NCBI GenBank assembly: GCA_019912885.1
Contig: JAIOHV010000045.1
Span: forward strand, 1 to 46,161
Length of the DNA stretch: 46,161 nt
From: a bacterium
GTDB lineage: Bacteria > Lernaellota > Lernaellaia > JACKCT01
Reading direction: 5' to 3'
Below, piece after piece: positions 1 through 46,161 of the stretch. The notes under the pieces were generated by a model. That model was not told the origin of the DNA. It worked only from the letters and a program-made list of their open reading frames with translations, and did no database searches. Both the position numbers and the translations under genes were made by a program. Each line of letters begins with the position of its first letter. Within the stretch, counting starts at the first letter, position 1.

Positions 1-1390
1 CGTCCGGACCGTCCGCGCGCCAGAGGGCCGCAAGCACCTCGCCGATTTCGCGCGCGGCCCAAAGCCATAAATCGTCGTGCGTCGCTTCGTGGAGATGCAC
101 GAGCGCGTAAAGCGCGACGCCCGGGAAATAGCGCGGCTGGCGCTTGGGCGCGGACATCGCCGCGGCTTGCGCGTACGTTTCGTAAAACCGCCCCGGCTCG
201 TCCATTCGGAACCGAAGGATCGCGCGGCCGAACTGGTCGCGCAGCGCATCGTCGCCGGGTTGGCGGTAAGCATCCGGAAGCAGCGAAAAGATGAGGGCCA
301 TCAGCGCGTTTGTGCCGAGCAGCGATTCCCCGCCATCGACGACGATCGAAACGTCCGGCGCGTCCGGCGGCGTGACGATGCGTTCGCGCAGCCACGCAAG
401 CCGCGGCATCGCCCGATCGACGAGCGCGGGCTCGCGGAGCATGGCGGCCGCCTGCAAGTGCCGCAGCACATACCCCGCGTGATGCGGCAGATAATACGCG
501 CCCGTCTCGCGATCGGTCAGCGGGTCATAATCGTAACGCAGCGTTCCGCCGTTGCGCGCAATGCCGGCCAGATAAGTGAGATTCGCGTCGATCGCGGCGC
601 GCAGACGCCCATTGTCGAGGTCGCCCACGGTCGTGAATCCGCGATCGAGATCGACCGCGCCGCGCGCGCCGTCCTGGGTGTCCGCGCTCTCGATGAACGA
701 TTGCGTCGAGAAGGCGAACAAGCGGCCCGAGCGCCAGGCGTTCGTCTTGCCGGTGATCTCGCGCGACAGGCGACGCATCAGGTCCGCGATAAGCCGCGGG
801 CGCTTGATGCGGCGTTTCACGGGGTCGGCCTGATTCATGTCGAGCGCGAGACCCTCGGTGACAATGGCGTCGGGCGAAAGGACGGCGTGCCCGTTTCCGA
901 TCGCGAGCAAAAATCCCGTGACGCCCGGCTCGAATTGCGCCGCGATGATCCGCGCGGCGTGCGGCACGGACGCTTCCGCGTCGATGTCGATTCTCGTCAC
1001 ACGGTCGATGACGCCAATCTTGATACGCGCATCAACGATCTTCGGCGCGACGCGTGCGCGGAAATCGTCGTCCTCGCGAAGTGCGGCGACGGCCTGTTCG
1101 AGCGCGACGTGAAGCCCGTCGGCGATGGCGACGTGGCACGCCACGCGGCCGTCGAGCCATACCTCGAGGACGGCGCCGGCGGCGGGCGTCGCGGAAAGCA
1201 GCGCGTCGGGCCTTTGAAGTTCGCTGGTCAGTCCTCGCCGCACGGCGTCAAGCAGAGACGCTTTTTGCGCGCCGGTCAGGACGACGACGCCGTCGAATTC
1301 GGCGATCGGGTCGGAAAACGGCGGAACGACGGGCTCTTCGCGGCAGGCGAGGGAGACCGGACCGAAGAGGACACAGAGAACACAGAGCAT
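1..1390 (-). CDS. Lipoprotein-like protein with alpha-toroid-like C-terminal half, incomplete at the window edge
   Basis: The frame stays open to the left edge, giving at least 463 residues with the 3' end missing. From the ATG at 1390 the N-terminus is hydrophobic and reaches Ser-Leu-Ala-Cys16, an imperfect lipobox, so an exported lipoprotein is likely. Residues about 25-160 faintly resemble an AMMECR1-like fold (a stretch like EPGVTGFLLAIGNG followed by a late L-S-P-D motif). Residues about 200-463 are helical with YYLPHHAGY, DGGESLLGTN and GRFYETYAQ, the style of alpha/alpha-toroid carbohydrate-active or prenyl-cyclase-like proteins, but I cannot name a family. No clear ribosome site precedes the ATG; a GTG at 1432 is the alternative start. 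The signal-peptide codons fall in an ACACAGAG simple repeat. Long plus-strand frames over this region are arginine-rich shadows. Confidence 0.7.
   Translation of the reverse strand, partial: MLCVLCVLFGPVSLACREEPVVPPFSDPIAEFDGVVVLTGAQKASLLDAVRRGLTSELQRPDALLSATPAAGAVLEVWLDGRVACHVAIADGLHVALEQAVAALREDDDFRARVAPKIVDARIKIGVIDRVTRIDIDAEASVPHAARIIAAQFEPGVTGFLLAIGNGHAVLSPDAIVTEGLALDMNQADPVKRRIKRPRLIADLMRRLSREITGKTNAWRSGRLFAFSTQSFIESADTQDGARGAVDLDRGFTTVGDLDNGRLRAAIDANLTYLAGIARNGGTLRYDYDPLTDRETGAYYLPHHAGYVLRHLQAAAMLREPALVDRAMPRLAWLRERIVTPPDAPDVSIVVDGGESLLGTNALMALIFSLLPDAYRQPGDDALRDQFGRAILRFRMDEPGRFYETYAQAAAMSAPKRQPRYFPGVALYALVHLHEATHDDLWLWAAREIGEVLAALWRADGPD
1369..1387. repeat. Short ACACAGAG tandem repeat
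   Basis: Two copies of ACACAGAG separated by AAC. The repeat lies under the signal peptide of the minus-strand gene, where it encodes alternating Leu/Cys/Val. A related CACGGAGG-type run occurs at about 17153-17182. Confidence 0.5.
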
Positions 1391-1607
1391 CAAGGGGATT
1401 TTCGCGGCGCCGGGCCGATGGTGCGAAGGCACTCCAATCGTGCCGGCGAACCGGAGAGTCCCGCACTTCGCTTCGCTCGCATTTGACCTCGGACCGGGAA
1501 CCGCGAGGCTCATTTTCTTCTTTCGTCGCATCGCGGCGCATGATAGAGTCCGTTCACTGCAATTTCTAATCATTTGAAATGGTCGTCCCGGGCAAGGAGG
1601 GTTCGTT

Positions 1608-2444
1608 ATGGTTTCCCGCCTTTCGACAAGCCTCATCGACATCCGTGACTTTTTGCGCACGCACGGCGCGGCGCCGCCGCCGTGGGAATCCGCGGAGGCG
1701 GTGATCGAGCATCTGTTCGCGCTGCTTCGCGAGCGCACGGGCGACGACCGTTTCTGGCGCGACCTGAAAATGTTGCTTGCACGCCTGGAGGATCGGCGCT
1801 TTGACGCGACCGCCCTGGCGAACGCGAGCGCGCTTGGCGTCACGGACATCGACGCGGTGATCGATCGCCTGCGCGCGGAACTGGGGACGCCGAACGGCTT
1901 GCCAGGCGGCGTGCGGGCTTTTTTCGACCGTCCGCTCGGCGGTGTGGCGGTGCTGGGGTTTTTGCTGCTGGCCACGTCTTACTCCTGCTTCACGGGCGAC
2001 GGCGACGGCGATGGCGGCGTGGCCGATAACGGCGCCGAAAATGAGCCGGACGACGATGACAATGACGACGGCCAGCCCGCGGATTCCGACGCCGACGACG
2101 ACGAAGACGAGTGGTGGGACGACGATTACACACCCCCGACGCGCGATCCGGATGTCCTGATCACGCCTGATTACCCTTATTGCGATCGCGCGGCATGGCA
2201 GGGTTATGACGGGCAGGAGGCGGAGATCTATTGCGCGCTGATAGAAATCGTCGAGCAATCGTCGATATCGTCGGGGGAGAAGGACGACATCCTGGAGTGC
2301 CTTCCGGAACTCAGCGCGACGCGACGCGCGGAGTTGCTCGAGCTCTTCCAGGAGATGGATGACACGGAACTCGCCGCCTATCTCGAAGGCATGCTCGACT
2401 ATGGCGCCGAGTGCGACGACTTCGCCTGGGACGACGACCATTGA
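1608..2444 (+). CDS. Tandem paralogue 1 of 3: single-span membrane protein with Asp-rich linker and four-Cys C-terminal domain
   Basis: 278 residues; family not recognised. The start follows a strong AAGGAGG site. Residues 1-108 form a charged helical domain (T-S-L-I-D-I-R-D-F-L motif near residue 7). Residues 109-126 are hydrophobic and end at Cys127, followed by Gly/Asp repeats. That looks like a lipoprotein signal placed internally, but with a folded N-terminal domain it is more likely a single membrane anchor. The Asp-rich linker to the next Cys (192) is 64 residues. The C-terminal part of about 87 residues has four cysteines shared with both neighbours and ends in W-D-D-D-H. Inferred topology is cytoplasmic N-terminus and extracytoplasmic C-terminus with possible disulfides. 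It shares blocks of near-identical DNA with copy 2, including the stretch encoding R-D-L-K-M-L-L-A-R-L-E-D. Confidence 0.85.
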   Translation: MVSRLSTSLIDIRDFLRTHGAAPPPWESAEAVIEHLFALLRERTGDDRFWRDLKMLLARLEDRRFDATALANASALGVTDIDAVIDRLRAELGTPNGLPGGVRAFFDRPLGGVAVLGFLLLATSYSCFTGDGDGDGGVADNGAENEPDDDDNDDGQPADSDADDDEDEWWDDDYTPPTRDPDVLITPDYPYCDRAAWQGYDGQEAEIYCALIEIVEQSSISSGEKDDILECLPELSATRRAELLELFQEMDDTELAAYLEGMLDYGAECDDFAWDDDH

Positions 2445-2479
2445 TCGCGGGAAACGGCAACAAACCCTGGGAGTCGAAG

Positions 2480-3235
2480 ATGCGTGACCAGCGAACCACA
2501 AGCCTCATCGACATCCGTGACTTTTTGCGCGCGCATGACGCGGCGCCGCCGCCGTGGGAGTCGGCCGACGCGGTCGTGGAGCACCTGTTTGTGCTGCTTC
2601 GCGAACGGGCGGACGACGATGCGTTCTGGCGCGACCTGAAAATGTTGCTTGCACGCCTGGAGGATCGGCGCTTTGACTCTACCGCCTTGGCGAACGCGAG
2701 CGCGCTTGGCGTCACGAATCTGGACGCGGTGATCGACCGCCTGCGCGCGGAACTGGGGACGCTCAACGGCTCGCCATCCGGCGTGCGCGCGTTTTTCGCC
2801 GGACCGCTCGGTGGCGCGGCCATATTAGGTTTTCTGCTCATGGCTACGTCGTACTCGTGTTTCTCGGGTGATGGCGACGGCGACGGCACGAACGACGTTT
2901 CGGACGATGACGCCTTTCCGGCGGACGATGATGCGAACGACGACGACGCCTTCACAAACAAGGATTGCGAGCGCGCCGACTGGTACGACTACACGGGCCG
3001 AGAAGCCGACGTGTTCTGCGAGCTTGTCGCGATCGTCGAACGCGCGGAGATTTCTTCATCCGATCGCTCCGACATCCTCGCCTGCCTGCCGGACCTTGGC
3101 GGGGCATATCGCGAGGAACTGCTCGATGCATTTCAGGACATGAGCGACGAGCGGCTCGCCGACTACCTCGAGGGCATGCTTCAGTACGGCGGCGAGTGCT
3201 ACGAGGAACAGGACTGGTGGGACGACGATCACTAG
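2480..3235 (+). CDS. Tandem paralogue 2 of 3 of the membrane/Asp-linker family
   Basis: 251 residues from the ATG at 2480, chosen because the M-R-D-x-R-T-T-S-L-I-D-I-R start matches copy 3; an upstream in-frame ATG at 2411 would overlap copy 1. The gap after copy 1 is 35 bases, so the copies are probably cotranscribed. Architecture is the same as copy 1: N-terminal helical domain, hydrophobic segment ending at Cys127 (identical position), Asp-rich linker of only 35 residues, then the four-Cys domain beginning at Cys163 and ending W-W-D-D-D-H. Conserved C-terminal signatures are D-I-L-x-C-L-P, F-Q-D-M-S-D-E and the Y-L-E-G-M helix. No function can be assigned. The absence of a Cys/His zinc motif in the N-terminal domain argues against a standard ZAS anti-sigma factor despite the similar topology. 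Confidence 0.85.
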   Translation: MRDQRTTSLIDIRDFLRAHDAAPPPWESADAVVEHLFVLLRERADDDAFWRDLKMLLARLEDRRFDSTALANASALGVTNLDAVIDRLRAELGTLNGSPSGVRAFFAGPLGGAAILGFLLMATSYSCFSGDGDGDGTNDVSDDDAFPADDDANDDDAFTNKDCERADWYDYTGREADVFCELVAIVERAEISSSDRSDILACLPDLGGAYREELLDAFQDMSDERLADYLEGMLQYGGECYEEQDWWDDDH

Positions 3236-3284
3236 CCGCCGCCAGGACGCCTATTCATCGTCATGAATTGCGGGAGGTTTCACA

Positions 3285-3986
3285 TTGCGTGACCTGCGGA
3301 CGACAAGCCTCATCGACATTCGTAACTTCCTTCGCGTGCACGACGCGGCGCCGCCGCCATGGAAGTCCGCGGAGGCGGTGATTGAGCATCTGTTCGCGCT
3401 GCTTCGCGGGCACACGGGCGACGACGCGTTCTGGCGCGACCTGAAAACGCTCTGCGCGCGGCTGGAGGACAAACGATTCGATCGGAATGCATTCGCCTGT
3501 GCAAGCGCGCTGGACGCCGCGGATCTGGACGCGGTCATTGATAGACTGCGCGCGGAACTTGGGTTGCTCAATGGATCATCGAACGGCGTGCGCGCGATTT
3601 TCACCCGGCCGCTCGGCGGCGTGGCGGTGCTGGGATTTCTGCTGTTGGCGACGTCGTACTCGTGTTTTTCGGGTGAGGGCGACGACGATAATGACGACGT
3701 GGCGATCACAAGCGAGGATTGTGACCAAGCCGAGTTTCGCGGCTTCGAGGGTCATGAGGCGGCCGTTTATTGCACCTTGATCGATCTCGTTCGAGATTCA
3801 AGCCTCATGAATTGGGAGCAGAACGAAATCCTCTCCTGCATCGCGGGTTTAAATTCGGCCGAGCGCGAGAGTCTTCTCGAAAAATTCCAGGATATGTCCG
3901 ACGAAGCGCTCGCGGAATATCTGCGCGGAATGCAGGAGGCCGGCGGCGAGTGCTGGGAAGACGACGCCTGGGACGACGACCACTAA
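3285..3986 (+). CDS. Tandem paralogue 3 of 3 of the membrane/Asp-linker family
   Basis: 233 residues, starting at a TTG at 3285 preceded by GGGAGG; this start aligns with the Met of copy 2. The hydrophobic segment again ends at Cys127, but the acidic linker is only 18 residues before the C-terminal domain (Cys146 onward), which ends W-D-D-D-H. This copy is the most diverged (its C-terminal helix reads A-E-Y-L-R-G-M) yet keeps all four C-terminal cysteines and the terminal motif, which implies selection rather than decay. The next gene is convergent and its stop lies 28 bases away; I see no clear terminator between them. Confidence 0.85.
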   Translation: MRDLRTTSLIDIRNFLRVHDAAPPPWKSAEAVIEHLFALLRGHTGDDAFWRDLKTLCARLEDKRFDRNAFACASALDAADLDAVIDRLRAELGLLNGSSNGVRAIFTRPLGGVAVLGFLLLATSYSCFSGEGDDDNDDVAITSEDCDQAEFRGFEGHEAAVYCTLIDLVRDSSLMNWEQNEILSCIAGLNSAERESLLEKFQDMSDEALAEYLRGMQEAGGECWEDDAWDDDH

Positions 3987-4014
3987 GACATCGCGCGCGC
4001 AACGAATCCCGCCC

Positions 4015-5082
4015 CTACGCGCGATTCTCCCGCACAATCTTCAGGCAGTACGGATTGAGGCCGATCGAGCCGGTCGCGGTGTAGGCGACGGAGCGGCAGC
4101 CCGCGCGGCAGATCGCGCCGAACGCACACGACGCGCACGCGCCCTCGAGCATCGTGTCGTCCCAGGCGCGTGCGTAGGGATAGCGCGCGTCGTCGCCCCA
4201 GATTTCGGCCAGCGGCGCCTCGCGCACGTTGCCCGTCACGAACTCGTCCGGCAGCGTGACGCACCCTTTCACGTAGCCCGCGGGCGTGATCGCCATGGTC
4301 GTCAGGCCCGCGCCGCAGCCGCCCCACACCGGCCGCGCATTCATCTCCCGGCCGCGCAGGATGGGCTCCTCCACCGTCATGTAGCCGATCGTGCAGTGCA
4401 TCGGCGCGTGCACCTTCTTTTCGCGCGCCGCGAGCATCAGCACGCGCGACACACGCTCCAGATCCCGCGGCTCGCACATCAGCTCCGCGCGGCGATCCGA
4501 CGCGCTGCCGGACATCTGGCACAGATGCACCTGCCAGCGCGGCACGCCAAGCGCAACGACGAGGCGATACGTCTCGACGAGAAATCGCGCGTTCATCGCG
4601 TTGACCTGCGTCACGGCGCGACACGCCGCGCCGGCACGGACGATCATTTCGATCAATGCGACGGCCGCGTCGAACGTGCCGGTCACGCGGATGTCGAGCG
4701 CCGGGCGAAGTCGGTCGTGGATGGGTTTCGGGCCGTCGAGCGAGACGGCAAATTCGGTCACGCCCGCGTCAATCGCGGCCTCGAGCGTGTCGTCGGAAAA
4801 TCCGTGGCCGCTCGCGAAAAGGCGCACGGTTACGCCGCTTTCGGAAAGGCGTCTCGCGACGCGCTCCCATCCCGGATAAAGAATCGGCTCACCCCCGGTG
4901 AACACGACCGTCTTGACGCCGAGCGCTGCGAGATCGCCCGCCGTCGCCAGCGCCTCGTCAATCGACAGTTCGTCGCGCGCGGGCACGGCGGCGTGCGTCC
5001 GGCAGTGCCGGCAATCCAGGCGGCAGACGCGCGTCAGCTCCCAAAAGCAGGTGCGCGGCGACGGCTGTGCGACGCGTTTCAC
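4015..5082 (-). CDS. Radical SAM protein with C-terminal SPASM-type cysteines
   Basis: 355 residues. The GTG start at 5082 overlaps the TGA stop of the upstream hydrolase gene (GTGA), so translation is coupled. The radical SAM cluster motif is Cys20-x3-Cys24-x2-Cys27, followed by GGEP at 63-66. The C-terminal quarter has further cysteines (W-G-G-C-G-A-G, V-K-G-C-V-T, C-A-S-C-A-F-G-A-I-C-R-A-G-C and a late N-P-Y-C) typical of a SPASM domain binding extra [4Fe-4S] clusters. Family knowledge: such enzymes mature ribosomal peptides or proteins, or act in heme d1 and siroheme-derived heme synthesis (NirJ/AhbC/AhbD group), whose N-terminal style W-E-x-T-R-x-C is similar. The substrate is unknown. 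The nearby paralogue triplet is convergent to it, so any link is speculation. A longer frame upstream is a shadow of the hydrolase gene. Confidence 0.88.
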   Translation of the reverse strand: MKRVAQPSPRTCFWELTRVCRLDCRHCRTHAAVPARDELSIDEALATAGDLAALGVKTVVFTGGEPILYPGWERVARRLSESGVTVRLFASGHGFSDDTLEAAIDAGVTEFAVSLDGPKPIHDRLRPALDIRVTGTFDAAVALIEMIVRAGAACRAVTQVNAMNARFLVETYRLVVALGVPRWQVHLCQMSGSASDRRAELMCEPRDLERVSRVLMLAAREKKVHAPMHCTIGYMTVEEPILRGREMNARPVWGGCGAGLTTMAITPAGYVKGCVTLPDEFVTGNVREAPLAEIWGDDARYPYARAWDDTMLEGACASCAFGAICRAGCRSVAYTATGSIGLNPYCLKIVRENRA

Positions 5083-6401
5083 GCGCTCCCCGGGGCCGGC
5101 AGATTCGCCGCCGCAAACAAATTCCCAAAGCCCAGCGCCACGTCCGGCTTGCCGCCGACGATCGCGCACGATGCGTAAAGCGTGTGCGTCCCGCTGCGCG
5201 GGGACGGAGAAAACGCCGTCCGGCCCGGGCGCGACGTCAGGGCGATCGCGCCGTTTCGCGGCACGACGAGAAGATCCGGAAACCGCGCGCGCAACGGCCC
5301 GGCGGCGATATCGTCCACGTCGATGACGCGCTCCACCGCGGTTTCGTGATCCGGCGCGGTGACGTCGGAAAAGCGCGCCGCGATCTCGCGCGCAAGGCGT
5401 TTGCGTTCGCCGGCCGTCACACGCGGCGCGAACGTGAGCCCCATCGTGGAGGCGGGCGACGGCCATAGGAGCGAACGCTCCGTGTCCGCGCGGGCCACAT
5501 CGATCGCATCGCCGGATGCCGGCGTCCCGTCCGCACGGCGCACGAACCAACCCTCCTTTTCGAGCGCGTCCGCCCAATGCCATCGCCACGAGCACGGCTG
5601 AAATCCGTGATCGGACGCCAGGACGATGCGCGCCTTGCCGCGCCATTCGTCCACGAGCGCGCCGACGAAATCGTCGAGCCGCGCAAGGGCGTCGGCGACC
5701 GCCCGCGCGCAGAGGCACGGCTTGGTGTCATCCGTGCAAGGGGCGAGGCGGTGGTGGAAGTGATGCAGCAGGCGGTCGGTCATCGTCAGCACCGCGATAA
5801 ACGCGTCCCAGGGCTCCGCCAGCAGCCCGCTCGCGATCTCCACGTGTTCGGACAGGATCTGGGACATGTTCGACGCGGCGGCCAGGCAGCTATCCTCGTC
5901 GGATCCCGCGACCTCGAATTTGAGATCGTCGCGATAGCCGTCGAGGCGACGAGCGATCCGTGGCGGCAGATAGTCCGGGAAAGTGAGATGGCGGCGCGAG
6001 AGCACGGGCGCGCCGGCGATCATGATGCCGTTGACGGGCGTGGCCGGATACGTCCCCGGCACGTTGTAGACGACGACTCGACGGCCGCGCGCGGACAGCT
6101 CCTCCCACAACGCGGGCGCGACGCGATCCGCGGAGGACGTCAGGCGATACGTACCCGTTCGGTCCAGGGGCAAAACGAAATCGACCATCCCGTGCGCGCC
6201 GGGCCCCCGCCCGCAAAACCACGATGTCCAGCACGCGATACTATTGTTCGGAAGCGCGGTCGGAAACCGGACCGCGCGGTTCTCCACGAGTAGCGCGGAG
6301 AGCCGCGGCATGTGCGCGAGCGCGGCTTCGCCGGGCGCGTCGAGGTCCAGGCCGTCGAGCCCGAGGACCAGCAGGCGGTCGGGTATGATGGGCGCGCCCA
6401 T
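5079..6401 (-). CDS. Alkaline-phosphatase-fold hydrolase (type I phosphodiesterase / nucleotide pyrophosphatase-like)
   Basis: 440 residues; the ATG at 6401 is preceded by AAGGA at good spacing. The core matches the AlkP superfamily metal hydrolases: LGLDGLD with metal ligand Asp16; the nucleophile region P-N-N-S54-I-A-C-W with a downstream G-P-G-A-H-G; a T-M-T-D-R-x-x-H-H-F-H-H segment supplying Asp/His ligands; and S-D-H-G-F for the second metal site. No signal peptide is visible, so a cytoplasmic location is likely. The substrate may be a phosphodiester, pyrophosphate or sulfate. The gene is translationally coupled to the downstream radical SAM gene through a GTGA overlap, so the two probably work on the same or linked substrates. 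The upstream region is shared divergently with the DUF4091 gene. Confidence 0.85.
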   Translation of the reverse strand: MGAPIIPDRLLVLGLDGLDLDAPGEAALAHMPRLSALLVENRAVRFPTALPNNSIACWTSWFCGRGPGAHGMVDFVLPLDRTGTYRLTSSADRVAPALWEELSARGRRVVVYNVPGTYPATPVNGIMIAGAPVLSRRHLTFPDYLPPRIARRLDGYRDDLKFEVAGSDEDSCLAAASNMSQILSEHVEIASGLLAEPWDAFIAVLTMTDRLLHHFHHRLAPCTDDTKPCLCARAVADALARLDDFVGALVDEWRGKARIVLASDHGFQPCSWRWHWADALEKEGWFVRRADGTPASGDAIDVARADTERSLLWPSPASTMGLTFAPRVTAGERKRLAREIAARFSDVTAPDHETAVERVIDVDDIAAGPLRARFPDLLVVPRNGAIALTSRPGRTAFSPSPRSGTHTLYASCAIVGGKPDVALGFGNLFAAANLPAPGSA

Positions 6402-6547
6402 GGCGCATCCTTGTTGCAGCGGCGTTTCGATTTCATTGTCCCCCAAAAGCGCGCCGGGGCCAAATGTTTTTTGCGATTCATTTTTTTTCGGCGCCACGAT
6501 AAGGTGACGCACGCGGAAAACTTCGAACGGGTCCTGGGAGTGTCGCG

Positions 6548-8683
6548 ATGAAATGCGTTTGGAGCATCGCCCGCGCGATTGCCGTTCTTGCGTTCGCGGG
6601 CCCGGCCGCGCATGCGGAGTATCTGGTCGGGTTGACGCACGGCACGGCCAAGCAGCGTCCCGAGTTTTCTTTCGAGGCGGCGGACAACTACGCGCTGCAA
6701 TCGGCGCGACGCGAGTGGGAACCGTTTCAGATTCTGGTCCGCGACGACGCCGGCGCGACGGTGACGGATGTCGTCGTTTCCGACTTCGTCGGCCCGGGCG
6801 ATCCGATGCCGGCCGAGCTTTACCGCGTGCACTACGTGCCGGTGACGCCCGATCGCATCAGTAGTTTTCCGCCCGATCCCGCAAAGGCGGGCGATTGGCC
6901 CGACGGCCTCGTGCCTTTCGAGGATCACTTTGTCGGCGAGGCGCGCGGCGCGCTGCCGTTTGACGTGCCGCCCGACTACACCATGGCCATTTTCGGCGAC
7001 GTGTTCGTGCCGATCGATCAGGCGCCGGGCACGTATGAAGCGATGGTCACCGTCGTCGCGAACGGCCGCGCCGACTGGCACGGCACGCTGACGCTGACCG
7101 TGTGGGATTTCGTGCTTCCGGGCAAAAACACGCTCGCGGGCGCGTACGGATTCTCGCGCGGGACCGCGTGCAATTGGCACGCGAACCACGGCGGCGTGTC
7201 GGATTGCGACACGCTGATCGAACGCTACTACGAGGAGTTCGCGCGGCACCGCATCGGACTCGACCGTTGGAGTTGGGGCAATCCGACCTACGCGTGGAAC
7301 GACGACGCGCAGACATTCGATTGGGACTGGACGTGGTTTGACGACAGGCATGGGCCGTATTTCGACGGCACGTTTTACGACGGCGAGTTCCGGTTCGACA
7401 CCTATCAGATGCCGGGCGCGCCGGGAGGGCGGCCGGGCAACGTCGACGCCGCGGATTGGGAGCGCGAGTTCTGGGCCGGGTGGGCGACGCACTTTCGCGA
7501 CAAGGGGTGGATCGAGGCGCTGTTCTACTACCTGCCCGACGAGCCCGATCCGTCCGAATATCCCGCGCTGCGCGATCTGGCCGCGCGTCTGCACAATGCC
7601 GATCCCGACCTGCAACCGATGGCGACCGAGCAGTTCGAGCCCGGCCTTGCGGGCGACATCGACATCTGGACGCCCGACCAGCCGCTATTTTCCGACTCGC
7701 TGCCGATGCCGCCGTATCCGGAAGACTACGCCGACCGCCGCGCGCTCGGCGAAAAGACCTGGTGGTACAACTGCGTCAGCGCGATTAGCTGGTTTGATTA
7801 CGCGAACCACTTCGTCGATTTCGAATCCTCCTACCAGCGAATCTGGACGTGGCTGACGCGGCGCTACGATTTCGAGGGCTTGCTGTTCTGGCATACCGTG
7901 TACGTCCCCGGCAAAGGACTCGACCCGTGGGATTCGCAATACGCCCCGCCGTTCGCGCAGGGCGACGGAAACCTCATCTATCCCGGCACCGTCGATCGCA
8001 TCGGCGGCACGACCGACATCCCGGTCGCGTCCCTGCGAATGAAGTACATGCGCGAGTCGATGGAGGATTACGAATATCTCCACATTCTCGATGAACGCGG
8101 CGACGGCGACTGGGTGGACGGCGTCGTGCGCACCGTCGCGCCCAAGACCTTCCAGTGGGAGCGCGACTGGCGGGCGATGCTCGGCTGGCGCGAGCGCGTC
8201 GCGAAAAAGATCCTCGGCACCCTCGACGAAACGCCGCCCGCGCCGCCCGCGTCGCTGACCGCGACAGGGCAGGTGGAGGCGATCGAACTGAGCTGGATGC
8301 CGCCGGGCGATGCGGACCTCGCCGGCTACGAAATTTGGTATGGCATTTACTCGGGCGACGCGTATTTCGGCGGCGCCGTCGACGCCGGCGCGAGCGCGGC
8401 GACGATCGAGGGGCTGGCGGCCGGGCGCACCTATCGCGCGTGGGTGCACGCGTTTGACGTGGAGGGCAACCGTTCGGCGGCAAGCGATATCGTCACCGCG
8501 ACGACGCTTGCGGGCGGCGACGATGACGCCGCGGACGCCGGTGACGACGACGCGGCCACGAACGACGAGGACGAACGCCACAACCCGAACGGCGTTTCGG
8601 TCGAATCGTCCGGCGGCCAGGACGATTTCGCCGCCGAAGACGATGACGAAGCGGCGTCGGGCGCGTGCGGATGCGGGGTGTAG
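6548..8683 (+). CDS. Secreted DUF4091 (GH123-like) protein with fibronectin III domain and Asp-rich Cys-Gly-Cys tail
   Basis: 711 residues. The signal peptide is probably cleaved after A-H-A23. The large central region (about 185-545) carries the DUF4091/glycoside hydrolase 123-like signature: an acidic Y-L-P-D-E-P strand, the K-T-W-W-Y-N-C block, L-L-F-W-H-T, and the closing D-I-P-V-A-S-L-R-M-K-Y-M-R-E-S-M-E-D-Y-E-Y-L motif. Known GH123 members are retaining beta-N-acetylgalactosaminidases, so action on an amino-sugar glycan is plausible. A fibronectin type III domain follows (about 565-650), then an Asp-rich tail ending S-G-A-C-G-C-G-V. The tail resembles the acidic tether found after the lipidated Cys of neighbouring lipoproteins, but placed at the C-terminus. 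The next lipoprotein gene starts 3 bases after the stop, so they form an operon. Confidence 0.85.
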   Translation: MKCVWSIARAIAVLAFAGPAAHAEYLVGLTHGTAKQRPEFSFEAADNYALQSARREWEPFQILVRDDAGATVTDVVVSDFVGPGDPMPAELYRVHYVPVTPDRISSFPPDPAKAGDWPDGLVPFEDHFVGEARGALPFDVPPDYTMAIFGDVFVPIDQAPGTYEAMVTVVANGRADWHGTLTLTVWDFVLPGKNTLAGAYGFSRGTACNWHANHGGVSDCDTLIERYYEEFARHRIGLDRWSWGNPTYAWNDDAQTFDWDWTWFDDRHGPYFDGTFYDGEFRFDTYQMPGAPGGRPGNVDAADWEREFWAGWATHFRDKGWIEALFYYLPDEPDPSEYPALRDLAARLHNADPDLQPMATEQFEPGLAGDIDIWTPDQPLFSDSLPMPPYPEDYADRRALGEKTWWYNCVSAISWFDYANHFVDFESSYQRIWTWLTRRYDFEGLLFWHTVYVPGKGLDPWDSQYAPPFAQGDGNLIYPGTVDRIGGTTDIPVASLRMKYMRESMEDYEYLHILDERGDGDWVDGVVRTVAPKTFQWERDWRAMLGWRERVAKKILGTLDETPPAPPASLTATGQVEAIELSWMPPGDADLAGYEIWYGIYSGDAYFGGAVDAGASAATIEGLAAGRTYRAWVHAFDVEGNRSAASDIVTATTLAGGDDDAADAGDDDAATNDEDERHNPNGVSVESSGGQDDFAAEDDDEAASGACGCGV

Positions 8684-8685
8684 CG

Positions 8686-10032
8686 ATGAAAACGCTCGCA
8701 CGATGGCTGCCGCTCTTCGCCTTCCTGTTCCTTCTCGCGTTGCCGGGCTGCGGTTGCGGCGGCGACGATGACGATTCCGCTGATGGCGGTACCGGTGTCG
8801 ACGATGACACGTCCGACGACGACGCGGCGGACGACGACGCGGCGGACGACGACACCGCCTTTGACGACGATTTCGATGACGACGCGAATGACGACGACAC
8901 CGACGACGATGCGTCCGATGACGATGCCGGCGACGACGACACCGAACCGGTTTGCGATTTCGCGGCGCACGATCCGCTCGTTGAGGCGGGCATCGCCGCG
9001 CTTGCCGCATACGATCCCGGCGCCGCTCAAGCGAACTTCGACGCGGCGCTCGCGGTCTGCCCGGAAATCGCCGACGGCAAGATGGGATTGTTGCTTTCGG
9101 GCCTGCAGCGCGTCGCCCAGGGGATCCCCGCGTCGCTCGCCGCGCTCGCCGACTTTCCCGATGTCGATTGGGCCGTGTTGCAACAGGATGTGCGCGACGG
9201 CTTGCTGCCGATCTGCGCGGACATGCTCGCGATCGCGGACGATCTGATCGTGGCGCACCCGGGCCCGCGTCTTTTCGCCAGCCCGATGCCGGTGTGGATC
9301 GACGGCGAGCACATCATCGTTGACGCGGGCGGCGAATGGGACGTGGCGGACGTGCGCGACGTGGCGGGCCTCGTGGGATTTGTCGCGGGCGTCGCGGACG
9401 TCGTCATGTCGCTCGACCTCAATGCGGACTGGACGCTTTTGGCGGGCACGCCCGGCGGATACGATCCGATCGAATACGTGCATTATTACGCGGGCAAACT
9501 CCTTGCGATGTTCGCGGACGCGAGTTATCCCGGCTTCCTCACGTTCGCGCCCGGCGGCGAGGCGGATTTTGCGGCGGCCGCGATCGCGATCGGTCACGCG
9601 TCGACGAGTCTTTTCGACGGCCTCACGGCCGTGCGTGCGGAAACCGATCCGCAGACCGACGACGTGACGGCGTACGTCGATGAGAACGGCGACGGCGCGT
9701 GGACCGACGGCGAGGTTTACCGCATCCCCTACATGGGCGTTCTTTCGCCGCGGCAAAACAGCGTGATCGAAAACGCGATGATCCTGTTCGAGGATCTCGG
9801 CCCGGCGCTCCTCGATGCGGGACCGGAGGACATCGATCCGCTTTGGCCGAACTGGCTGCCGCTCGACGATCTCAATTTCATCCTCGACCTTTTTACGTCG
9901 TACGTGCCGATGCCGGACCTGCCGCCGGTGCCATTCCCCGTCGGGTTCTGGTTCTACAACCCGCCGGCGGACGGCCTTCGCGGCGTGGCCGAGGCGCTCG
10001 CCCAGGCTCTGTATGATGTGACGATGCCGTAA
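8686..10032 (+). CDS. Asp-tethered lipoprotein of unknown function
   Basis: 448 residues from the ATG at 8686, two bases after the upstream stop; an in-frame ATG at 8665 lies inside the previous gene. The type II signal peptide ends L-P-G-Cys22, followed by Gly-Cys and about 55 residues dominated by Asp with Ser/Thr/Ala, a disordered acidic tether. The mature domain starts with a TPR-like helical hairpin (A-A-Q-A-N-F-D-A-A-L-A-V-C), then an alpha-rich body with a calcium-loop-like D-E-N-G-D-G-A-W-T-D-G segment. I do not recognise a catalytic motif. Overall it resembles helical outer-membrane lipoproteins that scaffold other factors. Cotranscription with the DUF4091 protein suggests a cell-surface role. 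Confidence 0.85.
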   Translation: MKTLARWLPLFAFLFLLALPGCGCGGDDDDSADGGTGVDDDTSDDDAADDDAADDDTAFDDDFDDDANDDDTDDDASDDDAGDDDTEPVCDFAAHDPLVEAGIAALAAYDPGAAQANFDAALAVCPEIADGKMGLLLSGLQRVAQGIPASLAALADFPDVDWAVLQQDVRDGLLPICADMLAIADDLIVAHPGPRLFASPMPVWIDGEHIIVDAGGEWDVADVRDVAGLVGFVAGVADVVMSLDLNADWTLLAGTPGGYDPIEYVHYYAGKLLAMFADASYPGFLTFAPGGEADFAAAAIAIGHASTSLFDGLTAVRAETDPQTDDVTAYVDENGDGAWTDGEVYRIPYMGVLSPRQNSVIENAMILFEDLGPALLDAGPEDIDPLWPNWLPLDDLNFILDLFTSYVPMPDLPPVPFPVGFWFYNPPADGLRGVAEALAQALYDVTMP

Positions 10033-10175
10033 CCGGAAGGCGGCCAGGTCCGTCCCGCAAACGAAGTCAGCCCGCTGCGGTGGGGTGACGGAGCGCGCGG
10101 TTGCCTTCGCGCCGGCAAGGGCCAAGCTGGAGATCGGCGTTCCCCGGGAACCGCGACCGCCGGCGAGCGTGTACG

Positions 10176-10203
10176 AAAAAAGGGCCGGTCCATCGACCGG
10201 CCC
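10176..10203 (-). terminator. Intrinsic terminator of the tRNA-Arg gene
   Basis: On the minus strand a perfect hairpin (GGGCCGGTC, 4-base loop, GACCGGCCC) is followed by six T. It lies 11 bases past the tRNA 3' end. Confidence 0.85.
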
Positions 10204-10214
10204 CATGCATGCCT

Positions 10215-10291
10215 TGGCGGGCCTGGAGGGATTCGAACCCCCGACCTACGGATTCGTAGTCCGGCGCTCTATCCAGCTGAGCTACAGGCCC
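10215..10291 (-). tRNA. tRNA-Arg (anticodon ACG)
   Basis: 77-nucleotide tRNA on the minus strand. The acceptor stem GGGCCTG pairs with CAGGCCC, the D-arm is TAGCTCAGCTGGATAGAGC, the anticodon loop CTACGAA gives ACG (read as ICG for CGN codons), the T-arm is GGGGGTTCGAATCCC, and the 3' CCA is encoded. The outermost anticodon-stem pair looks like a C-U mismatch, the only oddity. An intrinsic terminator follows directly. Confidence 0.97.
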
Positions 10292-10540
10292 AAACGACAC
10301 GGGCGCCGCGACGGGCGCCGCGCGAAATATGGCGAAACGGCGGCGCGAGGTCAAGCGCGGCGCGAGGAAACAGCAATGAGGAAACCGCAAAGAGGAAGGG
10401 AAGAGAGATCGTGCGCAAAACCGCCCCCATGCCATGACCTCTTTTCTCTTTTCACTTTCCTCGCGCTCCGGTGGAAATTCGGCGCGAAAAAAGGCAAACT
10501 TCGGCGCTTCGATTTTCGGGGCGATGGGGGTGATCGGAAT
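10292..10540. other. Non-coding gap upstream of the M14 carboxypeptidase with purine/pyrimidine inverted tracts
   Basis: About 250 bases without a gene. GCGCGAGGAAA at 10360-10370 is repeated in inverted orientation at 10456-10466, bracketing purine-rich (AAAGAGGAAGGGAAGAGAG) and pyrimidine-rich (CTCTTTTCTCTTTTC) tracts that could form a long imperfect hairpin. It must hold the tRNA promoter (minus) and the carboxypeptidase promoter (plus), but I cannot assign -35/-10 boxes with confidence. Confidence 0.5.
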
Positions 10541-12205
10541 ATGACTTTTCGACGTCGCGGCCTCGCGGCCGTTTTCGTTCTTGCGATTCTCACCTTCGCC
10601 CCCGCGGCGTGGGCGGGTTTTGACGCGGCCGGCTTCGATACGATCGTCGACCTGGAGATCTACGCGCCCACAATCGACGAACGCGAAATCGTCGCGAACC
10701 TCGGTGCGGCGATCGAACGCGTGGACGACACGGGCTGGATCGTGGTGGAACTTCCCGCGCCGCTTATGGCGCGGCTGACGGAACTTGGCCTGCCGTATCG
10801 CGAATCGAGGTTGCGCGACGCGATGCCGGGCGCGTATGACGCCTATCACAACTTCGACGAGCAGGTCGCCCGGATCGAGTCGATCGCCAATACCTACCCA
10901 TCCCTGACGCAGCTTTTCTCCATCGGCCAGACGCACGAGGGCCGCGAGCTGTGGGCGCTCAAGATCAGCGACAACGCCATGGCCGACGAGTCGATGGACG
11001 AGCCCGCGTTCGTGCTCGTGGCGCTGCATCACGCGCGCGAAATCCTTTCGCCCGAGGTCGCGCTGCATTTCGCAAGTGGGCTCGTCGAGCTGTACGGACA
11101 GGACGAAATGATCACCGCGCTTGTCGATACGCGCGAGATATTCGTGCTGCCGAATCTCAATCCCGACGGCGGCGAGTTCGATCACGAGGGCGGCAACTTC
11201 CACCTCTGGCGCAAGAATCGCCGCGTGAACGACGACGTGCCGGAGTTCTGCTGGGGCGTCGATCTCAACCGCAACTACGGGCACGAGTGGGGACACAGCT
11301 ACGGCGCGTCCGGCAACCCGTGCATGCTGACCTATTACGGTCCCGCGCCGTTCTCCGAACCGGAGACCGCGGCGTTTCGCGACTTCCTCGTGGACAACGA
11401 CCACACGCGCGTCGTCATCTCCCTGCACACCTATAGCGAGCTGATCCTGTGGCCTTACGGTTACACGTTCGATCCCGTCGAGGGCGCAGGCGACGCCGCG
11501 GTGTTCGAGGCGCTCGGCGTGCACATGGCCGGCCAGAACGGATACACGCCGCAGCAGGCGAGCGATCTCTATCGCACGTCCGGCGACCTGCTCGACTGGG
11601 CATACGCCGAGCGCGACATCTTTGGATACACCTTCGAGCTTTCGCCGGCGTCGCCCTTCGGCGGCAACTTCTATCCGCCCGCGTCGATCATCGATCCGAC
11701 CAACGAGGCGAACTTCAATGCGCTTCTGCTGGCGCTCGGCATGTCGCGCGATCCGCGCCTTTCGGTCTCGACGGATCTTTGGAAGCTCGCGGCCGTCGCC
11801 GATGGCAACGCGGTGCTCGTCAACTGGGCCAGCGTCGTCGAAACGAACGCGGCGGGCTGGAACGTCTATCGCCGGCTTGCGGGATCGTTCGACGAAACCA
11901 GGATAAACGGCGATCTCATCCCGGCGGGGCAGCCACAATACGCGCAGCTCGACGCGAACGTTGAGGACGGCGAATACGTCTATATCGTGGAGTTCGTGTC
12001 GAACGATCCGGCGCACAACGTGCGTTTCGAGGTCGATGCGACGGTCGATCCCGCCGATAGCGGGACGGACGACGACATGGACGACGACGCGGATGATGAT
12101 GATGCCGCGGGCGACGATGACGCATCCGACGACGACGCAGCCGGGAACGACGATGACGCGGCGACCGGAGACGATGACGATGATGACGGGGGCTGCGGCT
12201 GCTGA
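10541..12205 (+). CDS. Secreted zinc carboxypeptidase (peptidase family M14) with Asp-rich Cys-Gly-Cys tail
   Basis: 554 residues from the ATG at 10541; longer upstream frames would cross the tRNA. A Sec signal peptide is probably cleaved after A-W-A25. The M14 site is intact: zinc ligands H164-A-R-E167 and His296 (S-L-H-T-Y-S), substrate carboxylate Arg244 within D-L-N-R-N-Y, and catalytic Glu366 (T-F-E-L-S). A propeptide-like segment precedes the catalytic domain (about 100-400), and a fibronectin-like beta domain follows (about 405-510, G-W-N-V-Y-R-R-L). The protein ends in an Asp-rich tail closing with D-D-G-G-C-G-C. Predicted role is removal of C-terminal residues from peptides outside the cytoplasmic membrane. 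The tail matches that of the DUF4091 protein upstream and probably serves surface attachment; the mechanism is inferred. Confidence 0.92.
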   Translation: MTFRRRGLAAVFVLAILTFAPAAWAGFDAAGFDTIVDLEIYAPTIDEREIVANLGAAIERVDDTGWIVVELPAPLMARLTELGLPYRESRLRDAMPGAYDAYHNFDEQVARIESIANTYPSLTQLFSIGQTHEGRELWALKISDNAMADESMDEPAFVLVALHHAREILSPEVALHFASGLVELYGQDEMITALVDTREIFVLPNLNPDGGEFDHEGGNFHLWRKNRRVNDDVPEFCWGVDLNRNYGHEWGHSYGASGNPCMLTYYGPAPFSEPETAAFRDFLVDNDHTRVVISLHTYSELILWPYGYTFDPVEGAGDAAVFEALGVHMAGQNGYTPQQASDLYRTSGDLLDWAYAERDIFGYTFELSPASPFGGNFYPPASIIDPTNEANFNALLLALGMSRDPRLSVSTDLWKLAAVADGNAVLVNWASVVETNAAGWNVYRRLAGSFDETRINGDLIPAGQPQYAQLDANVEDGEYVYIVEFVSNDPAHNVRFEVDATVDPADSGTDDDMDDDADDDDAAGDDDASDDDAAGNDDDAATGDDDDDDGGCGC

Positions 12206-12269
12206 CGGCCGATAGCTGACGGGCTGATAGCTAAAAGCCGACGGCTGACGGCTGATCGCTGATCGCTGA
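12202..12269. repeat. Degenerate tandem repeat of GCTGACG/GCTGATC units
   Basis: Repeated 7-12 base units (GCTGACGG, GCTGATAG, GCTGATCG) run on from the last codons of the carboxypeptidase gene. The spacing is irregular and no coding frame uses it. Confidence 0.65.
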
Positions 12270-12275
12270 AATCAA

Positions 12276-12304
12276 CCGGGGCACGGCGCTTGGCCGCGCC
12301 CCGG
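12276..12304 (-). terminator. Probable terminator hairpin of the RRM-protein gene
   Basis: The minus strand reads CCGGGGCGCGGC, a 4-5 base loop, then GCCGTGCCCCGG; pairing is complete if one G-U pair is allowed. The downstream T tract (TTGATTTC) is weak. It lies about 75 bases after the RRM stop codon. Confidence 0.5.
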
Positions 12305-12377
12305 AATCCGTGTCAGGAGAAAGTCGTCACCGCCGCGCTTCCCGCGCGCCGCGGTGCGTGCCGCGCGCGAACTTCGG

Positions 12378-12677
12378 CTAGTAGTGTCGCGGACCGAATC
12401 CGCCGCCGCCGCCGCCACCGGTGCGCGGGCCCTTGTCGATCGCCTCGTTCACGCGGATGTTGCGTCCGTCGAGCATCGAGCCGTCGAGCTGCTCGCGCGC
12501 GCGCGTGGCCTCATCGTTCCCCGCGAACGTGACGAAACCGAAGCCGCGTGAACGGCCGGTTTCGCGGTCCAGAATCACCTTCGCCTCGGTGACCTCACCA
12601 AAGCGCGCGAACGCCTCGCGAAGCGTATCGTCCGTGGTGTTCCAGCTCAGGCTTCCGACAAACAACTTCGTTCCCAT
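12378..12677 (-). CDS. RRM-domain RNA-binding protein with glycine-rich tail
   Basis: 99 residues: a single RNA recognition motif with RNP2 LFVGSL at 5-10 and RNP1 RGFGFVTF at 44-51, followed by a short glycine stretch and F-G-P-R-H-Y. This is the usual layout and length of the bacterial and cyanobacterial Rbp family, small cytoplasmic single-stranded-RNA binders often linked to cold or stress. The ATG at 12677 is chosen because GGGAGAG lies about 9 bases upstream; an ATG at 12686 is too close to that site. A 16-bp palindrome lies in the leader. Confidence 0.93.
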   Translation of the reverse strand: MGTKLFVGSLSWNTTDDTLREAFARFGEVTEAKVILDRETGRSRGFGFVTFAGNDEATRAREQLDGSMLDGRNIRVNEAIDKGPRTGGGGGGGFGPRHY

Positions 12678-12699
12678 AGTCAACATCTCTCCCGTTTGG

Positions 12700-12715
12700 C
12701 GTCTAGGACTAGACG
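12700..12715. promoter_or_regulatory. Palindrome in the RRM gene leader
   Basis: CGTCTAG-GA-CTAGACG, a perfect 7-bp inverted repeat 23 bases upstream of the RRM start codon. It could be an operator or a small RNA hairpin; no T-run follows, so it is not an intrinsic terminator. Confidence 0.45.
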
Positions 12716-12927
12716 GCGATTGTCGAGGCCAACACCCCGGAACCCAAACGTATCGACCACCGGACGGGGATTTGGGAAGAATCCTGGCGCGGGTTCGCGA
12801 CGGAGGGACCTGGTTGCGCTCGGCCTCTGGCTTTCTGTCGTTGACCGACTCATATCCGATTGACGGCCCTTGCTAGCACAACTTTTTGGCGCATGTAAAC
12901 CGCTTTTTCGCGAATGGCGCACCTGAC

Positions 12928-12956
12928 TTGTCGTTAGGCCGCGCGGTGTGATAACA
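12928..12956 (+). promoter_or_regulatory. Candidate sigma-70 promoter of the MOSC gene
   Basis: TTGTCG and ATAACA are separated by 17 bases. The -10-like box ends 10 bases before the ATG, which would make the transcript nearly leaderless; this fits the lack of a ribosome-binding site. Pattern match only. Confidence 0.3.
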
Positions 12957-12966
12957 CGCGGGCGCG

Positions 12967-13776
12967 ATGAGCAACAAACCGAATCCCGACAACATCACCA
13001 TAAGTGCTCTCAACATTTACCCGGTCAAGGGTTGCGCGGGCATTCCGGTATCGAGCCTCGAGCTGACGCGCACCGGCATCGCCGGCGACCGCGAATGGAT
13101 GATCGTCGACGAGGGCGGCACATTTTTGTCGCAACGGAAGGTCGCGCGTATGTGCCTTGTCCTGCCGCGCCTGGCGCCCGATGCGCTCGTGCTGTCCGCA
13201 CCCGGCATGCCCGATCTTGCCGTCGATCCGGACGAACGCACCGTGATGCGCCGCGTGCGCGTGTGGCTCGACAGCGAGGAGGCGTTCGACGCGGGCGACG
13301 AGACGGCGGCGTGGCTCTCCGACACGCTCGGCGTCTCGTGCCGGCTCGTTCGCGCGCCCGTCGAACGAGACCGCTCGGCGTGGCGCGGCGGCGCGGGCGC
13401 GGCCTTTGCCGACGCCCATACCGCACTTGTCATCTCGGAGGCGTCGCTTTCGGATTTGAACGCGCGTCTCGCCGTGCCGTTGCCGATGAACCGCTTTCGC
13501 CCCAACATCGTCGTCGCCGGATGCGCGCCGTATGCGGAGGACGACTGGCCGGCCGCGCGTTTTGGCGAGGTCGAGATGCTGGGCGCAACGCTTTGCACGC
13601 GGTGCCTTGTCACGACGACGGATCAGCAAACCGGCGAACGCGCACACGAGCCGCTCAAGACGCTTGCCACCTATCGCCGGCGCGGCCTGGCGGGACAGGT
13701 TGTCTTCGGCCGCAACTTCAGCCTGCGCGACGCGGGTGTCATTCGCGCCGGCGACGCGGTGGCTCCGCGCGCCTGA
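12967..13776 (+). CDS. MOSC-domain protein (mARC/YcbX-like molybdenum cofactor protein)
   Basis: 269 residues with the MOSC N-terminal beta-barrel (Y-P-V-K-G-C-A-G-I, then G-I-A-G-D-R-E-W-M-I-V-D) and C-terminal MOSC domain. The signature L-C-T-R-C-L-V-T-T-T-D-Q-Q-T-G contains Cys213, the position that ligates molybdenum in mARC/YcbX proteins. M-N-R-F-R-P-N is the other family hallmark. The C-terminal ferredoxin domain of long YcbX proteins is absent. The likely role is cytoplasmic reduction of N-hydroxylated compounds or Moco-sulfur handling, with the electron donor supplied separately. The aminotransferase gene follows 31 bases downstream in the same direction, probably in one transcript. 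Confidence 0.9.
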   Translation: MSNKPNPDNITISALNIYPVKGCAGIPVSSLELTRTGIAGDREWMIVDEGGTFLSQRKVARMCLVLPRLAPDALVLSAPGMPDLAVDPDERTVMRRVRVWLDSEEAFDAGDETAAWLSDTLGVSCRLVRAPVERDRSAWRGGAGAAFADAHTALVISEASLSDLNARLAVPLPMNRFRPNIVVAGCAPYAEDDWPAARFGEVEMLGATLCTRCLVTTTDQQTGERAHEPLKTLATYRRRGLAGQVVFGRNFSLRDAGVIRAGDAVAPRA

Positions 13777-13807
13777 TTCTCCCCTCACCCCTACAAGGAC
13801 TCCGGCC

Positions 13808-15175
13808 ATGATCCCCGAACGCAACACCGCCGACTGGCGCCGCCTGGACGCCGCGCACAACATGCACCCGTTCACCGATCACGCCGCGATGAACGCGGCC
13901 GGCGGCGCGCGCATCATCGCGCGCGGCGAGGGCGCGCGCGTTTACGATACCGAAGGCAAGGAATACATCGACGGCATGGCGGGACTGTGGTGCGTCGCGT
14001 TGGGATACGGCCGCAAGGAACTGGCGAGCGCGGCAGCGCGGCAGATGGAGGAGCTTGCCTACTACAACGCGTTTTTCATGTCCGCGACGCCGCCGGCGAT
14101 CGAGCTTGCGCGCATTCTGACAGAGGACATTTTCCCCGCCGGGCATTCGCGCGTGTTCTTCGCGTCGTCCGGCTCCGAGTCCAACGACACCATCGCGCGT
14201 CTTGCGCGCCTTTACTGGCAATCCCTCGGCAAGCCGCACAAGCAGGTCTTCATCTCGCGCGAATACGCCTACCACGGCTCCACGGTTTTTTCCGCTGCGG
14301 TCGGCGGGCTGTCCGGCATGCACGGGCAGAATGTCACCGTGCCGGGGATCGAACACGTCATGCCTCCGTATGCGTACAAATACGCGGGCGAGATGTCGCC
14401 TGAGGAATTCGGCCTCGCGGCGGCCAAGGCCGTCGAGGACAGGATCCTTCAGATCGGCCCGGAAAACGTGGCCGCGTTTTTCGGCGAGCCGATCCAGGGC
14501 GCGGGCGGCGTGATCGTGCCGCCGCCGACGTATTGGCCGGCCGTCGCCGAGATCTGCCGCAAATACGACGTCCTTCTTGTTGCCGACGAGGTGATCTGCG
14601 GATTCGGGCGCACGGGCGAATGGTTCGGGTTCGAGCGCGAGGGACTGACGCCGGATTTCGTCACGCTCGGCAAGGCGATCACGAGCGGCTACGTGCCGCT
14701 TTCCGCGGCGGTCGTCGGCGATCGCGTGGGCGACCAGCTCGAGCGCGCCGGCAAGATCTTCCACGGATACACCTACACCGGCCATCCGGTCGCGTGCGCC
14801 GTTGCGCTCGAAAACCTTCGCATCATGCTCGAGGAGAAGATCGTCGAGCGCGTGCGCGACGACATCGGCCCGTATTTTCAGCGGCGCCTCGTCGAGGAGT
14901 TCGCCGATCATCCGCTCGTCGGTGAAATCCGCGGCGCGGGGTTCATCGCCGCGATCGAACTCGCGCCGAAATCGAAGGGGAAGAAGTTCTTCGATCCCAT
15001 CGGCCAGGTCGCGCCGAGGTGCGTCGCGCTGGGATTTGAGCGTGGCGTGGTGATGCGCCCGATCCGCGACGCGCTCGCGTTCTCGCCGCCGCTCATCATG
15101 ACGCACGCCGACATCGACGAGATGATCGCCCGCGCGAAGGACGCGCTCGACGCAACGGCGCGCGAGGTCGGGTAA
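13808..15175 (+). CDS. Class III PLP-dependent aminotransferase (omega-amino acid / polyamine type)
   Basis: 455 residues; the ATG at 13808 has AAGGA upstream. This is an aspartate aminotransferase-superfamily fold class I enzyme: the N-terminal H-N-M-H-P-F-T-D motif, the G-S-E-S-N-D phosphate-binding segment, A-Y-H-G-S-T, D-E-V-I-C-G-F-G-R-T-G, and the Schiff-base Lys289 in T-L-G-K-A-I-T-S-G-Y. The closest subgroup by motif is putrescine/beta-alanine/taurine:pyruvate aminotransferase (SpuC-like). The exact amine donor cannot be read from sequence. It lies downstream of the MOSC gene and is followed by a repeat element. Confidence 0.92.
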   Translation: MIPERNTADWRRLDAAHNMHPFTDHAAMNAAGGARIIARGEGARVYDTEGKEYIDGMAGLWCVALGYGRKELASAAARQMEELAYYNAFFMSATPPAIELARILTEDIFPAGHSRVFFASSGSESNDTIARLARLYWQSLGKPHKQVFISREYAYHGSTVFSAAVGGLSGMHGQNVTVPGIEHVMPPYAYKYAGEMSPEEFGLAAAKAVEDRILQIGPENVAAFFGEPIQGAGGVIVPPPTYWPAVAEICRKYDVLLVADEVICGFGRTGEWFGFEREGLTPDFVTLGKAITSGYVPLSAAVVGDRVGDQLERAGKIFHGYTYTGHPVACAVALENLRIMLEEKIVERVRDDIGPYFQRRLVEEFADHPLVGEIRGAGFIAAIELAPKSKGKKFFDPIGQVAPRCVALGFERGVVMRPIRDALAFSPPLIMTHADIDEMIARAKDALDATAREVG

Positions 15176-15220
15176 GGGCGCGCGCGGTTCGTGCACGCTT
15201 CATTTTGAGCGCGCGCGTTC

Positions 15221-15248
15221 GTCATCCTGAGCGAAGCGAAGGATCTGG
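15221..15248. repeat. Dispersed intergenic motif GTCATCCTGAGCGAAGCGAA...
   Basis: GTCATCCTGAGCGAAGCGAA followed by GGATCTGG. I recognise this string as a common intergenic repeat in many GC-rich bacterial genomes; only one clear copy is in this window. GCGAAGCGAA makes it partly self-repetitive. Confidence 0.5.
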
Positions 15249-15339
15249 CCCGCCCCTGTTGGCGGCTGCGCGACCGTCGATAGGCGTCGCCACCCGCTCC
15301 CTTACGGTCGCGGCTCTGACGTCGCGACCGACCTAGCGA

Positions 15340-16782
15340 TTATTCCGTCGCCGGCGTGAACAGATCGTTCACGAACTCGCGCAGGAGGCGCTCGCGCAAT
15401 TTCGGCGGAAGCGCGTTCATGATCGTGTTGATCTCGGCCAGGCGCTCGGGGAGCGCCGCGCCGGTGATGCCCGCGGCGCCGAGCAGGTTCGCGTACATCT
15501 CCGGCGTGAGATCGTTCGCCAAAACGCCGTCGAGAATGCCAGCGAGGCCGGAGACATCGATCGGCGGATGCGTCTTCGCCGCCTCCACCGCGCCGGCGAG
15601 ATCGGCAAGCATCGCGTCCGCGTGCGCGACGTTTTGCATGCTGATCGACAGGTGGATATTTTCCTTTGAATTCGCGAACGCGAGCTGCGGCTGCACGTAC
15701 CAGCCGCGCGCTTTCATCTCGTCGATGATGACGAACACGTTCGCCTCGTCGGACGTGAAGGAGACGAGGTTCATTTCGGGTTCGCCGAGAACGCGCAGGC
15801 CCGGAATTTCGCGCACGCCCGCGGCGACGCGGCGGGTCGCCTGAAGCTGATGCCGCGCGATCTCGAGGTAGCGCTCCTCGCCGACGTAATTCAGCACAGC
15901 CCACGCCGCGGCAAGCGCGCCGCCGGATTTGGTACTCTGCACGGTCGTGTTCACCATCGTGTATCCCGTCCACGACGCGCACGTGAAGATCTGATGGCGG
16001 CGCAAATCCTTCGATTTGTAGAGCACGAGCGAGGCGCCCTTGGGGCAGAACGCGTATTTGTGCAGGTCCATCGAAAGGCTCGTCACGCCGGGCACGTCGA
16101 ACTCGAAGCGCGGCACCGGCTCGCCCAGGCGCCGAAACCACGGCAGCAGGAATCCGCCCATGCACGCATCGACGTGAAAGAGCAGGTCACGCTCGGCCGC
16201 GAGCGCGCCGATCTCCTCGATCGGATCGATGACGCCGTGCGCGTATTGCGGCGCGGAACCGACAAGCAGGATCGTGTTGTCGGTGATCGCGTTGCGGATC
16301 GCGTCGACGTCGGCGCGAAACGTCTCGGGCGTAACCGGCACGCGCACCGCCTTCACGCCGAGGTACGCTTCCGCCTTGGTGAACGCCGCGTGCGCGGTGT
16401 CGGGCAAAATCATTTCCGGTTGCGCGATGTGCGGGCGCGTCGCGCGGGCGAAATCGCGCGCGGTCTTCACCGCGAGGATGATGCTTTCGGTGCCGCCGCT
16501 CGTGAAGTTGCCGGCCGTGTTCGCATCGCCCTTCACGTGCGCCGCGGCCATCGCCACGATCTCGTTTTCCATGCGCAACATGCTCGGGAAGACCGTGGGA
16601 TCAAGCGCGTTTTCGGACAGGAATTCGAGATACGCGCGCTTGCCGACTTCCTCGATATCCTTGCCGGCGTCGTAGGTGTACGCCCAAACGCGCCCGGTGC
16701 GCCAGTTGAGATCGTCCTTGCGAAACTCTTCCAGCTTCGCGAAGACCTCGTCCTTGCCGATTCCCTTGTCCGGAATTTTCAT
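15340..16782 (-). CDS. PLP-dependent decarboxylase/lyase resembling sphingosine-1-phosphate lyase
   Basis: 480 residues; the ATG at 16782 is chosen because AAGGAA lies 9 bases upstream. It has the group II decarboxylase fold: G-N-F-T-S-G-G-T-E-S-I (PLP phosphate site), H-V-D-A-C-M-G-G-F (cofactor Asp) and S-M-D-L-H-Lys242-Y (Schiff-base lysine). The N-terminal order N-W-R-T-G-R-V-W-A-Y-T-Y follows S1P lyases more closely than glutamate or tyrosine decarboxylases. Bacterial members cleave sphingosine phosphates or act on other phosphorylated or amine substrates. There is no N-terminal membrane anchor, so it is cytoplasmic. No sphingolipid synthesis gene is visible in this window, so the substrate remains open; MfnA-like amino acid decarboxylation is the alternative. 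Confidence 0.87.
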   Translation of the reverse strand: MKIPDKGIGKDEVFAKLEEFRKDDLNWRTGRVWAYTYDAGKDIEEVGKRAYLEFLSENALDPTVFPSMLRMENEIVAMAAAHVKGDANTAGNFTSGGTESIILAVKTARDFARATRPHIAQPEMILPDTAHAAFTKAEAYLGVKAVRVPVTPETFRADVDAIRNAITDNTILLVGSAPQYAHGVIDPIEEIGALAAERDLLFHVDACMGGFLLPWFRRLGEPVPRFEFDVPGVTSLSMDLHKYAFCPKGASLVLYKSKDLRRHQIFTCASWTGYTMVNTTVQSTKSGGALAAAWAVLNYVGEERYLEIARHQLQATRRVAAGVREIPGLRVLGEPEMNLVSFTSDEANVFVIIDEMKARGWYVQPQLAFANSKENIHLSISMQNVAHADAMLADLAGAVEAAKTHPPIDVSGLAGILDGVLANDLTPEMYANLLGAAGITGAALPERLAEINTIMNALPPKLRERLLREFVNDLFTPATE

Positions 16783-17256
16783 GATGCGGTTTTCCTTGCC
16801 GTCGAACATTGCGTGCGATGCGAAACGCGCATCATTCGGATGCGGGCTGTCAGCGTCAAGGCGGCGTACGGGGAATGGTGTTTGCGGAATCCGGGCTGGC
16901 ATCGCAATTCGGCGGTACGCAGCGCGGCAAAGCCGCAACCAAATTAGCCGTGCCCGTGCCCGATGGAATAGTCTGGAAGGCTGAAAGACTGGAAGTCTGG
17001 AAGGTCATCGCAGGAAGGCATCCGCGGATTTCGCGGATACTTTGTCTTTCACGCCGACGACACTCCCAAGACCCTGATCTGCGCAATCGGCGTAATCTGC
17101 GGATAGAAAAAACTTCGCGTGAAAACAAGAAACGAGCGGATAGTCGTACAGGGGGCACGGGGAAGACACGGAGGCCACGGGGCGAAGGAATGCGGACAAC
17201 GACACCGGGTCCGAGGCGCCGCCATGAACCTTCCCGTCTTCCGGCTTTCCGGCTTC
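16783..17256. other. Gene-free 474-bp interval built of short repeats
   Basis: No convincing gene. Around 16971-17006 there are repeats of CTGGAAG/CTGAAAG (CTGGAAGGCTGAAAGACTGG and on). Around 17229-17256 the complementary CTTCCCGTCTTCCGGCTTTC occurs, so imperfect inverted repeats bracket the interval. Inside are GCGGATTTCGCGGATAC, AATCTGCGGATAG and a CACGGGGAAGACACGGAGG run. It separates two minus-strand genes and looks like accumulated repeat sequence rather than a regulatory region. Confidence 0.55.
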
Positions 17257-17514
17257 TTAATGAAATCGTAGCGCGCGGATGAGGTCTTTCTTGTTCATGC
17301 GCGATCGCCCTTCGATGCCGATGCGGCGGGCCTTGTCGTAGAGCTCGTCGCGCGTCAAATCCTCGTATTTCTCCGCGTGCCCGCCACGCTCGCCGGCGAT
17401 GCGCCGGGGCGTGTTCGCGATGCGCGCGGCTTTTTCCATGCTCATGCCTTCGCGGCGAAGTGCGTCGTAACGTTCGGGATCCTTGATCTGTGGTCCATGT
17501 TGTCGGCCCGGCAT
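17257..17514 (-). CDS. Small Rho_N-like (SAP-like helical) protein of the DUF7218 type
   Basis: 85 residues; the ATG at 17514 is preceded by AAGGAG. The N-terminal half (P-Q-I-K-D-P-E-R-Y-D-A-L-R-R-E-G-M-S, then K-A-A-R-I-A-N-T-P) and the C-terminal half (L-T-R-D-E-L-Y-D-K-A-R-R-I-G-I-E-G-R-S-R-M-N-K-K-D-L-I-R-A-L) match a widespread small family in which the second half is a Rho termination factor N-terminal-like helical hairpin. Such hairpins bind nucleic acid. The function is not established; it often occurs with stress or plasmid-type genes. Confidence 0.85.
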   Translation of the reverse strand: MPGRQHGPQIKDPERYDALRREGMSMEKAARIANTPRRIAGERGGHAEKYEDLTRDELYDKARRIGIEGRSRMNKKDLIRALRFH

Positions 17515-17662
17515 GTTGGCTCCTTTTTTTTCTCGAACAAACCGTTTTTCGCCGCGGCCACCGGCGCATGTTGCGCATGGCTCCGCACACGGCGACACGC
17601 TCATTTTCCGATAAATCGCGCCCGAATGACGTGATGTTTCTCGCGCGGATGCTCGTCAGCCG

Positions 17663-17717
17663 TCCATGCCGTCGTTGATGTCCATGATGTCCATGTTGTC
17701 CATGATGTCGATGATGC
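17663..17717. repeat. Tandem ATGTCCATG/ATGATGTCC simple repeat
   Basis: Degenerate units of ATGTCC, ATGATG and TTGTCC follow one another over about 55 bases. A second array of the same style lies at 43349-43384, so this is a dispersed intergenic minisatellite. Confidence 0.6.
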
Positions 17718-17756
17718 CCGACGCGATCAGGCATGGCCGTGCCCTTTTTTCCATGT

Positions 17757-19871
17757 TCATCCCGCGTTCCATACGTAGCCCGTGAGGCGGTCGAACTGGA
17801 CCACGACGCGTTCCCCGTCCCGGAACGCGACGGTTCTCTCGTCGCGCCAGTTCCAGACATCGCTATCGTGCGTGTCGCCGATGGAAATTCCGATCCGATG
17901 GGACCCTTCGGCAAGCGGCAGGTGTTCGATCGCGACGCTGTTACCGTCGCGCCAGAGGCCGCGCGGTTCGAACGACGCCTCGCGCGCGAGCCGGCCGTCG
18001 ACCTCAATACGCAGGCGTACCGCCGCGCGAGCGCGTTCACAGACGCGATCGTGCCGCATGTGCGGCGGCTGTTTGGCCATCTCTTCCTCGGACAGCTCGC
18101 GGCAGGCTTCGCTCACCTCGCCCGGATGCTTGAACGACACGACAAGCCGGGCGCCCCCGGTGGGCGCCGCGAGATAAGGCGCGTCGCTGCCGATCACGAT
18201 GCCGGCGGCCAAAAGGACTCCGGCGGTGATCGCCGCCGCGATCGTCCAAGGCTTGCGTTCGCGGTTTTTCGGAGCGATGCCCGCCCGGAATCGAATCGCC
18301 TCGGCCTTGAGCGCCTCCACCTCGCCGTAGCCGAATTCCACGAGCCGGACACGCCGCGCATCGAGGCGATCGACGCGCAGCGACGGAGCGCGCCGCGCCG
18401 CAAGGCGCAGGCGGGTCCATTTCGAACCTTCCCGATAGCGGCACTGGTGCTCCCGGCAACCGGCGATAAGGACACCTCGCGCGCCCCGTCGAAGGGCGCG
18501 TTCCACCGTCATCATGTGCGTCCATCCGACGCACGGCGCCATCAGGACAACGTAGCCCGGCAGATCCTCGCACCGGCCCGTCGCGGGATCGACGCCAAGC
18601 GACGCGCCGCCGGAATCGGCGCCGACGATCGCAAGAAACGTCTCCTCGCCCGGCGCCGCGGCGCCCAGCCAATCCTCAACGCGCCGCCTTTGTTCGCTCA
18701 GGTTAAACCAGGGCAGGCCGATCGCGTTCGAGTCGCAGGAGCCCGCGCAGATGCCGCACCCCACGCACCGGTCGGCGATCACCACCGCCTGTTCGGGAAC
18801 GTCCTTTCCGTCGGTTCGCGGCGCCAAGCGGATCGCGTTGTAAGGGCAGTCCAGAAAACATTGGCGGCAGGCGTTGCAGCGAGACGTCTCGACTTGCGCG
18901 ATGCGGGCGCGCCGCCGCGCGATCAGCCACGGCAAAGGAAAAAGCGCCGCGGCGCCGGCGGCCAGAACAAACCAAAGCGCGCCGCCTCCCAGGCGATCGG
19001 TCATCGCCAGCGGCGCGAGATACCAGTGATCGATCGTCACCGAACCCGGCTCGACCAGCATGCGCGCCGGTTTCGCGCTCGCGGCCGGATACAGCGCGGA
19101 CATGGCGAGGACCGCGGCGGCCAGCGCGATCGAGAGCGTTCGCCCGGTGAGAAATGCCGGGCGCGAAACGCGGGCGATGTGCAGCCACAGGAAAATCCCC
19201 ATCGTGAGGGGGATCAGCATGTGGAGAAAGAAAACGACGAAAAACAGGAAGGTATTGACGCCCCCGTCGGTCAAGAAACCGCGCGAGAAGGGGTCAGCGA
19301 AGATGGGCAGGACATCGAGCATCCGGGCCGTGCCGAGAGCGATCTGCCGCGCGCGCTCGTCCCAAACCAGCCAGTAACCGAGCCAGCCAACAAACCACAA
19401 CGTGGCGACGAGGAGTAGGCCGGTGATCCACGCAAGCCACCGGGCGCCGGTGAATCGCCGCGACGCGAAAAACTTCAGGGCGTGCAAAAGCGCGAAGGCC
19501 ATGCACACGTCCGAGGTATACCGGTGCAGCGAACGCAGGAGCCCGGCGGTCAGGGGAGACCGTCCCATCGCTTCGACGGAATCCCACGCCGAATGAACGC
19601 TCGGGGAATACCAGAAAAGCAGCACGACGCCGCTTGCGACCGCGGCGAGAAACGACACGCTCGCGATCGCGCCGCTTTGCGTGATGGGGTTGAGCGACGG
19701 CGGAAAGATCGCGCCAAGCGCGCTTTCGACGCGCGTCACGGCGAAGTCGAGCGCGCGCCAAACGCGGTCGAATCGCGTCGGCGGATCGACGGCCATGCCC
19801 GCGCCTTCCGGCGACATCGCCTTGGCCGGCGGGGTGTGGTCGTCCGAGAGCCAGGCGGCGGGTTCGACCAT
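17757..19871 (-). CDS. Fusion protein: di-heme cytochrome b, two [4Fe-4S] ferredoxin sites, FlpD/MvhD-like domain, C-terminal membrane-anchored domain
   Basis: 704 residues. Residues 60-315 form a cytochrome b/b6-type membrane domain with two bis-His heme pairs, H116-x13-H130 and H217-x13-H231. Then come two [4Fe-4S] motifs, C332-x2-C-x2-C-x3-C-P and C369-x2-C372-x2-C375-x3-C379. Residues about 410-530 resemble the MvhD/FlpD family (A-P-C-V-G-W, then G-C472-R-E-H-Q-C477-R-Y), the [2Fe-2S] delta subunit linking hydrogenases or dehydrogenases to heterodisulfide reductase. A membrane span (543-561) and an extracytoplasmic beta-rich domain end the protein. Last gene of the oxidoreductase operon, 3 bases after the SCO gene. 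I infer an electron conduit between the quinone pool and a soluble or FeS partner; direction and partner are unknown. Confidence 0.85.
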   Translation of the reverse strand: MVEPAAWLSDDHTPPAKAMSPEGAGMAVDPPTRFDRVWRALDFAVTRVESALGAIFPPSLNPITQSGAIASVSFLAAVASGVVLLFWYSPSVHSAWDSVEAMGRSPLTAGLLRSLHRYTSDVCMAFALLHALKFFASRRFTGARWLAWITGLLLVATLWFVGWLGYWLVWDERARQIALGTARMLDVLPIFADPFSRGFLTDGGVNTFLFFVVFFLHMLIPLTMGIFLWLHIARVSRPAFLTGRTLSIALAAAVLAMSALYPAASAKPARMLVEPGSVTIDHWYLAPLAMTDRLGGGALWFVLAAGAAALFPLPWLIARRRARIAQVETSRCNACRQCFLDCPYNAIRLAPRTDGKDVPEQAVVIADRCVGCGICAGSCDSNAIGLPWFNLSEQRRRVEDWLGAAAPGEETFLAIVGADSGGASLGVDPATGRCEDLPGYVVLMAPCVGWTHMMTVERALRRGARGVLIAGCREHQCRYREGSKWTRLRLAARRAPSLRVDRLDARRVRLVEFGYGEVEALKAEAIRFRAGIAPKNRERKPWTIAAAITAGVLLAAGIVIGSDAPYLAAPTGGARLVVSFKHPGEVSEACRELSEEEMAKQPPHMRHDRVCERARAAVRLRIEVDGRLAREASFEPRGLWRDGNSVAIEHLPLAEGSHRIGISIGDTHDSDVWNWRDERTVAFRDGERVVVQFDRLTGYVWNAG

Positions 19872-19874
19872 GCG

Positions 19875-20828
19875 TCAGACGCCGAGGCCGGCCGATTCCG
19901 AAAGCAGCAGCCGGAGCGCCGAGATCAGCCAGCGCTCCTGCCGGTCGCCGAGCGACAGGCGATACGCGATCCGGCCCGCGCGGTCGATCAGGATGAACAG
20001 GTTCGCGTGGTCGATGACCCCCGTTTCCGGATTGCGCGTCCGCGCGACGGAAAATCGGTCGAGAAGGTCGTTGACGACGGGGGCGTCGCCGGTCAGCAGG
20101 CGGTAGAGCGGCGCCGAAACCCCCTGTCCCTTCGCCATCTCGGCGAGCACGGCGGAGGTGTCGTGCTCAGGGTCAAGCGTGATGGCGGCGACGGTGAGTC
20201 CCGCGCGTTCGTCCTCGCTCAACGCCCCCACCGCGTTTTTGGTCTGACCCATGATCATCGGGCACGTAAAGCCGCACGAAGCGTACACGGCGGTGACAAG
20301 GACGACCCGCCCGCGCAGATCTTCCAGGCGTACCGCGGCGCCGTCGTGATCCGTGAGCGCGAACGACGGCGGAACAAGCGCCGTGCGCAGTTCCTCGGCG
20401 GGGAAGGGCAGTTCGGTGTCATTCGGGGTTGAGGCAAAGGCCGCGAAGCCCGCGCCGCACGCGGCGACAAGCAAAAGGGCCGCGGCGGCATACGGAATCG
20501 CCGCGGCCGGGCGAGCCGCAATTTCGCGCAACGGCCGGCGCCAAAAGGCATAAATCACCGATCCCAGGATCACCGGCTGGAGCAGGAAGGCGGCGACGTA
20601 GCCCCATTCCATCCGCCCGGTGGCGGGGTCGTACCCAAAACACCAGACGCGGAAATCCTCGGCGAACGCGGAAAATCCCGTGGCGCCTGGCGGCGAAAGG
20701 AGCACCGTGATTTCGATCGCCATATACGCCGCGACCACAACGAGCATGAACACGGGAAAGCGCCAACTCTCGAAGAAGGCATTGAGCGCGCCGGGAGCGC
20801 CGCGGCCGTTCAGGACTTCCGTGGACAC
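19875..20828 (-). CDS. SCO1/SenC copper chaperone with an N-terminal membrane domain
   Basis: 317 residues. The GTG at 20828 is chosen because GGAGAGG lies 6 bases upstream; an in-frame ATG at 20843 has no ribosome site. The thioredoxin-like SCO domain (about 145-310) has the copper-binding C185-G-F-T-C189-P and the distal ligand His274 in D-H-A-N-L-F-I-L-I-D. Family role: insertion of copper into the CuA site of oxidase subunit II, or thiol redox upkeep of that site. Ordinary SCO proteins have one N-terminal span; here about 135 residues with three hydrophobic segments precede the domain, including a F-R-V-W-C-F-G-Y-D-P loop. Its position directly after subunits II and I fits maturation of that complex, as in norSY-senC clusters. 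Confidence 0.9.
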   Translation of the reverse strand: MSTEVLNGRGAPGALNAFFESWRFPVFMLVVVAAYMAIEITVLLSPPGATGFSAFAEDFRVWCFGYDPATGRMEWGYVAAFLLQPVILGSVIYAFWRRPLREIAARPAAAIPYAAAALLLVAACGAGFAAFASTPNDTELPFPAEELRTALVPPSFALTDHDGAAVRLEDLRGRVVLVTAVYASCGFTCPMIMGQTKNAVGALSEDERAGLTVAAITLDPEHDTSAVLAEMAKGQGVSAPLYRLLTGDAPVVNDLLDRFSVARTRNPETGVIDHANLFILIDRAGRIAYRLSLGDRQERWLISALRLLLSESAGLGV

Positions 20829-20858
20829 GATGGACCTCTCCATTGGGGGGGCGTGGCG

Positions 20859-22679
20859 TCAGCGCACGTGCCAGACGTCGGCGAGCGCTTTCCAGTTTGC
20901 GAAGTAATAGACCGCGAAAGACGCGAGGAAGACGAGGACGAAAACGAGCGTTCCGGGCGTCTTGTGGCTCTCATGACCGCCCGCCCGCTCGTCGCGAATC
21001 GCTGCGCCGGTCGCCCGCGCGGCGGCGATTTCCGTCGTGGACTTCGACCAGGGATCCATCGCCTGTCCGACGTTCGAGCGCCCGAGGAAAACCGCGTGCA
21101 CGGTGAGAAGGATGAAGGCCATCAGTCCGAGAAACGCGATGACCGAGCCCACGCCCATCAGTCCGAGCATGACATGCGCGCCCGGGTCGAAGCCCGCGGC
21201 GAACTGCGCGCCCGTGAACTCCACGTCCCAGTGCCGGCGCGGCACGCCGTAGGAACCGGCGAACGACATGCCAAGCGCCATCAGCGTGATTCCGCCGCCG
21301 AACAGGTAGGGTTGAATACGCGCCAGCGACCGGAAGGAATATTCGCGCCGGAAGATCAGCGGCACGACGTAATACGCGAGGCCCATGAAGGCCAGCGTGG
21401 TTCCGCCGACGACGGTCGTGTGGAAGTGGCCCGGAATGCGCAGGGTGTTGTGCGCGAGGATGTTGATCTGCTGCGTACCGAGCGTGACGCCCGTGATGCC
21501 GCCGAGGAATCCGAAGATCACCAGCGAAAGGAAAAACGCCGAAAATCCGGGATTTCCCCACGGCGCGGAGAACACCCAGCCGAACAGCCCGCGGTTGTAT
21601 CCCTTGCCGCGCATCGAAACCTCGACGGACGCGGGCACGGTGAAGCCGTGGATCATCGAGGCCAGGACCGCGAGGTACATCGCGTACGAGGTGTTCCAGA
21701 TCTTCCAGCCCGCGCTGACGCCCGGGTCCACGAGCAGGTGGTGCGCCGACGCGAGGTTGATGAACAGGATGTAAAGGACGAACGCGCCCCGGCAGACCGC
21801 CTGGTTCAAGGGCTTGGCGCCGGTGGTCAGCGTCGCGAGGAAATACCAGCAGGCGACCATCGCGCAGACGTTTACCTGCTGCGACTGATGGCCGAGCCCC
21901 CACCACACGAGACGGTACCAGCCCGGATCGGGCGCGCCCACAAGGCCGATCGACCAGAGGAAGGTCGGGATCATGACGATCGCGCCGTGCAGCAACGTCA
22001 CCACGGCGATGATCGCCGCGGCGATGGCGCCGAACACGACAAGCGGCACCGAGCCTTCGTAGGTGCGATCGCGCCGGGCGATGTACACGGTGGCGAAGAA
22101 GTTGAAAACGCCGATCAGCGTGCCGACCGCCACGAGGATGATGCCGAGGTAGAAAAGCGGATGGGCGATGAGCGGCACGTAAGACGTCATCAGCACGTCC
22201 GCCTTGCCGAGCAGGATCACCGCGTCCACCATCAACGCGCCCGTGAGCATCATGCCGAAGGTGACCCACGCGAGGGCGGTGGAGAAAAGGCGGCTGTTCA
22301 GAAGCACGGTCGAGGCGAAATAGAGGATTGCGACCTCGAAGAACAGGATCCAGAAGATCAGCATGTTCAGGCCGTGCAGGGTCAGGATCCGGTAATACCA
22401 CTCGGCCGGAAGCAGATGGACGCTCGGCCACCGCGTCAGCCCGAGCAGGATCGACGCAATCCCGCCGATCAGAAGAAAGACGACCGCGAAAACGGCCTGG
22501 AGCTTGATGAATTTCTCCGCGACCAGGCAAACCGGCAGCCCGGTCGTATCGCAGGCGCGGACCTGACCGGGGAGGTGATTGCCTCGCGGCGGCCCCGGCC
22601 GTTCCGGACGTATTGGCGTTTCGGGAACATCGAACGATCCCGGCAGGGCGGCATCGAGGCTGATATCGGTGGTGGTCAT
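20859..22679 (-). CDS. Heme-copper oxidase superfamily subunit I lacking the active-site tyrosine (NO-reductase-like)
   Basis: 606 residues, about 12-14 membrane helices. All six metal-ligand histidines are visible: H102 (helix II), H264 (helix VI, CuB), H313-H314 (helix VII, CuB), H418 and H420 (helix X). In oxygen-reducing A and B types helix VI reads G-H-P-x-V-Y, with the cross-linked Tyr at His+4. Here it reads G-H264-Q-S-Q-Q268-V-N, so Tyr is replaced by Gln. Loss of this Tyr is characteristic of nitric oxide reductases derived from oxidases. Partner genes are a CuA subunit II upstream and SCO downstream, the order of the sNOR norSY-senC clusters of ammonia oxidisers. Inferred reaction: 2 NO to N2O at the membrane. 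A divergent terminal oxidase remains the alternative. Confidence 0.85.
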   Translation of the reverse strand: MTTTDISLDAALPGSFDVPETPIRPERPGPPRGNHLPGQVRACDTTGLPVCLVAEKFIKLQAVFAVVFLLIGGIASILLGLTRWPSVHLLPAEWYYRILTLHGLNMLIFWILFFEVAILYFASTVLLNSRLFSTALAWVTFGMMLTGALMVDAVILLGKADVLMTSYVPLIAHPLFYLGIILVAVGTLIGVFNFFATVYIARRDRTYEGSVPLVVFGAIAAAIIAVVTLLHGAIVMIPTFLWSIGLVGAPDPGWYRLVWWGLGHQSQQVNVCAMVACWYFLATLTTGAKPLNQAVCRGAFVLYILFINLASAHHLLVDPGVSAGWKIWNTSYAMYLAVLASMIHGFTVPASVEVSMRGKGYNRGLFGWVFSAPWGNPGFSAFFLSLVIFGFLGGITGVTLGTQQINILAHNTLRIPGHFHTTVVGGTTLAFMGLAYYVVPLIFRREYSFRSLARIQPYLFGGGITLMALGMSFAGSYGVPRRHWDVEFTGAQFAAGFDPGAHVMLGLMGVGSVIAFLGLMAFILLTVHAVFLGRSNVGQAMDPWSKSTTEIAAARATGAAIRDERAGGHESHKTPGTLVFVLVFLASFAVYYFANWKALADVWHVR

Positions 22680-22688
22680 GTCCGTCCC

Positions 22689-23213
22689 CTATTCCACGAT
22701 GATGCGGCCGGTCATCATGTGATGCTGGATGCCGCAGAATTCGTTGCAGACGATGGAGTACACGCCCGTCTTGGTCGGCGTGACCGTCAGGACGTGGTCG
22801 TACCCCGGAAGGATTTGAAAGTTCATGTTGACCGGTTGCAGCGAGAATCCGTGCTGGATGTCCAGCGACGAAACGTGCAGGCGATAGGTCTGGTCTTTTT
22901 TCAGTTTCAGGATCGGCCACCAGCGCCACATCTGCCCCATCAGGTAGGCGTCGCCGCCCGGCGCGGGCTCAACGATCGCCACGCCGTTCTCTTCGCCGAC
23001 CTTGTTGGTTTCGATGAAACGCGCGACGCGGTCATAAAACGCGGCCGGCGTGACGCGATAGGCTTCGCCGGTGCTGTTCTGTTTTCCCTTGAAGTGCCAA
23101 TACGGCATCATCAGGAACATCACCAGGCACCAGGAAAGCGCGAGCCCGACCCACAACCGCTCGCCTCCGGTCGGCGCCTTGAACCATCCCGCGGCGGGAC
23201 TGGAAATACTCAT
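22689..23213 (-). CDS. Heme-copper oxidase/NO reductase subunit II with complete CuA site
   Basis: 174 residues; the ATG at 23213 is preceded by AAGGA. One N-terminal membrane span (about 20-38), then a cupredoxin domain outside the membrane. The binuclear CuA ligands are all present with canonical spacing: His121 (D-I-Q-H), Cys156, Glu158, Cys160, His164 and Met167. It is shorter than typical aa3 subunit II, which has two N-terminal spans, and is closer to ba3-type and NorS-type subunits. It would accept electrons from a cytochrome c or other soluble donor and pass them to subunit I, whose gene starts 9 bases downstream. Confidence 0.9.
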   Translation of the reverse strand: MSISSPAAGWFKAPTGGERLWVGLALSWCLVMFLMMPYWHFKGKQNSTGEAYRVTPAAFYDRVARFIETNKVGEENGVAIVEPAPGGDAYLMGQMWRWWPILKLKKDQTYRLHVSSLDIQHGFSLQPVNMNFQILPGYDHVLTVTPTKTGVYSIVCNEFCGIQHHMMTGRIIVE

Positions 23214-23232
23214 GCCAATAGTCCTTTTTTGG

Positions 23233-23385
23233 TTACGGCAGTTGGGCCGGCGCCATGAGCGCAAGCTCGATCCAGCCCCACGCGGTGTACGAAAGGAACG
23301 GAATCAATAGCCCCAGCGCCAGAAGCAGCCAGGGGTTGTCCATCAGTTTCTGAAAAAGATGCCGGTCGCTATCTTCAAGGGCCAT
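23233..23385 (-). CDS. Small single-span membrane peptide of the oxidoreductase operon
   Basis: 50 residues; the ATG at 23385 has GGGAGG upstream at good spacing. There is one hydrophobic helix (about 17-45, L-L-L-A-L-G-L-L-I-P-F) after a charged N-terminus. Its start overlaps the end of the upstream subunit I-like gene by 43 bases and it precedes subunit II by 19 bases, so it is translated within the operon. Small subunits like this are common in heme-copper oxidases and often assist assembly or stability. I do not recognise a named family. Confidence 0.7.
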   Translation of the reverse strand: MALEDSDRHLFQKLMDNPWLLLALGLLIPFLSYTAWGWIELALMAPAQLP

Positions 23386-24788
23386 GAAATCCTCCCGTGG
23401 TTTCCTGCCGTCGTGCGTTCGCGCGCCGTCCGGTACGCGTGCGCCATGATCCAAAGAAACAAAATGCCGCCGGCCACCGCGAACGCGCCGCCGGTCGCCA
23501 TGATTCCTAGTCCGAGCTTCTCGACCCCGGTCCGGATGTGTTGCTCGGCGCCGTAGGTCTTGCGCGCCAGGCCCTGCATGCCCGCGAGCCCGAATCCGAG
23601 CGCGAAGACCACCTGTCCGAATCCGTAGATCGCCGGTTGCCAGCACGCCGCGCGCCGCACCGACGCGCGGTCGGGCAGGTATCCCCATCGATGAACGAAA
23701 AGATACGACGCGGACATGAACGCCACCGTCACCGCGCCGATCGACGCGTGGTAGTGCGCGGGGATGACGGTATTGGAGCCCTTGATGGCCGCGCCGAACG
23801 CAAAGCCCGCCACGGAAAGCGCGGCGCTCGCCGCGAATCCGGGCAGCCAGGGGGACCGCCACGCGCCGCGAAGGTCAAGGCCGTTGCGACGTTCGCGAAC
23901 GATGGCGCGCACGCACAGCGCGAGGATCGCCATCACCACGGGAAAGATGCCGAACTGCATCAGCCGCGTGAACGCGAACCGGTACGATCCCGTCTGAATT
24001 CCGTGGTACGCCGCATAAGGCGCAAGGACGAGCGGCAGAAGGAACACGGCGTACAACGCCCGCGCAGTGCGCCCGCCGATCGGCTCGCGTCCCAGCGCGG
24101 CGCCAAGAAGCAGGAACCAGCACGCCGTCATCGCAGCGACGTTCGCGAACTGCAAGACGTGCCCGCCGCCCCAGAAAACGATCTCGTACCGCGCGTCCGC
24201 AGGCATTCCGGCCGGCATGGCAAGTGCGGCCGCGGCGAACGTCGCGATCGCCAGCACGAACGCGATCGCCGCCGCGCGGACGCCGTGCGCCGTGGCCCGC
24301 GGAACGCACGTCTCGCGGCAAGACGTGGCGTTTCGGCGAAACAGCGCCGCGAAACCCGGCAGGAGCGACGCGCCAAACAAGGCCAGGCCAAACAGAAACG
24401 CGGGATGGTCAACGACCGGGACGTAGTTCGACAAAACCGGCGGCGCCCATGTGACAAATGGCACGGCCACGATCAGAAAAATGCCGGCGACCGCGGCCGC
24501 CGGCCCGGCATGGGTAAACGTCTTACGCGGCCCGGGTGAAGCCACGACGGACGAAAGGGTGCCGAGGAATGCGTAGAACCACACAACGAACGCCAGATTC
24601 ACGTGGACGACGAGCGAACGCTTGAACAGGTCCGCGTCGGGCAGATACCGATCAAGCGGCGGCGTGCGGCCGATGACGAGCACGATCGAAAACAGGCCCG
24701 CCAGAACGAGGCTGAATACGGAGACCGTCAACCAGCGTCGCGCCATCGTGTTGCCGGTTTCGGCGGTGGGGAAAGTCCGCGGACTCAT
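23343..24788 (-). CDS. Second, degenerate heme-copper oxidase subunit I-like membrane protein
   Basis: 481 residues, polytopic. It keeps a helix II His (H62), a helix VI His (H210 in G-G-G-H-V-L-Q-F-A-N-V) and the helix X pair H345-x-H347, but the helix VII His-His is replaced by Tyr261-His262, so one of three CuB ligands is missing. The His+4 residue is Phe, not Tyr. The helix VI pattern G-H-x-x-Q-x-x-N-V-x-A-M-x-A-C-W is shared with the other subunit I of this operon, marking them as related. First gene of the operon, facing the Rrf2 gene. Possible roles are a second heme-bearing subunit of the same complex or an electron-transfer or NO-binding protein. The start at 24788 has a weak ribosome site; an ATG 14 codons later is possible. 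Confidence 0.8.
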   Translation of the reverse strand: MSPRTFPTAETGNTMARRWLTVSVFSLVLAGLFSIVLVIGRTPPLDRYLPDADLFKRSLVVHVNLAFVVWFYAFLGTLSSVVASPGPRKTFTHAGPAAAVAGIFLIVAVPFVTWAPPVLSNYVPVVDHPAFLFGLALFGASLLPGFAALFRRNATSCRETCVPRATAHGVRAAAIAFVLAIATFAAAALAMPAGMPADARYEIVFWGGGHVLQFANVAAMTACWFLLLGAALGREPIGGRTARALYAVFLLPLVLAPYAAYHGIQTGSYRFAFTRLMQFGIFPVVMAILALCVRAIVRERRNGLDLRGAWRSPWLPGFAASAALSVAGFAFGAAIKGSNTVIPAHYHASIGAVTVAFMSASYLFVHRWGYLPDRASVRRAACWQPAIYGFGQVVFALGFGLAGMQGLARKTYGAEQHIRTGVEKLGLGIMATGGAFAVAGGILFLWIMAHAYRTARERTTAGNHGRISWPLKIATGIFFRN

Positions 24789-24821
24789 GAGCGGCAGGTT
24801 TTACGATACGCCCCGGCGAAG

Positions 24822-24845
24822 TCAATAGACATTTTAGTCTATTGA
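24822..24845. promoter_or_regulatory. Perfect 9-bp-arm palindrome, candidate Rrf2 operator
   Basis: TCAATAGAC-6 bases-GTCTATTGA, a perfect inverted repeat in an AT-rich island 33 bases upstream of the operon's first start codon. Dyads of this form (TAGAC/GTCTA around a short AT spacer) are typical of Rrf2-family operators. The adjacent divergent rrf2-type gene is the obvious regulator. Confidence 0.6.
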
Positions 24846-24853
24846 GTCGAAAA

Positions 24854-24867
24854 TTGACCTGGATCAA
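24854..24867. promoter_or_regulatory. FNR/DNR-type binding site candidate
   Basis: TTGAC-CTGG-ATCAA matches the CRP/FNR-family consensus TTGAT-N4-ATCAA at 9 of 10 positions. It sits between the Rrf2 palindrome and the Rrf2 gene, 65 bases upstream of the operon start, where an activator would act. FNR, DNR and NNR proteins sense low oxygen or NO. Confidence 0.55.
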
Positions 24868-24994
24868 GTGCGCGGCAAGATGGCGCCGCCGCAAGCCGGC
24901 AAGATCGCGTGAACCGTGGCGCATGCGGCAACGGTGTGCGAGATTGCTCGCATTCATCATCGCGAACCGTCTCGAAAATTTCGGGGAGAGGGAA

Positions 24995-25480
24995 ATGCTG
25001 CTGCCGCAAACAAGTCAGTACGCCTTGCGCGCGATGGCGTGCCTCGCCGCCCTGCCGCCGGGCGAATCCATCAACTCGCGGGATCTCGCGGAGGTGTCCG
25101 CCATCCCGCGACGCTTCCTGTCGAAGGTCATGCGTTCGCTTGTCGTCGCCGGCCTCGTGTCCGCGCGCAAGGGGCATCACGGCGGGTTTGTGCTGGCGCG
25201 CCCCACGAAGTCGATCAGTTTCACCGAGATCCTGGACGCGACGCACTTCACGATGGACCCGACGCACTGCGCTTTTGGATTCAAGGCCTGCGACGAAAAA
25301 AATCCGTGCCCGCTTCATCCCGCGTGGAAAGAGCTGAAAGAGATATACGGAGATTGGGCGGCAGGGACGACGCTTTCGAGCACGGTCCGAAAAAAGAAAC
25401 CCGCCCCGCGCGGAAAAGGCTCGTCGCGCCGCGTGAGCGGCGTCAGGACAAGCCGAGCGCGCCCAACGCCTTCTTCGTGA
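24995..25480 (+). CDS. Rrf2-family transcriptional regulator with Fe-S-type cysteines
   Basis: 161 residues; the ATG at 24995 is preceded by GGGGAGAGGGA. Winged-helix Rrf2 signature: Q-T-S-Q-Y-A-L-R-A-M at the start, R-D-L-A-E-V-S-A-I-P-R-R-F-L-S-K recognition region, and G-H-H-G-G-F-V-L-A-R in the wing. Cys92, Cys99 and Cys105 are spaced like the [Fe-S] ligands of NsrR/IscR/RsrR-type members, so redox or NO sensing is plausible. About 35 basic residues extend beyond the normal end. It is divergent from the heme-copper operon across a 206-base gap with a palindrome and an FNR-like site, which suggests it controls that operon and itself. Its 3' end overlaps the convergent ligD gene by 38 bases. 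Confidence 0.9.
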   Translation: MLLPQTSQYALRAMACLAALPPGESINSRDLAEVSAIPRRFLSKVMRSLVVAGLVSARKGHHGGFVLARPTKSISFTEILDATHFTMDPTHCAFGFKACDEKNPCPLHPAWKELKEIYGDWAAGTTLSSTVRKKKPAPRGKGSSRRVSGVRTSRARPTPSS

Positions 25481-28034
25481 TCGATTGCCGGATCGATTCG
25501 ATGCCCGCCCACGGGTCCGCGCGACGAAGCCGTTTGCCGATATCCGCCAGCGTGATCGCGTCGCCGCGAATGCCGTCTTCGACCTCGTCCCAGGTGACGG
25601 GGGCGGAGATCGGAGCGCCGGCACGCGCGCGCAAGGAGTAAGGCGCCACGGCGGTCTGGCCGCGCGCGTTGCGAAGGTAGTCGATGAAGATTTTCCCCTC
25701 GCGCTTTTTCTTGCTCATCGTCGCCACGTAGCGATCGGACTCGTTTTTCGCGACGCGCTCGGCGATCGCGCGCGCGAAGTCCTTGGCCTCGTCCCAGCCG
25801 CTTCGCCGCTCGATCGGCACGACGACGTGCAGCCCCTTGCCGCCGGACGTTTTCGCGAAACTCTTAAGCCCAAGATCCGCGAACACCTCGCGCAACATCA
25901 GGGCCGCGTGCGTCACCGCCTTCCATTCCACGTCGGGCGCGGGGTCGAGATCGAAGATCAACCGGTCCGGGCTCTCGATGCGATCCGCGCGGCAGCCCCA
26001 CGCGTGAAATTCCAGCACGCCGTATTGCACGAGCGACACCAGGCCGCGCGCATCCGCGACGACGAGATAATTTCCCGTGCCGTCCTTTTCGCGGATCGGC
26101 ACCACCTTCGTATGGGGCGGCGGATCGTCGCCGAAATGCTTCTGGAAAAACGTGCCGTCATCAACACCGGACGGAGCGCGCAGGAAAGTCAGCGGACGGT
26201 TCGCGAGATGCGCTAGCATCGCGGGCGCGACGCGTTCGTAATATTCCGCGATGGCGCGCTTGTTCAGGCCGGCGTCGGGATACACAACGCGATCCGGGTG
26301 CGTGATGCGTATGCCCGCGACGGTCGCGTCATTCGAGCCTTTCGATCGCTCGCGCGGCGGTGGGCGGTCCGATTTTGATGCGGCGGCGGCGATTCGCTCC
26401 GGTTCCTCGCGCACCACGTCGGCCGCGCTTTTATCCGCGCGAAGACCCTGATATGACGGATGGCGAAGGACGCCGTCCTTCGTCCACTCCGTGAACGCCA
26501 CCTCGGCGACGAGATTCGGCGTCACGAAATGCGCCCCCTTTTTGTCCGCGCGCGAAAGCTCGCCCGCGAACGGAGAGGTCTTGCGCTCGATATTCGACAG
26601 CGTCGAGGCGAGATTCTTCAGCGTCTTGTCGTCGAATCCCGTGCCGACGCGCCCGGCGTATACCAGATCGCCGCCGTCGTTGTGATAGCCGACGAGCAAG
26701 GCGCCGAAGCCCTGGCGCGATCCGCCGGGCTCGGTGAAACCGCCGATGACGAACTCCTGCCGGTGCGTGCACTTGACCTTCACCCACGTGCGCGTGCGCT
26801 TGCCCGCGGCGTAGGACGCATCGGCGCGCTTGCTGACGATGCCCTCCAGGCCAAGCCGGCACGCATTGTCGTACACGGCGCCGCCCTGTCCCTCGATGTG
26901 ACCTCCGAAACGCACGATCGCGTTTGAGTCTGATGGCGGCACGATCGCGGCGAGCGCGCGTTTGCGCTCGGAAAGCGGCGCGCCGGTGAGGTCGTATCCG
27001 TCAAGGTGGAGCGCGTCGAAAACAAAATACACGAGCCGCCCGGCATCGACGCCGGACAGCACGTTCTGCAGGGCCTGAAAGCTTGTGCGCCCGTCGGGGA
27101 GCAGCACGACGACCTCGCCGTCGAGCACCGCGTCCTTCACGTCGATGTCGGCAAGCGCATCCGCGATGGGCGAGAACTTTTTCGTCTGATCCTTGCCGCT
27201 GCGGCTGACGAGCCTCGCCTTGCCGCGCTCGATCCGCGCGATCGCGCGGTAGCCGTCGTATTTGATCTCGTGGATCCACCCGGCGCCCGCCGGCGCCTCG
27301 TCCACGAGCGTCGCGAGCTGCGGGCGCGCATCTTTCGGCATCGACGCCTTTTTCGCGCCCTTCATCCTCGAGAGGGCGGGGCGGGCGGACTTTTTCGCGC
27401 CGGAGGCGACGCGGGCTTTTTTCTTCGGCGCGATCGATTCGGGCCTGGCCTTCTCCTCGCCTTCCGGGCCCCAGACGCGATCGGCGTCGGCCGCGATTTC
27501 GGTCATGGAACGCCCGGTCGTTACGCTCGTGTCCGCGGATTTGAGGATGTCCTTTTTCGTCGCCGCCTCGTCGTTCTTTTTGATGAGCAGCCAGCCGTCT
27601 CCGTCGCCGCGTTTCATGCGGACGAGCGCGAACGCGCCGGCGAGGCGCTCGCCATCGAGACGGAATTTGAGATCGCCGTTTTTCAGGCCCTCGTCCGGAT
27701 CGTTCAGGGGCTCCCACGTGCCGCGATCCCACAGCATCACCGTGCCGCCGCCGTATTCCTTCTCGGGGATGACGCCCTCGAAATCGCCGTACTTGACGGG
27801 GTGATCCTCGACGCGCACCGCAAGGCGCTTCTCGCCCGGGTCAAGGCTCGGGCCTTTCGGGATTGCAAAGCTCAACAGCACGCCGTCGTGCTCGAGGCGA
27901 AAATCGAAATGCAGCCGCGAGGCGTCATGCTTCTGCACGACAAAAAGGCGCCCGGACCGGCTCGTTTGCACCTGCCCGCGCGGCTCGGAGGTTTTGCGGA
28001 AGTCGCGCTTTTTTTCGTATTCCCGAAGTTCCAT
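25443..28034 (-). CDS. ligD: ATP-dependent DNA ligase D with phosphoesterase, ligase and polymerase domains
   Basis: 863 residues with all three LigD modules in the order PE-LIG-POL. The phosphoesterase (about 1-165) keeps H36, H42, D44, R46, H78 and Y82, spaced as in the Pseudomonas enzyme. The ligase has its adenylated Lys258 in E-I-K-Y-D-G and the later motif H-L-D-G-Y-D. The primase-like polymerase (about 560-863) has D-L-D-P and the S-G-G-K-G-L-H-V-V-V-P block. A Lys/Ala/Pro-rich linker joins PE and LIG. Role: gap filling, 3' end cleanup and sealing in Ku-dependent non-homologous end joining. The ku gene lies just upstream on the same strand. Confidence 0.97.
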   Translation of the reverse strand: MELREYEKKRDFRKTSEPRGQVQTSRSGRLFVVQKHDASRLHFDFRLEHDGVLLSFAIPKGPSLDPGEKRLAVRVEDHPVKYGDFEGVIPEKEYGGGTVMLWDRGTWEPLNDPDEGLKNGDLKFRLDGERLAGAFALVRMKRGDGDGWLLIKKNDEAATKKDILKSADTSVTTGRSMTEIAADADRVWGPEGEEKARPESIAPKKKARVASGAKKSARPALSRMKGAKKASMPKDARPQLATLVDEAPAGAGWIHEIKYDGYRAIARIERGKARLVSRSGKDQTKKFSPIADALADIDVKDAVLDGEVVVLLPDGRTSFQALQNVLSGVDAGRLVYFVFDALHLDGYDLTGAPLSERKRALAAIVPPSDSNAIVRFGGHIEGQGGAVYDNACRLGLEGIVSKRADASYAAGKRTRTWVKVKCTHRQEFVIGGFTEPGGSRQGFGALLVGYHNDGGDLVYAGRVGTGFDDKTLKNLASTLSNIERKTSPFAGELSRADKKGAHFVTPNLVAEVAFTEWTKDGVLRHPSYQGLRADKSAADVVREEPERIAAAASKSDRPPPRERSKGSNDATVAGIRITHPDRVVYPDAGLNKRAIAEYYERVAPAMLAHLANRPLTFLRAPSGVDDGTFFQKHFGDDPPPHTKVVPIREKDGTGNYLVVADARGLVSLVQYGVLEFHAWGCRADRIESPDRLIFDLDPAPDVEWKAVTHAALMLREVFADLGLKSFAKTSGGKGLHVVVPIERRSGWDEAKDFARAIAERVAKNESDRYVATMSKKKREGKIFIDYLRNARGQTAVAPYSLRARAGAPISAPVTWDEVEDGIRGDAITLADIGKRLRRADPWAGIESIRQSITKKALGALGLS

Positions 28035-28073
28035 CCGACGTCGCCTTTCGGGAGGGGGATTCGTCGCGCCCCG

Positions 28074-28928
28074 CTACGGCGCCCGGCGCGCGCGCTGTGG
28101 CTGTTTTGGCGGCGGGCTTTTGGCCTTTTTCTTCTTCGCGGATTCCTTCACCGACTTGTTGAGCAGCTCCATCATGTCGATGACCTTGGCCCCCGGCGCC
28201 TCTTCCTTCTCCGCGATCGGCGGGGGAACCTTGCCGCCGGATTTGGCTTTCTTCTCGATCCACGCGACCAGCTTGTCGCGGTATTCGTCGTGGTACTTCT
28301 CCGGCTCCCAATCCGCGCTCATCGCGTCGACGAGCTTTTGCGCGAGGTCGATCTCCTTTTTCGTGATCTTCAGCGCTTCGAGCTTTTCGTGCGGCACGTC
28401 GTAGTCTTTCGGGTCGCGGATCTCCTCATGGAAACGCAGCAGCTCCAGCACAATCATGTCGCCTTCCACGCCCACGGCGGAAAGGTGCTGGCGCGTGCGG
28501 ATGACGACCTTCGCGATGCCCACCTTGCCCGAACGGCGGATCGCCTCGCGCAGGATCGCGTACGCCTTCTCGGCCTTCTTGCCCGGCACGAGGTAGTAGG
28601 GCTTGTCGAAATAGACGATCGGAATCGACTCGCGGTCGACGAAATCCTCGATCTCGATCGTCTGCGATGATTCCAGAGCCGCCCGCTTGAAATCCTCGTC
28701 GTCGAGCAGGACGTATTCGCCTTCCTCGTATTCGTACGCCTTGACGATGTCTTCCCAGGGCACTTCCTCGCCGGTTTCCGCGTTGACGCGCTCGTAACGC
28801 ACGCGCGCGCGGTTGCGCGAATCGACCATGTGAAACGACAGTTCCGAGCGCTCCTCGGCCGGAAAAAGCGCGACCGGAACGTTGACGAGCCCGAACGATA
28901 GGTGGCCCTTCCAGGTCGGTCTGGCCAT
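28074..28928 (-). CDS. ku: Ku DNA end-binding protein
   Basis: 284 residues. Typical bacterial Ku core: W-K-G-H-L-S-F-G-L-V-N-V-P-V at the start, Y-E-R-V-N-A-E-T-G-E-E-V, F-D-K-P-Y-Y-L-V-P, and the later L-L-R-F-H-E-E-I-R. A lysine- and proline-rich C-terminal tail (about 255-284) matches the basic extension of many bacterial Ku proteins that modulates DNA threading and LigD recruitment. It forms homodimers that ring DNA ends and recruit LigD, encoded 39 bases downstream. Confidence 0.97.
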   Translation of the reverse strand: MARPTWKGHLSFGLVNVPVALFPAEERSELSFHMVDSRNRARVRYERVNAETGEEVPWEDIVKAYEYEEGEYVLLDDEDFKRAALESSQTIEIEDFVDRESIPIVYFDKPYYLVPGKKAEKAYAILREAIRRSGKVGIAKVVIRTRQHLSAVGVEGDMIVLELLRFHEEIRDPKDYDVPHEKLEALKITKKEIDLAQKLVDAMSADWEPEKYHDEYRDKLVAWIEKKAKSGGKVPPPIAEKEEAPGAKVIDMMELLNKSVKESAKKKKAKSPPPKQPQRARRAP

Positions 28929-29013
28929 CGGAAAACCCCCTTGCGTCGCGGCGCAAATCGCCGTCCCCCAAACGACGCTCCCGCGCGTACATGATCCCGC
29001 CGCCGGGAACGCT

Positions 29014-29043
29014 CCGTCAAACGATTTGCGTGGTTTTCGTGGG
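29014..29043. repeat. Direct repeat copy A (30 bp)
   Basis: CCGTCAAACGATTTGCG followed by TTTTCGTGGG after a 3-base variable stretch. 28 of 30 bases match copy B at 32559-32588 in the same orientation. It lies in the 300-base gap between ku and the lipoprotein gene; the rest of that gap shows nothing I can name. Confidence 0.8.
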
Positions 29044-29228
29044 GTGAACGGCCCTTACGGAATCGGCGAGGAACCGAATTGCCGATCACGCGGGACATCG
29101 CGAGTCATTTCATTGAGATTGGAGATATGATTGACGGTTATGAGCTTCGCCGCATTCGCCGGCAATGTCTCGCTTGCTACTACGCGTACCGTAGGATCAT
29201 ATTCGCTTTACGAATCGGGGTGGGGTTT

Positions 29229-31772
29229 ATGCGCGTCGCCGGCAATTCCGTGCGATCCGATTCGCGGGGAAAAACCGCGAGCCGCTTCCCTGCGTTTTTC
29301 GCGCTCCTCCTTCTCCTCTCCCTCCCGCTTCTCCTCACGGTCCCCGGCTGCTCGTGCGGCGACGATGACGACTCGACCGGCGACGGGATCGCGGACGATG
29401 ATGCGGCCGATGATGACGATTCCGCGCCGGACGACGACACGAGGGATGACGACGATTCGGTTCCCGACGACGACGCGGACGACGATTCCGACGACGACGC
29501 CGACGATGACACGTTCGACGACGACAGCGCGGACGACGACACGGCTGCCCGCCCGTACGACGAAGACCTCGCGGAGAATTGCGTTGAGCTACCGGACGAT
29601 GTCGTCGATCTTGGCTTGACGGAGCTTTCGCCGTTTCAGCCGGGCTGTCCAGATTCGTTTGTCTCCGATGACGGCACGGAGATCTGCGTTATCACCAGCA
29701 GCGGCGTCCGGTACCTCGAAGGCGACGTTGTGGTCGATTCGCACGGTAGCGTCCACATCGTCGCGTCTTACGGCCGCGATCTGCGCGTCTATTCGCTGGC
29801 GGCGGACATCATCGCGACAGGGCAGGTGCGTCCGACGGACTGGACTTGGGAGCGCGTCGCGTTCATGTCCGCCTGGCCGCGCATGACGATCGACGAACAC
29901 GACGTTTTTCACATTGCGTACACCGACACCTGGAACCGCGAGGTTCGCTATGCGACGGGTGCGCCCGGCGATGCGTGGACGATCGAGGTCGTCGACGCGA
30001 TGGCTATTATTGGCCCTTATGTCGATATCGGTTACCGCAACACGCAAAACGCCATCGCGCTTCGCCCGGACGGTATACCCCACATGGCGTGGAGAAACGG
30101 GGATGAGGATTCGGTGCGTTACGGGCATCGTGTCGCCGGGACGTGGGAAACGGAAATCGTATTCGACGCGAACGACATCGGTATCGACGTCGGCTACGAA
30201 ACGGCCCTGGACGTCGCACCGGACGGCAGCGTTCACCTGGTGTCGGAGGTGGGCTATTCGGTTCCGTGGGCTTTCCCGGGCCTGATCTATGCGTCCAAGA
30301 CCGGCGACGCCGGCTTTATTTTTGAAAGCATCGGGGTCTTCTCGGGTTTTTTTCAGCCCGAAATCGCAGCGGAATCGGCCGGGCACGCCTACGTTTCCTA
30401 CCAGGGCGTCGGATTCCTGACGACGTTCGCGCCGCGCATCGCGGAAAAGGACGCGGGCACCTGGTCGTATTTCCTGATCGGCCCGCCTTTGGGGTACACC
30501 TATTACAATTCCGTAGGGTTTGACGCGCAGGGCGTCGCAACGGCGTTTTTTTCCTGGGGCGACGGCGTCAATACGTTCCGGCGCGCTCGGCAGGAAGGCG
30601 CGGCCTGGGTTGTCGATCCGGTTTACTCCCCCGATGGCGAAGGCTGGGTCACGCGAGCGAAATATTGCGCCAATTCTTACGTGACGGCGTCTTTGGTCTC
30701 CGACGAGAGGGCGTCCATGAACTGGGTGCATACGGACGGCATCAAGAGTGTTTCTTCGAGGATTTTCGACGGGAACGTTGACGACGAGGCATTCGATCTC
30801 GGCCCGGACGATTCCCTTCACCTGCTTTACTCTCGTGCGTGGAATTTCCGCGCCGGCTTGAGGTATGTGACGAATGTCGGGGGGCAATGGCGCCAGGAGT
30901 TTATTGCCGACCTGGAAATTGTATCACACGATGCCTATCCGGATATCGCGGTGGATTCCACCAATCGCCCGCATATCATTTTTTGGGATCAAACCAATCT
31001 CCTTCCTTACTACGCAAAACGTATCGGAGTTGACGACTGGTCGATCGAAATTACTTCGTACTACTCCGTAAAACTCGACTTGTTGAGCGACGATACGCCG
31101 GTCGCGCTGCAACCGGACGGATCGGGCATGCTTCAAATTGGGAGGCGTATCGGGGACGCCTGGACCGCCGAACCGATTTTTCCCGGAGTCACGTCGGGGG
31201 CGGATATGGTTATCGGACCCGATAATGATATACATATTGTCTACCGCCGCGACACGAGTTTCTATTATGCAACGGATCGCGATGGCGGCTGGACGGAGCA
31301 ACACATTCTCGATGTCGGAAACAACGATGGATACGCGACGATCGCACTGGATTCGCAGGGCTACGCTCATTCAGCGATTTATGACGCGAGTGGCCCCAAG
31401 CGATCTATATATTACGCAAACAATGTGGACGGCTCGTGGTCATCCGATTACCTCGAACCTTTGATCGGCAAGTCATCGTACGGCTATATTGCTCTCGATG
31501 CTAATGATGTTGTCTATATCTATACAGGGACGTTTTATAATACCATCCAACAAAATTGTGCGATACGTGTAGTTAGCGATGACCTTACGGCATGGAGTGT
31601 TGAGCCGCTTGACTGTGCTGCGAGCGGCTTCGGCGCCATTGCGATTGACACTCTTGGCCGGCACGTCGCGACGGGACGTACTCATGGACTAATATTTTAT
31701 AGAGTTCAACCACCCGTACGAAAATACGATGACCGAAGGGGGGCAATTCATGAAAAAGCACCGGGAATATAG
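29229..31772 (+). CDS. Asp-tethered lipoprotein with beta-propeller-like repeats, 3' end altered by element insertion
   Basis: 847 residues from the ATG at 29229. The type II signal peptide ends T-V-P-G-Cys41, then S-C-G and about 60 Asp-rich residues. The mature part is a series of repeats of 45-60 residues in the style A-x-x-P-D-G-x-P-H-x-A-W and D-S-Q-G-Y-A-H-S-A-I-Y-D, with recurring V-R-Y, I-Y-Y-A-N and W-x-x-E motifs, as in sialidase/BNR-like or other beta-propellers. A binding role at the cell surface is more likely than catalysis, as no active-site motif is evident. Codon use and GC content drop sharply after about 30,900. The stop codon TAG (31770-31772) lies inside the terminal repeat of the RAYT element, so the original C-terminus may be lost. 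Confidence 0.82.
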   Translation: MRVAGNSVRSDSRGKTASRFPAFFALLLLLSLPLLLTVPGCSCGDDDDSTGDGIADDDAADDDDSAPDDDTRDDDDSVPDDDADDDSDDDADDDTFDDDSADDDTAARPYDEDLAENCVELPDDVVDLGLTELSPFQPGCPDSFVSDDGTEICVITSSGVRYLEGDVVVDSHGSVHIVASYGRDLRVYSLAADIIATGQVRPTDWTWERVAFMSAWPRMTIDEHDVFHIAYTDTWNREVRYATGAPGDAWTIEVVDAMAIIGPYVDIGYRNTQNAIALRPDGIPHMAWRNGDEDSVRYGHRVAGTWETEIVFDANDIGIDVGYETALDVAPDGSVHLVSEVGYSVPWAFPGLIYASKTGDAGFIFESIGVFSGFFQPEIAAESAGHAYVSYQGVGFLTTFAPRIAEKDAGTWSYFLIGPPLGYTYYNSVGFDAQGVATAFFSWGDGVNTFRRARQEGAAWVVDPVYSPDGEGWVTRAKYCANSYVTASLVSDERASMNWVHTDGIKSVSSRIFDGNVDDEAFDLGPDDSLHLLYSRAWNFRAGLRYVTNVGGQWRQEFIADLEIVSHDAYPDIAVDSTNRPHIIFWDQTNLLPYYAKRIGVDDWSIEITSYYSVKLDLLSDDTPVALQPDGSGMLQIGRRIGDAWTAEPIFPGVTSGADMVIGPDNDIHIVYRRDTSFYYATDRDGGWTEQHILDVGNNDGYATIALDSQGYAHSAIYDASGPKRSIYYANNVDGSWSSDYLEPLIGKSSYGYIALDANDVVYIYTGTFYNTIQQNCAIRVVSDDLTAWSVEPLDCAASGFGAIAIDTLGRHVATGRTHGLIFYRVQPPVRKYDDRRGAIHEKAPGI

Positions 31773-31789
31773 GGGACAGTCACCTATTT
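31769..31789 (+). repeat. Left terminal inverted repeat of the RAYT element
   Basis: 21 bases identical to the reverse complement of 32502-32522. It contains the stop codon of the upstream lipoprotein (31770-31772) and the transposase stop (TAG, 31784-31786). Confidence 0.85.
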
Positions 31790-32461
31790 ATTGGGGCCGC
31801 CCTTCGGTCTTCCGACGGGCAGCGGGCGTAATCGTCGGTTGAGGGTGGATTCGATTTTGGAGAGAAGGGAATCGGACGCGAGGGGTCGTCCGGTGTGCGT
31901 GCTCAGGCGCATCTTCGCAATGAGTTCGGGGTCGTCGTGTTCGGTCAGCCACGCCTTCCAGTCGCTACCGGCGGATCGGCGCGCCCATTCGTCGAAGTCA
32001 AGCACGTGGCGCGGATCCTCGCCCTCGCAATGCGCGTTCGCGCTCGACCACGGATACGTCCACGGGACGCGCGTCATCTTCGCGCGGACGGGATTGCGTT
32101 CCACGTAACGCAGCGCCGCCCACGCGTGCGGGCGGTCGAGCGGGCACGAAAAAAAGCGGTTTTGCCAAATGTGGCCGGTTCGCCCATGCAGACGATTGAT
32201 CGTCATGGCGTAACGATAGTGCGTGCGGCCCATCGCTTTCGCCAGGCCGGCGGCGTTCTCGGGTATGACGATCAGGTGGACGTGGTTCGTCATCAGGCAG
32301 TAGCCCATGACCGCGACGCCGAAGCGCCGCGTCTCCGCGCGTAGCAGGTCGAGATAAATCTCGCGGTCGGCGTCCGTGAAAAAAACGTCCTGCCGGTTGT
32401 TGCCGCGCTGCGTGACGTGGTGCGGCAAGCCTTCGATGACGATGCGCGCGAGACGGGGCAT
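31784..32461 (-). CDS. REP-associated tyrosine transposase (RAYT, Y1_Tnp family)
   Basis: 225 residues. HUH endonuclease motif H60-V-H62 in M-T-N-H-V-H-L-I-V, the N-terminal M-P-R-L-A-R-I-V-I-E-G-L-P-H-H-V-T-Q-R-G-N-N-R signature, G-H-I-W-Q-N-R-F-F-S and L-R-Y-V-E-R-N-P-V-R-A are all hallmarks of IS200/IS605-like RAYT proteins, at the usual length. These single-strand transposases recognise hairpin-forming REP ends and use a catalytic tyrosine. The reading frame is intact, so the protein may be active. Its stop codon is part of the left terminal repeat. It is the only gene of the element. Confidence 0.95.
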   Translation of the reverse strand: MPRLARIVIEGLPHHVTQRGNNRQDVFFTDADREIYLDLLRAETRRFGVAVMGYCLMTNHVHLIVIPENAAGLAKAMGRTHYRYAMTINRLHGRTGHIWQNRFFSCPLDRPHAWAALRYVERNPVRAKMTRVPWTYPWSSANAHCEGEDPRHVLDFDEWARRSAGSDWKAWLTEHDDPELIAKMRLSTHTGRPLASDSLLSKIESTLNRRLRPLPVGRPKGGPNK

Positions 32462-32501
32462 GGCGCGATGCTGCGACGGATCGCAGGGAGGGTCAAGAAA
32501 A

Positions 32502-32522
32502 AAATAGGTGACTGTCCCCTAT
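32502..32522 (-). repeat. Right terminal inverted repeat of the RAYT element
   Basis: Perfect 21-base inverted match to 31769-31789, located 41 bases upstream of the transposase start codon, so it may overlap the transposase promoter. Confidence 0.85.
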
Positions 32523-32558
32523 TAGGGTCTCTTTTCGCTGACGGCGGCGCGCGGCGTG

Positions 32559-32588
32559 CCGTCAAACGATTTGCGCGATTTTCGTGGG
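32559..32588. repeat. Direct repeat copy B (30 bp)
   Basis: CCGTCAAACGATTTGCG, 3 bases, TTTTCGTGGG; same orientation as copy A at 29014-29043, differing at two positions. It lies 37 bases beyond the RAYT element. Confidence 0.8.
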
Positions 32589-32704
32589 CTTCTCGACGGC
32601 GACGGCTCATGGTTTGATGGGCGTCGACCCGATTCCCCTTGACGCCGCTACTGCTGCTGGGCAACGTAACCCCGCGAATTTGGCCAAATGCCCAGCGGAG
32701 ACGC

Positions 32705-34699
32705 ATGTCGACGAACGAGAATCCATCTCCGACGACCTCGCAACTGCTGGAGCTTTACCAGACGCTCTTCCAGGAGCTGCCGATCGGCATCGTCATCCTG
32801 GAGCTTCCGAATCCCGATGACGCCGCCTCGCTTGTCATGCTCGGGTTCAATCCTGCCGGGCGGAAGATCGCGCGCTCCTACGTTCCCGAGGATCTCGAAG
32901 GGAAACGGCTCGCGGACCAATTCCCCAACGTGTTTGAAACCGTGCTGCCCCGGAAGTGCGTCGAGGCGATCCGCACGGGGCGCGCCCTGCAGATCGGCCT
33001 GATTCCCTACCGGCACGCCGGCTCGCCGGAGGGAACCTACGACGCGGCCATCGTTCCGCTTCCCAAAAACCGCGTCGCCGTGATGTTCACCGACGTGAGC
33101 GACCGCATTCAACGCGAGGAAGAAGCGCGCGTCGCGGAATCGCGGTACCGGACGATCTACGAGGCCACCGGCGTCGCGATCTTCGAGGAGGATTTCACCG
33201 ACGTCTTCAAGGAAATCGAGAAGCTCCGCGCGACCGGCGTCATCGACGTCGCGGGGTATTATGAAAAGCACGAGATCGAACTTCGGGATGTCCTTTCACG
33301 GATCCGCGTGCTCGATGTGAACGCCGCCGCGCTCACGCTGTTCGAGGCCGCCTCCAAGGAAGAGCTGCTCGCCTCGCTCGACAAGGTCATGACGCCCGTG
33401 GCCTATCCCTCGCTGCGCGAGCAACTGGCGGCGTTCGCGCGCGGGGAGACGAGCTTTCGCACGCAGGCGCCGCGCGGCACGTTGCGCGAAAATACCGTGG
33501 AGATCATCACCACCGTCACGCTCTACCGCGAGCGCGACAACACCGTCCACGCCGTCGGCAGCATGGTGGACGTCACCGCCAAGGTGCGCGCCGAACGCGA
33601 CCTGTGGCGCAACAACCTGTTCCTCGAGTCGATCATCGAGAACATCCCCGACATGATCTTCATCAAGGACGCCAAGAAGCTGCGTTTCGTGCGTTTCAAC
33701 AAGGCCGGCGAGGAGCTGCTGGGATTCGATCGCCGCGAACTGATCGGCAAGACCGACTTCGACTTCTTTCCCAAGGATCAGGCCGAATTCTTCACGAACA
33801 AGGACCGCCAGGTTCTCCTTGGCGAACGCATTCTCGACATTCCCGAAGAGCCGATCCAGACGCGCCTGAAAGGCGAGCGCTGGCTGCATACCAAGAAGAT
33901 CCCGATCAAGACCGAAACCGGGCGGCCTTTGTTTCTGCTTGGCATCTCGGAGGACATCACCGAACGCAAGATGGCTGACGCCGAATTGCGAAAACGCACC
34001 GAGGAGCTCGCGGCGTCGAACCGCGACCTGGAGCAGTTCGCCTACGCGGCGTCGCACGACATGCAGGAGCCGCTGCGGATGGTCGCAAGCTACACGCAAC
34101 TGCTGGCCCAACGTTACGAGGGGCAGCTCGACGAAAAGGCCGATCAGTACATCCGCTACGCGGTGGACGGCTCCAAACGCATGCAGCAGCTTATCAACGA
34201 CTTGCTGAGTTTCTCTCGCGTCGGAACGCGCGCGCGGCCGCCGGAGCGCGTCAACACATCGGTCGTGGTCGATCGCGCGCTCGAGAATCTGGCCGGCGCG
34301 ATCCAGGAATCGGGTGCCCGAGTGACGCACGACGACCTGCCGGATGTCGTGGCCGATCGCGAGCAACTCGTGCAGCTTTTCCAGAACCTGATCGGCAATG
34401 CGATCAAATTCCGCCGCGACGAGGCGCCGCGCGTGCACGTCGCCGCTTCGCCGGGTGACGGCCACTTCGAATTCACGGTCAAGGACAACGGCATCGGCAT
34501 CGCGGCGGAGCATCTGGAAAAAATCTTCGGCGTGTTCCAGCGCCTGCATAGCCGCGGAGATTATCCGGGCAGCGGCATCGGCCTTGCCATCGCCAAAAAG
34601 ATCGTGGAACGGCATGATGGGAAAATCTGGGTGGAATCGACCCCGGGAGAGGGAACGGCGTTTCATTTCACGCTGCCCGCGCCGGACGCAGAAAGGTAG
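32705..34699 (+). CDS. Cytoplasmic sensor histidine kinase with three PAS domains
   Basis: 664 residues from the ATG at 32705. No membrane span is evident. Three PAS-like modules occupy about 12-140 (P-I-G-I-V-I-L-E), 145-300 and 305-425 (N-I-P-D-M-I-F-I-K-D, ending G-I-S-E-D-I-T-E-R-K). A HisKA dimerisation domain has phospho-accepting His451 in A-S-H-D-M-Q-E-P-L-R-M, followed by HATPase_c with N-x-x-x-N (N-L-I-G-N-A-I-K-F), D-N-G-I-G and G-S-G-I-G-L-A-I. The H-D-M-Q-E-P-L style is that of phytochrome-like kinases. The insert in PAS2 (E-E-D-F-T-D-V-F-K-E-I-E-K-L) is found in PAS kinases of uncertain ligand. The cognate receiver gene follows after 6 bases. Confidence 0.93.
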   Translation: MSTNENPSPTTSQLLELYQTLFQELPIGIVILELPNPDDAASLVMLGFNPAGRKIARSYVPEDLEGKRLADQFPNVFETVLPRKCVEAIRTGRALQIGLIPYRHAGSPEGTYDAAIVPLPKNRVAVMFTDVSDRIQREEEARVAESRYRTIYEATGVAIFEEDFTDVFKEIEKLRATGVIDVAGYYEKHEIELRDVLSRIRVLDVNAAALTLFEAASKEELLASLDKVMTPVAYPSLREQLAAFARGETSFRTQAPRGTLRENTVEIITTVTLYRERDNTVHAVGSMVDVTAKVRAERDLWRNNLFLESIIENIPDMIFIKDAKKLRFVRFNKAGEELLGFDRRELIGKTDFDFFPKDQAEFFTNKDRQVLLGERILDIPEEPIQTRLKGERWLHTKKIPIKTETGRPLFLLGISEDITERKMADAELRKRTEELAASNRDLEQFAYAASHDMQEPLRMVASYTQLLAQRYEGQLDEKADQYIRYAVDGSKRMQQLINDLLSFSRVGTRARPPERVNTSVVVDRALENLAGAIQESGARVTHDDLPDVVADREQLVQLFQNLIGNAIKFRRDEAPRVHVAASPGDGHFEFTVKDNGIGIAAEHLEKIFGVFQRLHSRGDYPGSGIGLAIAKKIVERHDGKIWVESTPGEGTAFHFTLPAPDAER

Positions 34700-34705
34700 G
34701 CCCGC

Positions 34706-35140
34706 ATGGTGAGCGCCCCGATCGAAATCCTGCTTGTCGAGGACAACCCCGCGGACGTGGACCTGACGCGCGAAAGCCTGTCCGCGAGCAAGATCAGCAA
34801 CAATCTCTCCGTCGCGCCGGACGGCGAGGAGGCGCTGAAATTCCTGAATCGCGAGCCGCCCTACGAATACGCGCCGCGGCCGGATCTGATCCTGCTCGAC
34901 CTCAACCTGCCGCGAAAACACGGCAAGGAGGTGCTGGCGGAGATCAAGGGATCGCCGACACTGCACATGATCCCGGTCGTCATCCTCACGTCGTCCGACG
35001 CCGAGGCCGATATCCTCAAGAGCTACGACCTGCACGCCAACTGCTTCATCACCAAGCCCGTTGACCTCCATTCCTTCACGCGCATCGTGCATGCGATTGA
35101 GTCGTTCTGGTTCGCGGTCGTCAAACTCCCTTTCCGATAG
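34706..35140 (+). CDS. Single-domain response regulator (Rcp1/CheY-like)
   Basis: 144 residues, a receiver domain only: acidic pair Glu12-Asp13, phosphoacceptor Asp65 ([10 protein letters not shown]), T-S-S switch near residue 95 and Lys117 in I-T-K-P. The [12 protein letters not shown] style is that of Rcp1-type regulators partnered with phytochrome-like PAS kinases, matching the kinase encoded 6 bases upstream. There is no output domain, so it must act by protein interaction or in a phosphorelay. Confidence 0.95.
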
Positions 35141-35226
35141 ACCGACCGCCGGGGACGCGCGCGCCCCTATCGCCTTGTGCGTCCGAGGGAGCGACGATAC
35201 GATCTTTCAAATGCCAAGGAAGCGGC

Positions 35227-36720
35227 GTGGATTCGAATACGCAATCCAGTTTCGACGCGGGCGCGTTTGCCGGGGCGGTTAACCGATCCGCGAGCGCGAT
35301 GCCCCGGCGTTTTGCCGATGCGTTGCTCGTCGTTCCGCCGACCGGCCTTTATCGTCGTGATGATCGCTGCCAGAACCGCGTCGAAGAACAGACCGTCCGG
35401 GTCGTCCTGCCGCCGCTGGGGCTCGCTTACGCCGCCGCGTTTCTGCGCGAGGCGGGCGTTTCCGTGCGCCTTCGGGATTTCCCCGCCGAGCGGGGCGGGT
35501 GGGCCGATTTTCTCGACGAGCTGACGGCGCCGGTCGATCTGCTCGTCGTCCAGGCTTCGGCGCCCACGATCGCAGGCGACTATCGCGCGTTCGTGTTGGC
35601 CCGCGAGCGGCATCCCGCGATCGCGACGCTGGCGCTGACATCCATCTTCGCCGAAAACGCCGCGTCATTTCTTGAGGCGCACCCCGCCGTGGACGCCGTC
35701 CTGCGCAGCGAGGCGGATCGCGGACTGTTTGACCTCGGAAGCGGCGTCGATCCGGCCGACATCCACGGCCTGGCCTTTCGGCGGGATAGCGAGATCCGCG
35801 TCAACCCGTTGCGCCGGGAGCGGATCGATTTCTCGTGCCATCCGCCGCCGGCGCGCGATCTGTTCCGAAACGATCTCTACCGTTCGCCTCTCAGCGGCCG
35901 ACGGATGACGATCGTCGAGACGAGCCGCGGTTGCCCGTTCAAGTGCGTGTTTTGCCCGGCGCACACCTTGTCCGGAGGTCGCCTTCAGCAACGTCCCGTG
36001 GAGGCCGTACTCGACGAAATCGCTTCCTGCGTCCGGGACTTCGGCATTCGCGAGTTTCTTTTCGAGGCCGACACATTCACCTTGGACCGGCCGTGGGTGA
36101 TGAACTTTTCGCGGCGGATCCGGGAATCCGGTCTTGATATCGCCTGGGCGGCAAGCACGCGTCTTGATTCTGTCGACGAAGGGATGTTGCGCGCGATGAA
36201 AGACGCCGGCTGTTATTCGCTTGGTTTCGGCATTGAAAGCGGTAACGACGAGCATCTGCGCCGTATGCAGAAAAACCTCAGCGCCGCGCAGGTCCGGGCG
36301 GGCATCGCGCTTTGCAAACGCGTCGGCATTCGCACGCACGCGTTTTTCGTCATCGGCCTGCCGTGGGACACGAAGGAGTCGATCGCGGATACCTTCCGCT
36401 TCGCGCGCGAACTCCGTCCGGATTTCACCGACTTCAACATCGCGTTTCCCATTCCGAATACCGAGTTTCGCGACCAGGCGATCGACGAGGGCCTTGTCGA
36501 ATCGGCGATCAGCGATCGGGGATACTCCGACTCGCCCGTTCGCACGCGAACGCTCTCGCACGCCGATCTCGTCAGGATGCGGCGCTCGATGCTTCTGTCA
36601 ATGTACCTGCGCCCAGGCTACGTGTGGCGGACGCTTCGTCGCGAGGCGACCTCGCCCGCGCGACTGGGGCGCGTGTTCGCGGCGGGCGCGCGGCGTCTCG
36701 CGCAGCTCGTCTCGATATGA
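35227..36720 (+). CDS. B12-binding-domain radical SAM protein
   Basis: 497 residues from the GTG at 35227, preceded by AAGGA. The N-terminal part (about 30-200) has the cobalamin-binding/Rossmann style of class B radical SAM proteins (L-L-V-V-P-P-T-G, P-P-L-G-L-A-Y-A-A-A-F-L-R-E-A-G), followed by the cluster motif G-C236-P-F-K-C240-V-F-C243 and a radical SAM barrel with F-E-A-D-T-F and G-I-E-S-G-N-D. Family members (BchE-like and hopanoid or lipid methyltransferases) catalyse methylation or ring chemistry on lipids, peptides or natural products. The substrate is unknown. A NodB-type deacetylase is convergent 5 bases beyond the stop. Confidence 0.9.
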   Translation: MDSNTQSSFDAGAFAGAVNRSASAMPRRFADALLVVPPTGLYRRDDRCQNRVEEQTVRVVLPPLGLAYAAAFLREAGVSVRLRDFPAERGGWADFLDELTAPVDLLVVQASAPTIAGDYRAFVLARERHPAIATLALTSIFAENAASFLEAHPAVDAVLRSEADRGLFDLGSGVDPADIHGLAFRRDSEIRVNPLRRERIDFSCHPPPARDLFRNDLYRSPLSGRRMTIVETSRGCPFKCVFCPAHTLSGGRLQQRPVEAVLDEIASCVRDFGIREFLFEADTFTLDRPWVMNFSRRIRESGLDIAWAASTRLDSVDEGMLRAMKDAGCYSLGFGIESGNDEHLRRMQKNLSAAQVRAGIALCKRVGIRTHAFFVIGLPWDTKESIADTFRFARELRPDFTDFNIAFPIPNTEFRDQAIDEGLVESAISDRGYSDSPVRTRTLSHADLVRMRRSMLLSMYLRPGYVWRTLRREATSPARLGRVFAAGARRLAQLVSI

Positions 36721-36725
36721 CCGCC

Positions 36726-37586
36726 TTATCGAGCCAGGTCCAGCCGCCTTCGGTCGATCCAGTCCTCCGTCACCGCGCTTGCATACCGGGTTCGCACTGT
36801 TTCGATCAGGCGCGTAAGAAAGCGCGACTTGGCGGCGACCGAAATGAAACCGTTGGCGTAAAAACGCATGTCCGGAGTCTGGTGCGCGATTGCAGGCTCG
36901 GCGAAATCGGTCAGGTGAAACAGCAGCGTCATGCTCGACGCGCGCCGGGCGAACCAGGCGAATGAGCGATCAAAGTAGGCGCGCGAAAGATAAAAAGCAT
37001 AGCAGGGGTGAAATGGCGGCAGAAACGACCCGACGCGCGGAAGCGGGAATTCGATGAAATCCACACCCTCAAAAGGTTCGAACGGAACGTACGACACATG
37101 CGCGAATCCCATCCGCCGGCAAAACCGCTTGTTCGCGAACATCGACGAGTCATAGTCGTAACCCGCGTCCCGCACGATTTCCAGCGACTCGCGGTCGAGG
37201 GAGTAGCCCGGAAAACGAAATCCGCGCACGGGGACGCCGAGCGCATCCTCGATGCGCGCCCTGGACCCCGCGATCTCCTCTCGCCTGTCCCGCATGGCCA
37301 GGCCGGCCAGCAGCGCATGGTTCATGCTGTGGCTCGCGATGCGATGTCCGGCGTCGCGCGCCTGCTCGATCACACGGCGCTTGAACGGATCGCCGAGATC
37401 CCGCGCGACGATGAAAAACGTGGCGGTGATATTCCGGGAGGCGAAAAACTCAATCGCGCCGGTGATTCCGGTTTCGAAAAACCGGTCGCATTCCGGCGGG
37501 CGGTGACGCCGCCGGAACTCGTAGATCGACTCCAGGCTGTCGACATCGACATGACACCAGAACGGGCGATCGTCGGTGACGGTCAC
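36726..37586 (-). CDS. Polysaccharide deacetylase (NodB/CE4 family)
   Basis: 286 residues; the GTG at 37586 overlaps the TGA stop of the upstream short frame (GTGA). NodB motifs: motif 1 as H-V-D14-V-D16 with the metal-binding Asp, motif 2 as H86-S-M-N-H90, and motif 3 as R124-F-P-G-Y-S. No signal peptide is present, so the enzyme is predicted cytoplasmic, as in subfamilies that deacetylate sugar- or lipid-linked intermediates. Translational coupling to the fragment upstream implies it was once part of a longer operon. Confidence 0.9.
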   Translation of the reverse strand: MTVTDDRPFWCHVDVDSLESIYEFRRRHRPPECDRFFETGITGAIEFFASRNITATFFIVARDLGDPFKRRVIEQARDAGHRIASHSMNHALLAGLAMRDRREEIAGSRARIEDALGVPVRGFRFPGYSLDRESLEIVRDAGYDYDSSMFANKRFCRRMGFAHVSYVPFEPFEGVDFIEFPLPRVGSFLPPFHPCYAFYLSRAYFDRSFAWFARRASSMTLLFHLTDFAEPAIAHQTPDMRFYANGFISVAAKSRFLTRLIETVRTRYASAVTEDWIDRRRLDLAR

Positions 37587-37753
37587 TCGAAACGGACGGC
37601 GCCGGGTGACGTTGGCGGCGCGGCGGGCCGCCGACGTTGCACACCGAACCCCAGACGGCGAAAGACCTCGCCCATCGGAATCTCCGCGTGTGTCCGCCCG
37701 GATGTGCCCGGTGCGTGCATGGGGGGCGGCTGGACCAGAAGCAATCGCTTCAT
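37583..37753 (-). pseudogene. N-terminal remnant of a B12-binding radical SAM-type protein
   Basis: A 56-residue frame beginning M-K-R-L-L-L-V-Q-P-P-P-M-H and continuing T-S-G-R-T-H-A-E-I-P-M-G-E, the usual opening of B12-binding radical SAM enzymes (compare the opening of the gene at 35227). The frame then turns Arg/Pro-rich and stops, overlapping the deacetylase start as GTGA. I read it as a truncated or frameshifted gene remnant; a genuine short peptide is possible. Confidence 0.45.
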
Positions 37754-37944
37754 AAGCATGGTCTCTCGCGGTAAGGGCCCCAGCCCTGGCCGGCGCCGAA
37801 CCGGTCGCAAAACGAAATAAGACGGGTAAGCGGATTAAATCACCCGTCGCGGAAAACGGTCAAGCAAGGCAGCTCCATCGCATTTCGGCGAGGGTCGCGA
37901 CCACGTCTCCGATGGAGCCTCGCAACGCGCGCCATGCGACCGGC

Positions 37945-39462
37945 TCATGGCGGAGGCGCTGTTGTGGATTTTTCGAGGCGTTCGAGAAGGGGCTTGAAAT
38001 CAAGGCGCCACGCGCCGGTCAGGTCGGCAAGCTCGATCCAGCCGCCCGGCCCGATGGCGATTCCATTGCTGCGAAAATATTGCCCGGGCAAGCCGATCTT
38101 CGCGCGTTCGACCACCTCCCGGGTATCGAGATCAAGGACGGTGACGATGCCGGCGTGGTAATGGCCGACGAAAAGCAGGCGATGTTCACGGTCGATGGCG
38201 AGTTTGCGCGCCCCGCCGCCGACACGCACGCGATCGACGATGCGAAGATCCCGATCGAAGACCGCCATGTCGCGAGACGCCGGCAGGGCAAGCCAGACCA
38301 GACCCGTGATTTCGTCCACCGCGATGTCCTGCGTCAGGAGGCCGACGTACTGCTGCGCGAGCACGATCTGTCGCTCGGCGGATACGACGCCCACGTACCC
38401 CCCCAGAATCAGCGTGGAATAATAAACGCGATCGTCGCCAGGCGCGTGACCGACGCCGTACACGAGCCAGGGAAGCCCGATCATTCGCCAGGTATCGTCC
38501 GCCAGATTGTACGTGACCAGTTGACCCCCTTCACAAGTCATGAAGATGCGCCGGCCCGGCTCGTCAACGGTGAGCGTCATCGGCGTCTGGCATCCGGGCT
38601 CCGGGACGTGGTCGGTCGCCTCGCCGTATCGAAATATCGTCAGCCTCGGCTCGTCGTTCTCGGATGCGCTGTTGGCGATGTAAATAGTCTGGCCGTCCGA
38701 GCCGAGCTCGGCGTTTTCCGCCGGAGTCATGTCCCCGCGTTTCGTCCAGGACCGTCCGTCGAAATAGACCGGATGCCGACTGTCGCGGCGCAGCACGAGC
38801 GTCTCGCCGGACCTGGTGACGACGAAGTCGTAGCACGCGATCCCGGAAATTTTCTGGGGATTGGCGTCGACCGCCGCGGCGCGCAGAAGGGCGCGGTCCG
38901 CGATCGGGGAAAACAGCCCGAACACCACCAGCGGAACGACAAACGCACGCCGGGCGACGCGATGATGAACGATGGTCGCCATGCCGGCGAACCACGCCAA
39001 TCCGAATACGAGCGCCGCCCACGCGAACCACGCGCAAGCCAGGAACCAGAGTCCCAGGCCGAGCGTCGAGAACGTCAGGACCAGAACGTTGTCGACGGCA
39101 CGAAAAAAGCCGGCCGCAACCATGCGCGGCAGAAAGGTCGCGACGACGACAAACAGCAACAGCGCGGCCATGATCACGATCCGGGCGACCGCGGCGTCGA
39201 TCGGGCCGATCGAGGGGATATTGTTGAAAACCGCACCGAAGAACATGCCCGAAATCATCGGCGGAATCACCATCAACGTGTCGAGCACGTACAAGGTATG
39301 CCGTTTCCCGAGTAAGAAATCCTCGATGATGACAAGACCGGGCATCGCGGCCAGCGCGACGCTGAACGCGAACAACACGCGGTGCGTTTTCGCGAGTCTC
39401 GCGACGATGCTCGTGAAGGAGCGGCGCAATACACATCCTCGCGTCGGATCACCGGCAAACAA
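37945..39462 (-). CDS. Membrane protein with C-terminal beta-propeller-like domain
   Basis: 505 residues if translation starts at the TTG at 39462; later starts are possible because no clear ribosome site is seen there. The N-terminal half (about 28-205) has several hydrophobic helices (P-P-M-I-S-G-M-F-F-G-A-V, then A-R-I-V-I-M-A-A-L-L-L-F-V-V-V). The C-terminal half (about 210-490) is built of repeats like G-Q-T-I-Y-I-A-N-S, R-R-I-F-M-T-C-E-G-G, H-R-L-L-F-V-G-H-Y-H-A-G-I and V-T-V-L-D-L-D-T, the YncE/NHL-type propeller pattern. Likely a membrane-anchored binding domain exposed outside the membrane. No enzyme motif is recognised. Confidence 0.8.
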   Translation of the reverse strand: MFAGDPTRGCVLRRSFTSIVARLAKTHRVLFAFSVALAAMPGLVIIEDFLLGKRHTLYVLDTLMVIPPMISGMFFGAVFNNIPSIGPIDAAVARIVIMAALLLFVVVATFLPRMVAAGFFRAVDNVLVLTFSTLGLGLWFLACAWFAWAALVFGLAWFAGMATIVHHRVARRAFVVPLVVFGLFSPIADRALLRAAAVDANPQKISGIACYDFVVTRSGETLVLRRDSRHPVYFDGRSWTKRGDMTPAENAELGSDGQTIYIANSASENDEPRLTIFRYGEATDHVPEPGCQTPMTLTVDEPGRRIFMTCEGGQLVTYNLADDTWRMIGLPWLVYGVGHAPGDDRVYYSTLILGGYVGVVSAERQIVLAQQYVGLLTQDIAVDEITGLVWLALPASRDMAVFDRDLRIVDRVRVGGGARKLAIDREHRLLFVGHYHAGIVTVLDLDTREVVERAKIGLPGQYFRSNGIAIGPGGWIELADLTGAWRLDFKPLLERLEKSTTAPPP

Positions 39463-39562
39463 TGGCGAAACGGAAGGCTATCACAATCCGTACGGCGATC
39501 GTAGAAAAGCGCTTCTCCTCGCCGATTGCTTCGCCGCGCGCCACGAACCAGAATGCCGCGCC

Positions 39563-40648
39563 ATGAGTTACCGCATTTTCTGGCCGATCCTCGCGATGCT
39601 GCCGCCGGAAACCGCGCACGGGATCGCCGTCGCGGCGTTGCGAGTCGCGTCGGCGGTCCCCGGCGCGCGAGGGCTCCTTGCGTCGGGCGCGCCGACCGAG
39701 GCGCTTGCCGTCGATACGCTGCGGCTGCACTTCCCGACACCCGTCGGTCTGGCAGCAGGTTTCGACAAGGCCGCGAGCGCGTATGGCCCCTTGGCGCGTC
39801 TGGGGTTTGGATTTGTCGAGGTCGGTACCGTCACTGCGCTGGCGCAGCCGGGCAATCCCCGGCCGCGCCTGTTTCGCCTCCCCGCGGATCGCGCGCTCGT
39901 CAACCGCATGGGCTTCAACAACCCCGGCGCCGCGGCCGTCGGGAAACGATTCGCACGCCGCGGCGCGGGCGTGGTCGGCATCAACATCGGCAAATCGAAG
40001 GCGACGCCGCCCGAGCGCGCGGCGGAGGATTACGCCGCGAGCACGCGTCTTTTGGCGCCGCACGCGGACTATCTGGTCGTCAACGTCAGCTCGCCGAACA
40101 CGCCCGGCCTGCGCGATCTGCAGGCGATCGACGCGCTGCGGGAGATCATGACCGCCGTGCGCAAGGCGGCCGGCGAAGCGCGTCCGGGCGAGAGGTCGCG
40201 ATTGCCGCTGCTCGTCAAGATCGCGCCGGATCTGACCGACGAGGACGTGGAGGCGGTCGGACGATTCGCGCTCGACTTTCCGCTCGACGGGCTGATCGCG
40301 ACGAATACGACGATCGCGCGCGGCGGGCTCGCGACACCGGCCGAGCGCGTCGCGAAATGCGGAGCGGGCGGGCTGTCCGGCCCGCCGCTGGCCTCGCGTT
40401 CGATGCAGGTGCTTCGAATCCTGCGCCGCGTGGTGGGCGACAAGGTCACACTCGTGGCCTCCGGCGGCATCGAAACGGGGCGCGACGCCTTCGAGCGCAT
40501 CCTTGCCGGCGCGTCGCTCGTGCAGATTTATACGAGTTTCGTCTACGCCGGCCCGCGCGCGCCGGTGCGCATCGCGAACGAACTTCTCGCCGCGGCTCGC
40601 GACGCGGGATACGACCGCGTCGCCGACGCCATCGGCAAGGGCGCGTAG
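39563..40648 (+). CDS. pyrD: Dihydroorotate dehydrogenase (quinone), class 2
   Basis: 361 residues, the normal length of class 2 enzymes. Motifs: N-terminal helix for membrane and quinone docking (Y-R-I-F-W-P-I-L), G-L-A-A-G-F-D-K-A-A (FMN site), N-R-M-G-F-N-N-P-G-A, N-V-S-S-P-N-T-P-G-L-R with the catalytic Ser, V-K-I-A-P-D-L-T, T-N-T-T-I and G-G-I. It oxidises dihydroorotate to orotate and reduces membrane quinone in pyrimidine synthesis. The ATG at 39563 gives the family N-terminus; the longer upstream frame is a shadow of the divergent membrane gene. Confidence 0.96.
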   Translation: MSYRIFWPILAMLPPETAHGIAVAALRVASAVPGARGLLASGAPTEALAVDTLRLHFPTPVGLAAGFDKAASAYGPLARLGFGFVEVGTVTALAQPGNPRPRLFRLPADRALVNRMGFNNPGAAAVGKRFARRGAGVVGINIGKSKATPPERAAEDYAASTRLLAPHADYLVVNVSSPNTPGLRDLQAIDALREIMTAVRKAAGEARPGERSRLPLLVKIAPDLTDEDVEAVGRFALDFPLDGLIATNTTIARGGLATPAERVAKCGAGGLSGPPLASRSMQVLRILRRVVGDKVTLVASGGIETGRDAFERILAGASLVQIYTSFVYAGPRAPVRIANELLAAARDAGYDRVADAIGKGA

Positions 40649-40665
40649 CGGATCGTCCCCGCAAT

Positions 40666-40698
40666 CAAAAAAAGGCCGTCGCGGCTCGCGACGACCTT
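40666..40698 (-). terminator. Intrinsic terminator of the HTH-PilZ gene
   Basis: On the minus strand AAGGTCGTCGCG...CGCGACGGCCTT forms a hairpin with one mismatch, followed by a run of seven T. It lies between the two convergent genes and may also slow readthrough from pyrD. Confidence 0.8.
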
Positions 40699-40736
40699 TC
40701 CGTCATTCCGTGTCTGTCGGCCTTCCGGCGTCGTCG

Positions 40737-41324
40737 TCAGTTTTCCGGTGTGTCGACCAGAACCGATTTCAACCGGCCGCGCTCGAGCTGCGGAATCTCG
40801 TCGAATTTGAGCCCGAGCGAGAGTCCGGCGTCGCCGCTGTGCAAGTGAACAATGTTGCCCGAAAGGTTCGAGCCTTGAAGCGGGCCGTCGTCGAACGCAA
40901 GCGTCAGGCGATACGCCTTGGTCGGAATCGAAAGCGTCGCGCTGCCGTGCATCATGATGCGGGCGCCGCCGTACGACAGATCCGCCAACTCGCCCTGGTA
41001 CGGGCCGTACTGCGTGCCGTTGGCGATCGTAAACCGCAACGGCGACTTGAAACGCAGGCGCTCGTGCGAGCGGCGCATCGGCGTTTCCCGCTCGAGCAGA
41101 TCCATCGGGATCGACTGTTCGATCATGAAGGTGCGCAAGCTGTTGATGGGAATGCGGCGGTCATTGCTGAACGGAAGGCGAAATCCCTTGATGATGCCTT
41201 CGTCAAACCACCGGATCACGGTATTAATGTTGATATCGAGCAATCGCGCGACTTCGCCGGTCGTAAACACCTTTTTGCCCGAAATCGCTTTCACGGAATG
41301 GCCATCCTTTTTTCGGGGACTCAT
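40737..41324 (-). CDS. HTH (MerR/excisionase-like) and PilZ fusion, probable c-di-GMP-responsive regulator
   Basis: 195 residues. The N-terminal part (about 17-75) is a winged HTH of the excisionase/MerR-like type: F-T-T-G-E-V-A-R-L-L-D-I-N-I-N-T-V-I-R-W-F-D-E-G-I-I-K-G-F. The C-terminal part (about 83-190) is a PilZ domain with both c-di-GMP motifs intact, R85-x3-R89 and D115-L-S117-Y-G-G120. This combination would let cyclic di-GMP control DNA binding directly. The start at 41324 fits the family, and a strong terminator follows the gene. Targets are unknown. Confidence 0.9.
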   Translation of the reverse strand: MSPRKKDGHSVKAISGKKVFTTGEVARLLDININTVIRWFDEGIIKGFRLPFSNDRRIPINSLRTFMIEQSIPMDLLERETPMRRSHERLRFKSPLRFTIANGTQYGPYQGELADLSYGGARIMMHGSATLSIPTKAYRLTLAFDDGPLQGSNLSGNIVHLHSGDAGLSLGLKFDEIPQLERGRLKSVLVDTPEN

Positions 41325-41433
41325 GGGGCGCCACCTTCTTTATTTTGAAAAATTCCGCTTATCCAAAAAATGCACGCCTATTGACTAACCTAAACCGATC
41401 CCTTTTCGCAAGGTCTAAAATCGTCAAAAGTCA

Positions 41434-43119
41434 TTAATCCGCGATCATCGTCACCGCACCCTCGCTCGCCGGATGCACCAGGCGGGCGTATTTGCCAAGG
41501 ACGCCGCGCGTCTCGACCACGGGTTTCCGCCAGGCGGAGCGGCGCTTGGCGATCTCGTCGTCCGAGACATGGAGATGTAACGATTTTTTCCCGGCATCGA
41601 TGGTTATTTCGTCTCCGTTTTTTACGAATGCGATCGGCCCGCCTTCCGCCGATTCCGGACATACATGTCCCACAACCAGGCCGTGCGTGCCTCCGGAAAA
41701 ACGTCCATCGGTAATGAGTCCCACGCTTTCGCCGAGTCCCCGGCCCACAAGCGCCGCCGTCACCGCAAGCATTTCGCGCATCCCCGGCCCGCCGACCGGC
41801 CCTTCGTTGCGGATCACCACCACGTCCCCCGCGCCGATTTCATTCTTTTCGATCGCCGCGAAGCACGCCTCTTCGCCGTCATAAACGCGCGCCGGTCCGG
41901 TGATCGACGTTTTCTTCAATCCGGCGATCTTCGCGACCGCGCCGTCAGGCGCGAGGTTCCCGCGCAACACGACAATGTGCCCGGTCGCGTGCATCGGGTT
42001 GTCAAGCGGCCTGATGACATCCTGCTCGCACGCATACACCGAACGCACGCCCTCGTGATTTTGCGCCAGGGTTTTGCCGGTCACCGTCGGCGCGTCGCCA
42101 TTCATCAAGCCCGCGTCGAGCAGCGCGCGGATCACCGCCGGCGTGCCGCCGACGCGGTGCAGATCCCACATCACCCAGCGCCCGCCTGGTTTGAGATCGG
42201 CCAGATGCGGCACGCCGCCGCCCAGGCGGTCGAAATCGTCGAGCGAAAACCCGACGCCCGCCTCGCGCGCGATCGCGAGCAGGTGAAGAATGGCATTCGT
42301 CGATCCTCCGAGCGCGAGCACGAGCGTGTAGGCGTTTTCGATCGCACGTTTCGTGACGATATCGCGCGGGCGGATCTGTTCGTCGATGAGCGCCGGCAGG
42401 AGCTTGCCCGCGAGGAACGCCTCGCGTTCCTTGGCCGCGGACACGCCGGGTCCGCTCGCGTCGTAGGGCAACGACATCCCCATCGCCTCGATCGCGCTCG
42501 CCATCGTGTTGGCGGTGTACATGCCGCCGCACGCGCCGGGGCCGGGGCACGCGCACACCTCGATGTCGTGCAGCGTCGCATCGTCGATCGTGCCGGCCAT
42601 GCGCTGCCCGACCGCCTCGAAGATGGAGACGATGTCGATCTCTTCGCCCGAACCGCCGATGCCGGGAAGGATGCTGCCGCCGTAGACGAAGATCCCCGGC
42701 TTGTTCATGCGCACCATCGCCATGACGCACCCGGGCATGTTCTTGTCGCAGCCGCCGAAAGTCAGCACACCGTCGTGGTTCATGCCCGCGGCGACGACCT
42801 CGATCGAATCGGCGATCACTTCGCGGCTGACGAGGCTGTAGCGCATGCCCTGATGCCCCATCATGATGCCGTCGGAGGCCGTCGGCGCGCCGAACACCTG
42901 CGGCACGCCGCCGCCGGCCCGCACGCCCTCGCGCGCCTTGAGCGCAAGCCGGTCGATGTGCGCGTTGCAGGGCGTGATGTCGGAATAGAGGTTCGCGATG
43001 CCGATGATCGGCCGCGAAAAATCGTCATCGTGAAAACCGACGGCGCGCAACATGCCGCGATTCGGCGCGCGGCCGATGCCTTCGGTGGTCAGCTTGCTGG
43101 GACGCGTGGCGTCGGACAC
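41434..43119 (-). CDS. ilvD: Dihydroxy-acid dehydratase
   Basis: 561 residues, the family length. The GTG start is preceded by AGGAG. The [2Fe-2S] ligand cysteines are Cys51 (I-T-P-C-N), Cys124 ([10 protein letters not shown]) and the A-C-G-G-M cysteine near residue 197. P-T-A-S-D-G and G-G-S-T-N-A are also hallmarks. It dehydrates dihydroxyisovalerate and dihydroxymethylvalerate to the 2-oxo acids in valine and isoleucine synthesis. No other ilv genes are adjacent, so it is a solitary copy here. Confidence 0.97.
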
Positions 43120-43476
43120 GAATTCTCCTGCGTACGGCGCATGGCCAGGGACCGGGATTCTTTATGCAAGGTATTTAATCGGATCAGGGCAATGTCACAA
43201 GACCGAATCGTGCCGTGGCGATATTCCCCCGCGGATAAAGCATTTCCCGCGCGCGTCGCACTGGAATCGGCCGGTGCCGCGGCCGGTCGGGCGCGAACGC
43301 GGACATTGGGTCAAAGCGGGAAATGGCGTCGCTTTTCTTGCCGCGCCGGATGTCCATAATGGCCATGATGTCGATGATGTCCATTCGGCGCGGGCATCGG
43401 ATAGACTGATGACCTCGATAGCGGCGCGCGAATCCCGACCCCGCGCCGGCCATTCGTTTCCCGGGGAGGAATCCGC
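43120..43476. other. 357-bp intergenic region between divergent genes
   Basis: Divergent promoter region of ilvD and the Asp-tethered lipoprotein. No small gene with a ribosome site is convincing. It contains the ATGTCCAT-type tandem repeat and, just before the lipoprotein, a strong GGGGAGGA ribosome-binding site at 43463-43470. I could not assign -35/-10 boxes. Confidence 0.5.
43349..43384. repeat. ATGTCCAT/ATGATGTC simple tandem repeat
   Basis: Degenerate ATGTCC, ATGGCC, ATGATG and ATGTCG units; same type as the array at 17663-17717. Confidence 0.6.
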
Positions 43477-45672
43477 TTGATCTCGATCCGCCTTGCCACT
43501 TCGGCGCGCCTGTTCGCGCTCCTGACCTGCGTGTGCGCCTTGACCGCCGTTGCCGTGGGGTGCTCCTGCGGCGATGACGATGACGACGACGATGGAACAG
43601 GCGATCTGCCGGCCGTCGATGACGACACCGCCAACGGCGACGATGACAATTTCGACGACGACACCGCCGATGATGACGATATCGATGACGACGACGCGGA
43701 CGATGACACGTCCGACGACGACAACGACGACGACGCGGACGACGACACCGGCGACGACGACACCGATCCCGGCGACGCGATCGAGCCGACGGCCGGATTC
43801 CTCTCGCGCTGTGAGGATTGGTTGCAGGATTGCTTTGACGTCGAAGGGCCGCCGAACGGCGACAACCACGGCCAGGTCTGCCGACTTGCGATCGGCGGCG
43901 AGATGGACATCGACGCCGTCGAGGCGCAGCTCGATCGTGCCTGGGCGCGCGAGGACACCGTCGATTTTTCGCTGACGAGCATCATGCGCATGATGTACCT
44001 CTACGCCGACAGCCCGCATTTCCCCGCGCAACTCCAAAGCGACATCACCGACGCGTTTCTCGGTTTCAAATACTGGCCGGACGAGGGCGGGCCGGACTCC
44101 ACGATCTTTTGGTCGGAAAACCACGAGATCCTCTACCTGGCGCTCGAACTGCTCGCCGGGCAGATGTGGGAAGACGAGACCTTCACGAATGCCGGCCTCA
44201 CCGGAACGGATCACATCGAAAAGGCCACGGCGCGCCTTCACGACTGGATGGACATGCGTTTTGCCATCGGCATGACGGAGTGGCATTCGAACGTCTATTA
44301 CAACGAGGACGTTCCCGCGCTTTTGAATCTCTACGACTTCGCCGAGGACGAAACGATCCGCGAAAAGGCCGCGATCCTGCTCGACCTGCTTGCGTTCGAC
44401 ATGGCGATCAACTCCTATCGGGGTTATCTCGCGACGACGCACGGCCGCACCTACGAGGACAAACTCATGGGCCGCGGCTCCGACAGCATGCGCACGCTGC
44501 AATACGTGTGGTTCGGCACCGGCGGCTACAACCCGGGCTCGCATTTTTCGGCCGGCGGCGCTTGCACGAGCGACTACGTGCCGCCTCTCGTGTTCGAGGG
44601 CCTGGCGAATGACGACAATTATCCGATTCTCAACCGCCAGCGCACGGGCATCGACGTGCTGGACGGCCCGGACTACGGCCTGACCTACGACGATCCCGAC
44701 GACGTGATGTTCTGGTGGTCGATGAGCGCCTACATCGCGCCGGAGGTCGTGCAGGGTACGCTCGCCACGATCGACGCGTGGAACCTGTGGGACGGCTATT
44801 TCTCGTTCATCGATTTCCTCGAACCGCTCGCGCTCTGGCCGATCTGGGAGCCGATCGCGCGCCTTGTCGAGCCGATGGCCTACGGCACCACGCTCGAAAG
44901 CGTGAACACCTACACCTGGCGCACGGCCGACGGCCAGGTCTCGAGCGGCGTCGATTACAACAAGGGATACTGGGCGGCGCAGCAGCACATGTGGAACGTC
45001 ACGCTCGACCGCGACGCCACCGTGTTCACCACCTATCCCGGTGGCCTGGAGGACGACTACGCCGCCGGCGACTGGACCGGCGGATGGCTGCCGCGCATTG
45101 GGCAGATCGAAAATGTGCTCGTCGCGATCTACGATCGCGAGACGATCGACTTCCTCGAGGACATCCTCTTCAAGGACTACACGCACGCCTACTTTCCGAA
45201 AAACGCGTTCGACGAGTGGGAGCAAAACGGCAACTGGATCTTTGGCAAAAAGGGCGATGGCTACATCGCGCTGTGGTCACGGACGACACCGGCGTTCGCC
45301 GATACGGGACCGGAAGCCGAATACGAACTGATCGCCGACTCGTTCAACAACGTGTGGATCATGGAGTTCGGGCGCGCGGCCCAGTTCGGTTCGTTCGCCG
45401 ATTTCAAGACCGACATCCTCGCGGCGGCCGTCTCGGTTAACGGCGACCTGGATGTGAGCTACGACTCGCCGACGCAGGGTCTCATCACCTTCGGCTGGGA
45501 CGATCCATTCGTCGCGGGCGGCGACGCGGTTGACCTCGGGCCGTATCCGCGTTTCGACAATCCGTACGCGCAAACGCCCTGGGGCGCGGAGGAGATCGTC
45601 ATCGCGTTTGGCGGTGACGAGTTGCAGCTCGAATTTGATCCCCCGCGCCGGCGGCTGTTTCTCGCGGATTGA
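43477..45672 (+). CDS. Asp-tethered lipoprotein, alpha/alpha-toroid-like, possible polysaccharide-active enzyme
   Basis: 731 residues from the TTG at 43477, which follows GGGGAGGA by 6 bases; the signal peptide only makes sense from here. The lipobox is A-V-G-Cys29, then S-C-G and about 65 Asp-rich residues. The mature domain is largely helical with aromatic and acidic motifs: W-S-E-N-H-E-I-L-Y, T-E-W-H-S-N-V-Y-Y-N-E-D, N-S-Y-R-G, T-H-G-R-T-Y. An N-H-E plus H/Y/R-rich helical core followed by beta-strand-rich C-terminal residues (about 560-731) is the layout of heparinase/alginate-lyase-like polysaccharide lyases and related six-hairpin glycosidases. Catalysis is inferred only; no named family is certain. 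Confidence 0.87.
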   Translation: MISIRLATSARLFALLTCVCALTAVAVGCSCGDDDDDDDGTGDLPAVDDDTANGDDDNFDDDTADDDDIDDDDADDDTSDDDNDDDADDDTGDDDTDPGDAIEPTAGFLSRCEDWLQDCFDVEGPPNGDNHGQVCRLAIGGEMDIDAVEAQLDRAWAREDTVDFSLTSIMRMMYLYADSPHFPAQLQSDITDAFLGFKYWPDEGGPDSTIFWSENHEILYLALELLAGQMWEDETFTNAGLTGTDHIEKATARLHDWMDMRFAIGMTEWHSNVYYNEDVPALLNLYDFAEDETIREKAAILLDLLAFDMAINSYRGYLATTHGRTYEDKLMGRGSDSMRTLQYVWFGTGGYNPGSHFSAGGACTSDYVPPLVFEGLANDDNYPILNRQRTGIDVLDGPDYGLTYDDPDDVMFWWSMSAYIAPEVVQGTLATIDAWNLWDGYFSFIDFLEPLALWPIWEPIARLVEPMAYGTTLESVNTYTWRTADGQVSSGVDYNKGYWAAQQHMWNVTLDRDATVFTTYPGGLEDDYAAGDWTGGWLPRIGQIENVLVAIYDRETIDFLEDILFKDYTHAYFPKNAFDEWEQNGNWIFGKKGDGYIALWSRTTPAFADTGPEAEYELIADSFNNVWIMEFGRAAQFGSFADFKTDILAAAVSVNGDLDVSYDSPTQGLITFGWDDPFVAGGDAVDLGPYPRFDNPYAQTPWGAEEIVIAFGGDELQLEFDPPRRRLFLAD

Positions 45673-45759
45673 CGGCGAACGGCTTGTCGGGCCCCGGTCG
45701 TCCCTTGTAGCTTGTGGACTCCCCGCGCGGGGGACCGTATTCGGTTTCGCGGAGGCGGT

Positions 45760-46161
45760 GTGGCGCCAAGCATCCTCATTATCGACTTCGAACAAAACGA
45801 CCTCGTGCGCATGACGAACGCGCTCGCGCAGGCGGGATACGTCGTACGTACCGCGCTGCAATCCGCGGACGGACTCGACCTGTTCCGCGAATTCGCACCG
45901 GATCTCGTGTTCGTCAATGTGCTCATGCCCGGCACGAACGGTCCGCAGGTCTGCGATCGCATCAAGGATCGCTCGCGGGACACCGCGGTTTATTTCGTGT
46001 CCTCCATCGCCACCGGATCCCTCGGGCCGATGCTCCGCAAGTCCCGCTCCGACGGCGCGCTGAAAAAGCCGCTCGATCCCGCGAAGCTCGTGGAGATCGC
46101 CGAAAAGCATATCGGTCCCGGCGATCCCGAATTGGTCCGGCAGCATCGCGAGCGCGAGGCC
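45760..46161 (+). CDS. Receiver-domain protein with Asn at the phosphoacceptor position, incomplete at the window edge
   Basis: At least 134 residues, running off the right edge. The GTG at 45760 follows GCGGAGG. The fold is a CheY-like receiver (P-S-I-L-I-I-D-F-E at the start, L-K-K-P near residue 106), but the phosphoacceptor position reads F-V-N53-V-L-M-P-G: Asn replaces Asp, and the acidic pair is only D9 with E11. Such pseudo-receivers usually act without phosphorylation, as interaction modules. What follows the domain lies outside the window. Confidence 0.85.
   Translation, partial: MAPSILIIDFEQNDLVRMTNALAQAGYVVRTALQSADGLDLFREFAPDLVFVNVLMPGTNGPQVCDRIKDRSRDTAVYFVSSIATGSLGPMLRKSRSDGALKKPLDPAKLVEIAEKHIGPGDPELVRQHREREA

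Follow-up and report, generated by a model that had tools for sequence, protein, structure and literature searches.

The six genes at positions 17757 to 24788 of the window (the whole stretch of 46,161 nucleotides that was analysed) very probably make an NO-reducing relative of the respiratory oxidases. We read them, with a probability of roughly 75%, as an operon for an eNOR-type NO reductase, with Gln in the active site, that is accompanied by a copper loader, a quinone-linked electron-transfer protein and a paralogue of the catalytic subunit that lacks CuB. NO reductases produce N2O, a strong greenhouse gas.

Operon layout

All six open reading frames are on the minus strand, from 24788 down to 17757, tightly packed and exactly where an earlier model-made annotation of the same DNA (the sequence-only reading) had placed them. 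Neighbouring genes are separated by 3-19 bp, and the peptide ORF overlaps the 3' end of the first gene; judged by this layout, the genes therefore form one transcription unit. Pfam matches in the operon are COX1, COX2, SCO1-SenC, Cytochrome_B, Fer4 and FlpD. The features of the region are, with the evidence in brackets:

24995..25480, plus strand: divergent Rrf2-family regulator with C-x6-C-x5-C (Fe-S type); the ORF as listed begins at 24842
24854..24867, no strand assigned: FNR/DNR-type box TTGACCTGGATCAA (motif scan)
24822..24845, no strand assigned: perfect 9-bp inverted repeat TCAATAGAC-N6-GTCTATTGA, candidate Rrf2 operator (repeat sequence)
23343..24788, minus strand: second subunit I-like protein, CuB-less, 481 aa (ligands, AlphaFold, Foldseek, PDB profile matches)
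23233..23385, minus strand: single-TM peptide, 50 aa (family peptide in other loci)
22689..23213, minus strand: subunit II with complete CuA site (Pfam, conserved residues; ExxW at TM start)
20859..22679, minus strand: subunit I, 606 aa, with Gln268 at the Tyr position and six heme/CuB histidines (Pfam, alignment, tree)
19875..20843, minus strand: SCO1/SenC protein, 322 aa, with CxxxC (C190, C194) and H279 (Pfam, conserved residues)
17757..19871, minus strand: fusion of 704 aa, cytochrome b6-like (four heme His), two [4Fe-4S], FlpD and a C-terminal TM/soluble segment (Pfam, PDB profiles)

Subunit I, subunit II and the small proteins

Subunit I has all six heme/CuB histidines (H102, H264, H313, H314, H418 and H420), and the alignment places Gln268 at His264+4, where A- and B-family oxidases have the cross-linked Tyr; both had been claimed from the sequence. 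None of these seven residues varies in 43 aligned subunit I relatives, and the family motif GHx(S/A)QQxN has no exception among ~130 aligned sequences. On its sequence, subunit I thus carries the predicted ligands of CuB and of two hemes, one low-spin and one high-spin. In other families the Gln268 column holds Tyr (A and B families), Asn (sNOR, that is NorY) or Glu (cNOR). The sequence-only reading had considered a Tyr supplied from another helix; Ile307 (H313-6) occupies the helix-VII position from which C-family oxidases supply theirs, and by alignment this position appears to offer no replacement. Subunit I has neither the active-site Glu nor the NorB-type subunit that mark cNOR/qNOR. Its nearest solved structures are ba3-type O2 reductases, and K-path-like positions are conserved by alignment: S341, H344 and Y279 together with E35 of subunit II, and mostly T347, all of which we take to be equivalent to the K-path positions of ba3 oxidase.

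The full CuA set attributed to subunit II is present (H138, C173, E175, C177, H181 and M184, numbered on the ORF as listed): E175 is kept in 87/89 sequences and the other five residues in all 89. An ExxW at the start of its TM, which contains E35 (same numbering), is also conserved. The likely start of the subunit is the ATG at 23213, rather than the TTG at 23264. A SenC gene does follow subunit I (SCO1-SenC by Pfam), and the 50-residue peptide is real, since peptides of its family were detected in more than 80 loci. It is no longer counted as an unusual feature, because several B-family loci also carry a small peptide before subunit II, which does not imply sequence similarity to the 50-aa peptide.

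Phylogeny and enzyme class

In a maximum-likelihood tree, all 32 Gln-type subunits I form one clade (100/99); the B family is its separate sister (100/98), and sNOR is far away. Subunit I thus groups beside a Tyr-bearing clade; a position within one is what the sequence-only reading had named as evidence against itself. Subunit I lacks both the cross-linked Tyr and the in-clade position of a B-family oxygen reductase. An oxidase-like sequence from Azospirillum (L196) was omitted from a second tree because of its long branch.

A published table after Hemp and Gennis lists eNOR with Gln and one predicted channel and sNOR with Asn and no channel, and gives Chloroflexi and Alpha-, Beta-, Gamma- and Deltaproteobacteria as the distribution of eNOR (PMC8756737); bNOR (the Bacillus CuA NOR) has been reported from Bacillota only (PMC11388526). 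Subunit I has the Gln, and a CuA (cupredoxin) subunit II is encoded immediately upstream. It also resembles eNOR in its B-family kinship and its broad distribution, and possibly in the K-type channel residues suggested by alignment; the eNOR literature searched mentions neither the CuB-less paralogue nor the cytochrome b/FeS/FlpD partner. The eNOR family is credited to Hemp and Gennis (2008), and a member has reportedly been characterised in Rhodothermus marinus by Murali et al. in 2024. The best name for the putative enzyme is eNOR-type, assigned by the published diagnostic Gln and not by comparison with the Rhodothermus marinus sequence. Since the link to the characterised eNOR is by residue, and the composition of the operon was not found in the literature searched, the enzymes studied here could also be a separate family of NO reductases that reached the Gln independently; we consider this unlikely, as the published eNOR taxa (PMC8756737) overlap with those found here, for example in Thermomicrobium and Defluviimonas.

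The sequence-only reading had also matched the gene order to norSY-senC of ammonia oxidisers. Genomes of ammonia-oxidising bacteria (AOB) were located via the AmoA family in a class sample and then searched with COX1 (PF00115). Two AOB loci encode NorS, NorY, SenC and a 207-aa membrane protein (orf1), and this order fits the norSY-senC-orf1 listed for ammonia oxidisers (PMC4940428); a multiheme protein that comes next in one of them is read as hydroxylamine oxidoreductase. The order of CuA subunit, subunit I and SenC is indeed shared, and it is what speaks for the operon being an ammonia-oxidiser sNOR with extra genes. The likeness ends there: the fourth gene, orf1, is unrelated to that of the operon, no CuB-less paralogue is present, and both NorY sequences (L186 and L187) have Asn at the Tyr position and lack the K-path-like helix-VIII residues that the Gln-type subunit I retains. 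NorY scores at most 55 bits against the subunit I profile and B-family sequences ~250-376 bits; subunit I does not group with AOB NorY, and an AU test rejected joining it with sNOR (p 0.010). When 61 genomes of the AOB family were searched at the protein level with subunit I, no match reached E<=1e-10, consistent with a distant NorY. An identity as ammonia-oxidiser sNOR is therefore contradicted by the Asn, the last gene, the tree and the AU test, and we regard it as extremely improbable. A search for AMO in 36 gammaproteobacteria chosen for their subunit I found no ammonia oxidiser.

Distribution of the operon

Scanning named genomes yielded 80 loci, and gene order was compared over 88 loci, including the window. 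The exact order (second subunit I, peptide, subunit II, subunit I, SenC, cytochrome b) was found in 35 of these, again with the window, and record titles assign them to Myxococcota, Spirochaetota (Leptospiraceae), Verrucomicrobiota, Planctomycetota, Calditrichota and Balneolota. A five-gene core is present in another 18 loci, 13 of the 88 have the core with a divergent cytochrome b gene, and a few place the paralogue elsewhere in the cluster. The survey of genomes that the sequence-only reading had proposed thus yields 35 loci in at least six phyla; its remark that the combination was not known to it is fair as a statement on the literature, but the arrangement is not rare. What is new here is the conserved CuB-less partner; a widespread six-gene operon of this kind was not found described in the literature searched.

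Related clusters are also present on plasmids of Defluviimonas, Thermomicrobium and Thermus. The plasmid records annotate these genes as cytochrome oxidases, and surveys therefore probably miss this branch.

Association with NO metabolism and regulation

The Gln-type subunit I is present in 34 of 369 gammaproteobacterial genomes. A gene for a cytochrome d1 (nirS-type) protein was found in 31 of these 34, versus 43 of the 335 genomes without subunit I (Fisher p 2e-21, kinship ignored), and in 13 gammaproteobacterial genomes the best nirS match lies within 20 kb on the same contig, at 1.6-18 kb from subunit I. Of 97 flanking proteins scanned, 24 were of the UbiA-type heme O synthase kind, and Rrf2, cytochrome d1, cytochrome c552 and hemerythrin also occur; the Thermus plasmid copy adjoins Rrf2 and a DUF542 protein. 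In the genome that carries the window, searches for NirK and NirS gave no recognisable match, so NO would come from elsewhere: the organism may scavenge NO that other organisms make or that arises chemically.

Rrf2 regulators with conserved cysteines are encoded at 28 loci, including the window, where a perfect inverted repeat (24822-24845) adjoins the Rrf2 gene and is a candidate operator. FNR/DNR boxes were found in 18 of 39 promoters of paralogue-bearing operons; these promoters have 22 sites versus 0.04 expected from mononucleotide shuffles or 0.6 from the average density in the loci, counts that are not independent because most of the promoters are from Verrucomicrobiota. The box at 24854-24867 is the only one in the 46 kb of the window, and either FNR/DNR or Rrf2 marks the majority of promoters of paralogue-bearing operons. 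Regulators of the two types would activate the operon when oxygen is low or NO is present.

The NO-reductase-like character that had been proposed is borne out by the absent Tyr, the position outside the Tyr-bearing B family, the co-occurrence with nirS and the FNR/DNR and Rrf2 control, and NO reduction by the subunit I enzyme can be regarded as well supported, if indirectly. The competing view is that a B-family oxygen reductase has diverged and lost the Tyr but goes on respiring O2 at low oxygen. Thermus and Aquifex ba3 enzymes are the nearest solved structures and belong to the sister clade, they have a small peptide and a CuA subunit II next to subunit I, and FNR-type control fits microaerobic oxidases too; taken alone, the loss of the Tyr is compatible with slow O2 reduction and does not by itself exclude it. 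Yet the Tyr is absent throughout ~130 members, the association with nirS is strong and the neighbours are of the NO type (e.g. DUF542 and cytochrome d1); ba3 enzymes differ further in their cross-linked Tyr and in the absence of a SenC/cytochrome b/FeS/FlpD operon from the loci compared. O2 respiration by this enzyme is thus improbable.

The CuB-less paralogue

The first gene of the operon had been described as a degenerate second subunit I, which is true of its CuB site but not of its heme ligands: H62, H345 and H347 (heme ligands) and H210 (a CuB-type His) are invariant in 43/43 sequences, while the helix-VII His pair of the CuB site is missing and those positions vary among the 43. Two of the three CuB histidines, and with them the full histidine sextet of a heme-copper subunit I, are therefore gone. 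The 481-aa protein of the window had no Pfam or NCBIfam family match at E<=0.001, and 21 of 39 aligned relatives weakly reach COX1. Its AlphaFold model has a heme-copper fold (pLDDT 90.4, pTM 0.91), for which Foldseek against the PDB returned ba3 oxidase as the best match (TM 0.70), and the paralogue profile matches the subunit I profile across 421 columns (E 1e-32). In the maximum-likelihood tree, the paralogues form one clade (100/100) that is sister to the Gln-type subunits I, a placement that needs caution as branches are long. No relative was found on the plasmids searched. The start of the protein may be the ATG at 24746.

Column identity averages 39% in the paralogue and 63% in subunit I, so the paralogue evolves faster; this, together with the two lost CuB ligands, is what a decaying duplicate without function would show. 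Such decay is very unlikely, given that 43 sequences from many phyla show no variation in the heme ligands or at many further positions, that the paralogues are a single old clade and that the gene is kept upstream in all 35 loci with the exact order. The invariant ligands and other fixed positions, with the helix-VII pair lost, rather indicate an old and maintained paralogue, which is expected to bind two hemes and to lack CuB. We tentatively propose, as the least certain part of our reading, that it is a second two-heme subunit of the complex and relays electrons or binds NO without turnover. It is unlikely that it is itself a working NO-handling heme protein whose metal-B-free site binds, senses or disproportionates NO beside the Gln-type reductase; if it were, the heme-copper superfamily would have a heme-only offshoot, catalytic or sensory, that at least six phyla have kept.

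An identity as NO dismutase was rejected, as the substitutions differ. The metal-B site is also altered in the putative, qNOR-like NO dismutase (NOD), another heme-copper paralogue, where Asn replaces one His (PMC3413370); the paralogue studied here lacks two of the three CuB histidines and groups in a B-family-related clade instead of with qNOR. Neither a CuB-less heme-copper paralogue nor an FlpD-linked NO reductase was found in the literature searched, a search that had the main eNOR study outside its range. A widely kept paralogue that lacks only the copper site offers a natural experiment on the roles of CuB and of a second subunit I, and the question can be addressed directly by deletion and spectroscopy.

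Proposed mechanism and the fusion protein

In the eNOR-type enzyme, SenC would load the CuA of subunit II. CuA would receive electrons either from a cytochrome c or, through the cytochrome b/FeS protein, from quinol; they would pass via the low-spin heme to the heme-CuB site, and protons would probably enter from the cytoplasmic side by a K-type path. At the heme-CuB site the enzyme would join two NO into N2O, since it lacks the Tyr on which four-electron O2 cleavage depends.

The 704-aa fusion could connect the complex with the quinone pool. Pfam agrees with the cytochrome b/FeS/FlpD composition assigned to it earlier, the FeS part being 2x[4Fe-4S]. A C-terminal TM-plus-soluble segment has to be added, which some relatives encode as a gene of its own. 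The first part matches the PDB profile of cytochrome b6 and the middle part those of HdrA and MvhD. The four histidines of cytochrome b and the eight cysteines of the ferredoxin part are kept in 26/26 sequences, and the two FlpD cysteines in 22-23 of the 26.

Other heme-copper genes of the genome and of plasmids

The genome from which the window comes has two additional COX1-family genes (G000:C167 and G000:C80), and the organism therefore probably has other terminal oxidases in addition to the operon.

On a Thermus thermophilus plasmid (locus L119, 3182-12052), a subunit II/I pair of the Gln type, with Gln at the position of the cross-linked Tyr, has as neighbours Rrf2, a DUF542 protein, a cytochrome P460 and a multicopper oxidase; the setting is plasmids, and the cluster is possibly a mobile one that handles NO. 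The divergent heme-copper-like subunit I of an Azospirillum brasilense plasmid (locus L196, match at 3001-4314) has HNLHY in helix VI, YH in place of HH in helix VII and YFH in place of HFH in helix X, one more altered ligand set.

Genes around the operon

Immediately downstream of the operon (15340-16938), a glutamate/sphingosine-lyase-like PLP enzyme, predicted from its sequence, carries an SxDxHK-type motif. A LigD-like multifunctional DNA ligase (25443-28034) and a Ku-like protein (28074-28928), both assigned by reading of the sequence, are a putative bacterial end-joining pair adjoining the operon. Elsewhere in the window, two lipoprotein-like ORFs (8665-10032 and 43477-45672) both have Asp-rich runs immediately following the lipobox Cys (CGCGGDDDD, CSCGDDDDDDD).
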